A program made the translations under genes and the position numbers. Of a stretch of 64,000 nucleotides of DNA, positions 1 through 64,000 are shown piece by piece. The stretch covers positions 1-64,000 of the forward strand of contig NZ_MDGL01000032.1 of assembly GCF_002742265.1 (NCBI RefSeq), written 5' to 3'. The notes beneath the pieces were generated by a model. It did no database searches. It was not told the DNA's origin and saw only the letters and a list, made by a program, of their open reading frames with translations. Origin of the DNA: Maribacter sp. 4G9. Its GTDB lineage: Bacteria; Bacteroidota; Bacteroidia; Flavobacteriales; Flavobacteriaceae. Within the stretch, counting starts at the first letter, position 1; every line of letters begins with the position of its first letter.

Positions 1-244
1 CAGGTGTAAAGGTAAGGGGCCAGTCGAACCGTACGCTCCCATAGGCCTCCTCGTAGGGCTCGTCGCTAAGGTCCACGTCCGGGAAGTTCCCGTTCAGAAA
101 ACCGCCGATCGGCTCCGTGCCCGTAAGGCCAGGTCCCAAAAACATGGGCGAAAAGGCAAGGACGAGGACGCCCAGAAAAAGAACCATTATCGTAGCGGTC
201 CAATTCTTAATTTTTTTTGACAGGGGAAGGTAATTTTTTTTCAT
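1..244 (-). CDS. Partial membrane-anchored/exported protein, N-terminus only
   Basis: The first 81 codons of a minus-strand gene are visible; the rest lies outside the window. The start is the ATG at 244-242. A lysine-rich n-region (MKKNYLPLSKKIKN) precedes one hydrophobic segment at about residues 19-37, so the product is exported or anchored in the inner membrane. The visible tail contains NFPDVDL and a FDWPLTFTP stretch, which faintly recalls the opening of secreted beta-propeller (PQQ-type dehydrogenase) proteins, but too little is present to name the family. The first 60 bases are about 60% GC by hand count, clearly richer than the neighbouring genes, which is unusual here and could reflect transfer or strong codon selection. 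Confidence 0.6.
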   Translation of the reverse strand, partial: MKKNYLPLSKKIKNWTATIMVLFLGVLVLAFSPMFLGPGLTGTEPIGGFLNGNFPDVDLSDEPYEEAYGSVRFDWPLTFTP

Positions 245-715
245 CAGGGCAATGCTAAAATTTAGTGCTTCTATAAACTAATCCACAAAAAAAAACTAAT
301 ACGAGTGAAATACCATGTAATATCGTTTAACCGTCGGATAAAAACGTTTAATTTCGAGCCCGCAAATTTAAATTTTTCGATGCTCAAATACTACGTTAAT
401 CTGGGGACAAAACTTTAAAGTTACTAACATTAAAAAGAACAAAACAGAAGGGAACATTTGGTACATGGAACTTTGGTTTCCAGATGTAAACCAAAAATTA
501 TCTTTATGTGGATTAATCTCACAAAATATATAATCCGAACAAGGAGTTAATCTAGCAACTGCCCTATGGAATTATAAAATACCACTTAAAATTAAAAGGA
601 ACCGAGTACGGAAATTAGAAATTTTTGACGTAAATTTTAAATTTGACGGTGGATGTTGTACTTTCCCAAAGTACCGAAACATTTGAACAATGAAGAATAC
701 AGTTACACTACTATC
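245..715. other. Divergent intergenic region with a hairpin and a -7-like element
   Basis: No coding sequence was seen. A perfect 8-bp inverted repeat, TTTGGTTT (472-479) and AAACCAAA (488-495) around an 8-base loop, could be an operator or RNA hairpin. TAAATTTG at 638-645 matches the Bacteroidota -7 box (TAnnTTTG), but no well-spaced -33 TTTG accompanies it. If real, transcription would begin near 652, which favours the ATG at 716 as start of the next gene. Confidence 0.4.
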
Positions 716-1402
716 ATGAGAAAAAAACTAGTCATTTTTCTTTTTTTCACCATACTCTTAGGTTGTACGGCAGATAGTGATTTGGCTCAATTCCTAAATT
801 CTAAAACTACAATAAACTTAATTTTTCCCGAAAATAATTCTGAGTGTAAAGAGGGCATAGCGTTATCAGCCTCCCAAACCGAACTGACGTTCCTATGGGA
901 AGACAATAGCTTGGCGGAAGGTTACCTTATGACCTTAACAAATCTAAACTCGCGCGAAGTTAGAGAGCTGGAAAGTAATGAAGCACAATTATCCGTTGTG
1001 ATAGAAAGGGAAACCTCGTATTCATGGAAGATAACCTCAGTTTCGAATCCGGATGAAATTCGTAGTGCTACATGGAGCTTTTTTAATGAAGGACCAGCAC
1101 TGGACAACAGCCCTCCTTCACCAGCTACGCCCCTTTCACCTGTTACCGGAGCATCCATTTCAGCTACGAGTACCACTGTAAACCTACGATGGAACTCGGA
1201 GGACCCGGACAATGATATTATAGCGTATGATCTATACTTTGGTGAGGACAACAATCCTGGGTTGTTTGATTCTGATTTGGAAAATGACCAATACTTGGGA
1301 ATCCCTGTCTCAGCTGGCAAAACGTACTATTGGAAAATAGTTACCAAAGACAGTAAAGGAAATGAGTCCATTTCCCCTGTTTTTTCCTTTACCGTGGGAT
1401 AA
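716..1402 (+). CDS. Lipoprotein with fibronectin type III-like domains
   Basis: This encodes a predicted 228-residue lipoprotein. The ATG at 716 was chosen over the in-frame ATG at 653 because it begins a classic lipoprotein signal (MRKKLVIFLFFTILLGC, lipobox LLGC). The mature protein holds two Ig/FnIII-like beta-sandwich modules: about residues 35-120, ending ATWSFF, and about 135-228, with LRWNSEDPDND, YYWKIV and FSFTV. Such modules in Bacteroidota lipoproteins usually mediate carbohydrate or protein contact at the cell surface. No catalytic residues were seen, so the role is unknown. It stands alone, followed by a non-coding stretch. Confidence 0.75.
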   Translation: MRKKLVIFLFFTILLGCTADSDLAQFLNSKTTINLIFPENNSECKEGIALSASQTELTFLWEDNSLAEGYLMTLTNLNSREVRELESNEAQLSVVIERETSYSWKITSVSNPDEIRSATWSFFNEGPALDNSPPSPATPLSPVTGASISATSTTVNLRWNSEDPDNDIIAYDLYFGEDNNPGLFDSDLENDQYLGIPVSAGKTYYWKIVTKDSKGNESISPVFSFTVG

Positions 1403-1716
1403 TACCAATTCGTATTAGGTCCCAAAACAATTATCAGAGAAGGAATAGTTCAGTATATTGATCTTTACGGTCTACGTACCTAACTATAAAATCAAGGAAA
1501 CTTTTCTGATTGACCATAATCAATGATAGCAAACTGTAATCCTCATACCCAGTCGACAGGTTTTTGTGCCTTACCTGTTCAAAATTCGATGACTTGTATA
1601 CCAGACCTGACATAGAAGTAATTCATAAGATAGAAGGCGTCTATTCGAAAGTCAATAAACTTATTTATGTCCGAAAACACATTGAATAAATCTCAAAGAA
1701 AATATCCGCCAAAAAA
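1403..1716. other. Intergenic stretch with one doubtful small minus-strand ORF
   Basis: The region between the lipoprotein and the terminator of the OmpA gene has no clear gene. One minus-strand reading frame from ATG 1613 to TGA 1434 encodes 59 residues (begins MSGLVYKSSNFEQV, ends YTELFLL). It has no obvious ribosome binding site, no recognised domain and no promoter match, so it may be chance or a decayed gene remnant. Confidence 0.3.
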
Positions 1717-1746
1717 AGAGCCGCATCTTTTATCTGACACGGCTCT
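1717..1746 (-). terminator. Rho-independent terminator of the OmpA-like gene
   Basis: A 7-bp stem (AGAGCCG / CGGCTCT) with a 16-base loop is followed on the minus strand by a run of seven T. It lies 25 bp downstream of the stop codon of the OmpA-like gene. Confidence 0.75.
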
Positions 1747-1771
1747 CCATTAAATATTGTAATTATAAGGG

Positions 1772-2962
1772 CTAAAACTGTAAAATCGTAAACTGTGATC
1801 TTCGGTTCTCCTGATGTTTAACCTCGGGACATTTTACCCCATCACCACATTCGTTGGTAAGTTCCGTTTCACCTTGGGCCTTGCCTACCAAACGGTCTGA
1901 CGAAATTCCCTTTTCATTTAAATAATTAACTGTTCTTTCCAAACGTCTTTCCGATAACCATAGATTAAATTCTTCAGGACCCCTAGCATCCGTATGGGCC
2001 GAAATTTCCAAGGTAACAGTTTCATGCTCTTGAAGTATGGCCGCTAGCTTATCCAATAGCTCCTTATCCTCTGTAGTCAGGTATGACGAGTTAAATTTAA
2101 AATAAACACGCCCAAGCCCATCAATTTGATCTTGGATTGCCTTTTGTGCCGCTTCCTTTTTATCCCTCTCTGCTTTTTCGGCGACAGCCAATTCCGCGGC
2201 CTCTTTTTCTCTCTTAAGTCGCTCTGCCAACAACGCTTCCTCTCTTAACCTGTTGACTTCCGCAATGGAATCCTGTTGACGTTGGCGTTCTTTTTCTATA
2301 GCCGCCAAGAGTTCTTTCTTTTCTTCACCTCGCTTAGAAAGGCCCTTCTCAATACCAAACTGGTAAACAACACCCGCAGCATGTTGTATATGATTGGTAG
2401 CGCCTTCTGATTGGCTCATGGCCCATTTACCCGACGAATTGAAATCCAACCCCCATCTATCTGAAAACCATGTCCTAAAACCGACAATGGCGTTGTAGGT
2501 TCCCCTACCCAGATCATTCGCCTCCGTATACCCTGCTCCAACACCCACATAGGGATCGAACCAACCAGTTTCCCCAATGATTTTGTTCAAATCATACGTA
2601 ATCCGGGCATCAATGGCATAATAGTCCTTATCTTCAGGATTTACCACTCCATCTACAATATTTCCTTCTTTGTATTTGTTTATAGTACCTATGGCTTCCA
2701 CACCTAGTCCGCTTTTGAAATATCGGCCCAAACTAACCCTGGAAGGATACGGAAGTATATTCCACTCTTCACCAATATTGAAAAGTCCGTCAAAGACGTT
2801 TCCGGAATCATCTACGGCATTGAATCCAACGCCTACTATCCAAGAACTCGCTACAATACTATCCTTGGAGGTTATTTGCAGTTCTTCATCTTGTGCGAAT
2901 GATACATTTATCGTGGCAAAAATCGTTACTACTAAAATTAGAAATTTGGTTCTCATGTCCAT
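1772..2962 (-). CDS. OmpA family outer membrane protein
   Basis: This 396-residue protein has a signal peptide (about 1-23, ending SFAQ). An outer-membrane beta-barrel-like domain spans about 30-205, with alternating aromatic and glycine-rich strands. A highly charged Glu/Arg/Lys/Ala coiled-coil linker covers about 207-280. A C-terminal OmpA peptidoglycan-binding domain covers 284-396, with VYFKFNSS, HTDARG at 323-328 and SERRLERTVNYL. The family tethers the outer membrane to peptidoglycan. The long helical linker between barrel and OmpA domain is notable and would give reach across the periplasm. ATG 2962 or the in-frame ATG at 2956 could both serve as start. The gene is followed by its own terminator. 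Confidence 0.88.
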   Translation of the reverse strand: MDMRTKFLILVVTIFATINVSFAQDEELQITSKDSIVASSWIVGVGFNAVDDSGNVFDGLFNIGEEWNILPYPSRVSLGRYFKSGLGVEAIGTINKYKEGNIVDGVVNPEDKDYYAIDARITYDLNKIIGETGWFDPYVGVGAGYTEANDLGRGTYNAIVGFRTWFSDRWGLDFNSSGKWAMSQSEGATNHIQHAAGVVYQFGIEKGLSKRGEEKKELLAAIEKERQRQQDSIAEVNRLREEALLAERLKREKEAAELAVAEKAERDKKEAAQKAIQDQIDGLGRVYFKFNSSYLTTEDKELLDKLAAILQEHETVTLEISAHTDARGPEEFNLWLSERRLERTVNYLNEKGISSDRLVGKAQGETELTNECGDGVKCPEVKHQENRRSQFTILQF

Positions 2963-2983
2963 TATATTTGGGTATTAATGTGT

Positions 2984-3010
2984 AAAACTAGTATAATAAA
3001 AGCTAGTTTT
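2984..3010. other. Inverted repeat upstream of the OmpA-like gene
   Basis: Perfect 8-bp arms AAAACTAG (2984-2991) and CTAGTTTT (3003-3010) flank an 11-base AT-rich spacer. It sits 22 bp before the OmpA-like start and 69 bp after the upstream operon, so it could be an operator for ompA or a weak terminator for the bshA operon. Confidence 0.35.
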
Positions 3011-3078
3011 CAAAAAACTCCTTTGTAAGGTATTTTTTATCGTTTGATAGATGTATTCCTATAAATATCCGATGTAAT

Positions 3079-3519
3079 CTATTGGATTTTTAAGCTCCTC
3101 GTGGTTTTAGGAATGGTATAGATAAAGAAAGGTGTCAAAACAGCGGTTGTTTCATTTCTAGAATTTGTCTTTACCTTATTAAATAATAGTGTTTCATTGG
3201 AGGACATTCCTAAAGTTATATCGGATATATTATTGGTAGAAGTTCCTTTTAACCGAACGAGAACCGACTTTTTTTCAAAATCAATATCCGGAATGGGTAT
3301 CCCAGGTTTTCTGGTCCTATTAATCTTTCCAAAAAAAACCTCAAATTCCGACTTACTATCGAATTTTAACAACTGCTCCTTTTCAAAGCCACTGTAATCT
3401 CCACTCATGACAAGTTCCATTCCCCCGTCATAACTATTTCCCATATTCCCTTTGACCTGGCTTTTACATGAACCTAAACAAATTGCAAGGAAAAACGCAA
3501 CAAAATTGGCCCTAAGCAT
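3079..3519 (-). CDS. Lipoprotein of unknown function, PrcB-C-like
   Basis: This is a 146-residue predicted lipoprotein with signal MLRANFVAFFLAICLGSC (lipobox LGSC). The mature part has the layout of the small protease-stabilising PrcB C-terminal type domain: a YSGF opening, a KSEFEVFFGKI helix, a PDIDFEKKSVLV strand and a closing FFIYTIPKT. The similarity is by eye only. Its start overlaps the end of bshA by 8 bp, so the two are almost certainly translated from one message. No enzymatic motif is visible. The link to bacillithiol synthesis is positional only. Confidence 0.65.
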   Translation of the reverse strand: MLRANFVAFFLAICLGSCKSQVKGNMGNSYDGGMELVMSGDYSGFEKEQLLKFDSKSEFEVFFGKINRTRKPGIPIPDIDFEKKSVLVRLKGTSTNNISDITLGMSSNETLLFNKVKTNSRNETTAVLTPFFIYTIPKTTRSLKIQ

Positions 3520-4651
3520 TTTTTAATCGGCTTTTATAAGCGCTTTCGTAGACCTTCTCGTACAATGGCAGCACCTTTAAAATGTCAAACTTTTCGGCTT
3601 CCTTAATAGCATTTATCTTAAATTTTTCCAAGGTTTCATCATCTTTTAAAATAAAGATTGCATTCTCGGCCATTTCCCCAATATTACCAATATCACTTAG
3701 AAATCCGGTCACACCATGAACATTTACCTCTGGAATTCCACCGGTATTGCTTGAGATTACAGGAACTTTATTTATCATCGCTTCCAAAGCCGCTAAGCCA
3801 AAGCTCTCCGTTTGGGACGGCAAAAGGAATAGATCGGAAAAGCAAAGTATTTTGTCAATTTCATTACTATTGCCCAAAAAGATAACCTTATTGCCAATAC
3901 CCAGATCCTCACATAGGCGCTCGGCACCCTCCTTTTCAGGACCCTCGCCTACCATGATTAATTTTGAAGGAATCCTTTCTTGAATTTTATTGAATACCTT
4001 GATTACATCAGGTATGCGCTTTACTTTCCTAAAATTGCTAATATGAGTAATAATACGTTCGTCATCCTTTGCCATGGCCGACCTTTGGCAATCCGTAAAC
4101 GTGTTCTTGTATTTGTTTTTGTCTATAAAGTTTGGAATGACCTCAATTTCGTTCTTGATATCGAATATTTCCAAAGTTCCCTGTTTCAGGCTTTCGGATA
4201 CGGAGGTTACAACATCGGATTGATTGATACTGAAATTCACCGCTGGCTTATAAAATGGGTGCTTGCCCACTAGGGTGATGTCCGTACCATGAAGGGTAGT
4301 CACCATCGGAACATATATACCTTCCTCTTCCAACATCTTCTTGGCCATATAACCGGCATAGGCATGGGGAATTGCATAATGCACATGCAATAAGTCTATA
4401 TTGTACAGTTTAATGGTATCCACCAATTTACTTGAAAGTGCCAATTCATAGGGTTGATAATGAAATAGCGGATATTCCGGTACATGGACTTCATGAAAGT
4501 AAATATTGTTGTTCAAAAGTTCCAGTCGCACCGGTTGTCTGTAGGTGACGAAATGGACCTCATGCCCCCTATTGGCGAGCGCGATTCCCAATTCCGTGGC
4601 CACTACGCCACTCCCGCCAAAAGTTGGATAGCATACAATTGCAATTTTCAT
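3512..4651 (-). CDS. bshA: N-acetyl-alpha-D-glucosaminyl L-malate synthase BshA
   Basis: This GT4-family glycosyltransferase (379 residues, typical length) transfers GlcNAc from UDP-GlcNAc to L-malate, the first step of bacillithiol synthesis in the cytoplasm. Visible signatures are the N-terminal CYPTFGGSGVVATELG glycine-rich loop, HVHYAIPHA, TTLHGTDITLVG, the conserved VIPNFID segment, and the GT4 E-x7-E motif in ESFGLAALEAM near residue 290. The whole pattern matches BshA rather than generic GT4 enzymes. It overlaps a downstream lipoprotein gene by 8 bp. The BshB deacetylase of the same pathway belongs to the PIG-L superfamily, of which one member is fused to NagB elsewhere in this window. 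Confidence 0.93.
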   Translation of the reverse strand: MKIAIVCYPTFGGSGVVATELGIALANRGHEVHFVTYRQPVRLELLNNNIYFHEVHVPEYPLFHYQPYELALSSKLVDTIKLYNIDLLHVHYAIPHAYAGYMAKKMLEEEGIYVPMVTTLHGTDITLVGKHPFYKPAVNFSINQSDVVTSVSESLKQGTLEIFDIKNEIEVIPNFIDKNKYKNTFTDCQRSAMAKDDERIITHISNFRKVKRIPDVIKVFNKIQERIPSKLIMVGEGPEKEGAERLCEDLGIGNKVIFLGNSNEIDKILCFSDLFLLPSQTESFGLAALEAMINKVPVISSNTGGIPEVNVHGVTGFLSDIGNIGEMAENAIFILKDDETLEKFKINAIKEAEKFDILKVLPLYEKVYESAYKSRLKNA

Positions 4652-4756
4652 TCGTTCTAAATCTATGTATTTATTTGGTCAGATTTCATAAACCATTGCA
4701 ATCATGAAGGGTATCAGGAATTGCCCCGGCTCACTTTACATGTACAAAACTACTCT

Positions 4757-7666
4757 TTAATTTATAATGGAATCGTAAATGGCCTGTTGAATACGGGTTC
4801 TTAACCCAGATTTAACTAAAAGCGTGTTTGAGGCAGAAGGGTAGGTCCTGTTGGATAAGAATACATACACAATTTCTTCTTCTGGGTCTGCCCATGTGAA
4901 GGTACCCGTAAAACCACTATGTCCAAAGCTTTTTCTGGAGACACAACCACATGTAGGGCCACTGTGTTCCAATTGGGGCTTATCAAAACCAACGCCCCTT
5001 CGTACATTTTTATCGCAGAAATAGCAGGTATTGAACTTTTTTACGGTCCTGGAATCAAAAAACTTGGTACCTCCATAATAGCCGTTCTGTAAATACATCT
5101 GCATGATCTTTGCCACATCGTTCGCATTGCTAAAGAGTCCCGCATGGCCTCCTACGCCACCCTGCATGGCGGCACCCATGTCATGGACATATCCCTGTAC
5201 CGTCTGATATCTGTAATAATTATCCTCTTCCGATGGAACAATGCTGTTCTTTGGAAACTTTTCCAAAGGATTATAGGTTGTACGGTTGGCCCCTAATCTA
5301 CTATAAAGAAAATCGTTTGCTAAAATATCCAACCTTTTTCCATAGGTGTCCTCTACATATTTTTTCATAACATAGTAGGGTACATCGCTGTAGCGATATC
5401 TATTGGATTTTAAATCCTGTCTTCCAATCCTATTGTAGATAGAATCCTTATAGGCATCGGTCAGGTATAAATTTTCCGCCACCTTTACAGAGAAACCTGA
5501 AGTTGGTTGGGTCCTGTAAAATTCATTGGAAGGTTTTCTGTTTTCATCCAAAGTACGGACATAAAAAGGAATCCAAGCAGGCAACCTTCCATAGTGAGAC
5601 AAGGCCTTTAATACCGTTACATTCTTTATTTCGGTATTGGAATACTCTGGAACAAGTTCCTCAAAGGTATCGTTCAACGCTATTTTACCTTCTTCCTCCA
5701 TTTTCATGACCATGGGCAAAGTAGCCAAAATTTTGGTCAGGGAAGCCAAGTCGTAAATGTCGTCACCGGACACGGCAACCTGGGAATCGTACGTGGGTTT
5801 TCCAAAACTCTTGTTATAGACCACTTTCCCATGCCTTGCCACCAAAACTTGGGCACCAGGAAACATGAGACTATCCAAACCGTCATGCACCAATTTATCC
5901 AAAATGGCAAGACCTTGGGAACTTAGACCTACTCGCTCCGGCAGACTATACCCCAAACGATTTAATGATGACAGTTTGATTCCAGTCCCTGCCCTGAATT
6001 CAAAACTGCCGCTCACGGGAAGTTTTCCAGTAGCAGGTATCGCCCCAAAGAGTAGCTCTGCCGTTTTCCTTTGGGCAATCTCACTGTTTTGGTATGAGAC
6101 CACGACTGCATCTATATTCTGAAATGTAGAAATATCCGAGAGTGCATAGGGTTTGGCAAATACGGACAAAATCAGGTTTGATGACCTTAAATTCGATATT
6201 TCTTGAAGCCAAGCCAATTCCTTATCCGTAAACTTATAAGCTTTCCAAGGGCTCTCATTACTTTTATGATGGCCAATGATGACCAAATTATAATCTTCCA
6301 ATTGCTTTTTTAGCGATTCTATGTTGTCATCGTTCACTTGGGTGACCTTGGTATATTTATTCAATTCCTCAATAAAGGGATCGCTTGGTGCATCCCCAAA
6401 TTTCACATAGGCAATCTTCTTGTTCTCCAGATTTTTGATACCAATCAAATCAAACCGATTTTTCACTATCGTAAGGGCGTTCTCAATAGCTTCCTCATAG
6501 AGGATATCATCTGCTACGGTATTTAAATCTTCATAGAGATTTTCCAAGACTATAGGCCTATAATCGTTGAGGCCTACCTTATATTTCGCCATTAAAATCT
6601 TCTTCACGGATTGCCCTAGCCTCGCTTCACTGATCCTGCCCCGATTGTAACTTTTGATCAGTAGGTTCTTGGCAGCCTCGACATCTTGAGGCATTAAAAG
6701 TATGTCATTACCCGCATTGAAAGCAGCTAATTCGACCGCTCCTTCGGTACCGAATTTTGTTGCCCCCTTCATGTTCAGGGCATCCGTAAAAACAAGTCCT
6801 TGAAATCCCAGCTCCTCCTTAAGTATGCCCGAAATGATCTGTTCCGATAAAGATGACGGTAATCCTTCCCTTATCTCCATGGAAGGCACTTCCAGGTGTG
6901 CCACCATCACACTGCTCAAACCCTCGTTAATCAATTTTTTAAAGGGATATAGTTCCAGGCTGTCCAAGCGTTCCCTGGAAAAGGGAATAACGGGCAAATC
7001 GTGGTGTGAATCCACCTCGGTGTCCCCATGACCTGGGAAATGCTTGCCGCTCGAGAGTACACCGGCACTTTCCATTCCTTTCATAAAGGCAATTCCCTTA
7101 TTGGCCACCAGTTCCCGGGTCTCTCCAAAGGATCGGTTCCCAATTATAGGGTTTTTGGGATTGGTATTGATATCGATATCTGGCGCAAAGTTAATATGCA
7201 CCCCTAGACGTTTTGCATGCTCCCCTACCCTATAGCCTACCTTTTCGATAATTTTATCATCCTGAATAGCTCCTAAGGTCATGTTCCATGGAAACGCATA
7301 GGTTGAGTCCAATCGCATGGCCAGGCCCCATTCGGAATCCATTCCTACCAACAATGGGACTTTTGAAATTGACTGGTATTCATTACAAAGATTGGCCTGC
7401 CGCACAGGCCCCCCTTTAGAAAATATGATACCACCTATTTTTTGATCTTTTATAAGCTGCTTGATCCGCTCCGTTTCCCCATTGGTTGGATTGGAGGTAA
7501 CCATTACCATGAACAATTGACCTATCCTTTCTTCCAAGGTCATATTTTGGTATTGCTGCTCCACCCAGCCTGACTGAGCCAGACTATCTGAACTAACCAA
7601 TGGGTTTTGTCCAAAAAAGGTAAAAGAACCAAAAAGAAAAAAGAAAAGTCTAAAAAAAAGCTTCAT
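4757..7666 (-). CDS. Exported GH3 (NagZ-type) glycosidase fused to a serine beta-lactamase-like hydrolase
   Basis: This 969-residue bifunctional protein has a signal peptide (about 1-20, FFLFGSFTFFGQ). Residues about 40-370 are a GH3 domain of the NagZ type, with KHFPGHGD at 208-215 and DSHHD just after, the His/Asp pair typical of beta-N-acetylglucosaminidases, and FTDALNM carrying the likely nucleophile. Residues about 400-560 resemble a GH3 C-terminal domain. Residues about 600-969 are a class C/penicillin-binding-type serine hydrolase, with SLTK (Ser642-Lys645), YSD in place of YxN, and HSG near 925. Known members of this architecture occur in Bacteroidota. The export signal suggests action on periplasmic or surface murein-like glycans, unlike the cytosolic GH3 at 58097. 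Both active sites look intact. Confidence 0.88.
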   Translation of the reverse strand: MKLFFRLFFFLFGSFTFFGQNPLVSSDSLAQSGWVEQQYQNMTLEERIGQLFMVMVTSNPTNGETERIKQLIKDQKIGGIIFSKGGPVRQANLCNEYQSISKVPLLVGMDSEWGLAMRLDSTYAFPWNMTLGAIQDDKIIEKVGYRVGEHAKRLGVHINFAPDIDINTNPKNPIIGNRSFGETRELVANKGIAFMKGMESAGVLSSGKHFPGHGDTEVDSHHDLPVIPFSRERLDSLELYPFKKLINEGLSSVMVAHLEVPSMEIREGLPSSLSEQIISGILKEELGFQGLVFTDALNMKGATKFGTEGAVELAAFNAGNDILLMPQDVEAAKNLLIKSYNRGRISEARLGQSVKKILMAKYKVGLNDYRPIVLENLYEDLNTVADDILYEEAIENALTIVKNRFDLIGIKNLENKKIAYVKFGDAPSDPFIEELNKYTKVTQVNDDNIESLKKQLEDYNLVIIGHHKSNESPWKAYKFTDKELAWLQEISNLRSSNLILSVFAKPYALSDISTFQNIDAVVVSYQNSEIAQRKTAELLFGAIPATGKLPVSGSFEFRAGTGIKLSSLNRLGYSLPERVGLSSQGLAILDKLVHDGLDSLMFPGAQVLVARHGKVVYNKSFGKPTYDSQVAVSGDDIYDLASLTKILATLPMVMKMEEEGKIALNDTFEELVPEYSNTEIKNVTVLKALSHYGRLPAWIPFYVRTLDENRKPSNEFYRTQPTSGFSVKVAENLYLTDAYKDSIYNRIGRQDLKSNRYRYSDVPYYVMKKYVEDTYGKRLDILANDFLYSRLGANRTTYNPLEKFPKNSIVPSEEDNYYRYQTVQGYVHDMGAAMQGGVGGHAGLFSNANDVAKIMQMYLQNGYYGGTKFFDSRTVKKFNTCYFCDKNVRRGVGFDKPQLEHSGPTCGCVSRKSFGHSGFTGTFTWADPEEEIVYVFLSNRTYPSASNTLLVKSGLRTRIQQAIYDSIIN

Positions 7667-7762
7667 GTGTTTTTGCTGTATGGAGATAACATAAAACCAT
7701 GAAATTTATTGCATTTCATCGATAAAACCTAATAAAATTAGATGTTAACACGCCATGGAGCC

Positions 7763-8245
7763 TCAAACAAAACGCGCATGCCAACTTTCTGAGGCAGGCA
7801 CTTCCCAGTGTTCCAGATATTCGCCCTTGGTTGCAACAAGGTTGTTGAAAACAATGGTATTCTTGGAAATAGATTTTTGCTTGGCCATTGCTTTAAAGTC
7901 CAACAAGGTCTTATAGGCTATAAATTCGCCTTGCTTGAACGAAACGTTCATCTTATCCAACAGTTCAACATTGTATTTTTTTTCCAATTGCTGTATGAAA
8001 TGAACCGAAGCATCAATGGAACAGCCCGTGGCCGACTGACCGCTTTGGTCCAGGGCAATTACCAAAAATCTGTTATACTTAATTTCAAAGCCCGCCTTCA
8101 AGTCCTTTCCATGAGCGGTCCAGTTTTCTAGAAATGCGTTGAGGTCGTTTTGTATTTCAAGCAACTCCTGTTCTGAAAAACTTCTGTTCGCCTGATAAAT
8201 CCAAACTCTGGAATCATCGGGCAGTATATTAAAATCCGCTAACAT
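7763..8245 (-). CDS. Conserved flavobacterial protein of unknown function
   Basis: This encodes a 160-residue soluble protein without a signal peptide or membrane segment. Related flavobacterial proteins are, from memory, often labelled ABC transporter ATPase. The sequence shows no Walker A (GxxxxGK), Walker B or ABC signature, so that label is not supported. Visible features are RVWIYQANR near the start, a helical ELLEIQNDLNAFLENW, ALDQSGQSATGCSIDASV in the middle and LLDKMNV. It is the last gene of the amidase/MlaD/Fe-S operon, 33 bp after the CCG-domain protein, so a partner or maturation role for those proteins is possible but unproven. Confidence 0.75.
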   Translation of the reverse strand: MLADFNILPDDSRVWIYQANRSFSEQELLEIQNDLNAFLENWTAHGKDLKAGFEIKYNRFLVIALDQSGQSATGCSIDASVHFIQQLEKKYNVELLDKMNVSFKQGEFIAYKTLLDFKAMAKQKSISKNTIVFNNLVATKGEYLEHWEVPASESWHARFV

Positions 8246-8278
8246 GCATGTTGCTTTTGTACCGTTAAAATATCTTCT

Positions 8279-9070
8279 TTATAAATCCTCAGCTGCGGCA
8301 ATAAGTTCTGCAATGTCCATCACCTTGATGTCCGCTTCCCTTTCCTTATGTTTTACACCGTCTGTCATCATGGTATTACAAAAAGGACATCCGGCTGCAA
8401 TGATATCCGGGGTAGTCTCCAGAGCTTGTTCCGTACGCTCTATGTTTACATCTTTATTTCCCTTTTCAGGCTCCTTGAACATTTGGGCACCACCTGCACC
8501 ACAGCACAACCCTCTTTGCTTACAGCTTTTCATTTCTACCAACTCTGCATCCAGTTTCCTGATCAACTCCCTGGGCGCCTCGTAAATGCCATTGGCCCTG
8601 CCTAGATAACATGGGTCGTGAAAGGTGATTCGCTTGCCTTTAAAGGTTCCTCCTTCCATGGTAATGCGTCCCTCCTTCAATAATTCCTTTAAAAACTGTG
8701 TATGGTGTACCACTTCATAACTACCGCCAAGACCAGGATATTCGTTCTTAAGGGTATTGAAGCAATGCGGACACGTGGTTACGATTTTTTGTATTTCATA
8801 GGCGTTGAGCACTTCGATGTTGGTAACCGCCTGCATCTGGAACAAAAATTCGTTTCCGGCCCTTTTAGCAGGGTCGCCAGTACAACTTTCTTCTGTTCCC
8901 AAAACGGCAAAGGATATATTCGCCTTGTTCAAAATCTTTACGAAGGCCTTGGTAATCTTTTTGGCCCTATCGTCAAAACTACCTGCACAGCCCACCCAAA
9001 AAAGTACTTCGGGTCTTTCACCGGCAGCAAACATTTCTGCCATTGTAGGAACTTTAATTGTGTCAGCCAT
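8279..9070 (-). CDS. CCG-domain (HdrB/GlpC-like) Fe-S protein
   Basis: This 263-residue cytoplasmic protein has two cysteine-rich CCG domains, as in heterodisulfide reductase subunit B, GlpC and LutA. The cysteine motifs are CPHCFNTLKNEYP and HDPCYLGR in the centre, then KQRGLCCGAGGAQMF and AAGCPFCNTMM in the C-terminal half, which can hold a non-cubane or 4Fe-4S cluster. The gene starts 10 bp after a membrane-bound ferredoxin-like protein, so the two probably form one electron-transfer complex passing electrons between quinone and an unknown substrate. No catalytic flavin subunit is encoded nearby. The exact reaction cannot be named. Confidence 0.85.
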   Translation of the reverse strand: MADTIKVPTMAEMFAAGERPEVLFWVGCAGSFDDRAKKITKAFVKILNKANISFAVLGTEESCTGDPAKRAGNEFLFQMQAVTNIEVLNAYEIQKIVTTCPHCFNTLKNEYPGLGGSYEVVHHTQFLKELLKEGRITMEGGTFKGKRITFHDPCYLGRANGIYEAPRELIRKLDAELVEMKSCKQRGLCCGAGGAQMFKEPEKGNKDVNIERTEQALETTPDIIAAGCPFCNTMMTDGVKHKEREADIKVMDIAELIAAAEDL

Positions 9071-9080
9071 TTTTAGTTCT

Positions 9081-10406
9081 TTATGATTCCTTGCTCCAAT
9101 TTAACCTGTCCATTTGATTGAATGGCCAAGGAGCCCCATTGTTCTCGATATTGCCCATCATGTTGTTTAGATCTGAGGGCGCAGCGGATTGCTCCATCAC
9201 CAAATACTGCCTCATATCCATGATAATGGACAAAGGGTCAATACTTACCGGACAAGCCTCAACGCAGGCGTTGCAGGATGTACAGGCCCACAACTCTTCG
9301 CGGGTAATATAATCGTCCAACAATTGTTTACCGTCCTCTTTGAATTCCCCACAATTGGCATCCAGAATTTTCCCTACTTCCTCCAATCGGTCACGGGTGT
9401 CCATCATGATTTTCCTAGGTGATAATTTTTTTCCGGTCTGATTGGCAGGGCATTCACTGGTGCATCGTCCACATTCAGTGCAGGTGTAAGCATTCAGCAA
9501 CTGCACCCAACTTAAATCCATGACATCGGATGCACCAAATTTTGATGGCTCTTCTGTTCCCTCCGCAGGTGCTGCAAAAGGATCCGCCTCCGGATCCATC
9601 ATCAATTTGACCTCCTTGGTTACGGCATCCAAGTTTTTGAACTTCCCCTTTGGTCCCAGTTTCCCATAATAGGTATTTGGAAATGCCAACAAAATGTGCA
9701 AATGCTTTGAAAAATAGAGATAGTTCAAGAAAAAAAGAATGCCAACGATATGCAACCACCAAGCCGTTCGTTCCAACAAGATTAGACTGGAGATGTCCAT
9801 TCCACTGAACCAATTTGCAATATACTGGCTCACTGGAAAACTACCTGCCTGAACATAATGGTCCGCCCCCAACTGCTGCAAACGGAAATCGGCAGCATTC
9901 ATGGTAAGGAACAGAAACATGAGGACCAGCTCTATATAAAGAATAAGGTTCCCATCTTTCTTTGGCCAGCCTTTCATTTCAGGCTTTAAAAAGCGTTGAA
10001 GCTTGATAATATTCCTTCTCACCCAAAAAGCCACCACAGAAACAATCACCAAAAACGCCAAAATTTCAAACGAAGCTATAAGAAAATCATACACGGGGCC
10101 TAAACCCGCAAAAATTCTATGTGTGCCAAAAATTCCGTCAATTACAATTTCCAATACTTCGATATTGATGATGATAAAACCAACATAGACAATCACATGA
10201 AGGATTCCCGCCACAGGACGCACCACCATTTTGGATTGACCAAAAGCGATTCGCAACATATTGCGCCATCGTGTAGGTGCATCATCCGAGACGTCCGTAT
10301 CCTTTCCCAATAATATGTTCCGCCTAAGTTTTCCAACGTTTTTGGCGAAATAACCGATTCCTATAAGAAGGACCGCTACAAAAAGGATATTGGGTATATA
10401 CTGCAT
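9081..10406 (-). CDS. Membrane-bound 4Fe-4S ferredoxin-type protein (HdrC/HdrE-like)
   Basis: This 441-residue protein has about five transmembrane helices in its N-terminal half (5-22, 70-90, 105-130, 150-172, 215-235), resembling the cytochrome b-like NarI/HdrE fold. A cytoplasmic C-terminal part carries two 4Fe-4S motifs: CTECGRCTSECP near residue 305 and CTSCNACVEACP near 373. This layout matches membrane subunits that connect the quinone pool with HdrB-like partners. The CCG-domain partner follows 10 bp downstream and mlaD-like lies 5 bp upstream. Histidines within the helices could bind heme b, but I did not assign them. Confidence 0.85.
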   Translation of the reverse strand: MQYIPNILFVAVLLIGIGYFAKNVGKLRRNILLGKDTDVSDDAPTRWRNMLRIAFGQSKMVVRPVAGILHVIVYVGFIIINIEVLEIVIDGIFGTHRIFAGLGPVYDFLIASFEILAFLVIVSVVAFWVRRNIIKLQRFLKPEMKGWPKKDGNLILYIELVLMFLFLTMNAADFRLQQLGADHYVQAGSFPVSQYIANWFSGMDISSLILLERTAWWLHIVGILFFLNYLYFSKHLHILLAFPNTYYGKLGPKGKFKNLDAVTKEVKLMMDPEADPFAAPAEGTEEPSKFGASDVMDLSWVQLLNAYTCTECGRCTSECPANQTGKKLSPRKIMMDTRDRLEEVGKILDANCGEFKEDGKQLLDDYITREELWACTSCNACVEACPVSIDPLSIIMDMRQYLVMEQSAAPSDLNNMMGNIENNGAPWPFNQMDRLNWSKES

Positions 10407-10411
10407 TCGAT

Positions 10412-11374
10412 CTATTCTATTTTAGCGGCCGGATCATCTTCCGGAACCTCATATTCCTTTTGTTTTTTACCGAATACCGAGACGTTCACGTAGCGTTTGG
10501 GATTTAGCCTAAAGTCCTGTAACAACAAATCCAACTCCTTGGAGGCATCGGTTAAATTGGAATACAACTCCTTGTCGTTCATCAACTTGCCCAAGGTGCC
10601 ATCGCCCCGCTCGATTTTTGAAATCACCTTATCCAAATTGGACATAGTGGTTTCCAAGTTTGCAAATGTCCTACCCAAACCTGCGTTGTTCAGGGTATCC
10701 GAAAGTTTTGCAAAATTATAGGTTAGGGTTTCAAAATTGGTAAGGGAACTGTCCAGTTTCTTTTCGTTGTTGGCCAAAATATCGTTCAATACCTTGGCAC
10801 TGCCATTGAGGCTTGCCATAAGATTGCTGAGCCCATTGATAGCGGTCTGCAAATCCTTTTTGGTCTTGGAGTCCAGGACCTCGTTCACGCTAATCAGAAC
10901 AGAATCCGCATCCGAAACTGCCGATTCAAATTTCCTGAACAAGGGTGTAAGTTTTTCTTGGGCGAGCTCCGTTAGGCCCGGTCTTGTTTCCGTAGCAAGG
11001 GTATCGCCGGATTTTACGGTTTCCGCTCCATCGAAAACCGGGGTAATCTGTAGACCCTTTCCTCCTATTATTCCCGTATCATATAATTCTACGGTACTGT
11101 TTTTGGAGAATTTAAAATCACTGCTTACCGTAAAGGTGACGACCAAATTGCCTTGGGCGTCCTTAAATTTTATGTCGTTTACCTTTCCTACACCAAATCC
11201 GTTGATGGATACGGCGGTACCTGCTTGAAGGCCCCCAACGTCTGGATAAACGGCATACAAGGTTTTACTGTTATCAAAAAGAGGTGTCGATTTTAAATAG
11301 CTAAACCCCAATATGAATAGGAGTATTCCTCCAATTACAATAATTCCCGTCTTAATTTCCCTGGATAGTTTCAA
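10412..11374 (-). CDS. MCE/MlaD family lipid-transport protein
   Basis: This 320-residue protein has one N-terminal transmembrane helix (about 8-28) and a periplasmic MCE domain at about 37-115 (LYAVYPDVGGLQAGTAVSINGFGVGKV, a hallmark pattern interrupted only here by family variation). A long helical C-terminal region follows, with repeated SNLMASLNGS and FETLTYNFAKL-type heptads. MCE proteins form hexameric rings that carry phospholipids between the inner and outer membranes. The MlaE permease and MlaF ATPase usually needed are not in this window. It lies 55 bp after the amidase gene and 5 bp before the Fe-S protein, in an operon with envelope genes. Confidence 0.88.
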   Translation of the reverse strand: MKLSREIKTGIIVIGGILLFILGFSYLKSTPLFDNSKTLYAVYPDVGGLQAGTAVSINGFGVGKVNDIKFKDAQGNLVVTFTVSSDFKFSKNSTVELYDTGIIGGKGLQITPVFDGAETVKSGDTLATETRPGLTELAQEKLTPLFRKFESAVSDADSVLISVNEVLDSKTKKDLQTAINGLSNLMASLNGSAKVLNDILANNEKKLDSSLTNFETLTYNFAKLSDTLNNAGLGRTFANLETTMSNLDKVISKIERGDGTLGKLMNDKELYSNLTDASKELDLLLQDFRLNPKRYVNVSVFGKKQKEYEVPEDDPAAKIE

Positions 11375-11429
11375 ACAATCAATTTTATGTTTCTAACAAA
11401 ATTAGGAATAATTAGCATACCAAAGGAGT

Positions 11430-12680
11430 TTATTGGGATTCCTCTTCTACCTCCTTGGGTATCGAAATTCTTTCCCCATTTCTATACGCTACTATGTACG
11501 CTGAGGAATAACCGGTCCTGGTAGCCTTTGACTGAAGCATTTTTGCCTCCCTGTAGGAATGCGTAGCCCCATACATATATCGGTATAGACTGTTGTAAGG
11601 CTCCTTGGTTATTTGGGGCAACCCTTTGAAGTTTTCTGGTGACAAAGCCAAATCCTTGCTACTGGCCATTAACTGGACTTTATAGATAATGGCATTTTCA
11701 TCCATCGTTTCCCCAACCTTATTTTCTGGTTCGGATACGGCCAATTCCTCCTTTTTACTTTCAACCGGTTCCGGTTTTTTAGCTTCTTTAATTTCCGATG
11801 TTTTCTCTTTAGGAACTATCACCGCAGCGACCGCAGCACCTTCGTCCTTTATTTGTATCTCAGGTGCTTCACTGCTCGTTACTTGGGTAGTTTGGGACCC
11901 TCCCTGCACATCGGCCTTGTATTTTAGAATAGCGTCCGCGATGGCCGTTCCCATTTCGGATTGTCCTTTTTTGGAATTCAAATAGGCGCCCTCTTCCTTG
12001 TTGGTGAGAAAACCTGTTTCCACTAACACACTTGGCATAAAGGTTTGGTGGAGCACAATAAAACCGGCTTGTTTTACCTTTCTATCGACCCTTTTTAACC
12101 TCCCCGACATGTTATCCTGAATATTTTTGGCCAAGGCGATACTTTGGTCCAAAAATTCTTCCTGCATAATGGTAAGCCCAATAACCGATTCAGGAGAATT
12201 GATATCATAATCCGCATAACGGATTTCATAGTTGTCCTCCAAGTAAATTACGGAGTTTTCCTTTTTTGCAATTTCAAAATTCTGTTTGTTCGCATGTAGC
12301 CCCAAAACGAATGTTCCGGCTCCATGGGCATCGGAGGAATGCGAATCACAATGCACCGATACAAAAAGATCGGCATTGGCCTTGTTGGCAATTTCCCCTC
12401 TTACAAATAGATCCACGAACGTATCGTCCTTTCTGGTATAAATGATTTTAATGTCCTTGTTCGCGGAAAGAAGTTCACCCACTTTAAGCACAATATTAAG
12501 GGCGATGTTCTTTTCTAGATATCCATTGCCCAAATTCCCCGGATCATGCCCCCCATGACCGGCATCCAACACTACTACAAATGGATCAACGGTAGACTTC
12601 TTCCCATCTTCTGGGGGAACTGCCTGCAAAGGCAGAAAAAACAATGAAAAAAAGAAGGCGATCAGTGAGTTAATTTTCAT
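11430..12680 (-). CDS. N-acetylmuramoyl-L-alanine amidase with SPOR-like tail
   Basis: This is a 416-residue exported amidase that cleaves the stem peptide from MurNAc in peptidoglycan, acting in the periplasm, probably in cell separation. The signal peptide is about 1-20. The Amidase_3 catalytic domain spans about 33-250, with the zinc ligands in VLDAGHGGHDPG and SVHCDSH and the catalytic Glu in VLVETGFLTN. A Lys/Glu/Pro-rich linker covers about 255-325. The C-terminal 80 residues (YKVQLMASS, YRYMYGATHSYREA) look like a SPOR-type glycan-binding module. It is the first gene of a five-gene operon whose promoter overlaps the start of the divergent lptD. Confidence 0.9.
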   Translation of the reverse strand: MKINSLIAFFFSLFFLPLQAVPPEDGKKSTVDPFVVVLDAGHGGHDPGNLGNGYLEKNIALNIVLKVGELLSANKDIKIIYTRKDDTFVDLFVRGEIANKANADLFVSVHCDSHSSDAHGAGTFVLGLHANKQNFEIAKKENSVIYLEDNYEIRYADYDINSPESVIGLTIMQEEFLDQSIALAKNIQDNMSGRLKRVDRKVKQAGFIVLHQTFMPSVLVETGFLTNKEEGAYLNSKKGQSEMGTAIADAILKYKADVQGGSQTTQVTSSEAPEIQIKDEGAAVAAVIVPKEKTSEIKEAKKPEPVESKKEELAVSEPENKVGETMDENAIIYKVQLMASSKDLALSPENFKGLPQITKEPYNSLYRYMYGATHSYREAKMLQSKATRTGYSSAYIVAYRNGERISIPKEVEEESQ

Positions 12681-12804
12681 ATTGTTATTGGGTTACTCTA
12701 GCTGTCTATATGGTTAAATTTATGGTAACACCCTATATAGAGAATAAAAAATATATGTAAGTTTGGCATCTGAATCTCATGGCTTCTAGATTGACAAACC
12801 TTTA

Positions 12805-12835
12805 CAAAAATAGGATATATAGCCTTGCAATCAAA
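12805..12835 (-). promoter_or_regulatory. Promoter of the amidase operon overlapping lptD start
   Basis: On the minus strand, TTTG (12835-12832) and TATTTTTG (12812-12805) match the Bacteroidota -33 and -7 boxes with a 19-bp spacer. Transcription would start about 120 bases before the amidase ATG. The promoter covers the first codons of the divergent lptD gene (TTG at 12825). Confidence 0.55.
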
Positions 12836-15554
12836 TAAACAGAACGTACTTTTCCTATTCCTACTTTTTGTTGGTGTATTTTTAGTAACAGCACAAGAGG
12901 GCAAGGTAGTCCCCTTAGAGATTAAGGCAGAAAGAGATTCCATTGTAGCGCCCCTTCTCCCCAAACCAATGGTAAACGATACCATTTTGAGGGATTCCTT
13001 GCAACAAGATTCCCTGAATAAAAAACCTCCTGTTTTATTGGACAACATAACCTACAAGGCCAAGGACTATGTTAAATTAAGTCAGCGGGAGAACAAAATC
13101 TACTTGTACAATGAGGCTGAAATCTATTATCAAGATACCGAATTGAAGGCAGGTATCATCATTATGGATTACATCAAAAACGAAGTATATGCGGGCAGGA
13201 TAAAGGATTCCGTGGGCAATTACACCCAACTTCCCTATTTTAAACAGGGTTCCAACGTGGTGATACCGGATTCCATCCGTTTTAATTTCGATACGCAAAA
13301 AGCAATAATTTGGAATTCCAGGACCGAACAACAGGCAGCAGCTGGCCAACTGGGGAGTGACGCCATGAAGGTCTATGCAGAAATTACCAAAAAGGAGAAC
13401 GACTCCGTTTATTTTCTCAGCGAAGCGAAAATAACCACTGCCGAAGATACCATTAACCCAGATTATTACATTAGGGTGCGAAAAGCAAAGTTCGTACCAA
13501 AAAAAAAGGTGATTGCAGGGTTTAGCAACCTTTACATAGCCGATGTTCCCACACCCATAGCGATGCCCTTTGCCTATTTTCCATTATCAGTGGGCAGTGC
13601 CCCGGGCGTCCTGATGCCCACTTTTGGAAACGATCCGGACAGGGGTTATTTTTTACAGGACTTTGGGTATTACGCGCCTTTAGGGGACTATGCCAATGTA
13701 GAATTATCAGGTGATTTCTATACCAACGGGAGCTGGGGATTTAGAACGGCGTCCATTTACACTAAAAGATATAAATACAGGGGAAACGTCAATTTTAGGT
13801 ACGAAAACCTAGTGTCAAGTCAAAAAGGCTTTAGTGATTATAGTTTATCAAAAAACTGGAATTTACAATTTTCCCATTCACAGGACCAAAAGGCGAGCCC
13901 CAATTCCAGATTTTCGGCATCGGTGAATTTGGGGAGTAGCGAGTATTATAGAAATTCATTGCAGCAACGCAATTTGCCCAACACACAGAACAATACCCTT
14001 TCCTCTTCCATATCCTATTCCAAAACGTTTCCCGCATATCCCTCTGTAAACCTAAGCGTTACGGCCACCCATTCCCAATTGACCTCGCCAACTGCCACGG
14101 CAACCAATCCGGACAATATCAACATGACCCTTCCAACGTTCCAGGCGAGCATGGAGCGTATTTTTCCATTTGCAAAAAGGGACGGAATAAAAAAGGGTGC
14201 CATCCAGAACATTAACTTTCAGTATGATGTCAATGCCCAAAACCGACTCACCACCAACGATGAGGATTTCTTTTCTGGCCGCATGTTTGAAAACGCCAGA
14301 ATTGGGGCAAGGCACCGCATTCCCATCAGTACCAATTTTAAAATTGCCAAATACTTTAGCGTTACCATGGGAGGGAATTATGAGGATGTTTGGACGATGG
14401 AAACATATGAAAGAAGCTTTGATCCGGAAACGGAACGCGTGGTTGTGGATAGCGTAGCCGGGTTTGACCGTTACAATCAATATAACTTAAATGCAAGTAT
14501 AGGAACTACGCTGTACGGTACGTTCAATTTTGGCGAGGACAAAAAGATACAGGCCATTAGACACGTGCTTAGGCCAACTATAAGTTATGGTTATGCCCCT
14601 TCCTTTGAACAATTCTATGATGAATATGAGGAAGGCATCAACGGTGAAGGCCGCGTGGTGCAATATAGTCGGTTTGACGGAACCCTAAACGGCGCGCCAA
14701 GGTTAGGGCGTTCCAACAGCCTTAGTCTTGCTTTGAACAATGTTTTAGAGGCCAAGGTCAGGGATAAGGATTCTACAAAAACGGAACCAAAGAAAATACC
14801 CCTATTGAGCAACTTTAATATATCAACGGCCTATAATTTAGAGGCCGATTCCCTGCGCCTAAGCCCCTTGAACATAAATGGGGGAACCAATATCCTGAAC
14901 AACAAAATGTCCATCAACTTCGCTGCCGGGCTAGATCCCTATGCCATTGACAATAATGGAAGGCGCATCGATACATGGAACATCGATAATGGAGGAAGTC
15001 TATTTCGATTGACACGTGCCAATATGAACGTTTCCTATTCCATAGACAGCAAGATGTTTCAAAAGAAGAAAGAAGAAGAAGAGGAAGAGGGAGAGGATCC
15101 TTTTGATTATGTTGCCCAAAGTGGGGGTAGAACGGACGATCTTTTTGGCCGGGCCGATAGCTTTAGGGACAATCCTAGGGAAGACAGGGAAAAAGGGGAT
15201 GTAGAAAATCCTGTTTATGGGACCAAAATACCCTGGAACTTTAGGTTGGCCTATTCTGCCACCTATCTAAACAGTGCAAGGCAAAACGAGTTTAGCGCGC
15301 ATTCTTTAATGTTTTCTGGAGACATAGAACTATCGCCGCGCTGGAAAGTGGGCGGATCTTCTGGTTATGATTTTAAGAACAAAGGTTTTACCCTGACCCA
15401 ATTACGATTTCAGAGGGACTTAAAAAGCTTTTCTATGCGATTCAATTGGACTCCTTTTGGAGAATATAGGAGATGGTACTTTTTTATAGGTATCGATGCC
15501 TCCATTCTGAGTGATCTCAAATGGGAAAACAGAAGTCAGCCATTTAGAAATTAA
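12825..15554 (+). CDS. lptD: LptD-like LPS assembly outer membrane protein
   Basis: This 909-residue outer-membrane protein inserts lipopolysaccharide into the outer leaflet. The start is a TTG codon: no ATG, GTG or other TTG occurs before the signal peptide (QNVLFLFLLFVGVFLVTAQ). Residues about 45-190 form an OstA/LptA-like jellyroll region (NKIYLYNEAEIYYQD, GIIIMDYIKNEVYAG). The rest is a large beta-barrel, with PTPIAMPFAYFPLS, SGDFYTNGSWGF and FSMRFNWTPFGEYRRWYFFIGI at the end. A run of glutamates (KKKEEEEEEGED, about residue 746) lies in one predicted loop. It diverges from the amidase operon and is followed 13 bp later by ridA. Confidence 0.88.
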   Translation: MQSNKQNVLFLFLLFVGVFLVTAQEGKVVPLEIKAERDSIVAPLLPKPMVNDTILRDSLQQDSLNKKPPVLLDNITYKAKDYVKLSQRENKIYLYNEAEIYYQDTELKAGIIIMDYIKNEVYAGRIKDSVGNYTQLPYFKQGSNVVIPDSIRFNFDTQKAIIWNSRTEQQAAAGQLGSDAMKVYAEITKKENDSVYFLSEAKITTAEDTINPDYYIRVRKAKFVPKKKVIAGFSNLYIADVPTPIAMPFAYFPLSVGSAPGVLMPTFGNDPDRGYFLQDFGYYAPLGDYANVELSGDFYTNGSWGFRTASIYTKRYKYRGNVNFRYENLVSSQKGFSDYSLSKNWNLQFSHSQDQKASPNSRFSASVNLGSSEYYRNSLQQRNLPNTQNNTLSSSISYSKTFPAYPSVNLSVTATHSQLTSPTATATNPDNINMTLPTFQASMERIFPFAKRDGIKKGAIQNINFQYDVNAQNRLTTNDEDFFSGRMFENARIGARHRIPISTNFKIAKYFSVTMGGNYEDVWTMETYERSFDPETERVVVDSVAGFDRYNQYNLNASIGTTLYGTFNFGEDKKIQAIRHVLRPTISYGYAPSFEQFYDEYEEGINGEGRVVQYSRFDGTLNGAPRLGRSNSLSLALNNVLEAKVRDKDSTKTEPKKIPLLSNFNISTAYNLEADSLRLSPLNINGGTNILNNKMSINFAAGLDPYAIDNNGRRIDTWNIDNGGSLFRLTRANMNVSYSIDSKMFQKKKEEEEEEGEDPFDYVAQSGGRTDDLFGRADSFRDNPREDREKGDVENPVYGTKIPWNFRLAYSATYLNSARQNEFSAHSLMFSGDIELSPRWKVGGSSGYDFKNKGFTLTQLRFQRDLKSFSMRFNWTPFGEYRRWYFFIGIDASILSDLKWENRSQPFRN

Positions 15555-15567
15555 AAAACCATACTTT

Positions 15568-15951
15568 ATGAAAAAAATAATAAATACCACAAAGGCTCCG
15601 GCACCCATAGGACCTTATAACCAAGCCGTATTTACTGGGGGCACCCTGTATATTTCCGGTCAAATACCCTTAAATCCAGAAACAGGTGAATTGGTTAAGG
15701 GGGATATCAAAAAAGAGACCGAACAATCCATGGAAAATCTAAAGGCCATTCTGCAAGAAGCTGGAATGACCTTTGAAAATGTTGTAAAATCGGTTATTTT
15801 CTTGAGCGATATGAATCAATTCGCACACGTTAACGAAGTATACGGTTCTTATTTTAATCCAGATACCGCGCCTGCAAGGGAAACCGTGGAGGTGGCGAAT
15901 CTGCCTAAATTTGTGAACGTAGAAATCTCCATGATTGCCGTACAGTTCTAA
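15568..15951 (+). CDS. ridA: RidA family enamine/imine deaminase
   Basis: This 127-residue cytoplasmic protein of the YjgF/YER057c/UK114 family hydrolyses reactive 2-aminoacrylate and related imines made by PLP enzymes. Visible signatures are APAPIGPYNQAV at the start, YISGQIP, the conserved Arg in PARETVEVANLP, and VEISMIAV at the end. The ATG at 15568 was chosen over the TTA-rich upstream extension at 15511 because it gives the standard family length and lies 13 bp after lptD. It runs convergently into the GlcNAc-kinase-like gene with 3 bp between the stops. Confidence 0.93.
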   Translation: MKKIINTTKAPAPIGPYNQAVFTGGTLYISGQIPLNPETGELVKGDIKKETEQSMENLKAILQEAGMTFENVVKSVIFLSDMNQFAHVNEVYGSYFNPDTAPARETVEVANLPKFVNVEISMIAVQF

Positions 15952-15954
15952 CAG

Positions 15955-16806
15955 TTACATATTCTCCCTGTGAAATACCACCAGGCCTTCGATAGGCTTT
16001 TGGCGAATCACCCCAACTATCAAATCATTGCGCTGTAGCACGGTTGTAAGTTCATCCCTAAGAAAATAGGCTATACTGCCCACAAAATTAATGGGAACCT
16101 TGGTGGCCAAATCGAACTGCATGATGTAATTGTTGATGAACTGCTGGAAGCCTTTATCAATAACGCCCTTGGAATATGGATGATCCTTATTTTCTATCAA
16201 AAACCTGGCAAAAGTTGCCAAATACGTATTGGGATTAGGTTGTTTGTATAGATTATCCTTGATCACATCTGCATCCAAATTGTACTGGCTGGCAAATTTA
16301 TCAGCAAGATCTTTGGGAATTTTATTGAAATAATAATCACGTATCAATTTTCTTCCAAAGAAATTCCCGCTTCCGTCATCCATGGGAATATATCCCAAGG
16401 AAGTAACTTTTTGGTGGAGCTTTTCCCCATCATAGTAACTACAATTGGAGCCAGTTCCCAAAATACATACAATACCCTGTTGCCCAACCTTGGTTGTGGC
16501 AAATATGGCGGCATAGGTATCTTCCTTGACATCGGCTACGGCATTTGGAAAAAAGTCCTTAAAGATATCCTTAAGAAAATTTTTCATCCGGTCCGTACCA
16601 CAACCGGCACCATAAAAAAACAATTGGCTAACCTTTTCCCTATTCTTGGAAAGTTCAAAGTTATTCGCCAACCTATCCTCGATGACATCCTTGGTCAAAA
16701 CTTCCGGACTCAACCCTAGGGTCTGGGTCAAAAAGAGCTGATCACCATTTTCATCCAATGCGATCCAATCAGATTTGGTCGCTCCACTATCCACTATTAA
16801 AATCAT
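15955..16806 (-). CDS. BadF/BadG-type ATPase, N-acetylglucosamine kinase-like
   Basis: This 283-residue cytoplasmic kinase of the ASKHA fold would phosphorylate GlcNAc (or a related amino sugar) to the 6-phosphate. Motifs are IVDSGATKSDWIA (phosphate 1), GTGSNC (phosphate 2), GYIPMDDGSGNFFGRKL and NFVGSIAYFL (adenosine loop). The family also contains 2-hydroxyacyl-CoA dehydratase activators, but those need a CxxC-held cluster, not seen here, so a sugar kinase is more likely. It is separated from gap by a terminator, so it probably has its own promoter. Its product could join the amino-sugar catabolic genes at 51-60 kb. Confidence 0.75.
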   Translation of the reverse strand: MILIVDSGATKSDWIALDENGDQLFLTQTLGLSPEVLTKDVIEDRLANNFELSKNREKVSQLFFYGAGCGTDRMKNFLKDIFKDFFPNAVADVKEDTYAAIFATTKVGQQGIVCILGTGSNCSYYDGEKLHQKVTSLGYIPMDDGSGNFFGRKLIRDYYFNKIPKDLADKFASQYNLDADVIKDNLYKQPNPNTYLATFARFLIENKDHPYSKGVIDKGFQQFINNYIMQFDLATKVPINFVGSIAYFLRDELTTVLQRNDLIVGVIRQKPIEGLVVFHRENM

Positions 16807-16823
16807 GCCTTGCTATTTAAAAA

Positions 16824-16867
16824 ATAATCCTGAAAATAAGGAAAAAATACCTCATTCACAGGATTAT
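16824..16867 (-). terminator. Rho-independent terminator after gap
   Basis: Nine-bp arms ATAATCCTG (16824-16832) and CAGGATTAT (16859-16867) form a stem. On the minus strand the left arm is followed by a T-rich tract (ATTTTTTAAA). It separates pfkA-gap from the GlcNAc-kinase-like gene. Confidence 0.6.
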
Positions 16868-16888
16868 CATTATAAATCTAAATGCCTA

Positions 16889-17893
<1,005 letters not shown>

Positions 17894-17916
17894 CTATTGT
17901 TTTTATCGATTATATT

Positions 17917-18903
17917 TTAAGTTGTCATTATTTCTGAGACACGGATAAGTTCCTTGTCTATTTTAGTATGCCCTTTGATCGCTTTATTAATGGGAGTAAG
18001 GGTTATTTTATTATCCTGAACGCCAACCATGAGACTGGTTTTTCCCTCCAGTAGTGATTCCACGGCCTTTACACCCATTCTACTGGCCAATACACGGTCG
18101 TAACAAGAGGGTGCGCCTCCACGTTGCATATGCCCCAAAACGGATACCCTCACATCGTATATCGGAAGATGTTTTTCCACATACTCTTTGAGCTCAAATA
18201 CATTTTTACCCGTTTTGTCACCTTCGGCCACAATAACGATACTTGAAGATTTCCCCGACTCCTTACTTCTCTTTAAAGATTCCAACAACCGGTCTAAACC
18301 TAGGTTTTCCTCTGGAATCAAAATCTCCTCGGCACCTGCGCCAACACCCGCATTTAAGGCGATATGTCCAACATCCCTGCCCATAACTTCCACGAAGAAC
18401 AAACGGTTGTGGGAACTGGCCGTATCCCTTATCTTATCAATGCAATCGACCACTGTATTCAATGCCGTATCGAAACCAAGTGTAAAACTTGTCCCAAAAA
18501 TATCGTTGTCAATGGTTCCCGGGATTCCCATAATAGGGAAGTCGAATTCCTTATTGAAAATCATTGCGCCCGTAAAACTACCATCACCACCAATGACAAC
18601 GAAAGCATCAATACCTGCGGCGACCAATTGATCATGGGCCCTTTTCCTTCCTTCAGGAGTTCTAAACTCCATACATCTGGCAGATTTTAATATAGTACCT
18701 CCCTTGTTGATGATATTGTTGACGCTTCTGGCATCCATAGGCTTAAAATCCCCTTCTATCATACCTTGATACCCCCTGTAGATCCCAACACAATCAACCT
18801 TCATATACGCACATGTTCTAACTACGGAACGTATGGCCGCATTCATTCCGGGAGAATCACCCCCAGAAGTTAGCACTGCTATTTTTTTTATGTTTGAAGA
18901 CAT
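17917..18903 (-). CDS. pfkA: ATP-dependent 6-phosphofructokinase
   Basis: This 328-residue enzyme phosphorylates fructose-6-phosphate to the 1,6-bisphosphate. The ATG at 18903 was chosen: the 34 codons upstream in the same frame are non-homologous and overlap the likely promoter. Motifs are AVLTSGGDSPGMNAAIRS (ATP site), GGDGSFTGA, GIPGTIDND with the catalytic Asp, and VEVMGRDVGHIAL. It is co-transcribed with gap. Fructose-6-phosphate from the amino-sugar recycling locus at 51-60 kb would enter glycolysis here. Confidence 0.96.
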   Translation of the reverse strand: MSSNIKKIAVLTSGGDSPGMNAAIRSVVRTCAYMKVDCVGIYRGYQGMIEGDFKPMDARSVNNIINKGGTILKSARCMEFRTPEGRKRAHDQLVAAGIDAFVVIGGDGSFTGAMIFNKEFDFPIMGIPGTIDNDIFGTSFTLGFDTALNTVVDCIDKIRDTASSHNRLFFVEVMGRDVGHIALNAGVGAGAEEILIPEENLGLDRLLESLKRSKESGKSSSIVIVAEGDKTGKNVFELKEYVEKHLPIYDVRVSVLGHMQRGGAPSCYDRVLASRMGVKAVESLLEGKTSLMVGVQDNKITLTPINKAIKGHTKIDKELIRVSEIMTT

Positions 18904-18984
18904 CCGAAAAATTAAGCCAACGAAATTAGTAAAACTTCTTTCAATTATGAAATGTGTGACCAATGACTTTGGGCATAAAAGCCT

Positions 18985-19017
18985 CAAATAATATAAGTAT
19001 GTCACATTTTAACCAAA
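18985..19017 (-). promoter_or_regulatory. Probable pfkA-gap promoter
   Basis: On the minus strand TTTG (19017-19014) lies 20 bp before TATTATTTG (18993-18985), which is the -7 box with one extra base. It is about 80 bases before the pfkA ATG. Confidence 0.35.
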
Positions 19018-19078
19018 AAATGACCTAAACCTGTATTTAATTAACATTGGACCAGGAATCCAAAATCAAAAAAAGAAT

Positions 19079-22000
19079 TTAGAAGGATTTTGGTTTTGCA
19101 TAAAAGTTGAGCAAACTATCCTTTCCCATTACAGAAATTGGTGGTTCTTGTGGCTCAATGATCTTGACTCCAGGGGGATTCTGCTTTGTATCCTTATTGA
19201 GTATTTTCCTGAACAGTTCCTTAAAGCTATCAAAGTCGACTTCATAAGATAAGCCAGCGCCCTGGGTAGATCCTTGTTGATCAGGAAGGAAGGCCTGGAT
19301 TTCACTTTGCCTGCTGAAGAATTTTGCACTCAAACTTCCTTCCTCGTTCAACAGTAATTGAATTTCAAAATCCCCTGCAACCAAGGTTTCACTGGTCCCG
19401 CCCACCGGAACCCCTACTTTACCATTGAACAATACCCGATCCGAGATTTGCGTGGAGACCGTTACACCTATCCTATCGTCTGTTTCCAATTGGGCCCCTT
19501 GATACCCTTGTTCGTAGGACAGACCAAAATTCAACTTGTCATTTCCGCCGCCCAAAAGTGAATTCAATATACCCGATGCACTTTGTACCAAGTTGCCCGT
19601 AATGGCCTGTTGGTTGATTCCACTCTGGTCGTTCACAAAATTTCCCTGGGCCAAAAGGAATATGGCATTTTTCTCGGCCACCGTTGGATCCTGTAAGGCA
19701 TATTCCAGCTCAGATTTAACAATGGAGTTCGTGCCCGGAAAATCAATGCCAAATTCAATATCGGGGTTTTGAAGTTCACCGGTCAACTGAATGATCACAT
19801 CCGTTGGTATTCTTTGGGTATATCCCTGATTTTCCAATAGGGGCGCAGGGTTTGCGGTCAGTGAATATACCGCTTCCATATTCAATTGGGCCTCAAGGGG
19901 TTTTTGATTCCAGTTTATCTGGCCCCCGGGCTCCACGATAAATGTCTTATCTATTATGCCGCCAAATTTGTACCTGAATTGCCCTGTCACTACCACAAAA
20001 TCTCCATACATTTCAAATTTGCCATTCGTGTTTATCTGTATTAGAAGGATACCTTCCCCAGTACCTTTTAAGGAACTTCCGGTTTTGGTATCCGTCACGA
20101 TTTCCACCTCGGCCTCTGGGGTAACATCCAAATTGAATTCCAATTCCAGTCCTTGGTAATCCTTTAATTGCCGTTGTTCGTCGATAGAATTGACCTTATC
20201 CTTTTCCACAAAATTGATAAAGGAGTAGTCCCCTACACTCGCTACATCGCTTAAGGGTATTTTCAAGGAAGTTCCCCTGGCCGTTTCTCCATCAACGGTT
20301 ATGTTCAAAGCGGTTGTTGGCCCATAAATTCTTCCTGTACCATTAAGATAGCCTGTTCCATAATAGAGATCACCTTCCTTAAACTCCGTATTTAAGATCA
20401 AGAATCTATTGTTATTGGTGTCCACATTGAAATTTAATACCCAATTGTCAAAATAACTGTGGGTGATGGTGCCGTCCAAATTGGCCCGTGTACCCATGGA
20501 AACGTCTGAAAGCGCAATATTTTCAAAATCAAAAGTCTGGTTTTCCAACCGTACCCTAGATCTTGGGGCAAAGGCATAGTCGACATTTAAATAGGGTATG
20601 GCAATGCCAGCATTTTCCAAGGTCACCAATCCGTTGAAGTTTGGATTGTCAACAGGTCCCGTCACATTGACCCTCCCCTCTAGATCACCCCGAATATGGT
20701 CAATTACGCCCTCGCCCAAAGGATTGAATGGATCTAGTGGGAACTTATTGAAATTGGCTACCAAATTTGCCGTGGGCATTTCCTCCCTATTCTCGATTTT
20801 GCCCACAACACCAAACTTCTCGACACCATTGTCAGACAGTTGTGAATTTACCTGAAACTCCGTTAAATCCCTATTCCCCACGATACTTATGGCCAAATCC
20901 CCCATGGGCATGTCATTGATGGCAAATCGATCTATGTTCAAATTGGAAGAAGGTAGGTAAATACCATCCTTTTGTAATATGTTCAGGTTCCCGTTAACCT
21001 CCCCTTGCAACTTTAGACTGTCTATTACCGGTGTAATTTTGTTTAGGGATACAATTTTAAACTGAAGCTGAAGGTCCTTATAGGTAGAGTCTGCCAATTG
21101 TCCACGCAACCTGATCTGCTCCTCTTCATCATTGTTCATGACGATTTCCTCAATTGAAATACTGTCAAGGGCCCTATTTAGAATCACCTTGTTTTTGGTA
21201 TTCCCGTCCTTGTTCAAAATCCATTTGTTCCCCTTAAAACTGACATCAGAGGTTTTTAGACCTATGACCGATTTGTTATCCGCATTGAACGTATGGTAAA
21301 AGTTGAGGTTGTAGCTATCATTATATTCACTGCCACCTTTAAATTCAGACCTAAAGAATAACGTGTCCTTCAAGGTAGTGTTTATGAGATTGAAATCCTT
21401 TACATCATAATAGGGCGTCTTTAGGTCCCCAACTGAAACATAGGTATTGAACAACGGGTTTTTATTGTCGATTTTCACTTCAATATTATCTGCTTCATTC
21501 CCGTACGCCACGATACTGGGCGATTCAAAGTTCAGTTTAAAATCCCCCTCGTCAGACACTATTTTACCACGAATAAAAGTGTTTGGGTCAAAACGTACTT
21601 CTGGAAAGAAAACATCTACAATCTTGTTGTAGATTTTAAAATTAAAGCTCAGGTTTTGTCCGCTAGAAATCTTGAAAGGTCGGTAGTTGGTATAAATACT
21701 ACCAATGGAATTCTGCACCAATTTACCCAATTCCCTCACCTTGAAATTGCCTTTCATAAATCCTGTGATAATATCTGGGGAATTTATATCTATCACCCTT
21801 ACGGAATCACTTTCAAAAGCGGAGGAAATGGTGAAATCCTCAAAATAATAGGTATCGTTTATATTCTGGAAATTGGTCTTGGTAAAATTTACGTCCCCAA
21901 CGATGTTGTCCAAAGTATTTCCACGGATGTTCATACTTACATCGCCCTTGAAAATGGATACACTGTCATTAATAAAATTCAGTCGTTTTAAATCCGCATA

Positions 22001-23512
22001 GTCTACGGAAGCCTTAAAATTGAAATTGTTGCTTTCCTCTCCAAAATCGGCCAGACCTTTAAAGTTAAACTTTAAGTTCTCATCATTGCTAGTCAAGGAA
22101 CCATCGAACAATTGTTCCTTCAAGATACCGGACACCTTAATATCCTGATAATTATAATTATTGAACTCTATGGAATAGATCTGCCCAATAACCTCGGTAT
22201 TCAATTTTTCCGAAACGAATCCCTGCCCTTCCACGTTAAAGTCAAGATTGGTTTTACCCAGACTTTTACTATTTACAAATTCGCCCAAATCAAAATCTAT
22301 AAGTGAAATAAACCCTGTATATGTGGCATTGTCGATATTGTTGAAATTGGTCAAAACAATATCAGAATAACTACTACCAACCGCGGTATTTAGATTCACT
22401 TTTGCATCAATGGAAGAGTCCGTAACGAGCGCATCTCCCCGGATCGTGAACTGTCCCAACTTGCTGAAAGTTGATGGTAACGAATTACCTATCAAATTGG
22501 GCAAAAGCGCATTCAATTGGTAGTAACTGCTGGTTACATTTCGCATGCGTGCATCCAGTATAAAGGATTCCTGTTTATTAAATAGGTGTTTAAAATTGAA
22601 ATCCCCCCTAATACCGGTATTATCGGAAACCAGAAAAAGATTATTAATGTTTATGTCGTTCAATACACCGTTTAAACTAGCGGTAAGGGTCGCTGTTTTT
22701 CCTTGTCCAAATTCGTTATAAACCAAATTGATTTCATCGAAGGAAACCGTTGATTCCTCAAAATCGGCCACTACATTTACCTTATTCAAGAAATCCTTAA
22801 AATCCTCTCTATTGTAGTTGAATACAATAGTTCCATCAAGATTGGAAAGCGGCGTCTTGATTTGAAGGGAATCAAAACGCATTTGTTCCTTGGTATATTT
22901 AAACTCCGTTTTTAAGTTTTCGACAAGGACTCCCCTTTTGCTCAAAAAGGACATTCTATCGATACCTGCCGTTACTTCCGGCCCAAGAATTTGAAAGTCG
23001 TTCGCCTCTATGTTCAAATTCTTAAAATGTAAAGCTTCCTCGTTTTCCAGATTTTCGTCAATGTATTGGAACCTGCTGTTTTCAATAGCTACATGGGAGG
23101 AGGAAAAAAAGAAGGGTGGAGTCCCGGGAGCCCGGGGTTTACCATCATCCAATTTGTCCACAAAGACATTTATATTGGTCTCCTGCTCGCCAAAATAGGT
23201 TTTAAGTTTAAAGTGAAGTTCGTCAATTTCAATGTCTCCAAACTCCAACCGTCCCTTTGCCAAATTCCCTATACTGACTATGGAAGTTTTCAATTCGTTG
23301 ATATAAAACAATGTATCCTGCCTATAATCCTCCACGTAAATTCCATTAAGAGAAGTATCCCAGGATATTAAGGAGACCCGTAATCTATACACATTGATAT
23401 TGGTACCAAACTCCTTATTTAAAGAGTCCGTAGCATACTTGGCAAGTGTAGTCTGTACAATAGGCAATGAGAGTACAATAGTCCCCAAAACACAGGTCAA
23501 CAAAAGAACCAA
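19079..23512 (-). CDS. tamB: TamB-like translocation and assembly module protein
   Basis: This inner-membrane-anchored periplasmic protein of about 1480 residues has the long beta-helical AsmA/TamB fold and a C-terminal TamB (DUF490) domain over the last 350 residues (GTGEGILLIQINTNG, RYKFGGIIDKTFIVEPGG, IQLTGELQNPDIEF). TamB proteins bridge the inner and outer membranes and move phospholipid or aid outer-membrane protein assembly. The coordinates begin at a TTG (23512). However, the frame stays open to 23575 and the preceding codons read NSPIKKLRKILVRTL, a typical basic n-region before the hydrophobic anchor. The true start is therefore probably further upstream at a non-ATG codon. It diverges from tsaD, and the two 5' ends are very close. 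Confidence 0.85.
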   Translation of the reverse strand: MVLLLTCVLGTIVLSLPIVQTTLAKYATDSLNKEFGTNINVYRLRVSLISWDTSLNGIYVEDYRQDTLFYINELKTSIVSIGNLAKGRLEFGDIEIDELHFKLKTYFGEQETNINVFVDKLDDGKPRAPGTPPFFFSSSHVAIENSRFQYIDENLENEEALHFKNLNIEANDFQILGPEVTAGIDRMSFLSKRGVLVENLKTEFKYTKEQMRFDSLQIKTPLSNLDGTIVFNYNREDFKDFLNKVNVVADFEESTVSFDEINLVYNEFGQGKTATLTASLNGVLNDININNLFLVSDNTGIRGDFNFKHLFNKQESFILDARMRNVTSSYYQLNALLPNLIGNSLPSTFSKLGQFTIRGDALVTDSSIDAKVNLNTAVGSSYSDIVLTNFNNIDNATYTGFISLIDFDLGEFVNSKSLGKTNLDFNVEGQGFVSEKLNTEVIGQIYSIEFNNYNYQDIKVSGILKEQLFDGSLTSNDENLKFNFKGLADFGEESNNFNFKASVDYADLKRLNFINDSVSIFKGDVSMNIRGNTLDNIVGDVNFTKTNFQNINDTYYFEDFTISSAFESDSVRVIDINSPDIITGFMKGNFKVRELGKLVQNSIGSIYTNYRPFKISSGQNLSFNFKIYNKIVDVFFPEVRFDPNTFIRGKIVSDEGDFKLNFESPSIVAYGNEADNIEVKIDNKNPLFNTYVSVGDLKTPYYDVKDFNLINTTLKDTLFFRSEFKGGSEYNDSYNLNFYHTFNADNKSVIGLKTSDVSFKGNKWILNKDGNTKNKVILNRALDSISIEEIVMNNDEEEQIRLRGQLADSTYKDLQLQFKIVSLNKITPVIDSLKLQGEVNGNLNILQKDGIYLPSSNLNIDRFAINDMPMGDLAISIVGNRDLTEFQVNSQLSDNGVEKFGVVGKIENREEMPTANLVANFNKFPLDPFNPLGEGVIDHIRGDLEGRVNVTGPVDNPNFNGLVTLENAGIAIPYLNVDYAFAPRSRVRLENQTFDFENIALSDVSMGTRANLDGTITHSYFDNWVLNFNVDTNNNRFLILNTEFKEGDLYYGTGYLNGTGRIYGPTTALNITVDGETARGTSLKIPLSDVASVGDYSFINFVEKDKVNSIDEQRQLKDYQGLELEFNLDVTPEAEVEIVTDTKTGSSLKGTGEGILLIQINTNGKFEMYGDFVVVTGQFRYKFGGIIDKTFIVEPGGQINWNQKPLEAQLNMEAVYSLTANPAPLLENQGYTQRIPTDVIIQLTGELQNPDIEFGIDFPGTNSIVKSELEYALQDPTVAEKNAIFLLAQGNFVNDQSGINQQAITGNLVQSASGILNSLLGGGNDKLNFGLSYEQGYQGAQLETDDRIGVTVSTQISDRVLFNGKVGVPVGGTSETLVAGDFEIQLLLNEEGSLSAKFFSRQSEIQAFLPDQQGSTQGAGLSYEVDFDSFKELFRKILNKDTKQNPPGVKIIEPQEPPISVMGKDSLLNFYAKPKSF

Positions 23513-23542
23513 AAGTGTTCTAACCAGTATTTTTCTAAGTTT

Positions 23543-23571
23543 TTTGATAGGGCTATTATGTTTTACCTTTG
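23543..23571 (+). promoter_or_regulatory. Promoter of tsaD
   Basis: TTTG (23543-23546), a 17-bp spacer and TACCTTTG (23564-23571) match the Bacteroidota -33/-7 boxes. Transcription would begin near 23578, downstream of the ATG at 23558, so that ATG cannot be used from this promoter. Confidence 0.55.
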
Positions 23572-23596
23572 TATTTCAATTTTTATTCCAAACCCG

Positions 23597-24625
23597 TTGC
23601 AAAACGAAACAATTTATATTCTGGCCATTGAATCCTCCTGTGACGACACTTCCGTAGCGGTACTAGAAAACGATACCATGCTGAGCAATGTGGTCGCTTC
23701 CCAAAAAATTCACGAGGAATATGGCGGGGTCGTACCAGAACTGGCTTCCCGTGCCCATCAACAAAATATTGTCCCGATCACCAACCTAGCCCTAGCTAAA
23801 GCAAATATCGATAAAAATCAATTATCCGCCATAGCATTTACACGCGGACCTGGTCTTTTAGGTTCGCTGTTGGTTGGCACCTCCTTTGCCAAATCACTAT
23901 CCCTTGCCCTAGGGATTCCATTAATAGAGGTAAATCACATGCAGGCCCATATATTGGCACATTTTATTAAGGCCGAAAATATGAAGCCCCCTACGTTTCC
24001 CTTCCTTGCCCTTACCATTAGTGGCGGGCATACCCAAATCGTAAAAGTGACCAACTATTTTGACATGGAAATTTTGGGACAAACCTTGGACGACGCGGTT
24101 GGTGAGGCATTTGACAAGAGTGCCAAAATACTGGGACTACCCTACCCTGGTGGACCATTGATCGATACATATGCCGCAAGTGGAAACCCATATGCCTTTG
24201 AATTCCCAATACCCAAGGTTAAAGACCTAAACTTTAGTTTTAGCGGTCTCAAAACGAGCATCCTCTATTTCGTTCAAAAACAAACGATACAAAACCAAAA
24301 CTTTATTGAGGAGAATCTGGAGGACTTGTGTTCGTCCATTCAATACACCATTATCACTATTCTTATGGGAAAACTTAAAAAGGCCGTCAAAAAAACCGGA
24401 ATTAAGAGAATTGCCATTGGTGGCGGGGTCTCCGCAAACTCAGGAATTAGGAAGGCCTTAAAAGATGCCGAAACAGCATGGGGTTGGACTACTTATGTGC
24501 CCAATTTTGAATTTTGTACCGATAATGCAGGTATGATCGGGATAGTGGGATATTATAAATACAAATCCGGCCAATTTGCAGGACAGGAAACCTCTGCCAA
24601 AGCCCGATACCACTTAACCTCCTAA
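23597..24625 (+). CDS. tsaD: tRNA threonylcarbamoyladenosine transferase TsaD
   Basis: This 342-residue ASKHA-fold enzyme transfers the threonylcarbamoyl group onto A37 of ANN-decoding tRNAs, working with TsaB and TsaE. Motifs are YILAIESSCDDTSVAVL, the metal ligands in NHMQAHILAH, TISGGHTQIV, GLPYPGGP and GGGVSANSGIRKAL. The TTG at 23597 is proposed as start: it gives the standard length, and the only upstream ATG (23558) lies inside the matching promoter. rsmE follows 2 bp after the stop, so the two are co-transcribed. Confidence 0.93.
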   Translation: MQNETIYILAIESSCDDTSVAVLENDTMLSNVVASQKIHEEYGGVVPELASRAHQQNIVPITNLALAKANIDKNQLSAIAFTRGPGLLGSLLVGTSFAKSLSLALGIPLIEVNHMQAHILAHFIKAENMKPPTFPFLALTISGGHTQIVKVTNYFDMEILGQTLDDAVGEAFDKSAKILGLPYPGGPLIDTYAASGNPYAFEFPIPKVKDLNFSFSGLKTSILYFVQKQTIQNQNFIEENLEDLCSSIQYTIITILMGKLKKAVKKTGIKRIAIGGGVSANSGIRKALKDAETAWGWTTYVPNFEFCTDNAGMIGIVGYYKYKSGQFAGQETSAKARYHLTS

Positions 24626-24627
24626 AC

Positions 24628-25335
24628 ATGCAACTATTCTATAATCCCCATTTGGACGAAACCTCATCCCAATTTTCTTTCGATACCGAAGAAAGCAAAC
24701 ATATGGTACGTGTTCTAAGAAAAAAAGTGAACGATGAAGTCTTGATTACGAACGGTAGAGGATTGATGCTCAGTGCCAAGATTACCGACAGCAATCCAAA
24801 AAAATGCGCCGTTGAAATTACCGGCGTAAAAAAAGTACATCGAAAAAATCATTGGCTCCACATGATAGTGGCACCTACCAAAATGAACGATAGGTTCGAA
24901 TGGTTCCTGGAAAAGGCTACGGAAATCGGCGTGAACGAAATCACCCCTGTTCTTTGTGAACATTCAGAACGTAAAACAATAAAATTGGACCGTTATACCA
25001 AGGTAATACAGTCCGCCATGAAACAATCGATGCAGGCCTATTTGCCCAAATTGAACGACTTGACCAATTTCAACGAAATCATTGATATACCTAGGGAAGG
25101 CGGTCTATTTATCGCCCATTGCGATGATTCTGAAAAATATGAATTAAAAAGGCGCGTAATCCCAGACAAACCCATTACCATTTTGATCGGACCGGAAGGT
25201 GACTTTTCGGCTAAGGAAATTAAAGTGGCAAAGGAAAAGGGATATCTTCCCGTCTCCATGGGGAGAAATAGGTTACGTACGGAAACCGCTGCCATTGTGG
25301 CCTGTACCACAGTAGCCATAATCAATAATGGTTAA
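24628..25335 (+). CDS. rsmE: 16S rRNA (uracil-1498-N3)-methyltransferase RsmE
   Basis: This 235-residue SPOUT-fold methyltransferase modifies U1498 of 16S rRNA using S-adenosylmethionine. It has an N-terminal PUA-like domain (HMVRVLRKKVNDEVLITNG), then the SPOUT motifs: EKATEIGVNEITPVL, ILIGPEGDFS, and the C-terminal knot MGRNRLRTETAAIVA. Length is standard. It starts 2 bp after tsaD. Confidence 0.95.
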   Translation: MQLFYNPHLDETSSQFSFDTEESKHMVRVLRKKVNDEVLITNGRGLMLSAKITDSNPKKCAVEITGVKKVHRKNHWLHMIVAPTKMNDRFEWFLEKATEIGVNEITPVLCEHSERKTIKLDRYTKVIQSAMKQSMQAYLPKLNDLTNFNEIIDIPREGGLFIAHCDDSEKYELKRRVIPDKPITILIGPEGDFSAKEIKVAKEKGYLPVSMGRNRLRTETAAIVACTTVAIINNG

Positions 25336-25382
25336 ATATTTCAAGGCCACATTTTCATGTGTTTATTTTTATTGTTTTCATG

Positions 25383-25444
25383 GGTTACATGTAACCTTTG
25401 ATGATTAAATTCATGACGATGTGCGTATAAGGATTATTATAATC
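25383..25444. promoter_or_regulatory. Two palindromes upstream of the DUF4159 gene
   Basis: GGTTACATGTAACC at 25383-25396 is a perfect 14-bp palindrome, and GATTATTATAATC at 25432-25444 a perfect 13-bp one. Both lie between rsmE and the promoter-like -7 box at 25472, so they are candidate binding sites for a dimeric regulator. Confidence 0.35.
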
Positions 25445-25471
25445 ATGTCGGTTTCATAAGTACTTAATGCT

Positions 25472-25479
25472 TATTTTTG
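25472..25479 (+). promoter_or_regulatory. -7 box before the DUF4159 gene
   Basis: TATTTTTG matches TAnnTTTG. A TTTC at 25452-25455 could be a weak -33, at 16 bp. Transcription would start about 12 bases before the ATG at 25498. Confidence 0.35.
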
Positions 25480-25497
25480 AAAGATAGGTTTAGTCCC

Positions 25498-26145
25498 ATG
25501 CAAAAAATACTGGTCACTTTATTACTGCTTGTTGGTTTTGGCTTATCCACCAAAGCTCAGGAGATTGCCATTTTGAAATATCAAGGTGGTGGGGATTGGT
25601 ATGCGAATCCATCGGCCCTGCCCAATTTGATAGCTTTTTGCAATTCAACTATTGGGACCCGGTTAAACGCGAAACCAGAAACGGTAGAAGTGGGAAGCAA
25701 CTCCATTTTTCAATATCCCTTTTTACATATGACCGGCCACGGAAATGTGGTTTTTTCATTGGAAGAAAAAGAAAACTTGAGGGATTATCTCCTTTCCGGT
25801 GGATTTTTACATATTGACGATAACTACGGTATGCGGGAATATATCATTGGCCAAATCGAGGAGTTATTCCCCAATAGCGACCTGGAGGAAATAGGTCTGG
25901 ACCATCCCATTTTCTCACAGGAGTTCAAATTTCCACAAGGCTTGCCCAAAATACACGAGCATGACGGTAAAAGACCACAGGCATTGGGAATATTTGAAAA
26001 CAAAAGACTGGTTTTATTATTGACTTTAGAATCCGATCTTGGGGATGGCTGGGAAGATCCGGCCGTACACAACGACCCGGAAGAAATAAGAAAAAAGGCC
26101 CTGCAAATGGGGGCGAATATAGTGTCCTACGTATTTAAAAATTGA
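25498..26145 (+). CDS. Exported DUF4159 domain protein
   Basis: This encodes 215 residues with a signal peptide (MQKILVTLLLLVGFGLSTKAQ). The rest is a DUF4159 domain, with AILKYQGGGDWYANPSAL, LHMTGHGNVVF, GGFLHIDDNYGMREYI, LDHPIFSQEF and GDGWEDPAVHNDP. The domain is related to class I glutamine-amidotransferase-like (ThuA-like) folds and its function is unknown. The ATG at 25498 was preferred to the TTG at 25477 because it begins the signal peptide and the TTG overlaps the -7 box. The AI-2E-type permease gene begins 2 bp after its stop, implying translational coupling. Confidence 0.85.
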   Translation: MQKILVTLLLLVGFGLSTKAQEIAILKYQGGGDWYANPSALPNLIAFCNSTIGTRLNAKPETVEVGSNSIFQYPFLHMTGHGNVVFSLEEKENLRDYLLSGGFLHIDDNYGMREYIIGQIEELFPNSDLEEIGLDHPIFSQEFKFPQGLPKIHEHDGKRPQALGIFENKRLVLLLTLESDLGDGWEDPAVHNDPEEIRKKALQMGANIVSYVFKN

Positions 26146-26147
26146 CC

Positions 26148-27248
26148 ATGACTTCTAAAACAATTGCCAACGGGATAATACGGGCAGTGGGAATAATCAC
26201 GGGAACACTTCTCCTGCTCTATTTTTTTTACATGATACGTTCCGTTTTGGCCTATCTGGCTGCAGCCGCCGTTATAGCCTTGATCGGAAGACCCGTTGTA
26301 CTCTTTTTTAGGCGAAGGTTGAATTTTCCCAACACGCTCGCCGTCATCCTTACCATGATTCTCATGGTAGGGATTTTAGCGGGAATCTTGGCGCTTTTCA
26401 TACCATTGATTACGGAACAGAGCAAAAATCTTTCCCTACTCAATATAGACGAACTCCAGAAAAGCATCAATACCCTTTATCTCAAAACCACCCAATATTT
26501 TGGCCTGTCCTCACATGTAGTGGAAGATGTAATTCAAGATTCGGAAATTGAGAGAAATATCATTCAAGGCCTGGATATAGGATTTGTGCCTAACTTCTTG
26601 AATTCCCTATTGGACATCCTGAGTTCTGCGAGCATCGGCTTGTTCTCCGTACTTTTTATTTCCTTTTTCTTCCTTAAGGATAGTACCCTTTTTCAAAATG
26701 GCCTGCTCATATTTGTTCCTAAAACAAAGGAAACCGGGACAGTAAACTCCATCGATAAAATCAACAATTTGCTTTCAAGATACTTCGTGGGGCTTCTCTT
26801 GCAAATATTTATCCTCTTTGTAATATATACGATAGTCCTTTTGATCGTGGGTATCGAGAATGCAATCGTTATCGCCTTTTTGTGCGCCCTCTTCAATATC
26901 ATACCATATATAGGACCCCTGATCGGTGGGGCCCTGATGATAACCCTAACCATGACCAGTAATTTGGGGGCCGATTTTAGCGAGGTGATCCTTCCCAAAA
27001 CGGGTTATGTGTTGATCGGACTGGCAATTGGTCAATTGGTGGATAATTTTTTCTCACAGCCCTTCATTTTTTCCAATAGTGTAAAGTCACACCCCTTGGA
27101 GATTTTTTTGGTCATCATCATTGCCGGGCTATTGTTCGGGGTTGTAGGCATGATCGTTGCCGTACCCGGCTATACGGCCATTAAGGTTATCCTAAAAGAG
27201 TTTTTGGCCGAAAACAAGATTGTCAAATCCCTTACCGAAAACCTTTAG
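26148..27248 (+). CDS. AI-2E family transporter (PerM-like permease)
   Basis: This 366-residue inner-membrane protein has about eight transmembrane helices: pairs near 10-60, one near 65-85, one near 155-180, then a cluster at 205-330. It carries the family motifs FIALLFI-like SIGLFSVLFISFFFLKD, NIIPYIGPLIG and a terminal GLLFGVVGMIVAVPGY. Members export varied solutes, including Na+/H+ exchange and, in a few cases, autoinducer-2. The name does not prove AI-2 transport here. The gene is coupled to the DUF4159 gene upstream and followed 6 bp later by a methyltransferase gene. Confidence 0.88.
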   Translation: MTSKTIANGIIRAVGIITGTLLLLYFFYMIRSVLAYLAAAAVIALIGRPVVLFFRRRLNFPNTLAVILTMILMVGILAGILALFIPLITEQSKNLSLLNIDELQKSINTLYLKTTQYFGLSSHVVEDVIQDSEIERNIIQGLDIGFVPNFLNSLLDILSSASIGLFSVLFISFFFLKDSTLFQNGLLIFVPKTKETGTVNSIDKINNLLSRYFVGLLLQIFILFVIYTIVLLIVGIENAIVIAFLCALFNIIPYIGPLIGGALMITLTMTSNLGADFSEVILPKTGYVLIGLAIGQLVDNFFSQPFIFSNSVKSHPLEIFLVIIIAGLLFGVVGMIVAVPGYTAIKVILKEFLAENKIVKSLTENL

Positions 27249-27254
27249 CACCCT

Positions 27255-28448
27255 TTGAACTTACACCTACTATATCCAGAGGTACAGGAATTTATCGACC
27301 ATAATTTGAATACGGATGTACACTCCGTCCTTTTGGGCAAAAATGTATTCCCAGGTATTGAAAATAGGGAACTGGTCGAACAACTGGAGTCAAAAAAAAA
27401 ATCCCAAAAGAAATTGCCTACGTGGTTTGGAACCGAAAACATTTACTATGCAAACAAGCTGAATATTTCACAAACATCCTCCGAGGCTACGGCAAGATAT
27501 AAGGCGGATTTGGTTTCGGGAGATACACTTACGGACCTTACCGGGGGATTTGGGGTTGACTCCTATTACTTTTCAAAAAAAATCAAACTTGTTTTTCATA
27601 TCGAAAAGAACAAGGAGCTATCAGACATCGCCGAACATAATTTTAGGAAGCTTGGCAGCACAAATATTTCCTGTTTTGCGAAGGATGGTATTGAATATCT
27701 GGAAACCCTTCAAGATACAACCGATTGGCTCTTTCTTGATCCTTCTAGGAGGGACAGTAACAATAAGAAAGTCTACTTTCTTCAAGACTGTGAACCGGAT
27801 GTAACCAGGTGGATGCAGCATTTTTTTTCCAAATCCAATAATATCCTGATTAAAACCGGGCCGTTGCTGGACATATCCATGGGCCTCCAACAATTACAAA
27901 ATGTATATAAAGTTCATATCTTAAGTGTAGAAAATGAGGTAAAGGAGGTTCTCTGGGAATTAAAAAAAGATCACAGGGAAGAACCGTTGATAAAGGCTGT
28001 CAATTTGAATGGGGATACTAAGGAAAGTTTTGAGTTTTTGGCCAAGGAAGAAAGAACCACGCTCCCGGAATATTCAGAACCGCTTTCCTTTTTATATGAG
28101 CCCAACACTGCCATTATGAAATCTGGGGGCTTTAATTTGGTAGGCAAAAGGTATGGATTAAAAAAACTACAGGAGCACTCCCATTTATATACTTCAAATG
28201 TTTTGGTTCCATTCCCCGGAAGGACCTTTGAGATATCAAACGTGTTTCCGTACAATAAAAAGTCCATAAAGGGGCTTGGCTTTCAAAAGGCCAATGTTAC
28301 TACGAGAAATTTTCCGGAAAGCGTGGCCCAAATTCGAAAGAAAACAAAACTCAAGGATGGTGGCGAACACTTCCTGTTTTTTACCAAGAATTACCACAAT
28401 GATTTGATCATGATTTCAGCATGTCAAACAGGTAAAAAGAAGGGCTAA
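27255..28448 (+). CDS. Class I SAM-dependent methyltransferase with THUMP-like domain
   Basis: This 397-residue cytoplasmic protein has an N-terminal helical part, a Rossmann methyltransferase domain at about 85-240 and a THUMP-like C-terminal domain at about 245-395. The Rossmann domain shows TDLTGGFGVDSYYFS (SAM loop), HIEKNKELSDIAEHNF and the catalytic-type DWLFLDPSRRD. The architecture suits methylation of a nucleic acid, probably RNA, but the target is unknown. The start is TTG at 27255; no ATG occurs near the beginning. It closes the tsaD-rsmE-side gene group, and a 377-bp intergenic region follows. Confidence 0.8.
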   Translation: MNLHLLYPEVQEFIDHNLNTDVHSVLLGKNVFPGIENRELVEQLESKKKSQKKLPTWFGTENIYYANKLNISQTSSEATARYKADLVSGDTLTDLTGGFGVDSYYFSKKIKLVFHIEKNKELSDIAEHNFRKLGSTNISCFAKDGIEYLETLQDTTDWLFLDPSRRDSNNKKVYFLQDCEPDVTRWMQHFFSKSNNILIKTGPLLDISMGLQQLQNVYKVHILSVENEVKEVLWELKKDHREEPLIKAVNLNGDTKESFEFLAKEERTTLPEYSEPLSFLYEPNTAIMKSGGFNLVGKRYGLKKLQEHSHLYTSNVLVPFPGRTFEISNVFPYNKKSIKGLGFQKANVTTRNFPESVAQIRKKTKLKDGGEHFLFFTKNYHNDLIMISACQTGKKKG

Positions 28449-28825
28449 AAATCCAGTAAAAAAATCCACCTTCTTCATCAAAATAATCCCAAACTACAAC
28501 GTTTGAATCCTGCGAAAAGGATCGATTATTGACACAACTAGAGACAATAATGTTAAAATTCTCAAATTACCGATTTGACAATATTTTATAGCCCAAATTT
28601 TCTTTGAAGGCAATAAAGACGGACAATTATAGGATATATGTAATATTTTAAGTTATTTTTTGACACTTATTTTTAAAAAATAATGAATTACTCATTATTT
28701 ATATTTCATAATATTTTGTTATCATTACGCTGAATTTGGTTTTTTTTAACAGTTTCCGGTACATACGGAAACCCTTTAAAAACCAGTTCAAGGAGATTAA
28801 TTTAAACTAACAAACAACAAGGATT
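28449..28825. other. Long leader region of the SusC gene with inverted repeats
   Basis: This AT-rich region has no ORF. AAATAATGA (28678-28686) and TCATTATTT (28692-28700) form a perfect 9-bp inverted repeat around 5 bases, a candidate operator. GTTTCCG (28752-28758) and CGGAAAC (28766-28772) form a perfect 7-bp hairpin with a 7-base loop 53 bases before the SusC start, so it is probably part of the transcribed leader. I found no exact -7/-33 pair; TAATATTTTG near 28710 is close to a -7 box. Confidence 0.45.
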
Positions 28826-31800
28826 ATGAATCAAAAACATGATTTCAAATCGGTTAAATCCAAAAGAGGTCTTTCCTTTTTTAAATCCGGGATTTTATCG
28901 ATGGTCATTTGTTTAGGAGTGCAACTGGCTTCTGCAAATGAGACAAGTATCAACTACAAGATTGTATTGGATGAAACCTTACAGTCTACCGTTACAGGTA
29001 CGGTAACGGATGAAACCGGTACTCCACTACCGGGTGCCAACGTAGTGGAAAAAGGTACTACCAATGGTACCCAAACGGACTTTGACGGAAACTTTACTTT
29101 AAATGTAGAATCCGGAGCAACATTGGTATTTAGTTATCTAGGTTTTCAAAGGCAGGAGATAGCCGTTGGAGGCCGATCTACAGTTAACGCAACCTTATTG
29201 GAAGATGCTGCTGCTTTGGACGAGGTTATCGTTACAGGTTATTCTACGGAAACCAAGCGGGAAACTACCGCTGCCGTTTCTGTAGTTGCAGCAGAGGATT
29301 TAGCTGCAATTCCTTCGGGTAACGTAGAGCAGCAATTACAAGGTAGGGTAGCAGGTGTTACGGTAATTACAAACGGACAACCTGGTTCTACTTCCCAAGT
29401 ACGTGTTAGAGGTTTTAATGCCTTTGGAGGGAACCAACCTTTATATATCGTAGATGGTGTTCCTGTCCAGAGTATTGATTTCCTAAACCCGGATGACATT
29501 GCAAGTGCCCAAATTTTTAAGGATGCTGCGGGTGCTTCCATCTATGGGGCCAGGGCCGCGAACGGGGTTATTGTTTATACCACAAAACAGGGTAAGCGTT
29601 CTGATCGCAAATCAAATATTTCTCTAAACGTTCAAAGTGGTATATTGGACCCCAATTCTGCTGGTGCTCCCAGAAACTTGAATCCACAAGAAATGGCAGA
29701 ATATACCCATTTGGCCTATGAGAACAATGCTGCTGCGAATGGTACGGCTCCACAGTATACCCATCCTCAATATGGCACAAATGCCACGCCAAGATTTCCC
29801 GACTATCTACATGCGGATGGACAGAACGGGGTTTTTGAATCGGATATTGATTTGGCACAGATTCGCGCCAATTACGAGGCCAATCCAGATAACGTATTCT
29901 TGATACGTCCAAATTTAAGGGGAACCAATTGGTACAAGGAATTGACTAGAGTCGCTCCTCTTAGCAGGGTTACCTTAGGTTTTGATGGCGGAAATGAAAA
30001 CAGCCGCTTTTATATGGGAATTGGTATGCAAAATCAAGCTGGTATATTGTTGAACAACGATTTTACGAGATATACCGCGAGAATAAATTCAGAATGGGAT
30101 TTAGCCCCCTGGTTAACCATAGGTGAAAACTTCCAAGTTACTTACCGTTCCGAAGTTGGTGGTTTTGGTGGCGATGGAGGTATTAGTGGCGCGGATGACG
30201 AATCCGTAATTCTGTCCGCCTACCGTATGCCCACTATCATTCCAGTTAGAGATGAATTTGGTAGTTTTGCAAGTACAAGGGCATCCGGATTCAATAATCC
30301 AAGGAACCCTGTGCGACAGCAAACACTAAATGCAGGTGATGATAAAAGTTATGGTATAGGTGGTTTTGGTAATATTTATTTGTTATTGAACCCATTGGAA
30401 GGTTTAACCGTTAGAAGTAGCCTTGGAGGGGCCTACAACAATAACTATTTTGTAAATTATGGATTCCGTTATTTGGGAGATTCTGAACCGGAAGCGAGTA
30501 ACACCTTCTCAGAAGGAAGTGGTTATAATTTCCAATGGACCTTTACCAATACAGCTACGTACGAAAAACTATTCGGCAAACATAGGGTTAAACTATTGGC
30601 TGGTATAGAGGCCTTGAATACTGGAAAAGGAAGATTTCTTAGCGGAAACGGTATCAACCCATTCTCAACGGATTTGGATTTCCAAAACTTAAGCGTGGTA
30701 CAGAGTCCTGTCGTTAACAGTAACTTGTTTAATGGAGTGAATTTCTATTCCACTTTCGGAAAATTGGATTATAGTTTCAATGAAAAATATATAATCTCTG
30801 GTACCTTAAGAAGGGATGGAGCCTCGCGTTTTGGTGGTAATAATCGTTATGGTACTTTCCCGGCAGTTTCTGCGGCATGGAGGGTCATCGACGAGCCCTT
30901 TATGCAAAATCAGAGTATTTTTAGTGACTTGAAATTCAGAGGAGGTTGGGGACAAATGGGTAACTCCAATAACGTAAACCCTAATAACCAATATTCCTTG
31001 TTCGCCTCAGATAGGGGAAATACGTGGTATCCAATTCAAGGACAAAACAGTGGAGCAGACGAAGGTTTTGCCCAAAGCAGGATCGGGAACCCAGATGCGA
31101 AATGGGAGACGACGACCACGTTCAACGTAGGGTTTGATGCCAGTTTCTTCAACAATAAGTTAGACGTTATATTCGAATATTGGGAAAAGGACACGGATGA
31201 CCTTTTGTACCAATTGGAATTGGCCGGTGTAACGGGGAATTTTGCCCAGTCACCCTCAGTAAACATTGCCAGTATGGCGAACTCAGGAATAGAGATCGAT
31301 ATAACCGGTAGAGGAAATCTGACAGAGGACTTGACCTTCACGATGAACTTAAACGGTAGTTTTCTAAATAATGAAATTACATCCTTGGCTCCTGGTTTGG
31401 AGTTCTTTGATGGACCAGGATATAGAGGTATCTTCCCAATTAGAAATGCAGTTGGCCAATCAATTTCCTCTTTCTTTGGATATGAGGTAATTGGATATTT
31501 CAATAGTGCAGAAGAGGTGGCCAACTCTCCTGCCCAGGATGGGAAGGGACTAGGTCGTTTCCGATATGCGGATATTAATGGTGACGGAGCTATTACCCCA
31601 GACGACAGAACCTTTATAGGAAGTGCAGTTCCTGATTTTACAGGAGGTGCAACCTTAAACCTTAGATATAAAAATGTATCATTCGAAACTTTCTGGAGTG
31701 CATCATTTGGGAACGAAATCTTTAACCAGTCCAAATGGTTTACTGATTTCTTCGGAACGTTTGAGGGATCTGCAAAAGGACAGGCTGCCAAGCGCTCCTG

Positions 31801-32131
31801 GACACCAGAATTGGGCAACAACGCTGCAGCGCCCATATGGGAAAGTGCCACTAATTTGAGTACCAGTGGCGCAGCCAATTCCTGGTATATAGAAGATGGT
31901 AGCTATGTTAGGCTACAACGTCTGGCCTTATCCTATGACTTTACGGACTTAACTGAAAAATTGGGTCTTAGTAAATTCAGATTAGGCGTTTCCGCGAACA
32001 ATCTTTGGACAATTACCAATTATAGTGGATTGGATCCAGCTGTAGGTGGTCCTGATACCAACTTTGGAATCGATGTAGGAAACTATCCTGTTACTCCTCA
32101 GTATTTGTTTACTTTAGAAATGGGAATTTAA
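28826..32131 (+). CDS. SusC/RagA family TonB-dependent outer membrane transporter
   Basis: This is a 1101-residue TonB-dependent importer. It has a signal peptide (about 1-38), a CarboxypepD_reg-like domain at about 55-135 (GTVTDETGTPLPGANVVEKGT), a TonB-box-like DEVIVTGY near 137, a plug domain with LYIVDGVPV and the SusC signature SIYGARAANGVIVYTT, and a large beta-barrel to the end. No N-terminal sigma/anti-sigma signalling extension is present, so it is not of the FecA-type signalling class. The SusD partner follows at 32198. The pair imports an oligosaccharide or similar large ligand across the outer membrane. The substrate cannot be read from the sequence. Confidence 0.95.
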   Translation: MNQKHDFKSVKSKRGLSFFKSGILSMVICLGVQLASANETSINYKIVLDETLQSTVTGTVTDETGTPLPGANVVEKGTTNGTQTDFDGNFTLNVESGATLVFSYLGFQRQEIAVGGRSTVNATLLEDAAALDEVIVTGYSTETKRETTAAVSVVAAEDLAAIPSGNVEQQLQGRVAGVTVITNGQPGSTSQVRVRGFNAFGGNQPLYIVDGVPVQSIDFLNPDDIASAQIFKDAAGASIYGARAANGVIVYTTKQGKRSDRKSNISLNVQSGILDPNSAGAPRNLNPQEMAEYTHLAYENNAAANGTAPQYTHPQYGTNATPRFPDYLHADGQNGVFESDIDLAQIRANYEANPDNVFLIRPNLRGTNWYKELTRVAPLSRVTLGFDGGNENSRFYMGIGMQNQAGILLNNDFTRYTARINSEWDLAPWLTIGENFQVTYRSEVGGFGGDGGISGADDESVILSAYRMPTIIPVRDEFGSFASTRASGFNNPRNPVRQQTLNAGDDKSYGIGGFGNIYLLLNPLEGLTVRSSLGGAYNNNYFVNYGFRYLGDSEPEASNTFSEGSGYNFQWTFTNTATYEKLFGKHRVKLLAGIEALNTGKGRFLSGNGINPFSTDLDFQNLSVVQSPVVNSNLFNGVNFYSTFGKLDYSFNEKYIISGTLRRDGASRFGGNNRYGTFPAVSAAWRVIDEPFMQNQSIFSDLKFRGGWGQMGNSNNVNPNNQYSLFASDRGNTWYPIQGQNSGADEGFAQSRIGNPDAKWETTTTFNVGFDASFFNNKLDVIFEYWEKDTDDLLYQLELAGVTGNFAQSPSVNIASMANSGIEIDITGRGNLTEDLTFTMNLNGSFLNNEITSLAPGLEFFDGPGYRGIFPIRNAVGQSISSFFGYEVIGYFNSAEEVANSPAQDGKGLGRFRYADINGDGAITPDDRTFIGSAVPDFTGGATLNLRYKNVSFETFWSASFGNEIFNQSKWFTDFFGTFEGSAKGQAAKRSWTPELGNNAAAPIWESATNLSTSGAANSWYIEDGSYVRLQRLALSYDFTDLTEKLGLSKFRLGVSANNLWTITNYSGLDPAVGGPDTNFGIDVGNYPVTPQYLFTLEMGI

Positions 32132-32197
32132 CCTTAACTATATAGAATTGTGATACTTATGTGTAAAATATATGTTATCTTTAAACAAAAATAAACT

Positions 32198-33952
32198 ATG
32201 AAAAATATGATTAATCTTAAAAAGACAGCTGTTATTGGGATATCCTGCCTTATGCTTGGGGTGTCCTGTAACGACGAATTTTTGGAAGTGTTGCCTACGG
32301 GTTCCCTAGCGGATGCCCAGGTAGGCACCAAAGATGGAATTGAAGGCTTGTTAATCGGCACCTATGCGGCTCTCAACGGTGTGTTTGGGAACCGATTTGA
32401 AGGCCCAAACCATTGGGTAACGGGCTCCATTATGGGCGGTGACGCCAACAAAGGAACGGATGCCGGTGACTACTCGACCATAAACCCGGTACAACGTTAT
32501 GAGGCAGATCCCACCATAGGAGATTTTAACAACTTATGGAGAGGTCGTTTCGAAGGTGTTAGCAGGGCAAACAAGGTGTTGGCAGCTTTGGCTGTTGCTA
32601 CAGATGTATCTGCCGCAGATGCCGCACGAATCGCTGGAGAAGCCCGTTTATTGAGAGGCCATTACTATTTTGATTTGAAAAAACATTTCAATAGTATTCC
32701 TCTTTTTGACGAAACAGTGCTTCCTGCAGATATACCTAGCATTCCCAATACACCGGATGTATGGGCCTTTATCGAAGCTGATTTTCAATTTGCCTATGAT
32801 AATTTACCAGAAGAAAATGGTGCTGGCAGGGTGAACAAATGGGCCGCTGGAGCCTATTTGGCCAAAGCTTATTTATATCAGCAAAAATTTGGTCCCGCAC
32901 GAGACCTGTTTACAACTGTTATAGAACAGGGTAAAACTTCCAATGGGCTAACATATGATCTTTTAGATGATTATGCCCAGATTTACAACGCTGAGAATGA
33001 CAACCATGCCGAAGCTGTTATGGATGTGGAGTCTGCCAATAATACGGGTAACGTACAAAATGCGAATGCATTCGATGATTTGAACTATCCATACAACACC
33101 GGACCTGATGGACCTGGTAACTGTTGTGGATTCTTCCAACCCAGTATTGAATTATCCAATTCGTTTAGGACTGGGGCAGACGGTTTACCATTATTGGATG
33201 GTTCCTATAACGATCCGGCCAACGAAGTGGATAATATTTACAGACATGTCTTTACAAATGGTAATGACGAATCCACCTTTGTAGAAGATCCAGATCCGTT
33301 GGATCCTAGAATCGACCACTCCATTGGTAGAAAAGGAATTCCTTACTTGGATTGGATAGAGCACCCAGGTTCTGCTTGGATTCGTAGCTTCCCATACGCC
33401 GGTCCGTATTCTCCTAAGAAATATATCTATTACAGAAGCCAGGAAAATAGCTTTACGGATGGTAGCTCTTGGACTAGAGGGTATGCCACTATGAACTACA
33501 CGATTATTCGTTTTGCCGATGTCCTTTTAATGGCCGCTGAAGCAGAAGTAGAAGCTGGTACTTTGGACAAAGCCTTGGAATATGTAAATAGAGTGCGAGC
33601 AAGAGCTGCCAACTCTGAATTTTGGGTACAGGAGTACGATGGTAGCGGTCCCGCGGCCAATTATGTGATTTCTGAATATACATCGTTCCCTGATCAGGAT
33701 TTCGCAAGAAGAGCGGTTCGTTTCGAAAGAAAATTGGAGCTTTCCGGTGAAGGACACCGTTTCTTTGATTTGGTTCGTTGGGGCGTAGCAGCAGCGGAAT
33801 TGAATGCCTATTTGGATTACGAATCACAGTACTTGGTGACCAAGTTTGGTGGTGCAAGTTTTACTTCAGGTAAAAACGAGTACTATCCAATTCCACAACA
33901 ACAAATTGACATCCAAGGTTCAGATGTTTTATCCCAGAACCCTGGTTATTAA
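32198..33952 (+). CDS. SusD/RagB family surface glycan-binding lipoprotein
   Basis: This 584-residue outer-membrane lipoprotein forms the lid of the SusC channel and binds ligand. Its lipoprotein signal ends with LGVSC, then NDEFLEVLPTGS. TPR-like helices occupy the N-terminal half (ANKVLAALAVATDVSAADAARI, GEARLLRGHYYFDL), and the C-terminal half shows NYTIIRFADVLLMAAEAEVE, ALEYVNRVRARA, ARRAVRFERKLELSGEGHRFFDLVRWG and EYYPIPQQQID, the standard SusD signatures. It ends 22 bp before a strong terminator, so susCD forms one transcription unit. Confidence 0.95.
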   Translation: MKNMINLKKTAVIGISCLMLGVSCNDEFLEVLPTGSLADAQVGTKDGIEGLLIGTYAALNGVFGNRFEGPNHWVTGSIMGGDANKGTDAGDYSTINPVQRYEADPTIGDFNNLWRGRFEGVSRANKVLAALAVATDVSAADAARIAGEARLLRGHYYFDLKKHFNSIPLFDETVLPADIPSIPNTPDVWAFIEADFQFAYDNLPEENGAGRVNKWAAGAYLAKAYLYQQKFGPARDLFTTVIEQGKTSNGLTYDLLDDYAQIYNAENDNHAEAVMDVESANNTGNVQNANAFDDLNYPYNTGPDGPGNCCGFFQPSIELSNSFRTGADGLPLLDGSYNDPANEVDNIYRHVFTNGNDESTFVEDPDPLDPRIDHSIGRKGIPYLDWIEHPGSAWIRSFPYAGPYSPKKYIYYRSQENSFTDGSSWTRGYATMNYTIIRFADVLLMAAEAEVEAGTLDKALEYVNRVRARAANSEFWVQEYDGSGPAANYVISEYTSFPDQDFARRAVRFERKLELSGEGHRFFDLVRWGVAAAELNAYLDYESQYLVTKFGGASFTSGKNEYYPIPQQQIDIQGSDVLSQNPGY

Positions 33953-33973
33953 TTAATCAACCCATTTTATATG

Positions 33974-34005
33974 AAAAGGGCGTGTTTTACACGCCCTTTT
34001 TTATT
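33974..34005 (+). terminator. Rho-independent terminator after SusD
   Basis: Twelve-bp arms (AAAAGGGCGTGT at 33974-33985 and ACACGCCCTTTT at 33989-34000) with a 3-base loop are followed by TTTATT. This is a strong terminator closing the susCD unit. Confidence 0.85.
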
Positions 34006-34087
34006 ATCCAAAAATTAAAAATGATTAATAAAAGTTTAATTGCCTACCCTTTTACCAACTTACATTTTTAAAACCTTACCTTTTATT

Positions 34088-34095
34088 TAAATTTG
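34088..34095 (+). promoter_or_regulatory. -7-like box upstream of the VCBS/ASPIC lipoprotein gene
   Basis: TAAATTTG matches the -7 consensus and lies between the SusD terminator and the next gene. No -33 TTTG is present at suitable spacing. A promoter here would be needed, because the terminator separates the gene from susCD. Confidence 0.3.
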
Positions 34096-34173
34096 TCAAT
34101 TGTCACACATTTCTAATTTTTAACCTGTGTAATCTAACTTTTTCCTGAACTATTAAACAACGTATTGTTTACC

Positions 34174-37100
34174 ATGAAAAAAATAATTTGTCTCTCATTA
34201 CTAATTGGTCTTACCGCTATTTCATGTCATAAGGAAAAAGAAAAACTCTTTACCCAAATACCTTCAGAAAGTTCCGGTGTAGCATTCAATAACCGAATAA
34301 TAGAGACGGACAGTTTTAATATATTGACAAGTGAATATATTTTTAACGGTGGTGGAGTTGCCATTGGAGATTTCAACAATGATGATAAGCCGGATATCTT
34401 TTTTTCGGGAAATCAGGTTTCCAATAAACTTTATATAAACGAGGGGGACTTTAAATTCACCGATATTTCCAAAAAGGCGAATATTGAAGGAAACGATAAA
34501 TGGAGTACGGGAATCGCCCTAGTGGATATCAATAGGGACGGTTTCCTGGATATCTATGTATGTGCCGCCATGTTGGAGTCCAAAGAAGAAAAAGCGAATA
34601 TGCTCTACGTCAATCAAGGGCCCAACGAAAATGGAATTCCCACCTTCAAAGAAATGGCAAAAGATTATGGAATAGCGGATAATAATAACAGTATGGGAGC
34701 TACCTTCTTTGATTATGATAAGGATGGGCTATTGGATTTATATGTCTTGAACAATGTAGATATCCATGTGCTGCCTTCCAATTATCGGGAAAAGATAACG
34801 GACGGTTCGGCCCTAAGCAACGATAAACTTTATCATAATAATGGGGATGGTACTTTTACCGATGTCTCCTTGGAAGCAGGTATAACGATTGAAGGCTATG
34901 GACTTGGACTGGCCATAGCGGACATCAATTATGACACTTGGCCGGATATCTACGTAAGCAACGACTACCTTACCAATGACTTATTGTATATAAACAATCA
35001 AGATGGGACATTTACGAATAAAATATCGGAGTTTGTAAAACACCAAAGTAAATTTTCCATGGGAAATGACATATCGGATTATAACAATGACGGATATTTG
35101 GATATTATCACCTTGGATATGTTGGGCGAAACCAACCAAAGGCTGAAAACGACCATTGCCAGTAATAACTATAACAATTATGTCCTAAATGAAAGATATA
35201 ATTATGAATATCAGTACTCAAGGAACATGTTGCAAAAAGGGAATGGGAACGGTGTGCCTTTTAGTGAGATCGGATTGATGTCCGGTGTTTCAAAAACGGA
35301 CTGGAGTTGGTCCCCACTCTTTGCGGACATGAACAATGACGGTCATAAAGATTTGTTGATAACCAATGGGTTTCCCAGGGATATAACCGATTTGGATTTT
35401 GGTGATTTCAATTTCAATGTTAGTAGGTATTTGGGTCCGGGTAAAATATTGGACTCTATACCAACCATTAAAATTCCCAATTATGTTTACGTGAACAACG
35501 GTACCGGTCAATTCGAGGATAAAGGGGAGGATTGGGGCCTAAACATTCCTTCCTTTTCAAACGGTGCTGCATTTGCCGATTTGGATAATGACGGCGATTT
35601 GGACTATGTGGTTAACAACATCAACGACCCGGCTTTCATCTTCAGAAATAACTTAAATACAAATAATGCTTATTTAAGACTAAATCTAAAGAACTCTAAT
35701 TCCTCTGGAATTGGAGCCAAAGTGGTGGTTAGATTTGCCGACGGTACGTTTCAATATCATGAAAATTATTTGTACAGGGGCTATATGTCTTCCTTGGAAG
35801 GCATCGTTCATTTTGGGCTGGGAGAGAAAACCGAAATCAAATCGGTCGAAGTATTATGGCCCAATGGTGATTATCAAAAATTAGATAATGTCCTACCAAA
35901 TCAAACTTTGGTTTTAAACCAACGTGACGCCTCCTCCATTGAACTTGGCGCCCTTGAATTCCCTTTTACTCCAAAACCCAAAAAAAAGGTTTATGCAGAA
36001 GTTTCTACGGAAAAAGGTATAGACTATGAACATAAGGAAATGGATGCGGTAGATTTTAACATTCAAAGAATATTGCCGCATAAGCTTACCCAAAATGGCC
36101 CTTGTCTTGCCTCAGGGGATTTAAATGGCGACGGTATGGAGGACTTCATCGTTGGAAGTTCCGCAAGGTATTCCCCAGTTTTGTTCCTTCAGGACCGTGA
36201 AGGAAATTTTTCAATAAGGGAACTTTTTACGGAAGAAGGGGATAAAAAGTATGAAGAGGAGGGAATTTCCCTTTTTGATTTGGACAACGATGGTGACCTG
36301 GATATTTATTTTGTATCCGGAAGCAATGAATTTACCCCGGATGACAGCTATTATCTGGATAGATTATTGATTAACGATGGCAAGGGTAATTTTACACCGG
36401 CACCGGACAAATTACCAGAAATAAAGAAGAGTGGTTCCGTAGTAACCGCCAATGATTTTGATGGTGACGGATACATAGACCTCTTTGTTGGCGGCAGAAC
36501 CCCTTTCGCAAAATATCCCATTGCCGAAAAAAGCTTTCTCCTTAAAAACGAAAATGGAACTTTAGTGGATGTAACGGATTCAATGGCACCGGAGTTACGG
36601 GAAATTGGTATGGTAACCGATGCCACTTGGGCAGATATCGATGGGGACGGCCTAAACGACCTGGTTGTGGTTGGTGAATTTATGCCCATCACCGTTTTTA
36701 AGAATAGTGGGTCGACCCTAACGAAATTGGAAAAATCCGGAATCGACCATCTATTCGGTTTTTGGGAGAGCATCGTGGCCCACGATTTTGACAAGGATGG
36801 TGATTTGGATTTTATCGTGGGAAATTTGGGAGCAAACAATTTTTATCGACCTTCCCCTGAAAGGCCTACCAAGCTGGTATCCAAGGATTTTGACAATAAT
36901 GGTACCGTAGACCCCGTAATGTTCTCATACCTAAAATATAGTTTTGATAATCCTGAGTATAGGGCATTTCCCATTAAGTTCTGGGGCGACTTAAACGGCC
37001 AAAGCCCTTTGTTCCGATCAAAGTACAACACTTATAAAAGCTTTGCCAAAGCGGATATCAATACCTTGTTTTCTGAAAGCGAATTGGAAGGTGCCCTAAC

Positions 37101-37491
37101 TTTGACAGGAAATTATGATAGAAGCATCTACTTGGAGAACTTGGGGAACGGCACTTTCCATTTTAAGGAGTTGCCTTGGGAAGTACAAATGGCCCCAGTT
37201 AAAAGTATTGCTTTAACCGATTACAACAATGATGGAAATGATGACCTATTTCTAGTAGGAAACGATTATGGTAATGAAGTTTTTATTGGAAAGTACGATG
37301 CATCTAACGGATTTTTATTGGAAGGGGATGGCAAAGGCAGTTTTACGGTTGTTGATATCCAAAAAAGTGGTTTTATAACCCAAGGTGACACGAAGGATAT
37401 AACTATTGTAAAAAACACCAATGGAGATAATCCATACATTATCGTCTCACAAAACAGGGGCCCCCTTAAGGTTTTTTTGAAAAATGAATGA
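34174..37491 (+). CDS. FG-GAP/VCBS repeat lipoprotein with ASPIC/UnbV domain
   Basis: This 1105-residue predicted surface lipoprotein has signal MKKIICLSLLIGLTAISC; the ATG at 34174 was preferred to the TTG at 34165. Many FG-GAP/VCBS blades with calcium-loop patterns such as DFNNDDKPDIFF, DINRDGFLDIYV, DYDKDGLLDLYV and DLDNDGDLDYVV build two seven-bladed-propeller-like regions. They flank an ASPIC/UnbV domain at about 512-572 (GIGAKVVVRF, SVEVLWPNG). In Bacteroidota, proteins of this CRTAC1-like type often accompany SusC/SusD pairs and are thought to bind glycans or proteins. No catalytic residues are known. It precedes a second VCBS protein by 108 bp. Confidence 0.88.
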   Translation: MKKIICLSLLIGLTAISCHKEKEKLFTQIPSESSGVAFNNRIIETDSFNILTSEYIFNGGGVAIGDFNNDDKPDIFFSGNQVSNKLYINEGDFKFTDISKKANIEGNDKWSTGIALVDINRDGFLDIYVCAAMLESKEEKANMLYVNQGPNENGIPTFKEMAKDYGIADNNNSMGATFFDYDKDGLLDLYVLNNVDIHVLPSNYREKITDGSALSNDKLYHNNGDGTFTDVSLEAGITIEGYGLGLAIADINYDTWPDIYVSNDYLTNDLLYINNQDGTFTNKISEFVKHQSKFSMGNDISDYNNDGYLDIITLDMLGETNQRLKTTIASNNYNNYVLNERYNYEYQYSRNMLQKGNGNGVPFSEIGLMSGVSKTDWSWSPLFADMNNDGHKDLLITNGFPRDITDLDFGDFNFNVSRYLGPGKILDSIPTIKIPNYVYVNNGTGQFEDKGEDWGLNIPSFSNGAAFADLDNDGDLDYVVNNINDPAFIFRNNLNTNNAYLRLNLKNSNSSGIGAKVVVRFADGTFQYHENYLYRGYMSSLEGIVHFGLGEKTEIKSVEVLWPNGDYQKLDNVLPNQTLVLNQRDASSIELGALEFPFTPKPKKKVYAEVSTEKGIDYEHKEMDAVDFNIQRILPHKLTQNGPCLASGDLNGDGMEDFIVGSSARYSPVLFLQDREGNFSIRELFTEEGDKKYEEEGISLFDLDNDGDLDIYFVSGSNEFTPDDSYYLDRLLINDGKGNFTPAPDKLPEIKKSGSVVTANDFDGDGYIDLFVGGRTPFAKYPIAEKSFLLKNENGTLVDVTDSMAPELREIGMVTDATWADIDGDGLNDLVVVGEFMPITVFKNSGSTLTKLEKSGIDHLFGFWESIVAHDFDKDGDLDFIVGNLGANNFYRPSPERPTKLVSKDFDNNGTVDPVMFSYLKYSFDNPEYRAFPIKFWGDLNGQSPLFRSKYNTYKSFAKADINTLFSESELEGALTLTGNYDRSIYLENLGNGTFHFKELPWEVQMAPVKSIALTDYNNDGNDDLFLVGNDYGNEVFIGKYDASNGFLLEGDGKGSFTVVDIQKSGFITQGDTKDITIVKNTNGDNPYIIVSQNRGPLKVFLKNE

Positions 37492-37599
37492 TCCAAATAC
37501 CAAAGACTAATTCCAAGCTTCAAAATATAGTGTAGATATAATGATACAATTTCAGGTAGTTTAACTTGAACTGTCCTATTAAATCTTATTTGACCTAAT

Positions 37600-39129
37600 A
37601 TGAGAAAGTCGATCTACCTGAAACACCTAATTTATATAATAGCAGTAATAGCCCAGTTTTCTTGTGCGTCCAAAGAGAAAAAGGCCATTGCACTCTATAA
37701 CTCCTATTGCGCCAGTTGTCATATACTTCCAGATATAGAAAACTTACCCAAGCATATTTGGGAAGCGGGAGTTTTACCCGATATGGCCGCGCGGATGGGA
37801 ATTTACGACTCAACCTATGATCCGTATGAAAAGGTTTCCAGAATGGAAGAATTTGCCATAAAGCAATCTGGTATTTATCCAGAAAAACCCGTTATGGATA
37901 TTCGTGATTGGAATTTATTAAAGGATTATATTCTCAAAATGGCCAAGGATTCCTTAAATATTCACGGTGTAATAACGCCTAGAAAAAGGGTTTCCCAATT
38001 TAGACCCAATCCAATAATCATGGATAGTACAAAAGGCGCCTTCATTACGTTTTTAGCATATGATTCTGTGCAAAAACAAATAATTACGGGTAATCTTAAC
38101 CGTAAACTAATTCATTATGATCCACTTACAAAACAAGTTACCAAAACAGAGCGCACAGAGGGTGTCCCTACCTCCTATTCCGAACAAGACACTTTAAAAT
38201 ACTTTACCTACGTGGGTTATTTAGATCCTTCTGAACTTCCTCAGGGTAGCATCAGTGTTATCGAACCTAGCAAAAGAAAAATAAATAGATCGAATGTTCA
38301 ACTTCACAGACCGGTTCATACGCTCGTTCATGATTTTGATAAAGATGGAAATGACGAAGTTGTGGTCTGTGAATTTGGCGACCTAACAGGCAAGCTTACA
38401 CTTTTGACACATAAAGGAGATTTTAATTTTCAAAATACAGTTTTATTAAACCTACCAGGAAGTATCAAATCTATTGCCAAAGACATGAACAAGGATGGCA
38501 AGGATGACCTCGTAGTTCTAACATCCCAGGGAAGGGAAGGAATTAATATATTTTATCAAGAGGAGCATTTAAAATTCAGAATGGAGACACCAATAAAATT
38601 TAGTCCTGTTTATGGATCCAGTTGGTTTGAGATTTTAGATTATAACAATGACGGGCACCAAGATATTGTTACTGTAAATGGAGATAATGCAGACAATAGT
38701 TATTTTCATAAACCCTACCACGGACTGCGAATCCATATTAACGACGGAAACAATAATTTTGAGGAAGTATATTTCTATCCCATGAATGGTGCCACCAGGG
38801 TTGTATCCAATGATTTTGATCAAGATGGAGATCTGGATTTTGGAATTTTATCCACGTTTCCAAATTATGACCAAACGCCTACCTATTCGTTCGTCTACCT
38901 AGAAAACAAGGAGCCAAATGAATTCCTTTTTGAGCCATATCGTATGGATACTAGTGATTTAGGCAGGTGGATGTTGATGGATATAGGCGATACGGACCAA
39001 GATGGAGATATGGATATTATCCTTGGTTCCTTTAGCTATTCATTTACTCCCGTTCCAAAACTATTGAATGAAGCATGGAAAAACTCAGATGTTGACCTTT
39101 TGATTTTAGAGAATAGGCTAAATCCCTAA
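37600..39129 (+). CDS. VCBS-repeat lipoprotein with N-terminal c-type heme motif
   Basis: This 509-residue lipoprotein (lipobox AQFSC, Cys22) has a CxxCH heme-binding motif at Cys37-His41 in a short cytochrome-c-like segment (IALYNSYCASCHILPD; Met61 or Met65 could be the axial ligand). It is followed by FG-GAP/VCBS repeats with calcium-loop patterns (DFDKDGNDEVVV, DMNKDGKDDLVV, DYNNDGHQDIV, DFDQDGDLDFGI, DTDQDGDMDIIL). Such a heme-propeller combination suggests a redox-active or electron-accepting surface protein, but the partner is unknown. It is on the same strand as the ASPIC/VCBS gene upstream and converges on the sulfatase gene. Confidence 0.85.
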   Translation: MRKSIYLKHLIYIIAVIAQFSCASKEKKAIALYNSYCASCHILPDIENLPKHIWEAGVLPDMAARMGIYDSTYDPYEKVSRMEEFAIKQSGIYPEKPVMDIRDWNLLKDYILKMAKDSLNIHGVITPRKRVSQFRPNPIIMDSTKGAFITFLAYDSVQKQIITGNLNRKLIHYDPLTKQVTKTERTEGVPTSYSEQDTLKYFTYVGYLDPSELPQGSISVIEPSKRKINRSNVQLHRPVHTLVHDFDKDGNDEVVVCEFGDLTGKLTLLTHKGDFNFQNTVLLNLPGSIKSIAKDMNKDGKDDLVVLTSQGREGINIFYQEEHLKFRMETPIKFSPVYGSSWFEILDYNNDGHQDIVTVNGDNADNSYFHKPYHGLRIHINDGNNNFEEVYFYPMNGATRVVSNDFDQDGDLDFGILSTFPNYDQTPTYSFVYLENKEPNEFLFEPYRMDTSDLGRWMLMDIGDTDQDGDMDIILGSFSYSFTPVPKLLNEAWKNSDVDLLILENRLNP

Positions 39130-39161
39130 CTTTCCTAAGAAATGTTTCGAGGACTACATCC

Positions 39162-40649
39162 TCAATGTTCATTTTTATGTTTAAAGTCGCCAAAACGATA
39201 CTTTACGGTCCGCTTTAATGGAATCCGCATACCTCCCGTTTCTTCCAACCAGTCATAGATTGCGGCCGACATGGATTTGGCTACCTCCTGTTTGTCAGGG
39301 TCCGCAATAAGATTATACATTTCGTCAGGATCGTTCTCCAAGTCATACAATTCATTCCGGTCCCAAATACCATGGTACTTCATGTATTTATATTTATCGG
39401 TTCTCATCCCAAAAACCGTAGGTGTCATTGGGAAATCATATTCCCAGTAATATTCATAAAATACTTCCTTCCTACTATTTTTATCGGTTTCACCCTTCAG
39501 AATGGGAATAAACGAGGTTCCCGGCATATGGTCAGGTTGTTTTAGTCCTGCCGCCGCCAATATCGTTGGTCCAATATCAATATTCTGTACCATGTGCTTT
39601 GGACGGATTCCTCCCTCAAACAGTTCTGGACAACGTACCAAAAGTGGTACTTTTACTGATTCTTCATAAAAATGTCGCTTATCTATCAAACCATGTTCCC
39701 CCCAACTGAAGCCATTGTCGCCCATGTATATGACAAGCGTCGATTCGTCCAAACCTTCTTTTTGCAAATACTCCATGACCGTACCTATACTTTCATCGAC
39801 CCCCAAAAGGGTTTCACAATAGTCCACCACCATTTCATGTATATCCCTGTTTTCATGGTACATATAATCAACACCGTGCCAGCTTACCCTTTGATCCGCT
39901 ACCCACTGAGGCCATTTGAGATCGCGATAGGCGCCCGTTTTTGTTTGCTCATAGGTAGATGGAAGATCAATCCGTTTTCCTTTATACATTCCTTTGTGCC
40001 TCCTTGCAGGTTGAAATCCGGCGTGCACAGCCTTATGTGACAGATACATAAAAAAAGGCTTTTTCCTATCCCTTTTTTCTAGCCACCCAATAGCATGGTC
40101 GGTCAAAAGATCTGTTATATATGTTGAGTCGGTATACGATATCCTTTCCCCATTGATATTTAGGGTTGGATTGTAATAAACGCCCTGACCCGGAAAACTC
40201 TCCCAATGTGTGAACCCTGGTTGCGGTTCATCCCCATGATCGCCCATATGCCATTTTCCAAAAAAACTGGTTTGGTACCCAGCCTTCTCCAAATACTGGG
40301 GAAAATACGTTAGATTTCCAGGATCCGGGGCCTGATTGTCCACGATGGTGTGACTATGGGAAAACATGCCCGTCAGAATGGAAGCCCTACTGGGGGAACA
40401 TAAGGAGGTAGTTACAAAGGCATTTGGCAAATAGGCCCCTTCACGTGCAAGCCTATCCATGTTTGGTGTTTCCAACCAAGGAACCTTACCGGTAAACCCC
40501 ATATAATCATACCGATGATCATCGGTAAGAATGAAAATTACGTTCCTCGGTTGCTTTTTTTTAGGTGATTCTTTTTCAATCATGGAATGGCCATTACCGA
40601 TAAAAAGTAAGCAAAAGGTCAAAAAACTTAAAAAGTGGGTCTTTTTCAT
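39162..40649 (-). CDS. Exported sulfatase (family S1)
   Basis: This is a 495-residue secreted or periplasmic sulfatase with a signal peptide (about 1-22). The alkaline-phosphatase-like metal site starts at ILTDDHR. The formylglycine motif is CSPSRASILTG with Cys84 as the residue to be oxidised, and GKWHMGDH and YMGDNG carry further metal and sulfate ligands. The tail (FYEYYWEYDFP, MRTDKYKYMKYHG, ELYDLENDPDE) is like subfamilies that act on hexosamine-6-O-sulfate, which is only a by-eye impression. It starts 19 bp after the esterase gene, so the two are co-transcribed. Activation needs a formylglycine-generating or anaerobic sulfatase-maturating enzyme not seen in the window. Confidence 0.9.
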   Translation of the reverse strand: MKKTHFLSFLTFCLLFIGNGHSMIEKESPKKKQPRNVIFILTDDHRYDYMGFTGKVPWLETPNMDRLAREGAYLPNAFVTTSLCSPSRASILTGMFSHSHTIVDNQAPDPGNLTYFPQYLEKAGYQTSFFGKWHMGDHGDEPQPGFTHWESFPGQGVYYNPTLNINGERISYTDSTYITDLLTDHAIGWLEKRDRKKPFFMYLSHKAVHAGFQPARRHKGMYKGKRIDLPSTYEQTKTGAYRDLKWPQWVADQRVSWHGVDYMYHENRDIHEMVVDYCETLLGVDESIGTVMEYLQKEGLDESTLVIYMGDNGFSWGEHGLIDKRHFYEESVKVPLLVRCPELFEGGIRPKHMVQNIDIGPTILAAAGLKQPDHMPGTSFIPILKGETDKNSRKEVFYEYYWEYDFPMTPTVFGMRTDKYKYMKYHGIWDRNELYDLENDPDEMYNLIADPDKQEVAKSMSAAIYDWLEETGGMRIPLKRTVKYRFGDFKHKNEH

Positions 40650-40668
40650 GATGTTAGTTCCTTAAATA

Positions 40669-41403
40669 CTATTTGAATCCATATAAATCCGTAAGTTCTT
40701 GTTTTAAAAGCCAATCATAGAGTTCCTCCGTAGCATAGGCCTTGGTCCAGGCATCATGGCCAACGTTTTCATACTTTGTAAATTTGACATCGTATCCAAA
40801 CCCTTTTAATTTATGCACCATAGCCTCTGATTCCGCTACCGGAATTACAGCATCTTCTTCCCCATGAAATACCCAAATGGGCATTTTCTTATTGATCCAC
40901 GATGCGTAGGGCAACGGAGTCATACCACAAACGACCGCCATTGCGGCAAAAGTTTCCGGATATTGAACGGCCATTTCCCAGGCTGCACCCCCTCCCCTAC
41001 TAATTCCAGATAAATAAATTCTATGCTTGTCCACTCTGTTGTTGGAAATAACGGAATCCAATAATTGCTTGACCGCCCTGGTATTCCACCAACTTTTCGC
41101 ATACGGATTTTGTGGTGCCAGGATCAGGAAGGGAAATTTTTTACCTTGTAAAATAAGGCTGGGAGGCGGAATTCTTTCATTAGGACCTAGATCCTCGGCT
41201 ACCTCCCCGCCACCATGTAAGAACAATAATATGGGGAACTTCTTTTCAGAATCCAGCTCGTAATCTGGTGGATAATAGAGATAATACTTTAAAGTTTCCG
41301 TGACCGATGTTTCCAGTACCTCGTCTACCAATGTGTAACTAGGCTGTGAGGCACAACCATTTACTAAAAGGACAAGGAATAGAAAGGCGCTGTTTTTAAG
41401 CAA
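40669..41403 (-). CDS. Alpha/beta-hydrolase lipoprotein (esterase-like)
   Basis: This 244-residue lipoprotein (signal ending LLVNGC) has an alpha/beta-hydrolase fold of the dienelactone-hydrolase/prolyl-oligopeptidase-like type used as carbohydrate esterases. The oxyanion motif LFLHGGG is near residue 61. The triad is readable: Ser135 in GISRGGG, Asp184 in HGEEDAVIP and His216 in NVGHDAWT. It is co-oriented with the sulfatase 19 bp downstream, so acyl and sulfate groups on one polysaccharide may be removed together. The leaving group and substrate are unknown. Confidence 0.85.
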   Translation of the reverse strand: MLKNSAFLFLVLLVNGCASQPSYTLVDEVLETSVTETLKYYLYYPPDYELDSEKKFPILLFLHGGGEVAEDLGPNERIPPPSLILQGKKFPFLILAPQNPYAKSWWNTRAVKQLLDSVISNNRVDKHRIYLSGISRGGGAAWEMAVQYPETFAAMAVVCGMTPLPYASWINKKMPIWVFHGEEDAVIPVAESEAMVHKLKGFGYDVKFTKYENVGHDAWTKAYATEELYDWLLKQELTDLYGFK

Positions 41404-41554
41404 ATCAATGGTATTATATCCTTTGAAGATACATATTTTGGCTTAAAAAACGCGTGAAACCCTCATAGAGGGATTTATTATGGCAGTTTAAATATCTTTA
41501 TATAAGTAAATGTTTAAAAATCAAGATATTAACCTAAATTTAAACGCATGAAAC

Positions 41555-41582
41555 AAAAAGGGAAGCTAATCCAGCTTCCCTT
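41555..41582 (-). terminator. Rho-independent terminator of the giant T9SS protein gene
   Basis: Ten-bp arms AAGGGAAGCT (41558-41567) and AGCTTCCCTT (41573-41582) with a 5-base loop are followed on the minus strand by TTTGTTT. It lies just after the stop codon at 41591. Confidence 0.75.
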
Positions 41583-41590
41583 ATTAAAAT

Positions 41591-44500
41591 TTATCTGTAT
41601 AAGGTAAAATGACCTACGTATCGGGATTTTCGTTCTCCCAGTTCATTGACAACATACCAATAGTCGCCCGTTGGAACTTCCTTGCCCTCATAGGTTCCGT
41701 CCCATCCAGTTACTTTGTCCAATATGGCCACAACCCTACCGTAACGATCGTAGATTTTCACCTCCAACTCATCAAAAAATTCCGTATTGCGTATTTGCCA
41801 AAGATCATTTTGGGCATCTCCATCCGGGGTAAAGAAGTTAGGAATCTCCAACATTCCGGTAAATTCAAAAGGTAGGTCTACTTCGGCTACACAACCATTG
41901 GCATCCACTACCCGAATATTAACCATACCACTGCGATTCGTAGTATATGTTGTTTCACTGCCATAGGAAGCACCATTAAAGAAGTATTCGTAACTACCAA
42001 AACCTCCTTGCGCCATGGCCACCAATTCATTGGGACCCGTTTTTTCTGCCGATAAGGTCAATGGGTCATAACCCTCAACGGAAAACTCCACAAAATTTGT
42101 ACATCCGTTCTGATGGTAAATATAAACAATATGGTCACCTGGAGTAAGGTCTCCCCATTGGAACTCCATGCCCGCGTTTGCCGATATGGCATCGGTGGGA
42201 TCTATAGGATCCAAGGCGAACATCAAATCGTTCATATTTACATTGCCAAGCATGTCGATTGTAATCGTACTATTCGGAAAAATGCCTTCACATCCGTAAA
42301 CAACCCTTGGCTCTGCCGTTAAATCAACTCCGATTCCAATGCTAAACAGCTCCAGACCCGTACATTGATTGGTATCCCTAATGTGAATGGCATAAGAGGC
42401 TCCACCCTGTAAATTTTCGATAAGCTGTCCTGGTACATAAGGGGCAAAGGTTCCCGTACCTGATTCATCGATGGGGTCTATCATCTCCACCTTATATTCA
42501 TAATAAGGGGTTGCGCTTACCATGGGGTCGTTGATAGGCGTTCCTCCTGTAATTTCAAAAGTCATGGTACCATCATTGGCCCCGATACAAAGCTCAGGTG
42601 TGGTCTGAATATTGATGGCCTGTAAAACTTCTGGTTCGTCCACAGTGATGAAATCACGTTCAAAACATCCATTTTCGTCCTGGATCAAAATTTCATAGGT
42701 ACCTTGCGCCAAATACTCAAAAGTATATACACCAGGCGTTGCAGGATCGCTAAAGAACTCATTAAAGTTGGGACCTATGGCAAATTGAATCAAGCCTATA
42801 CCCCCTGAAAGTACCTCAACAGTGATGGTACCGTCCTGTTCCCCGTTACAACTTACCATTGTTGGAGTTGCATAAAAAACAATGGGATCTGGCCTAACAA
42901 TTTCAAAAGGACCTGCAATGTCCATACAAGTAGCTCCACTGGTCACGGCAATATAATAATCCGTGCCCTCTGGCAAGCCCTCAAAAGTACCATTGTCCTG
43001 GGGTCCCCTAAACAAGGTGGCCGATGCTGCCGGATTAAAGGCATCCACAGGATCGCCAATGTATAGGTAAAAGGTATCGTCACCTACTCCCCCATTTACG
43101 AAGGACTCAATTCTGCCATCCAATTCCGAAGCACATGAAATATCATCTGGAAGATTAGGTAATAGAGTAATTCCTGTGGCATCCGTCATAGTAATACCAT
43201 TGGACCTTACTGCCAAGCACGTGCTTGCCGCACTAGTCTTTCTTACATCGAATTGATAGGTAATCCCTTGTACGCCGGATACCAGGACAGAAGTTCCTAT
43301 CATCGTCTGATAAGGACCTACCACCAAACCATTTTCAACGGGTGCATATTCATAGGTGAACGAGGGGTCCGGATTCTGGATGGACAAGCGCATTTCACCA
43401 TCTCCACCACAACCGGGCACACGGGTTTGTACCAATAAAGGCGCTACTGGTGGGGGTGGATCTACAAAATAAGGATCGGTCACATACAAACATCCAAAAC
43501 TTGAAGAAACCTCTATGGCATACCAACCTGCACTTATAAAACCACCGCTAGCACCAATAAAGGTAGGGGTATTCTGCAATCCGCTCGCAGAAGCGATATC
43601 CGTATTATCGTTACCATTCAAATACAATAATCTATAATTATATCCAGCTCCCGGAAACCCTCCCGTGGCACCTGCAGTCGCCGTCATTGCATCTCCCGTT
43701 GTGGGGTCAAAAGCCTCCAATACGGCGTTGTTTCCATTTGGACAATCCAGACCTTGTGGCTGTCTTATACCGGCATCTATCTGCGGTACTTCGGCTAGTT
43801 CAATATCAAAGGTGTTCGTACAAAGCTCCGTATCCCGAACCTCAACACGATAAAAACCAAATTCTAGACCAGTAAACGTATTGTTGTTCGAAAAGGCAGC
43901 TATTTCCGTGGTATAGCTGGTTCCACCATCGGTACTAAACAATAATCGGTATTCATACGGCGTACCGTCCCAACCACCTGTTCCGGTAGCCTGAATTTCA
44001 CCACTGTCATTGCCGCAGCCCACATTACCCACAGAATTGGCGGTTACCTGCAAAGGTCCGTTAGGGGTACGAATATTGGCCACATTACTATCATTGCTAC
44101 AAAATGGCACATCTGTAGACACCACCTCAACAATTAGATTACCTCCTGGCAAACCGGTTATCCTGGCCTCCTCCCCATTCACATCGGGGAAATTTGTGGT
44201 ATCAAAACTTCCTGTAGCTATAGGCGTACTTTTAGTTGTATCGTCGGCCATATAGACCGTATAGTTGTAGGCTCCCACATAATCGGATACCGATATGAAA
44301 AGTTCTCCATCATTGGTTCCGAAACAGCTCACTGGTTTTGCTTCGGTAATAAACGCCGTTGGCAGTTGCGGATCGTTGACCGTATGAATTGGAAGTGGAT
44401 AGGTGCATCCTCCTACATTGTCAATAATCTCGAACAAATAATCGCCCGATGCCGGTAAGTCCACAAACCCAAAACTCGCCCCGCTAACATTCACATTCGC

Positions 44501-47500
44501 AACAGGTACGACCGAATTGGTAACAATAGTAAAATTAGTAGTGCCTAACACATCAATCTGTACGCGTTCATCGTTGGCACAATCCAATGCACTCACTACG
44601 CTCAATGTTGGTACAACATCGGTTGGTGGATTGATTGTAGGCAGGTCAAAGGTAGTCTGACATCCGTTACCATCAATGGCATACACGGTTATATCCTGCG
44701 GGGAACCATTATCCACAATTTCAAAGGTATTACCGGATTGATAGTTTGAAAATCCAGTGATACTATACTGATATCCAGAACCAACAGTTCCAGGATCTAC
44801 TACATTCACGGTAATTGTAGTTGAACTGTATCGATTTGCACCGGGCTCACACGCAAAATCTGGTGCCGAAGCGGTAATGCTAAAGTCGGCTGGATTTGTA
44901 ATCGTATGTACGCCTGAAAGTACTTCACAACCCCGTTGAGTCACCACCTGAACCTGATAATCCCCTTGAGGTAAATTCGAGAATATTCCCGTATTGTTTC
45001 GGTCATGCTCAGAAGATGTGGTTAGGCTGTTCAGAATATAGGTAATTGGCATATCTTCCGATGTAAATGGTACCAATGCATTTGCAGGTCCCACGACCAC
45101 TTCAATGGTTCCGTCGTTGTTGTCGCGACAGGTAATATCCGTAGCCAATTCCGAAGTAATAACAGGTTGCGCAGCCTGATTCAGATTGATTCCCGCCACA
45201 TTATACTCGCAGAAATTTGTCCCGTCGAACATAATTCGGTCCACCACCAAAACATCATAGGTACCAGGAGTCAATCCGGTGAAAAGGGGGTCATCCTCTT
45301 GGGTAATAGGTCCCACCGAAGCACCGGTATAATCGGTTCCCGAAAGGATGTATCCAAAATCACCGCTTCCGCCAAAGGTTGCTATGGTAATCTCGCCATC
45401 GGCATCATTACAAGTTGAATCCGTAGAAAAAGTTCCCGTAGCCGAAAGAAAGTTATAGACGGTGGCGGTACCCTGACTGGTACATCCGTTTGCGTCCACT
45501 ACGTCCACTACATAATCCCCCGGACTTGCTACCGTAAAGGTATACACCCAATTGGTTCCATTATCGGTTGGAATTTGCTCATCACCTGCCAATGTAAAAC
45601 GAGGCGTGTTGACCGAATTGGGCATTGATACGGTAATATCAAAGGAGGTTGAACTAGGATTACACTGGTTCACGACCGTAAACGTTGGTATTGGAAGGTC
45701 TGGGTCCAGTTGAATGACCGTGGCGATATCGAAAGAGATACAACCACCACTATCGCGTACATAAATATCGTAGTCCCCTGCAGGGCCCACAAAAGTCGTT
45801 GTACTCACATAATCTGCCGGATAGGCGGGTTCCGGGGAACCATCTGGCACAAAAGCATACTCATACGGACCTCCTGAGCCACCGCGACCCTGCACCGTTA
45901 TCTGTCCGAAGGCATTACAATTCGCCGGAACATCTGAAATAACATCAATGGCAGGTAGGTTCTGATCTATAATAACACTCGCAGCATCCCTACAGGTATC
46001 CGTTTCATTCACCACGATAATCTGGTAATCCCCGGGCAACTCCGGATAGGTGTTGTTATAGGGCAAAGCTGTTGTACTAAAGGAAGGTACAATTACCGTT
46101 GTAACGTTTGTATCGTTGTTCAACAATTCTATTCTAAGAACATCCCCAATGGTATATCCAATTACCTGATACGCAATCTCCCCGTTTCTATTCAGGTCAC
46201 ATGCCCCGGGCGTGGAGGATGCCGTTATTTCCAAAGTGGAAGGCGCATCAATAGGCGGAATTTCCTGTTCGTACAAACATCCTGTCACCACATCCCTTAC
46301 CTGTACCGTATAGGCGATACCGTATTGAATACCATCCGTGGCATTGCTAAAGGTATGATCGTTAACACCTGGTGTATTGTTCAAGGGATAAAACGAAGGC
46401 TGTTGTGCCAATTTTATTTCATAGGAACCGGAACCTCCGCTAACGCTTACCGCATAGGTAAATCCACTATCGTCACAGGTTGGTGGTAATGGTGGTAAAA
46501 TGGGTGTAATGACAACCTCATTGGCGGTAATCGTGACTGTGTCAATGTCCGTACATCCATTGGCATCCAATGTAATTACCGTGTAATTTCCGGGAATAAG
46601 ATTTATATCATTAATGGTTATTGGAAAGGCCGATTGATTTTCCAAACGTGTAATTTCCATACCCGTATTGTCCTCAATCCTAAAATCAAAATTTGCCGTT
46701 CCATCCGTAACTCCATTGATGGTAATTCCTCCGCTCACGACACCACTACCATCGCAAATTGCAGGGTTTTGAGTAACCGCAGCATCGGGTGGCAAGGTTG
46801 TATCGGTACCGATTATGGCATTTGCCGGAGCCGTTTCACAACCTCTGGCATCCCTTACCAAGAAAGGATACGTACCTGCCGGTAAATCTGAATAAACTGT
46901 TTGGGAGCTCCATCCCGTTCCGTTGAAGTTCACTTCGTAGGGAGGTACTCCGCTTGTAGCGTCTGGGATGATGGTTACCACCCCATTATTTGGTGAACCA
47001 CAACTAACAGGTCTTGTAATGACAGAAGCAGCAGCGATATTCGCTGGCGGATTTAATATAAGCGGTGCCGAAGTGGCCTCGCAGCCTGCATTGGTAGTAT
47101 TATTATCGGTTATTCTAAATATATAGGTGCCATCAACGGCAGTGTCATAAAGGAAGGTACTGGAGGTATAGGGTGCAGGCGCACTAAACGTTGCACCGTT
47201 ATCGGAGCTCACCTCATACAGACCTGTTCCCGAAGCATATCCTCCTGTAACATCAACACGTATCTGACCGGGTGCACCACCGCAGGGTATTTCCGTTACG
47301 ACCGCGGTATTTACCCTGAGTTGCTGAGCTATGGTAATGACTATGGAATCGCTACAGTTGTTTCCATCCACAACCTCAATAGTATAGTTACCGGGAGTCA
47401 ATCCATTAAAAGTTCCCGTAGCTTGTAAGGCCCCTCCATTGATTCGGAATTCATGGGTTCCCAACGCAGCTGTACCTGCTGTTGACGTTACCACGGCCGT

Positions 47501-50188
47501 TGCTCCGGTTCCCGGAACATAACAAAAATCCGAGGCCGCGTTGTCCAAGCTTAGCGTAGGCGCATCTATAGGCGTAAGGTCGAAGGTAAAGGTATCGGTA
47601 CAACCTTCCGCATCTTCGGCGGTCAATGTGTAGGTACCGGGTATTGTAAGGTTACTAAACGTCCTCCCCGATCTAGGTCCGATCGCAGGACCCGAAGGTG
47701 GCGTCAGCGTATATCTGTTTCCGCCCCATCCGCCAGTAAAATTGGCCCGTACACTTCCAACGTTTCCATTAGCGCAGCTCATAGGGGTCACGGTACTACC
47801 GCTAATGTCCAATGCAGGTGCGTCCACAATATCAAATGAAGCGGTATCCGTACAGCCGGTATCAGCATCGGTAACTGTAATGGTATAGGTTCCTATTCCG
47901 GATAACGGCAAGTCTACCTCGGCATTGATTTGCGGGGCACTTTCGGGACCTCCGTTGATATTATAGGTGTAGTTGTTCGCAAAACCGTCGATAATAAAAG
48001 TTCCCGTACCGTCGTTGGCACCGTTACAGACCCTTAAATCCCCACCGGATTTGACGCGGGCCCGTATGGAACTGATTACGGCCGGACTAAAACCTTCGGT
48101 ATAGGTGCAGTTATTGGCATCGGTAATTTGAAAAATATAGGATGTTGAAGTGCTCAATCCAATAAACGTAGCGCTACCCCCATTGTTAAAGGGAACGGGG
48201 CTAATGATGGAATAATTTACAATTGGTGCGTTGGATGTCGGTGTCAGGGTAACGTCTGACGTACCGGCCGCGCAGCTAATATTGCTTTGGGCGAAATCTA
48301 TATTCGTTGGTGGATCTACATCCAAGATGTCAATTGGGGTAAGTTCCAATCGGCACCCACCGCCATCCCTGATAATCGGGGTATACGTTCCCGCCGACAA
48401 GTTCGTGTACGATGTAATTGTAGTAAAATTGACACCATCAATACTGAATTCATATCCGCTTCCAGAACCTCCCGTAAAAGGCCCTACAAAATCGATTTGA
48501 CCCCCATTGGTTCCTCCGCTACCATCGCAGGTTACATCTGAAGTTTTGGTGGCTGAACCATTGATGTTTCCTACCGTGCTTACTGAAACGGGTGGCAGTG
48601 TAATGGTACATTCAAACCCCCCTTGCTGATAACGGACTTCAATATTGTTATAAGTTCCCGCGGGTACCGAAATCTGCGGAGCTGTAACCCAAGGATCTCC
48701 AGAATTCACCCGATAGGAAAGGTTATATCCCCTGGCATCGTTTACGGTGAAGCTAATTCGGGCACCACCATTGCTACATGTACCATCAATTCCAGATGCT
48801 GTTACATCTGGCGGAAGTAAATCTTCCACGTTGGAAGAGGCCGTGATAATACAGCCGTTACTATCCGTTATTACAAAGTCATAGGTTCCCGGGGAGTTAA
48901 CTGTGTAGATTGTAGTCCCCGTGTCCGTAGAAGCATTTCCATAGGAAGGTTGAACCGGTCCACCGTTGACCGTAAACGTGTAGGGAGCTGAACCACCCGA
49001 TGTATTTACAGTGATATCCACACTGGAAATAGTGGCACATCCAAAACTGGAATTTACCTCGGTAGACGCATCTAATGGGCTTATTCCAGAACCAATGGTA
49101 ATGGGGTTTCCAACGGTATCCACCGCAATTCTAGGCGGATTGATTCCGTTCAAAGGGTCTCCGGTACATTGCTGGGTCTCCACCTGCGCGATGTAGGTAC
49201 CTGAACCTACTGCGGAAAAGGTGTAGGTTTCATCCGGAATAAAGGCCGTAAATTCCTGGGCTACGCCCATACTGTTCAACAGGGTATATTTATAGGGGCC
49301 AAGTCCTGGGGTGGGTGTTACGGTTATAGTGCCTGTTTCCCCGGGACAACTGATATCCGTGAAGTTCACGGACAAATCCAAGGTTCTTTCCAATATTTCA
49401 ATAGGCTCGTAAGGATACTCACAGGTATTTGGGATATTCCTCAACCTTGCCTTTACGATATAGGTACCAGGGGTTAAGTTGGAGAAGATGGCACCTTGCC
49501 ATGGACCGAAGCCGCTACCACTATCGATACTGAATTCGTAGGCACTGGACAAATTTGTTATTTGAATACGGCCAGGAACATCGCAGATATAATCCTCCTT
49601 AACGAAGGTTTGGTTGATAGTACTCTTTTTTACCTTGAAATAAAATATCTGTCCGTCTGCAACTACCCTGTACTCGGCACCTACTGTTGCGGGGACCGTA
49701 CTTGCATCCAAACTGAAGGTTTGACCTGTACCTACTTGAGTATAACAAGACCCTGTATTGGGACAATCCTCGTTGATATCGGGTGAACATGACCCTCCCA
49801 AAATTTGCCATGAAACTGATGAATTTGATCCACCGGACAAACTGATAATCCTGTCATCGCTGTTCCCGCATAAGTTAAATCGGGCAACCGTAAAACCATT
49901 GGTACTACAACCCACCTCTTCATCCGCACCTTGGATAATGGTTGTGAACATTGGGGCCATAGCCGTAGAAGTATTCGAATTGAAATTTGTGTATGTTGAA
50001 TTCCCGGCTTCTGATGAAGTTGCTACCTTCTTCCTCAAAACCGTTTTTTCGACCACCCTTTCCACTGCAAGGGTTACCTCACTAAATATTTTTGTGATGC
50101 TAGAATCCGCAAGTGCCGTAGAGCCAACCACTGAAAAGAGAATCAGCAGAAGTACATACAGCGATTTACGCTGTTGTGATGGGTGCAT
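41591..50188 (-). CDS. Giant SprB-repeat protein with T9SS type B sorting domain
   Basis: This 2865-residue cell-surface or secreted protein has a signal peptide (about 1-27, LLLILFSVVGSTALA). From about residue 90 to 2770 it consists of roughly thirty Ig-like units of 70-100 residues. Each opens with a Cys (as in SCNGEQDGTITVEV, TCNDADGEITIATF, CRDNNDGTIEVVV) and closes near a second Cys in a pattern like AGTYTVTVTDANGC, as in the SprB repeats of gliding adhesins. The last 90 residues are the gliding-motility-associated C-terminal domain (NFFTPDGDAQNDLWQI, VKIYDRYGRVV, PTGDYWYVV), the type B T9SS signal. It is likely an adhesin, in gliding or surface attachment. The gene stands alone, with a terminator. 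Confidence 0.92.
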   Translation of the reverse strand: MHPSQQRKSLYVLLLILFSVVGSTALADSSITKIFSEVTLAVERVVEKTVLRKKVATSSEAGNSTYTNFNSNTSTAMAPMFTTIIQGADEEVGCSTNGFTVARFNLCGNSDDRIISLSGGSNSSVSWQILGGSCSPDINEDCPNTGSCYTQVGTGQTFSLDASTVPATVGAEYRVVADGQIFYFKVKKSTINQTFVKEDYICDVPGRIQITNLSSAYEFSIDSGSGFGPWQGAIFSNLTPGTYIVKARLRNIPNTCEYPYEPIEILERTLDLSVNFTDISCPGETGTITVTPTPGLGPYKYTLLNSMGVAQEFTAFIPDETYTFSAVGSGTYIAQVETQQCTGDPLNGINPPRIAVDTVGNPITIGSGISPLDASTEVNSSFGCATISSVDITVNTSGGSAPYTFTVNGGPVQPSYGNASTDTGTTIYTVNSPGTYDFVITDSNGCIITASSNVEDLLPPDVTASGIDGTCSNGGARISFTVNDARGYNLSYRVNSGDPWVTAPQISVPAGTYNNIEVRYQQGGFECTITLPPVSVSTVGNINGSATKTSDVTCDGSGGTNGGQIDFVGPFTGGSGSGYEFSIDGVNFTTITSYTNLSAGTYTPIIRDGGGCRLELTPIDILDVDPPTNIDFAQSNISCAAGTSDVTLTPTSNAPIVNYSIISPVPFNNGGSATFIGLSTSTSYIFQITDANNCTYTEGFSPAVISSIRARVKSGGDLRVCNGANDGTGTFIIDGFANNYTYNINGGPESAPQINAEVDLPLSGIGTYTITVTDADTGCTDTASFDIVDAPALDISGSTVTPMSCANGNVGSVRANFTGGWGGNRYTLTPPSGPAIGPRSGRTFSNLTIPGTYTLTAEDAEGCTDTFTFDLTPIDAPTLSLDNAASDFCYVPGTGATAVVTSTAGTAALGTHEFRINGGALQATGTFNGLTPGNYTIEVVDGNNCSDSIVITIAQQLRVNTAVVTEIPCGGAPGQIRVDVTGGYASGTGLYEVSSDNGATFSAPAPYTSSTFLYDTAVDGTYIFRITDNNTTNAGCEATSAPLILNPPANIAAASVITRPVSCGSPNNGVVTIIPDATSGVPPYEVNFNGTGWSSQTVYSDLPAGTYPFLVRDARGCETAPANAIIGTDTTLPPDAAVTQNPAICDGSGVVSGGITINGVTDGTANFDFRIEDNTGMEITRLENQSAFPITINDINLIPGNYTVITLDANGCTDIDTVTITANEVVITPILPPLPPTCDDSGFTYAVSVSGGSGSYEIKLAQQPSFYPLNNTPGVNDHTFSNATDGIQYGIAYTVQVRDVVTGCLYEQEIPPIDAPSTLEITASSTPGACDLNRNGEIAYQVIGYTIGDVLRIELLNNDTNVTTVIVPSFSTTALPYNNTYPELPGDYQIIVVNETDTCRDAASVIIDQNLPAIDVISDVPANCNAFGQITVQGRGGSGGPYEYAFVPDGSPEPAYPADYVSTTTFVGPAGDYDIYVRDSGGCISFDIATVIQLDPDLPIPTFTVVNQCNPSSTSFDITVSMPNSVNTPRFTLAGDEQIPTDNGTNWVYTFTVASPGDYVVDVVDANGCTSQGTATVYNFLSATGTFSTDSTCNDADGEITIATFGGSGDFGYILSGTDYTGASVGPITQEDDPLFTGLTPGTYDVLVVDRIMFDGTNFCEYNVAGINLNQAAQPVITSELATDITCRDNNDGTIEVVVGPANALVPFTSEDMPITYILNSLTTSSEHDRNNTGIFSNLPQGDYQVQVVTQRGCEVLSGVHTITNPADFSITASAPDFACEPGANRYSSTTITVNVVDPGTVGSGYQYSITGFSNYQSGNTFEIVDNGSPQDITVYAIDGNGCQTTFDLPTINPPTDVVPTLSVVSALDCANDERVQIDVLGTTNFTIVTNSVVPVANVNVSGASFGFVDLPASGDYLFEIIDNVGGCTYPLPIHTVNDPQLPTAFITEAKPVSCFGTNDGELFISVSDYVGAYNYTVYMADDTTKSTPIATGSFDTTNFPDVNGEEARITGLPGGNLIVEVVSTDVPFCSNDSNVANIRTPNGPLQVTANSVGNVGCGNDSGEIQATGTGGWDGTPYEYRLLFSTDGGTSYTTEIAAFSNNNTFTGLEFGFYRVEVRDTELCTNTFDIELAEVPQIDAGIRQPQGLDCPNGNNAVLEAFDPTTGDAMTATAGATGGFPGAGYNYRLLYLNGNDNTDIASASGLQNTPTFIGASGGFISAGWYAIEVSSSFGCLYVTDPYFVDPPPPVAPLLVQTRVPGCGGDGEMRLSIQNPDPSFTYEYAPVENGLVVGPYQTMIGTSVLVSGVQGITYQFDVRKTSAASTCLAVRSNGITMTDATGITLLPNLPDDISCASELDGRIESFVNGGVGDDTFYLYIGDPVDAFNPAASATLFRGPQDNGTFEGLPEGTDYYIAVTSGATCMDIAGPFEIVRPDPIVFYATPTMVSCNGEQDGTITVEVLSGGIGLIQFAIGPNFNEFFSDPATPGVYTFEYLAQGTYEILIQDENGCFERDFITVDEPEVLQAINIQTTPELCIGANDGTMTFEITGGTPINDPMVSATPYYEYKVEMIDPIDESGTGTFAPYVPGQLIENLQGGASYAIHIRDTNQCTGLELFSIGIGVDLTAEPRVVYGCEGIFPNSTITIDMLGNVNMNDLMFALDPIDPTDAISANAGMEFQWGDLTPGDHIVYIYHQNGCTNFVEFSVEGYDPLTLSAEKTGPNELVAMAQGGFGSYEYFFNGASYGSETTYTTNRSGMVNIRVVDANGCVAEVDLPFEFTGMLEIPNFFTPDGDAQNDLWQIRNTEFFDELEVKIYDRYGRVVAILDKVTGWDGTYEGKEVPTGDYWYVVNELGERKSRYVGHFTLYR

Positions 50189-50251
50189 AGGTTAAGTAGT
50201 GTTTGGTAAGAAGGATATTGTTTGGGGTTCAATATCGTTCCCTGGTGTAAT

Positions 50252-50259
50252 TATTTTTG
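50252..50259 (+). promoter_or_regulatory. -7 box before the sugar dehydrogenase gene
   Basis: TATTTTTG matches TAnnTTTG. The nearest TTTG (50221-50224) is 27 bp away, longer than usual, so the match is weak. It lies 67 bases before the ATG at 50326. Confidence 0.3.
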
Positions 50260-50325
50260 CTTATATTCTCTGTTTTACTTAAAAAAATATATCTTCACTC
50301 ATTAATATTCTTCTAACGTTCCAAC

Positions 50326-51447
50326 ATGAAAAAAAGTGTATTATTCTTTTGTTTTTTCGTTGTACTGCTAAATTTTTCTTGCGCACAAAACCCTGAAAAT
50401 AAGGTCTCTACACCGGATCAGGTTCCTTTTGATGCCGAGCTGTTCGTCGATGACCTACAGATTCCATGGGGCTTCACCTTCCTTCCAGATGGCAGTATGC
50501 TGATTACCGAAAAAAACGGTGATTTAGTCCATTTTTTTAACGGTAAAAAAACAAAAATTGCTAATGCACCTAAAATTTACCAACGTGGTCAAGGTGGTTT
50601 ATTGGACATTGAACTGCACCCCGATTATGAAAAAAACGGTTGGATATATTTGTCCTATGCCTCACCTGATGGGGACAGTAAAGGGGGCAATACGGCCATC
50701 ATGAGAGCCAAATTGGACGGCAATAAATTGGTTCAAAATGAAGTATTGTACAAGGCAGTTCCCAATACTACCAAAGGACAACATTTTGGTTCACGTATCG
50801 TATTTGACAAAAACGGATACCTATTTTTTTCCATAGGGGAACGAGGTGAAAGGGACATAAACCCCCAGGATATTACTAGGGATGGAGGAAAAATTTATAG
50901 GCTGAACGATGACGGCAGCGTACCCAAGGACAATCCTTTTGTGGGAAAAAACGGTGCAAAGACCGCCATATATAGTTACGGTCATAGAAATCCGCAAGGA
51001 CTGGCCGTACATCCCAGTACAGGTGAGATATGGGACAATGAGCATGGCCCACGGGGAGGTGATGAAATCAACATTGTTAAAAAGGGGGCCAACTATGGGT
51101 GGCCGGTCGTTACCTATGGTATCAACTATAGCGGAACACCTATTACCGACAATACCAAAATGGACGGCATGGAACAGCCCATCCATTATTGGGTGCCTTC
51201 CATTGCACCGAGCGGAATGGTATTCATAACGACGGACAAGTATAAAGGATGGAAAGGCAGTGTTTTGGTGGGATCCTTGGCATTCCAATATTTGGAGCGA
51301 TTGGAACTAAATGAAAACAATGTAACCGGAAGGGAGAAATTAATGGACGGCGTAGGCCGCGTACGTTCCATTGAAGAAGGACCGGACGGACTAATATACG
51401 TAGGAGTTGAAGGAAAAGGGATCTATAAGCTAAACCCCAAAAAATAG
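50326..51447 (+). CDS. PQQ-dependent soluble aldose sugar dehydrogenase lipoprotein
   Basis: This 373-residue predicted lipoprotein (signal ending LLNFSC, then AQNPENK) has the six-bladed beta-propeller of soluble GDH-B/Asd-type dehydrogenases, which oxidise aldoses with PQQ. Signatures are IPWGFTFLPDGSMLITEKNG, RGQGGLLDIELHPDY, GQHFGSRIVFD, YGHRNPQGLAVHP, EHGPRGGDEINIV and APSGMVF. Length is standard. No PQQ synthesis genes lie in the window, so the cofactor would be imported or made elsewhere. It converges on murQ and has no operon partner. Confidence 0.9.
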   Translation: MKKSVLFFCFFVVLLNFSCAQNPENKVSTPDQVPFDAELFVDDLQIPWGFTFLPDGSMLITEKNGDLVHFFNGKKTKIANAPKIYQRGQGGLLDIELHPDYEKNGWIYLSYASPDGDSKGGNTAIMRAKLDGNKLVQNEVLYKAVPNTTKGQHFGSRIVFDKNGYLFFSIGERGERDINPQDITRDGGKIYRLNDDGSVPKDNPFVGKNGAKTAIYSYGHRNPQGLAVHPSTGEIWDNEHGPRGGDEINIVKKGANYGWPVVTYGINYSGTPITDNTKMDGMEQPIHYWVPSIAPSGMVFITTDKYKGWKGSVLVGSLAFQYLERLELNENNVTGREKLMDGVGRVRSIEEGPDGLIYVGVEGKGIYKLNPKK

Positions 51448-51571
51448 GAACATATAGGGGCAAACGCTTTATTATCACGGATTTTGACATTTGGAATTTG
51501 GCGCTTGGAATTTTATCGTGCTAGCGTTTCTTCCTTACTCCGGAGTCCTTCCAATAATAAGGTTACTTGAT
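51448..51571. repeat. Convergent spacer with short direct and inverted repeats
   Basis: Between the sugar dehydrogenase gene and murQ there is a 9-mer direct repeat TTGGAATTT at 51491-51499 and 51505-51513, and a perfect palindrome ACTCCGGAGT at 51537-51546. AAACGCT and AGCGTTT arms near 51464 and 51524 could pair over a long loop. No T-run terminator is obvious. Confidence 0.35.
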
Positions 51572-52381
51572 TCATTTCCCTGCCTCCAAGGCCTTTTTTA
51601 CGGATCCGTGTTTTTTTAACAAAGCCTCGGCCTGGTCGTAGCTTATACCCAATCCCTCCGCAACATACCGCGTTCCACGATCCACCAATTTATGGTTGGA
51701 TAGTTGCATGTTGACCATTTTATTGCCTTTCACCCTACCGATTTTTATCATCAGGGCCGTAGAAATCATATTCAGGACCAACTTTTGTGAGGTGCCACTT
51801 TTCATACGGGTACTTCCGGTAACAAATTCCGGTCCGACGTTTACTGCAATGGGTATATCCGTGGCCTTTGTAATGGGGGAACCAGGATTGTTAGTGATAC
51901 AAGCTGTAAGAATATTATTTTTTTGTGCCGATTCAAGACCACCTATAACGTAGGGTGTTGTGCCCGAAGCAGCGATGCCTACCACAACATCCATTTCATT
52001 AATTGCATGTTCCTTTAGGTCCAACCAAGCTTGTTGCTTATCATCTTCGGCATTTTCAACCGCTTTTCTAATGGCCTTATCACCTCCAGCAATTAGACCA
52101 ACGACGCGTTCGTGGGGCATTCCAAAAGTAGGAGGGATTTCAGAGGCATCCAGAATTCCTAATCGCCCACTGGTTCCTGCGCCAATATAAAACAAACGTC
52201 CCCCAAAATGAAAGCGCTCCACCAGGGCGTCTACCAACTTGGTGATTTGGGGAATTTCCAAGGCAACGGCATCGGCTATTTTCCTATCCTCTTCGTTCAT
52301 TTTTTTGAGAATGGAAACCGTATCCAACTGCTCCAGGTTATCGTGATTGGAGGGCGTCTCCGTAATTTTTTTGTATTCCAT
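51572..52381 (-). CDS. murQ: N-acetylmuramic acid 6-phosphate etherase MurQ
   Basis: This 269-residue cytoplasmic SIS-fold lyase cleaves the lactyl ether of MurNAc-6-phosphate, giving GlcNAc-6-phosphate and D-lactate. Motifs are LFYIGAGTSGRLGILDASE with a catalytic-type Glu, GLIAGGDKAIRKAVENAEDD, GIAASGTTPYVIGGLE and FVTGSTRMKSGTSQKLVLN. It is slightly shorter than the E. coli enzyme (about 300). The regulator gene lies 6 bp upstream, so the two are co-transcribed. Its substrate would come from AnmK at 59659 and its product would go to the deacetylase/deaminase fusion at 53333. Confidence 0.95.
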   Translation of the reverse strand: MEYKKITETPSNHDNLEQLDTVSILKKMNEEDRKIADAVALEIPQITKLVDALVERFHFGGRLFYIGAGTSGRLGILDASEIPPTFGMPHERVVGLIAGGDKAIRKAVENAEDDKQQAWLDLKEHAINEMDVVVGIAASGTTPYVIGGLESAQKNNILTACITNNPGSPITKATDIPIAVNVGPEFVTGSTRMKSGTSQKLVLNMISTALMIKIGRVKGNKMVNMQLSNHKLVDRGTRYVAEGLGISYDQAEALLKKHGSVKKALEAGK

Positions 52382-52387
52382 TAGTTA

Positions 52388-53137
52388 TTATAATATGCGT
52401 ATATCGTGATTTCTAAAGACCTCCAACATCCTATCGGATGGGTCCAATTCCGTTATCATGGTGTTGATGGTATTGATATCGCAGGTTTTGTATCTATGCT
52501 GCGAATTTAGCTTTTCCGAAATGGATAGTAAAACGGTTTTTTTCGCCGCCTTTATAACCGCCTTTTTTACTTGGACTATGTCCCAATCGAACTCGGTCAG
52601 TCCGTACACGGCATCCACATAGCCCGTACCTATAAAGCTATAGTCCACTTTTATTTCAGAAAGATTATGGATGGCGTTTGCCCCAATGGATATCTGTGCT
52701 TCCTTGGAAATTTGTCCACCAACGGAGATTACCGTAACGTTTGGTTTGTTGGAAAGCTCCATGGCCACGGGCAAACTGATGGTGAAACAGGTCAAACTTA
52801 GATTATCGGGAATCAAGCGCACCAGTTCCAAACAGGTGGTGCCCCCATCTATAAAAATGACGGCCCCGTCCTTGAGCAGGGTAACCGCTTTTTGGGCAAT
52901 GGTTACTTTTTGGTCCAGGGCATAAATGTTCGTATTCCGACTGTTACTATTGGTAAAACCCAATGAAATAGCCCCCCCATGAACCTTTTTAAGTTTGTTC
53001 TCCGCATCCAATTCCTTCACATCCCTGCGGATAGTATCAATGGAAACATCCAGGCTTTCGGCGATATCCGTCAATAGAATCCGGTTGTGCAATTCTACTT
53101 CGTTCAAGAGAATCTGTTGTCGTTCTTCCTTCAGCAT
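52388..53137 (-). CDS. DeoR/GlpR family transcriptional regulator
   Basis: This 249-residue regulator has a DeoR-type helix-turn-helix at about 1-57 (MLKEERQQILLNEVELHN, ESLDVSIDTIRRDVKELD) and a sugar-phosphate-sensing domain from about 70 (FIDGGTTCLELVRLIPD, SFIGTGYVDAVYGLTEFD). The ATG at 53137 was preferred to the TTG at 53167 because the latter overlaps a -7 box. It lies 6 bp before murQ and diverges from nagB across about 195 bp carrying repeats. It is likely to sense an amino-sugar phosphate (such as GlcNAc-6-P or GlcN-6-P) and control this recycling locus and itself. The ligand is inferred. Confidence 0.88.
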   Translation of the reverse strand: MLKEERQQILLNEVELHNRILLTDIAESLDVSIDTIRRDVKELDAENKLKKVHGGAISLGFTNSNSRNTNIYALDQKVTIAQKAVTLLKDGAVIFIDGGTTCLELVRLIPDNLSLTCFTISLPVAMELSNKPNVTVISVGGQISKEAQISIGANAIHNLSEIKVDYSFIGTGYVDAVYGLTEFDWDIVQVKKAVIKAAKKTVLLSISEKLNSQHRYKTCDINTINTMITELDPSDRMLEVFRNHDIRIL

Positions 53138-53164
53138 AGGTATTCGTATAAATAGAAAACAGCG

Positions 53165-53172
53165 CAAAGATA
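53165..53172 (-). promoter_or_regulatory. -7 box of the deoR-murQ unit
   Basis: On the minus strand TATCTTTG matches TAnnTTTG, 28 bases before the deoR ATG. The octamer AAAACAGC at 53156-53163, on the forward strand, lies next to it and matches the core of the direct repeats upstream of nagB, suggesting autoregulation. Confidence 0.4.
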
Positions 53173-53236
53173 ACTAAAATTTACACATGCCGTTTTATTC
53201 AGTAATAGAACTTAAAACATTAAATTTAGGTTAATT

Positions 53237-53275
53237 ATTGCAAAAAACAGCATTTATAAATTGCAAAAAACAGCA
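53237..53275. promoter_or_regulatory. Two 16-bp direct repeats, probable DeoR operators
   Basis: The identical sequence ATTGCAAAAAACAGCA occurs at 53237-53252 and 53260-53275, 23 bp from start to start (about two helical turns). They lie 18 bp before the nagB -7 box, covering the region where -33 should be, between two divergent genes of the amino-sugar locus. Confidence 0.6.
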
Positions 53276-53293
53276 AATTATAAAATTATTGCC

Positions 53294-53301
53294 TATATTT
53301 G
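53294..53301 (+). promoter_or_regulatory. -7 box of nagB
   Basis: TATATTTG matches TAnnTTTG. The direct repeats occupy the -33 position, and there is no TTTG at the right distance. Transcription would begin near 53308, about 25 bases before the ATG. Confidence 0.45.
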
Positions 53302-53332
53302 CACGAATTAAAATGTCAAACTTCAACATTAT

Positions 53333-55258
53333 ATGAAAACCACCATGGTCAAAAAAAAGCGGGACATCAACCACCAACCCATCGGACAGTTTGAGGAAAC
53401 CCGATTTGAAAAAATCCACAATGTAATTTTCTCGGATTCCAATGAAGCGTCCATTCGTGTAGCGGAAGAGATTGCCGAGCTCATCCGCAAAAAACAAAAT
53501 CAGAACAGAACATGTGTTCTGGGACTCGCTACAGGTTCCTCCCCTATCCGGGTTTATGAAGAGCTTGTAAGAATGCACAAGGAAGAAGGCCTTAGCTTTC
53601 AAAATGTAGTGACCTTCAATCTTGATGAATATCTGCCCATGGAAAAAAGCAATATTCAGAGCTATCACTATTTTATGCATGAGCACCTTTTCAACCATAT
53701 AGACATTGACCCTGAAAACGTGCACATTCCTGACGGTACGGTTGCTACGGAGGATACCACGGCCTACTGTCTTGGGTACGAAAGAAAAATCAAGGAATAC
53801 GGTGGCCTTGATTTTCAATTATTGGGTATTGGTAGAACGGGACATATTGGTTTCAACGAGCCCGGTTCCCACTACAATTCGGGCACTAGGGTCATCACCT
53901 TGGACCACATAACCCGGGTGGACGCAGCGCCATCCTTCCTAGGTATCGCCAACGTTCCCAGAAAAGCGATAACCATGGGTATTTCCACGGTTAGAAAGGC
54001 CAAGAGAATTATATTATTGGGCTGGGGAGAAAATAAGGCTGAAATCATCAAAAAAACCATTGAGGGTGAGATTTCCTCCCAGGTACCTGCAACCTATCTA
54101 CAAAACCATTCCAATTGCACCTTTATCTTGGATACCGGTGCGGCATCGGAATTGACCAAAAACAAAACTCCTTGGTTGGTGGATGCCTGTGAGTGGACGG
54201 AAGAGCTCAAGGCCAAGGCGATTATATGGCTCTGCGAAGAAACGGGCAAGACCGTTTTGAGCCTTACCGATAAGGATTATAACGATAACGGGATGGCCGA
54301 CCTGCTCTCCAAGGAGGACTCCTACGATCTAAATATTCAAATCTTCAATAAGCTGCAGCATACTATCACCGGATGGCCAGGTGGAAAACCAAATGCGGAC
54401 GATACCCATAGACCTGAAAGGGCAGAACCTGCCAAAAAACGGGTAATCATTTTTAGTCCCCACCCTGATGACGATGTCATTTCCATGGGAGGAACGTTTG
54501 ACAGATTGGTGGAGCAGGGTCATGAGGTACATGTGATCTATCAAACATCTGGAAACATAGCAGTTTCGGACACCGATGCCAGAAAATTTGCTGAAATCGC
54601 GATGAATTTGAATCCATCAGAAAAGGTTCAAAAAATCATCAACTCGATAAACAACAAACAGGATAGCCAGATAGATTCCCCTGAATTGCGAAGGTTAAAA
54701 GGAGACATTAGACGATCAGAATCCTATGCGGCCACACGATATATGGGGCTAAAGGATGCCCATGTCCACTTCCTGGATTTACCTTTCTACGAGACGGGAA
54801 CCATAAAAAAGAACAACCTGTCCGAGGAAGATATCGCACTTATGGTAGATATAATTAAACAGATAAAACCGCACCAAATATATGCAGCCGGTGACCTAGC
54901 AGATCCGCATGGTACCCATAAAGTCTGTTTGGATGCCGTTTTGGAAGCCCTTAAACGACTAAAACCGGAACCATTCATTAAAGATTGTTGGTTATGGCTG
55001 TACAGGGGTGCTTGGCACGAATGGGATATCAATGAGATAGAAATGTGCGTTCCCATGAGTCCGGGGCAAGTCCTGAAAAAACGAAATGCCATTTTCTGCC
55101 ATCAGTCCCAAAAGGACGGCGTCATGTTCCAGGGAGACGACTCGCGGGAATTCTGGATGCGTGCCGAGGAACGTAACAGGGACACGGCCAACAAATACAA
55201 GGACCTGGGCATGTCCTCGTATGCCGCCATGGAAGCTTTTGTGAGACATAAATTTTAA
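53333..55258 (+). CDS. nagB: Glucosamine-6-phosphate deaminase fused to PIG-L/LmbE deacetylase domain
   Basis: This is a 641-residue bifunctional candidate. Residues about 25-290 are NagB: GLATGSSPIRVYEEL, NLDEYLP near 97 with a catalytic-type Asp, and GIGRTGHIGFNEPGSHYNSG near 165. It converts glucosamine-6-phosphate to fructose-6-phosphate and ammonia. Residues about 370-640 are a PIG-L/LmbE-like domain: RVIIFSPHPDDDVISMGG has the zinc-binding HPDDD at about 376, and a second His motif DPHGTH is near 524. This superfamily deacetylates GlcNAc groups (GlcNAc-PI, MshB, BshB), so the C-terminal half may remove acetate from GlcNAc-6-phosphate. No separate nagA lies nearby. A terminator follows immediately. 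Confidence 0.92.
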   Translation: MKTTMVKKKRDINHQPIGQFEETRFEKIHNVIFSDSNEASIRVAEEIAELIRKKQNQNRTCVLGLATGSSPIRVYEELVRMHKEEGLSFQNVVTFNLDEYLPMEKSNIQSYHYFMHEHLFNHIDIDPENVHIPDGTVATEDTTAYCLGYERKIKEYGGLDFQLLGIGRTGHIGFNEPGSHYNSGTRVITLDHITRVDAAPSFLGIANVPRKAITMGISTVRKAKRIILLGWGENKAEIIKKTIEGEISSQVPATYLQNHSNCTFILDTGAASELTKNKTPWLVDACEWTEELKAKAIIWLCEETGKTVLSLTDKDYNDNGMADLLSKEDSYDLNIQIFNKLQHTITGWPGGKPNADDTHRPERAEPAKKRVIIFSPHPDDDVISMGGTFDRLVEQGHEVHVIYQTSGNIAVSDTDARKFAEIAMNLNPSEKVQKIINSINNKQDSQIDSPELRRLKGDIRRSESYAATRYMGLKDAHVHFLDLPFYETGTIKKNNLSEEDIALMVDIIKQIKPHQIYAAGDLADPHGTHKVCLDAVLEALKRLKPEPFIKDCWLWLYRGAWHEWDINEIEMCVPMSPGQVLKKRNAIFCHQSQKDGVMFQGDDSREFWMRAEERNRDTANKYKDLGMSSYAAMEAFVRHKF

Positions 55259-55265
55259 TACTCTT

Positions 55266-55303
55266 AAAAAAGGGCCTATTTTCGATTAAATAGGCCCTTT
55301 TTT
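55266..55303 (+). terminator. Terminator between nagB and the DigH-like gene
   Basis: Sixteen-bp arms AAAAAAGGGCCTATTT (55266-55281) and AAATAGGCCCTTTTTT (55288-55303) with a 6-base loop are followed by more T-rich sequence (AATTTTT). It lies between the stop of nagB and the ATG of the next gene at 55314. Confidence 0.85.
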
Positions 55304-55313
55304 AATTTTTCCC

Positions 55314-56846
55314 ATGCCCAAAAACTTGTTTGTAATTTTTCTTGTTATACTTGCCAGTTCCTGCGGTGTCTTTACCTCCAATATCCCACAGCCAAAAAAT
55401 GAATTTCGTGGAGTTTGGATTGCCACGGTGGTTAATATCGATTGGCCAAAAAACGGAATGGATTCCGTTGAAAAACAGAAGGAAGACTACCTTAGAATTT
55501 TGGATTTTTATAAAAGCTTACATTACAATGCCGTCATTGTACAAGTTCGTGCGGCAGGTGACGCTTTTTATCATTCGGATTACGCCCCATGGTCCCGATT
55601 TCTTACCGGAAAGGAAGGTGAAAACACCAAATGGAAGGAAGACCCTTTGGCATGGATGATCGATCAGGCCCATAAACGTGGTTTGGAGTTTCACGCTTGG
55701 CTAAATCCCTATAGGGCTACATTTGATTTAAATACCGATATTCTAAGTCCGGACCATGATTTTAACACGAACTCGGATTGGATGGTCAAATACGGAACCA
55801 AATATTATTATAATCCCGGATTGCCGGAGGTACAAGAAAAACTGACTTCAATTATAAAGGAACTGACCCTCGCATATGATATTGACGGGATTCATTTTGA
55901 TGACTATTTCTATCCCTACACCATTAAGGACGAAGTGTTTAATGACAGTATCACCTTTTACAACTGTTCCCAACCGCAGCAGTCTTTGGCCGACTGGCGG
56001 CGCAGCAACGTGGACAGCCTCATTAGAAAAAGCTATGCAACAATTAAGTATATCAAACCGTGGGTATCTTTTGGGGTGAGTCCGTTTGGCGTATGGAAGA
56101 ACAAGTCTACGGACCCACGGGGATCCGAAACCCAGGCGGGTCAAACAACTTATGAAAACCTATTTGCAGACCCCTTACTTTGGATGGAAAAGGGGTGGCT
56201 TGATTACATAGCCCCTCAAATTTATTGGAGTTTGGACCTTCCTGTTGCCTCCCATAAAACCCTTGTGGATTGGTGGGCAAAAAATAGTGAAAACAGTTAT
56301 GTATATATTGGGAATGGGGCGTACAAAATCCGAAACAATAGCGATCAGGCATGGAAGAATAAGAAAGAATTGCCTAATCAATTCAAGTTGGCACGGCAGA
56401 CCCCAGAGATATCAGGGAACATTTTATTCAGTGCAAAATCCCTGATGGATAAAAATCAGGATGTGGTTTCCTATCTGGGAAGAAAGTATTACAAATGGCC
56501 GGCCTTAACGCCCGAAGTGAAGAATGGCTACGAGGAGCGTTTAGAAAACGTCAACATTACCGGAAAAGTACAATCACCAGATTTTGTGACACTGACATTG
56601 GACCCTAAAAATGCAACTCAATATGTAATCGTGTATAAATCGGGGAAAAAAAATACCTCGGAATTAAAAAGTAAAAAACTTTTGGACAAGATTTTTGTTC
56701 CTACCGGATCAAACCAAGTTCAAATACCAAAATCGGTTCTAAAAAGAAATGATTTTGCCATCACTTTTTTGGACCGATATGGACGTGAATCTCAACCAAC
56801 AATCATACATTTAAATCAAATACCGGGGTATGGCAGAAAAAGATAA
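55314..56846 (+). CDS. GHL10 (DigH/YddW-like) family 10 glycosylhydrolase lipoprotein
   Basis: This 510-residue predicted lipoprotein (lipobox LASSC) has a (beta/alpha)8 GHL10 domain over about 25-390. Motifs are EFRGVWIATVVNIDWP, YNAVIVQVRAAGDAFY, GLEFHAWLNPYRA, DIDGIHFDDYFYPY carrying a probable acidic catalytic residue, and FGVSPFGVW. The E. coli member DigH cleaves denuded glycan strands of peptidoglycan. The C-terminal 100 residues look like an added beta-sandwich. The ATG is only 11 bp past a terminator and has no purine-rich ribosome site. The downstream permease gene overlaps its 3' end by 17 bp. Confidence 0.88.
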   Translation: MPKNLFVIFLVILASSCGVFTSNIPQPKNEFRGVWIATVVNIDWPKNGMDSVEKQKEDYLRILDFYKSLHYNAVIVQVRAAGDAFYHSDYAPWSRFLTGKEGENTKWKEDPLAWMIDQAHKRGLEFHAWLNPYRATFDLNTDILSPDHDFNTNSDWMVKYGTKYYYNPGLPEVQEKLTSIIKELTLAYDIDGIHFDDYFYPYTIKDEVFNDSITFYNCSQPQQSLADWRRSNVDSLIRKSYATIKYIKPWVSFGVSPFGVWKNKSTDPRGSETQAGQTTYENLFADPLLWMEKGWLDYIAPQIYWSLDLPVASHKTLVDWWAKNSENSYVYIGNGAYKIRNNSDQAWKNKKELPNQFKLARQTPEISGNILFSAKSLMDKNQDVVSYLGRKYYKWPALTPEVKNGYEERLENVNITGKVQSPDFVTLTLDPKNATQYVIVYKSGKKNTSELKSKKLLDKIFVPTGSNQVQIPKSVLKRNDFAITFLDRYGRESQPTIIHLNQIPGYGRKR

Positions 56847-58095
56847 GGGCGCATGGGGATGGGTCCCCATTTTATATTTCACGCAAGGTCTGCCCTATGT
56901 TTTGGTGGTGACGGTTTCGGTAATCATGTACAAACAATTGGGCGTAAGCAATTCAGACATTGGGCTGTATACCAGTTGGTTATACCTCCCCTGGGTGTTG
57001 AAACCGCTTTGGAGTCCTTTGGTAGATCTTAAAAGTACCAAACGAAAGTGGTTTTTGGCGATGCAACTGCTCATCGCCATTGCCTTGTTGGGGGTAGGAT
57101 TGAGCATACCCACCAACATGTTTTTCATAACGACCCTCGCCTGTTTTTGGATGGCTGCATTTGCATCGGCGACCAATGACATCGCTTCAGACGGGTATTA
57201 TATGCTCGGACTAACCGAAAAAAAGCAATCCTTTTTCGTAGGCATGCGAAGCACCTTTTACCGTTTGGCCATGGTTACAGGAGAAGGATTGATAGTCATT
57301 TTAGCCGGATTTCTAGAAAACAAATATGGAGACAACTCAAAAGCATGGAGCATCACAATGATTGCGGCGGCCGTCCTAATGCTGCTATTGACCCTCTCTA
57401 ATTTTTTTGTTACCCCAAAATATGAATCGGTAACGGCCTATGTAGCCGAAAAACCGAAAAGCTTTTTGGAAGTATTCAGCACCTTTTTTCAGAAGAAAAA
57501 TATAGGTATTGCTTTGGCCTTTATCCTAACATACAGGCTAGGGGAATCCCAATTGGTAAAGATGGCGGCCCCGTTCATGCTCGATAGTCCTGAAAAAGGC
57601 GGCCTTGGCTATTCTACAGAGCTTATTGGAACCATTTTTGGTACGGCAGGTGTCATCATGCTTTCCATTGGGGGCATTTTAGGGGGTATCTTGATATCCA
57701 GGGACGGACTCAAAAAATGGATGTTCCCTATGGTTCTTTCTTTAAATCTCCCCAATATATTCTATGCCATGTTGGCGATTACGAAAACAACACATGTGGT
57801 TCCTGTCACCGCTACTGTTATGTTCGAAAAGTTTGGGTACGGATTTGGTTTTGCTGCTTTCCTAATGTATCTCATCTATATTGCAGAAGGTAAATCCAAA
57901 ACCAGCCACTATGCCATTGCTACAGGTTTTATGGCCTTGGGTATGATGCTTCCGGGAATGATTAGTGGTTATGTGCAGCAATGGTTGGGCTATGACGGAT
58001 TTTTTATTTGGGTCGTAATCGCCGCATTGCCTTCCCTGATTTTATTAAAATACATTACTTACCCGCCAGAATTTGGTAAGAAAACCGATAACTAA
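56830..58095 (+). CDS. AmpG-like major facilitator permease
   Basis: This 421-residue inner-membrane protein has about twelve transmembrane helices. It fits the MFS AmpG/SLC33-type permeases: GWVPILYFTQGLPYVLVVTVS at the start, VLKPLWSPLVDLKSTKRKW (loop 2-3 motif) and YLIYIAEGKSKTSHYAIATGFMALG. AmpG imports GlcNAc-anhydroMurNAc-peptides into the cytosol. Its location between a murein glycan hydrolase and a NagZ-type GH3 strongly supports this role. The gene overlaps the hydrolase gene by 17 bp and precedes the GH3 gene by 1 bp, so they are co-translated. Confidence 0.88.
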   Translation: MAEKDKGAWGWVPILYFTQGLPYVLVVTVSVIMYKQLGVSNSDIGLYTSWLYLPWVLKPLWSPLVDLKSTKRKWFLAMQLLIAIALLGVGLSIPTNMFFITTLACFWMAAFASATNDIASDGYYMLGLTEKKQSFFVGMRSTFYRLAMVTGEGLIVILAGFLENKYGDNSKAWSITMIAAAVLMLLLTLSNFFVTPKYESVTAYVAEKPKSFLEVFSTFFQKKNIGIALAFILTYRLGESQLVKMAAPFMLDSPEKGGLGYSTELIGTIFGTAGVIMLSIGGILGGILISRDGLKKWMFPMVLSLNLPNIFYAMLAITKTTHVVPVTATVMFEKFGYGFGFAAFLMYLIYIAEGKSKTSHYAIATGFMALGMMLPGMISGYVQQWLGYDGFFIWVVIAALPSLILLKYITYPPEFGKKTDN

Positions 58096-58096
58096 C

Positions 58097-59659
58097 ATGA
58101 AGTCGTTACCTAATTATAATGAAGCCAAAAACACCTTAAGTACTGCCGAAAAAATTGGACAGTTCTTTATGCCCGCGGCATTCATTAATGATACCGAAGA
58201 AGAAATCCGTGCCTTGGAAGACGTGATCAGGAATCACGGTATTGGGGGCATTTGCTTTTTTCATTCCAGGGCCAGTGCGGCAACCAATTTCGAGGGAAAA
58301 AAAGAGGTCATTCGGAATGAGGAAAGTTTTGAAACCCTTAAATCATTGATAAAGAGATATCAGTCGGCATCAAAATACCCCCTATTTATTGCCATAGATG
58401 CAGAATGGGGCTTGGCTATGCGTATCGAAAATACACCACAGTATCCTTATGCGATTACTTTAGGCGCATTTAGTGGAAAGGAAGAACTCATATATGAAGT
58501 TGGGAAGAACATTGCCCAAGACTGCTTGGCAGCAGGCATACATTGGAACCTTTCTCCGGTAGTGGATATCAATAATAATCCAAACAACCCCGTGATCGGT
58601 TATCGGTCTTTTGGGGATAATCGAGAACAAGTAACGCAAAAAGCTTTGGCCTATATCAAGGGAACTGAAAGTGTTGGCGTGTTGACCAGTATCAAACATT
58701 TTCCGGGACACGGAGATACTTCGGTGGATTCCCATTTGGGGATTCCGATAATCGATAAATCGAAGAAGGAACTTTTGGAAAATGAACTCTATCCCTTTCA
58801 AAAAATAATATCGGAAGGAATCGATGCAGTTATGGTGGGACATTTGACCATTCCGGCTTTGGCGAAAGGCAAGACTTCACCCGCCAGTATTTCCCGTGAA
58901 ATCAGTACCGATTTCCTACGGGGCGAAATGCATTTCAAGGGAGTCGTTATTTCCGATGCCTTAAATATGCATGCCGTATCAAAGAATTATTCGGTGCCAG
59001 GTGAACTGGAATGGCTCGCCTACCAAGCTGGAAATGATATCCTTTGCTTTGCCGAACATGTTAAAGAAGGTATTGAAACCATCGCGAAGAATAGTACGGA
59101 AAAACAGTTGGAAGAAACCTTTGAACGGGTATGGAAGCTCAAGGAAAAGGCCATGGGAAATCCATACCATGATAAATTTACTGAACTATCCAAAAGCGCA
59201 GCATTGAACAGGAAAATCGCCGAGGAAAGCATTACGTTATACCACGGAAACGAGGCCGACATCAATACTTTCAGCAAAAAAAACTTCTGTACATTTACTT
59301 TAAAGCAACCGAAAGGAAATCCTTCACAAGAGGAAATACTTTCTTTTTTGGAAGCATCAAAACTGGAAATTAAGGATGAACAGGATATTCTTTTGCTCCT
59401 GACCCCACCCAAGGTAAAGCCTGCGAACAATTTTGGTTTTCTAAAAGCCGAAATCGATTTTATCAATACCCTACTTGAGGAAAAGAATGTGGTGCTCTAT
59501 CATTTTGGAAATCCGTATTCATTGAAACTTTTTGATATAAAAAAATCCTTGGCCACTGTGTTGGTCTATCAAGATTTTACCGAATTTCAGGATGTGGCCA
59601 CGGAACATTTCCTGGGAAAAATAAAGGCAAATGGAAAACTTCCGGTATCCCTAACTTGA
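58097..59659 (+). CDS. nagZ: Cytosolic GH3 beta-N-acetylglucosaminidase (NagZ-type)
   Basis: This 520-residue protein lacks a signal peptide and begins at the ATG 58097, 1 bp after the permease gene (an in-frame TTG at 58073 would only add an overlapping extension). It has GH3 signatures of NagZ: FIAIDAEWGLAMR, NLSPVVDINNNPNNPVIGYRSFG, KHFPGHGDTSVDSH near residue 198 and VVISDALNMHAVS with the nucleophile. About 170 C-terminal residues beyond the minimal NagZ length resemble a GH3 C-terminal domain. It would hydrolyse GlcNAc from imported anhydro-disaccharides, giving anhydroMurNAc for AnmK, whose start codon overlaps its stop by one base. Confidence 0.92.
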   Translation: MKSLPNYNEAKNTLSTAEKIGQFFMPAAFINDTEEEIRALEDVIRNHGIGGICFFHSRASAATNFEGKKEVIRNEESFETLKSLIKRYQSASKYPLFIAIDAEWGLAMRIENTPQYPYAITLGAFSGKEELIYEVGKNIAQDCLAAGIHWNLSPVVDINNNPNNPVIGYRSFGDNREQVTQKALAYIKGTESVGVLTSIKHFPGHGDTSVDSHLGIPIIDKSKKELLENELYPFQKIISEGIDAVMVGHLTIPALAKGKTSPASISREISTDFLRGEMHFKGVVISDALNMHAVSKNYSVPGELEWLAYQAGNDILCFAEHVKEGIETIAKNSTEKQLEETFERVWKLKEKAMGNPYHDKFTELSKSAALNRKIAEESITLYHGNEADINTFSKKNFCTFTLKQPKGNPSQEEILSFLEASKLEIKDEQDILLLLTPPKVKPANNFGFLKAEIDFINTLLEEKNVVLYHFGNPYSLKLFDIKKSLATVLVYQDFTEFQDVATEHFLGKIKANGKLPVSLT

Positions 59660-60744
59660 TGAAAAAAATGAAAGTCTATAAAGTCGTTGGAATGATGTCC
59701 GGTACCTCCTTGGACGGCCTGGACCTTGCGTACTGCCATTTCTGGAAAAAGAAAGACCATTGGCAATTTGAGATAAAGGCATCGGAAAGTATTTCCTATG
59801 CCCCAAAGATGCAAGGCGACCTAAGGGACGCTATACATCTATCGGCAGAAAAACTGCTGCAGCTACATAACGAATATGGCACTTGGTTGGGGGAACGGGC
59901 AAAGGAATTTATTCAAGAACAGAACCTGGAAGTCGATTTTATCGCCAGTCATGGCCATACCTCCCACCATCGCCCCGAGCTTGGACTTACCTTTCAACTG
60001 GGTTCCGGTCAACATCTGGCAAATGCCTCTGAACATAAAATTATTTGTGACTTTAGGAGCAACGACCTTGCCTTGGGAGGTCAAGGCGCACCCTTGGTAC
60101 CTATTGGTGACCGTTTACTTTTTAACGAATATGATTTCTGTCTGAATCTTGGTGGCATTAGCAACATTTCCTTTGAATTGAAAGGAAGAAGAATAGCCTA
60201 CGATATCGGGCTAGCCAATATGATATTGAATTATATTACGAGAAAAATTGATTTGGATTATGATGAAAATGGAACACTTGCTAGGTCGGGCACCATTATT
60301 CCAACGATGCTAAAAAAACTGAACGAACTATCTTACTACCTTCTGCCCCATCCCAAGTCCATTGGGTATGAGTGGTTCTTGGAGGAAGTGGTGCCCATCG
60401 TGGATGAAACCAAAGATAGCACTGAAAATCTGCTACATACGGCCGTACATCACATTTGTGAAAAAATTGCCCAACAAGTGGCGTTAAATGCCAATAAAAC
60501 CAATCAAAAATTGTTTGTCACCGGAGGAGGGGCCCTAAATACTTTTCTTATTGAAACTTTAGAACAAAAATTGGATTCTAAAATTGAAGTGGTAGTTCCA
60601 GAGAAGATATTGATAGAATTCAAGGAAGCACTTGTTTTTGCCTTTATGGGAGTACTAAGGTCTGAAAGGGAAATCAATGTGCTCAAAACGGTAACGGGCG
60701 CCCAAAGGGATTCATCCAGCGGTGTGATTTTCTTACCCAATTAA
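59659..60744 (+). CDS. anmK: Anhydro-N-acetylmuramic acid kinase AnmK
   Basis: This 361-residue cytosolic ASKHA kinase cleaves the 1,6-anhydro ring of anhydroMurNAc and phosphorylates it, giving MurNAc-6-phosphate. Motifs are VVGMMSGTSLDGLDLAYC, GHTSHHRPE, LGGQGAPLVPIGDRLLF with the catalytic Asp, LNLGGISNIS and FVTGGGALNTFL. The ATG at 59659 overlaps the upstream stop (TGATG), so it is translationally coupled. Its product is the substrate of MurQ at 51572. The next gene starts 44 bp later. Confidence 0.95.
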   Translation: MKKMKVYKVVGMMSGTSLDGLDLAYCHFWKKKDHWQFEIKASESISYAPKMQGDLRDAIHLSAEKLLQLHNEYGTWLGERAKEFIQEQNLEVDFIASHGHTSHHRPELGLTFQLGSGQHLANASEHKIICDFRSNDLALGGQGAPLVPIGDRLLFNEYDFCLNLGGISNISFELKGRRIAYDIGLANMILNYITRKIDLDYDENGTLARSGTIIPTMLKKLNELSYYLLPHPKSIGYEWFLEEVVPIVDETKDSTENLLHTAVHHICEKIAQQVALNANKTNQKLFVTGGGALNTFLIETLEQKLDSKIEVVVPEKILIEFKEALVFAFMGVLRSEREINVLKTVTGAQRDSSSGVIFLPN

Positions 60745-60788
60745 AGTATTTTCACTAAATTTCTAATCTAAACAGATAATTCCTAAAA

Positions 60789-61049
60789 ATGTCCGACAAA
60801 CAAAAGCAAGCTAGCGCATACTGGAAAGAAAACGTCAAATATCTCTTCATCCTTTTGGCAATTTGGTTCTTAGTATCGTATGGGGCTGGAATCCTATTCA
60901 AGGATGCCATGGATTCAATCAAAATAGGAGGTTTTAAGCTAGGTTTTTGGTTTGCACAACAAGGTTCTATTTACGTTTTTGTAATCCTCATTTTTGTTTA
61001 TGTAAGGCTCATGAACAAATTGGACAAGAAATATGGGTACGATGAATAA
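60789..61049 (+). CDS. DUF4212 small subunit of a sodium:solute symporter
   Basis: This is an 86-residue protein with two transmembrane helices (about 16-38 and 54-77) and a conserved opening KQKQASAYWKENVKYLFILLAIWF plus a VSYGAGILF segment, the DUF4212 family. The family always sits directly upstream of an SSF-type symporter gene, and is thought to be its small partner subunit. Here the symporter begins 50 bp later. Confidence 0.92.
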   Translation: MSDKQKQASAYWKENVKYLFILLAIWFLVSYGAGILFKDAMDSIKIGGFKLGFWFAQQGSIYVFVILIFVYVRLMNKLDKKYGYDE

Positions 61050-61099
61050 AATGACCCTAGATACCCTATAAATAGAAAAATCAATCAAACCAAACCATT

Positions 61100-62794
61100 A
61101 TGAGCGTTCAAATATGGACCTATCTTCTTGTCGGAATTACCTTCGCCTTATATATAGGCATCGCCATTTGGTCCCGTGCAGGTTCCACTAGGGATTTTTA
61201 TGTGGCTGGAGGCGGGGTTTCACCTTTGGCCAACGGTATGGCAACGGCCGCAGATTGGATGTCCGCAGCTTCTTTCATCTCCATGGCCGGCATCATTGCC
61301 TTTGCGGGATATGATGGTTCTGTTTATCTCATGGGATGGACCGGTGGATATGTACTTTTGGCGCTATTATTGGCTCCTTATCTTCGGAAATTTGGAAAGT
61401 TCACCGTACCAGATTTTATAGGAGATCGCTACTATTCTAAAACTGCCAGGATTGTGGCCGTAATCTGTGCCCTCATAGTTTCATTTACCTATGTTGCCGG
61501 ACAAATGCGTGGGGTCGGCGTAGTATTTTCCAGATTCTTGGAAGTGGATATCAATACCGGGGTCATCATAGGAATGGTCATCGTACTTTTTTATGCGGTT
61601 TTGGGAGGGATGAAAGGTATAACCTATACCCAAGTAGCACAGTACTGCGTGCTCATTTTCGCATTTATGGTGCCCGCCATATTTATTTCAATTCAGATGA
61701 CGGGCAATCCTATACCTCAATTGGGAATGGGGTCGAAACTAGCCGATGGCTCTGGAACGTATTTAATGGATAAATTGGACGGACTATCCACGGAATTGGG
61801 CTTCAACGCCTATACCAACGGCTCTAAATCCATGGCCGATGTATTTGCCATTACTTTGGCCCTTATGGTGGGTACAGCGGGGCTGCCACACGTTATTGTA
61901 CGCTTCTTCACGGTAAAAAGAGTCAAGGATGCAAGAAAATCGGCCGGACTGGCCCTGTTACTGATTGCAATACTCTACACTACCGCACCTGCAGTTTCTG
62001 TATTTGCAAGGACCAATATGATCAACACGGTCAACAACATGGAATATAGTTCTATGCCGGAATGGTTTACAAAATGGGAAACTACAGGTCTTTTTCAATT
62101 CGACGATAAGAACAAGGATGGTAAAATACAGTATGTAGCAGATAAAAGCACCAACGAACTTTACGTAGATCCCGATAGCATGGTACTGGCGAATCCTGAA
62201 ATAGCCAACCTACCTGCATGGGTCATCGCTTTGGTCGCAGCCGGAGGTTTGGCAGCTGCCTTATCAACTGCCGCTGGCCTTTTGTTGGTTATATCCTCTT
62301 CAGTATCCCATGATCTTATAAAAAAAGTATTCAAGCCCAATATTTCGGATAAAGGGGAACTATGGGCCGCACGTCTTGCGGCCACCGTGGCCGTGGTCAT
62401 TGCAGGATATTTTGGCATTAATCCACCCGGTTTTGTTGCGGCTGTGGTCGCCTTGGCCTTTGGATTAGCGGCTGCCTCGTTTTTTCCGGCAATTGTTCTG
62501 GGTATTTTTTATAAAAAAATGAATAAGGAAGGTGCAATAGCCGGAATGGTTACGGGCACGCTGCTGATGTTGTTCTATATGACCAAATTCAAGTTCGATT
62601 GGTTTGGCGGGGGTACACCAGAGGATTGGTGGTTTGGAATTTCGCCGGAAGGTTTTGGCAGTATCGCCATGGTCGTTAATTTTATAGTATCTATTGTCGT
62701 CATGAAGTTTACGCCACCACCACCTGAAAATGTACAGGAAATTGTGGAGGACATACGGATTCCAAGCGGATCCGGAGAAGCCAGCGGTCATTAA
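61100..62794 (+). CDS. Sodium:solute symporter family transporter (acetate/ActP-like)
   Basis: This 564-residue inner-membrane carrier has about 13 transmembrane helices of the SSF (LeuT-like) fold. The opening YVAGGGVSPLANGMATAADWMSAASFISMAGII and the TYVAGQMRG segment match the VC_2705/ActP-type group. A soluble-loop insertion at about 317-360 (KDGKIQYVADKSTNE) divides the last helices. Given the DUF4212 subunit before it and acs after it, the likely substrate is acetate or another short carboxylate. Confidence 0.9.
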   Translation: MSVQIWTYLLVGITFALYIGIAIWSRAGSTRDFYVAGGGVSPLANGMATAADWMSAASFISMAGIIAFAGYDGSVYLMGWTGGYVLLALLLAPYLRKFGKFTVPDFIGDRYYSKTARIVAVICALIVSFTYVAGQMRGVGVVFSRFLEVDINTGVIIGMVIVLFYAVLGGMKGITYTQVAQYCVLIFAFMVPAIFISIQMTGNPIPQLGMGSKLADGSGTYLMDKLDGLSTELGFNAYTNGSKSMADVFAITLALMVGTAGLPHVIVRFFTVKRVKDARKSAGLALLLIAILYTTAPAVSVFARTNMINTVNNMEYSSMPEWFTKWETTGLFQFDDKNKDGKIQYVADKSTNELYVDPDSMVLANPEIANLPAWVIALVAAGGLAAALSTAAGLLLVISSSVSHDLIKKVFKPNISDKGELWAARLAATVAVVIAGYFGINPPGFVAAVVALAFGLAAASFFPAIVLGIFYKKMNKEGAIAGMVTGTLLMLFYMTKFKFDWFGGGTPEDWWFGISPEGFGSIAMVVNFIVSIVVMKFTPPPPENVQEIVEDIRIPSGSGEASGH

Positions 62795-62829
62795 GTATTA
62801 ATAATTTTAGTAGAAATCAGAATTTAGCA

Positions 62830-64000
62830 ATGAGTAACTATCACATCAAACACTTAGAGGAATATTATCAAGTTTATAGAAAATCGGTCCGTAATCCTGA
62901 GGCCTTTTGGGAAGAAATAGCCGAGGAGCATTTTGTATGGCGAAAACGATGGGATAACGTGCTGAGTTGGGATTTTACAAAACCCGAAATTAAATGGTTT
63001 GAAGGTGCCCAATTAAATATTACCGAAAACTGTATCGACCGTCATTTGCCCACACGGGGCAACAAAACGGCCATTCTTTTTGAGCCCAACGACCCAAAAG
63101 AAGAAGCCGAACATATTACCTACAGACAGCTTCACGAACGTGTGTGCAAAATGGCCAATGTGCTCTTGGAAAAAGGCGTGAAAAAAGGTGACCGTGTCTG
63201 CATTTACCTGCCCATGATTCCCGAATTGGCCATTTCGGTATTGGCGTGTGCAAGAATCGGTGCCATACATTCCGTAGTGTTTGCCGGTTTTTCATCCAAT
63301 GCCCTTTCAACAAGAATCAATGATTCCGATTGTAAACTGGTGATTACTTCGGATGGTTCGTACAGAGGTTCCAAGACCATCGATCTAAAGGGAATTGTGG
63401 ATAAGGCCTTGGAAGGGTGTCCTGGAGTAGAAACCGTATTGGTAGCCAAACGTATCCATAGTGAAATAGAAATGGTTCCCGAAAGAGATCATTGGTTACA
63501 ACCTCTTTTGGACGATGCTTATGGCGATAATGTAGCCGAAATCATGAATGCGGAAGACCCACTGTTTATTTTATACACTTCAGGTTCCACAGGGAGACCC
63601 AAAGGAATGGTGCATACTACGGCGGGTTATATGGTCTATACCGCCTATACCTTCAAAAATATATTTCAGTACAGGGAAGATGATGTGTACTGGTGTACGG
63701 CCGACATTGGTTGGATTACGGGACATTCCTATATCGTCTACGGGCCTTTGGCCAATGGCGCTACTACAGTAATGTTCGAAGGGGTGCCATCTTACCCTGA
63801 TTTTGGCAGGTTTTGGGAAGTGGTTCAAAAACATAAAGTAACCCAATTCTATACGGCACCAACGGCCATTAGGGCACTTGCCAAGGAAAATCTCGATTTT
63901 GTTGAAAAATACGATCTATCAAGCCTTAAAGTATTAGGCTCCGTGGGTGAGCCCATCAATGAGGAAGCATGGCATTGGTACAATAACAACGTGGGCAAAA
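62830..64000 (+). CDS. acs: Acetate-CoA ligase (acetyl-CoA synthetase), 3' end cut by window
   Basis: The first 390 codons are present, starting at ATG 62830; the C-terminus lies outside the window. The product activates acetate with ATP and CoA to acetyl-CoA in the cytosol. Motifs are FWEEIAEEHFVWRKRWD near the N-terminus, YLPMIPELAISVLACARIGAIHSVVFAGFS, the A3 motif ILYTSGSTGRPKGMVHT, WCTADIGWITGHSYIVYGPL, FYTAPTAIRAL and LGSVGEPINEEAWHWY. It follows the symporter gene by 35 bp, giving an uptake-plus-activation operon. Confidence 0.96.
   Translation, partial: MSNYHIKHLEEYYQVYRKSVRNPEAFWEEIAEEHFVWRKRWDNVLSWDFTKPEIKWFEGAQLNITENCIDRHLPTRGNKTAILFEPNDPKEEAEHITYRQLHERVCKMANVLLEKGVKKGDRVCIYLPMIPELAISVLACARIGAIHSVVFAGFSSNALSTRINDSDCKLVITSDGSYRGSKTIDLKGIVDKALEGCPGVETVLVAKRIHSEIEMVPERDHWLQPLLDDAYGDNVAEIMNAEDPLFILYTSGSTGRPKGMVHTTAGYMVYTAYTFKNIFQYREDDVYWCTADIGWITGHSYIVYGPLANGATTVMFEGVPSYPDFGRFWEVVQKHKVTQFYTAPTAIRALAKENLDFVEKYDLSSLKVLGSVGEPINEEAWHWYNNNVGK

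Follow-up and report, generated by a model that had tools for sequence, protein, structure and literature searches.

The window analysed here, the whole stretch of DNA under study, comprises 64,000 nt of Maribacter sp. 4G9 (contig NZ_MDGL01000032.1, positions 1 to 64,000, forward strand). It carries a block in which murQ and a DeoR-type regulator lie on the minus strand, and a NagB::PIG-L fusion, a GHL10 lipoprotein, an AmpG-type permease, a NagZ-type GH3 and anmK lie on the plus strand (Table 1). These are the seven genes that an earlier note on this DNA had named as regulator, murQ, nagB fusion, DigH-like lipoprotein, AmpG-like permease, NagZ-type GH3 and anmK; all seven reading frames were recovered in place, and their family matches agree with the names. 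The regulator is read from the ATG at 53137(-), with an alternative TTG at 53167 that adds 30 nt. On the plus strand, nagB and the GHL10 gene are separated by 55 bp, the GHL10 and ampG genes overlap by 17 bp, and the gaps are 1 bp between ampG and the GH3 gene and 8 bp between the latter and anmK. The start of anmK may lie at 59656, 59659 or 59668, and either of the earlier codons would make the two genes overlap; the description of the last four genes as overlapping or within 1 bp thus applies to two of the three junctions and, at the third, hinges on the start codon. Three more genes, which the earlier note does not mention, follow anmK on the same strand at a spacing of 35-50 bp (DUF4212, a sodium/solute symporter and an acs-like gene).

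Table 1. Features of the murein-sugar locus and its surroundings, in window coordinates.
Feature	Position	Strand	Evidence or remark
Candidate GlcNAc kinase of the BadF amino-sugar kinase type, outside the block	15955..16806	-	Solved relatives: putative MurNAc kinase (4.8e-47), N-acetylglucosamine kinase (8e-39)
murQ, N-acetylmuramic acid 6-phosphate etherase	51572..52381	-	TIGR00274 305.2 bits (cut-off 302); PRK05441 377 bits
DeoR/GlpR-type regulator	52388..53137	-	PF00455 and PF08220 above cut-off
Probable DeoR-type operator, two TGCAAAAAACAGCA copies (53239-53252, 53262-53275), 23 bp apart	53239..53275	+	No other exact copies in genome
Promoter box TATATTTG	53294..53301	+	TAnnTTTG boxes also in relatives' intergenic regions
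NagB::PIG-L fusion, 641 aa	53333..55258	+	NF002557 1064 bits (cut-off 384); TIGR00502 266.6 bits (cut-off 236.9); PF02585 71.2 bits (cut-off 28.2)
Terminator-like hairpin between fusion and GHL10, 18 bp stem followed by Ts	55264..55305	+	
GHL10 lipoprotein (glycan-strand cleavage), DigH/Cwp19 relative	55314..56846	+	PF02638 227.9 bits (cut-off 27.9)
AmpG-type MFS permease	56830..58095	+	TIGR00901 196.2 bits (below cut-off 350); solved relatives
NagZ-type GH3	58097..59659	+	PF00933 240 bits; KHFPGHGDTSVDSHLGIP motif
anmK, anhydro-N-acetylmuramic acid kinase	59668..60744	+	NF007144 518 bits (cut-off 436)
DUF4212 small symporter subunit, possible operon tail	60789..61049	+	TIGR03647 121 bits
Sodium/solute symporter, VC_2705 type (acetate-symporter relatives)	61100..62794	+	TIGR03648 862 bits
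acs-like acyl-CoA synthetase, truncated by window end	62830..64000	+	Named by sight only; counterpart in L079 and L102

The divergent intergenic region contains an operator-like repeat. With up to two mismatches, TGCAAAAAACAGCA recurs in the corresponding region of 20 of 25 relatives; the five misses are L078, L086, L101, L115 and L141, and in L086 and L141 the region is shortened by an over-long ORF call. The pair is probably the operator of the DeoR-type regulator, which would then repress its own divergent promoter through these sites. The box TATATTTG is one that we take to be of the Bacteroidota -7 type. The hairpin behind the fusion gene, likewise absent from the earlier note, may split the block transcript; a strict version of it (perfect stem of at least 8 bp within 130 bp 3' of the fusion, plus Ts) was found in four of 21 relatives (L081, L083, L086 and L094). 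Scans for promoters (21 vs 29.6 in shuffles) and terminators (17 vs 14.3) gave no clear excess over shuffled sequence, and the hairpin is exceptional by its stem length alone.

The earlier note had proposed a neighbourhood search for the DigH-like/AmpG/NagZ/AnmK order across Bacteroidota. Such a search found the order GHL10-ampG-GH3, sometimes with other genes in between, in 43 of 80 ampG loci. Sixteen of the 80 contain murQ, deoR, the fusion, ampG, GH3 and anmK together, and 12 of these 16 also have GHL10, which is missing from the other four. As the same arrangement recurs across several genera, it is not due to chance. Elsewhere, the fusion gene adjoins murQ and a kinase (L029), GHL10 and anmK (L033, L172) or ampG (L035). 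Genes of the actP-acs type 3' of anmK were considered as an acetate sink, an idea weakened by their presence in only two of the 80 loci, those of Arenibacter and Kriegella.

Taken together, family matches and the conserved block give good support to murein-sugar salvage at this locus, which has a regulator of its own and combines AmpG-type import with NagZ, AnmK, MurQ and NagB. Amidases would strip the peptides outside the cytoplasm, where the GHL10 lipoprotein would also cut the bare glycan; the disaccharides would enter through the AmpG-type permease and be split by NagZ. AnmK and MurQ would turn the anhydroMurNAc half into GlcNAc-6-phosphate, and the GlcNAc released by NagZ, which requires a kinase, would reach the same compound through one encoded elsewhere. 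Since GlcNAc-6-phosphate is the MurQ product, a deacetylase for it is needed. The PIG-L half would remove the acetyl group, the most conjectural of these steps, and hand GlcN-6-phosphate to the NagB half for conversion to fructose-6-phosphate. The GH3 has PRK05337 as its best NCBIfam family (157 bits, below the cut-off of 207) and carries KHFPGHGDTSVDSHLGIP (residues 199-216, counting the ORF from 58100), a KHFPGHG..DSH motif that we take to be the NagZ Asp-His dyad; no signal peptide was seen in it. The earlier description of the locus as complete has to be given up, because neither NagA nor a cytosolic AmpD was recognised in this 99.98% complete genome and the candidate GlcNAc kinase, which scores below the Pfam and NagK cut-offs, lies about 36 kb from the block. 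Likewise, the idea that a single pathway leads from wall glycan to fructose-6-phosphate lacked a step: without NagA, the passage from GlcNAc-6-phosphate to GlcN-6-phosphate would need the PIG-L half, which had gone unmentioned. The genome has a single Amidase_2 match, and because its N-terminus is of the lipoprotein type, removal of peptides probably takes place outside.

The fusion protein consists of a GlcN-6-P deaminase domain (about residues 35-275) and a PIG-L deacetylase domain (about 370-640), and both exceed the cut-offs of their families. Using D72, D141, H143 and E148 as what we take to be the catalytic residues of E. coli NagB, we found that the NagB half keeps D98, H171 and E176, whereas D141 is replaced by T169 (letters checked against E. 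coli NagB). These three residues and the PIG-L metal-site residues H377, D379, D380, H526 and H529 are invariant in 18 and 19 fusions. In rat PIG-L, the metal ligands are His49, Asp52 and His157 (PMC4101496). The PIG-L half is closest to diacetylchitobiose deacetylases both by profile (5.6e-10) and by fold (1.3e-7). The structure models are weak (mean pLDDT 71.0 for the fusion and 63.6 for the PIG-L half, with the last 60-84 residues worst), and only the fold ranking of the PIG-L half was used. The closest solved relatives are the Pyrococcus enzymes (Dac), which differ in being stand-alone archaeal proteins acting on unphosphorylated chitobiose, with no NagB fusion. A literature search covering few subscription journals found no published work on the PIG-L half of NagB.

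Two probes agree on the absence of NagA from the Maribacter sp. 4G9 genome. Pieces scored at most 30.8 bits with TIGR00221, vs 225.65, and the best whole protein 53.5; with a second profile, A3, pieces reached at most 32.8 bits. In controls, each of the 10 distinct solved sequences that bear the name NagA scored 271.6-506.4 bits with A3 (of which E. coli NagA is a part), whereas other amidohydrolases reached 51.1 at most. Ten of the 16 amidohydrolase places in the genome were typed, and none of the ten is NagA. Among this genome and 24 others found by way of 24 of the 80 loci, for which completeness figures were not given, all 25 have the fusion and 23 lack NagA; the two NagA-bearing genomes are those of Arenibacter and Kriegella. 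Across 118 Bacteroidota genomes, NagA was found in 8 of the 39 that carry the fusion (the other 31 lack NagA), in 9 of the 12 whose only NagB is stand-alone, and in 1 of the 67 without NagB. The association of NagA with the type of NagB gives a Fisher p of 0.001 by genome and 0.0065 by family, ignoring phylogeny beyond family. At the threshold of this screen, 1e-30, the control missed the NagA of B. subtilis and Bacteroides ihuae, so a first pass can overlook a NagA. Because no NagA was found, we infer that the PIG-L half most likely deacetylates GlcNAc-6-phosphate and stands in for NagA.

Several observations count against such a replacement. The fusion and NagA co-occur in the eight genomes mentioned above and adjoin each other in G068, and three of the 12 genomes with stand-alone NagB lack NagA as well. 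The T169 of the NagB half, at the position of E. coli D141, and the AmpG and NagZ scores below their curated cut-offs are further points on this side. In the accessible part of a gut-genome survey, NagA is not among the most frequent Bacteroidetes gaps (PMC5583593), and a Maribacter genome paper annotates NagA alongside NagB1 and NagB2 (PMC10942906); by contrast, no NagA was seen in the Maribacter MAG L094 when it was probed. Within the same salvage locus, the PIG-L half might instead act on free GlcNAc, the disaccharide or a thiol precursor, with an unrecognised enzyme deacetylating GlcNAc-6-phosphate. The co-occurrence with NagA would fit this alternative, as would the names of solved PIG-L relatives, which refer to unphosphorylated GlcNAc sugars or to bacillithiol and mycothiol precursors. 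In five genomes of one family (L190, L191, L209, L210 and L211), a separate PIG-L gene lies 15-40 bp after nagB and encodes a protein whose N-terminus resembles a signal peptide; deacetylation there would precede import, and the view of these genes as a split fusion is weakened. We nevertheless consider the alternative unlikely: MurQ makes exactly the compound that has to be deacetylated, no typed amidohydrolase is NagA, BshB models score just 33-36 bits on the fusion, and the joining of PIG-L to NagB suggests adjacent pathway steps. A regulated peptidoglycan-sugar salvage locus in which the PIG-L half deacetylates GlcNAc-6-phosphate where NagA is missing thus appears quite probable. The broader proposal is judged a little more cautiously, as favoured on balance: the PIG-L half of the NagB fusion (NCBIfam PRK02122) would represent a family of GlcNAc-6-phosphate deacetylases alongside NagA and unrelated to it, replacing it in many Bacteroidota, the bifunctional protein taking murein or chitin GlcNAc-6-phosphate to fructose-6-phosphate. 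A 784 aa protein of L186 resembled a diverged form of the fusion but lacks the HPDD motif, and it was dropped as support.

The roles of the other proteins, and of the locus as a whole, also admit more than one reading. It is highly improbable that the permease carries non-murein cargo in a merely loose neighbourhood: its TIGR00901 score falls below the curated cut-off and it is only 26% identical to E. coli AmpG, but AmpG is its top NCBIfam family, all four solved sequences matched are AmpG/muropeptide transporters, it is ordered with GHL10 and NagZ in the 43 loci described above, and the AmpG of Tannerella forsythia functions at 27% identity to that of E. coli (PMC7670621). For the GHL10 lipoprotein, whose N-terminus reads LASSC by sight, the chances are closer to even. 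It matches Cwp19 of C. difficile (1.7e-97) and E. coli DigH (39.6% identity), the GHL10 domain being common to all three, and polar residues invariant in flavobacterial GHL10 proteins are also kept in DigH. The similarity to DigH implied by the name DigH-like hydrolase therefore stands, while the activity may be of either kind: DigH, a hydrolase by its description, matches Cwp19 (5.5e-100) about as well as the window protein does, so sequence alone does not choose between hydrolase and transglycosylase. That the protein generates anhydroMurNAc ends itself falls slightly short of an even chance. Its operon partner AnmK requires anhydroMurNAc, and Cwp19 is reported as a lytic transglycosylase, although it differs from the window protein in being a CWB2-repeat autolysin of the cell surface (PMC6016235); on the other side stand the closeness of DigH and the four loci that have anmK but no GHL10. 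The role of DigH in E. coli is in cell separation, and the genes next to it there, unlike those around the window gene, do not belong to recycling. Whether the sugars come chiefly from the cell's own wall is a related matter. In seven of the 80 loci (L078, L079, L084, L089, L091, L092 and L096, by BLAST to the L084 pair, which was typed by Pfam with its SusD match below cut-off), SusC and SusD genes lie directly 5' of GHL10, which makes scavenging of foreign wall as possible as recycling, and T. forsythia scavenges via AmpG (PMC7670621). The window block, however, has no SusC/SusD. An acidic stretch after the lipoprotein cysteine is a surface-export signal; the GHL10 protein has none, so surface export is not suggested. 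One pathway can also serve both purposes, and a polysaccharide utilisation locus working chiefly on other bacteria's peptidoglycan is a real possibility that we consider somewhat doubtful.

Clustering of ampG with such genes in Bacteroidota is already known from T. forsythia, where an AmpG-type permease is cotranscribed with MurNAc catabolic genes (Tanf_08345-08385), ampG being one of nine genes on a transcript that also includes murT, murK and murQ, and where the main AmpG substrates are disaccharides without peptide (PMC7670621). That organism has MurT/MurK and no predicted AnmK, whereas the window block has AnmK, GHL10, NagZ, a DeoR-type regulator and the fusion. The label MurT-like for a DUF5009 protein was dropped, MurT being a sodium symporter in T. 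forsythia (PMC7670621). With E. coli (AmpG, NagZ, AmpD, AnmK, MurQ, NagA, NagB and NagK), the locus shares the core chemistry from disaccharide to GlcNAc-6-phosphate; the contrast drawn earlier with the scattered recycling genes of E. coli is borne out by the single block in the window, and its NagB further differs in bearing a PIG-L domain. If the deacetylase assignment is true, a family named only 'glucosamine-6-phosphate deaminase-like' would turn out to have another activity as well, and what looks like a gap in the amino-sugar metabolism of many Bacteroidota would close. The conserved, probably self-regulated locus would offer a genetic entry to flavobacterial murein salvage, including own-wall recycling versus eating the wall of others. 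A chitin locus of Flavobacterium johnsoniae has a nagB (Fjoh_4557) alongside a hexosaminidase gene within a SusCD block, and a separate NagA (Fjoh_3974) is predicted; the NagB could not be expressed, a PIG-L domain is not mentioned in the accessible part of that paper, and deletion of this nagB left growth on chitin unaffected, with three further nagB-like genes present, which counts against the replacement of NagA by the fusion (PMC5127042). Comparably, in two genomes of the family of Maribacter sp. 4G9 (L024 and L025), the fusion lies downstream of genes that, by size and sight only, resemble SusC/SusD.

This analysis confirmed that the reading frames assigned by the earlier note to a murein-sugar locus exist where it had placed them and match the families it named (see table). 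The permease reaches 196 bits against the AmpG model (cut-off 350) and the GH3 protein 157 bits against the NagZ model (cut-off 207). Both names are nevertheless backed by further features, as every one of the four distinct solved sequences to which the permease matched is an AmpG/muropeptide transporter and the GH3 protein contains KHFPGHGDTSVDSHLGIP. Three further plus-strand genes follow anmK at spacings of 44, 50, and 35 bp, encoding a DUF4212 protein, a sodium/solute symporter, and an acs-like protein named by sight.

Genes of the murein-sugar block and the basis of their names
Gene	Position	Strand	Basis
murQ	51572-52381	-	family match
DeoR/GlpR-type regulator	52388-53137	-	family match
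NagB::PIG-L fusion, 641 aa	53333-55258	+	family match
GHL10 lipoprotein	55314-56846	+	family match
AmpG-type permease	56830-58095	+	AmpG best family; curated cut-off not reached
GH3, NagZ type	58097-59659	+	NagZ best family; curated cut-off not reached
anmK	ends at 60744	+	family match

The neighbourhood search that the earlier note had called for covered the best 80 among 584 stretches confirmed in an ampG alignment scan, short loci included; a gene was labelled if BLAST matched it to one from the window at 1e-10. Among labelled plus-strand genes, the order GHL10, ampG, GH3 recurs in 43 of these 80 loci, and this core is kept in loci of Flavobacterium and Cyclobacteriaceae. Sixteen of the best 80 contain all of murQ, deoR, the fusion, ampG, GH3, and anmK; they come from Croceivirga (2), Muriicola, Flagellimonas (3), Robiginitalea, Muricauda (2), Allomuricauda (3), Croceitalea, Eudoraea, Kriegella, and a Flavobacteriales MAG. 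GHL10 is present in 12 of these 16 and absent from Robiginitalea locus L083, Kriegella locus L102, and loci L111 and L141, as confirmed by a DNA search of these loci. Of the 197 genomes in a class sample, 15 have the permease at 1e-60 or better, which points to a patchy distribution of the block. It is not unprecedented in Bacteroidota, since a T. forsythia cluster is known (PMC7670621). Several Bacteroidales loci among the best 80 resemble that cluster closely (PMC7670621), and instead combine ampG with SpoIID, NamZ, murQ, and a BadF-type kinase.

Some relatives carry additional genes at this locus. A GNAT acetyltransferase of ~160 aa, which perhaps re-acetylates sugars or peptides, is encoded in 20 of the best 80 loci (L084:9513-9998 and 19 others), in 17 of them between GHL10 and ampG. 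SusC and SusD genes lie directly 5' of GHL10 in L078, L079, L084, L089, L091, L092, and L096, and a methyltransferase gene separates GH3 from anmK in the same loci and in L088. The window AnmK belongs to NF007144 and is encoded 3' of GH3, whereas a Flavobacterium locus (L103:6886-8094) has an AnmK of another subfamily (NF007149, 706 bits) encoded 5' of GHL10.

The GHL10 protein shares 39.6% identity with DigH, and Cwp19 is about equally close to it (330.6 bits) and to DigH (338.2 bits). DigH reportedly hydrolyses bare glycan, freeing anhydro ends (PMC12288456), and Cwp19 has been described as a lytic transglycosylase (PMC6016235). Peptides would probably be taken off before import, judging from the exported-type N-termini of the only Amidase_2 match in the Maribacter sp. 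4G9 genome (lipoprotein-type) and of an Amidase_3 protein at 11430-12680 (signal-like), and from a related Amidase_2 gene directly before GHL10 in nine of the best 80 loci. Peptide removal before import has likewise been suggested for T. forsythia (PMC7670621). The earlier note was right to see a murein-sugar locus here; recycling is not its necessary purpose.

GlcNAc is also released by NagZ, and the gene at 15955-16806 likely encodes the kinase for it. GlcNAc-6-phosphate from MurQ must be deacetylated before NagB can act. No NagA was found in the Maribacter genome (99.98% complete) with TIGR00221 or with A3, a NagA profile built in this analysis that includes E. coli NagA, and the pathway that the earlier note had called complete is therefore not so in the textbook sense. 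The two models matched pieces of at most 30.8 and 32.8 bits, respectively. Amidohydro_1 matches occur at 16 places, 10 of which were typed: eight come closest to a prolidase model without reaching its cut-off, and the remaining two are HutI and a dihydroorotase, with a best whole-protein TIGR00221 score of 53.5 bits. The six places outside this typed set match only in part and lie in frames 436-1035 aa long. At 1e-30, TIGR00221 gave no match for the controls B. subtilis and Bacteroides ihuae, so the genome search may overlook a NagA. A3 is a fair probe, since it gives 271.6-506.4 bits for 10/10 distinct solved sequences named NagA, among them those of B. subtilis, Thermotoga, and Mycobacterium, versus at most 51.1 bits for other amidohydrolases. 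Both models pick the identical 18 of 118 genomes evenly drawn from the phylum.

The NagB::PIG-L fusion is the part of the locus worth following and a likely replacement of NagA. In its PIG-L half, H377, D379, D380, H526, and H529 are invariant in alignments of 18 and of 19 fusions; the ligands proposed for rat PIG-L are His49, Asp52, and His157 (PMC4101496). The best solved relatives of this half are diacetylchitobiose deacetylases (1.9e-6 with the single sequence, 5.6e-10 with a profile), which also lead the fold comparison (1.3e-7; model mean pLDDT 63.6). The NagB half retains E. coli D72, H143, and E148, with T169 at the position of E. coli D141.

In the phylum sample, NagB of any form (called at 1e-40) is present in 51/118 genomes and the fusion in 39/118. 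NagA was detected in 8 of the 39 genomes with the fusion, compared with 9 of the 12 that have only stand-alone NagB and 1 of the 67 without NagB. By family, the counts are 3/13 for the fusion versus 5/5 for stand-alone NagB, with one family in both; Fisher tests, neither of them tree-based, gave p = 0.001 by genome and 0.0065 by family. A second set, comprising the Maribacter genome and the genomes behind 24 of the best 80 (of 584) ampG loci, has the fusion in 25/25, and A3, whose scores here split cleanly into at least 308 or below 33 bits, found no NagA in 23/25. The positives are Kriegella and Arenibacter; the Arenibacter ampG locus lacks the fusion, which lies elsewhere in the genome, and the nagA gene of Arenibacter has a stand-alone nagB nearby (L195, L198). 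Against replacement of NagA counts one genome (G068) in which a NagA gene directly adjoins the fusion, as do a Maribacter genome paper that annotates NagA along with NagB1 and NagB2 (PMC10942906) and the available part of a gut-genome survey, where NagA is not among the most frequent gaps listed (PMC5583593). For F. johnsoniae, expression of the chitin-locus NagB reportedly failed and its deletion caused no growth defect, and the same workers predicted a separate NagA (PMC5127042).

Elsewhere, the fusion neighbours murQ and a kinase (L029), GHL10 and anmK (L033, L172), ampG (L035), or, by size and sight, SusC/SusD-size genes (L024, L025); in many other fusion loci examined, the window's genes were not seen nearby. 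Five genomes of one family (L190, L191, L209, L210, L211), in which no NagA was found, have a separate PIG-L gene 15-40 bp behind a stand-alone nagB. The protein encoded by this PIG-L gene has a signal-peptide-like start, making deacetylation outside the cytoplasm possible there.

Between the regulator and the fusion (53239-53275), TGCAAAAAACAGCA occurs twice without mismatch, at a spacing of 23 bp. The 4.6 Mb genome contains no other exact copy, and four further sites differ from it by one mismatch; a control search with the reversed pattern yielded three matches versus six for the true one. With up to two mismatches, TGCAAAAAACAGCA occurs in the intergenic regions after deoR of 20/25 relatives. 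An 18 bp perfect hairpin with a T tail (55264-55305) separates the fusion from GHL10 inside the supposed operon and may lead to a higher output of the fusion than of the remaining genes; under a strict test, such a hairpin occurs in 4/21 relatives.

Elsewhere in the window, a possible separate polysaccharide locus (28826-40649) comprises a SusC-size ORF, a SusD gene (32198-33952), and, at 39162-40649, a sulfatase whose C-terminal domain is of the SGSH type. Adjoining the block itself, 41591-50188 encodes a repeat-rich protein of 2865 aa that has a signal-like start. In several relatives, long same-strand ORFs are found next to the GSDH gene.
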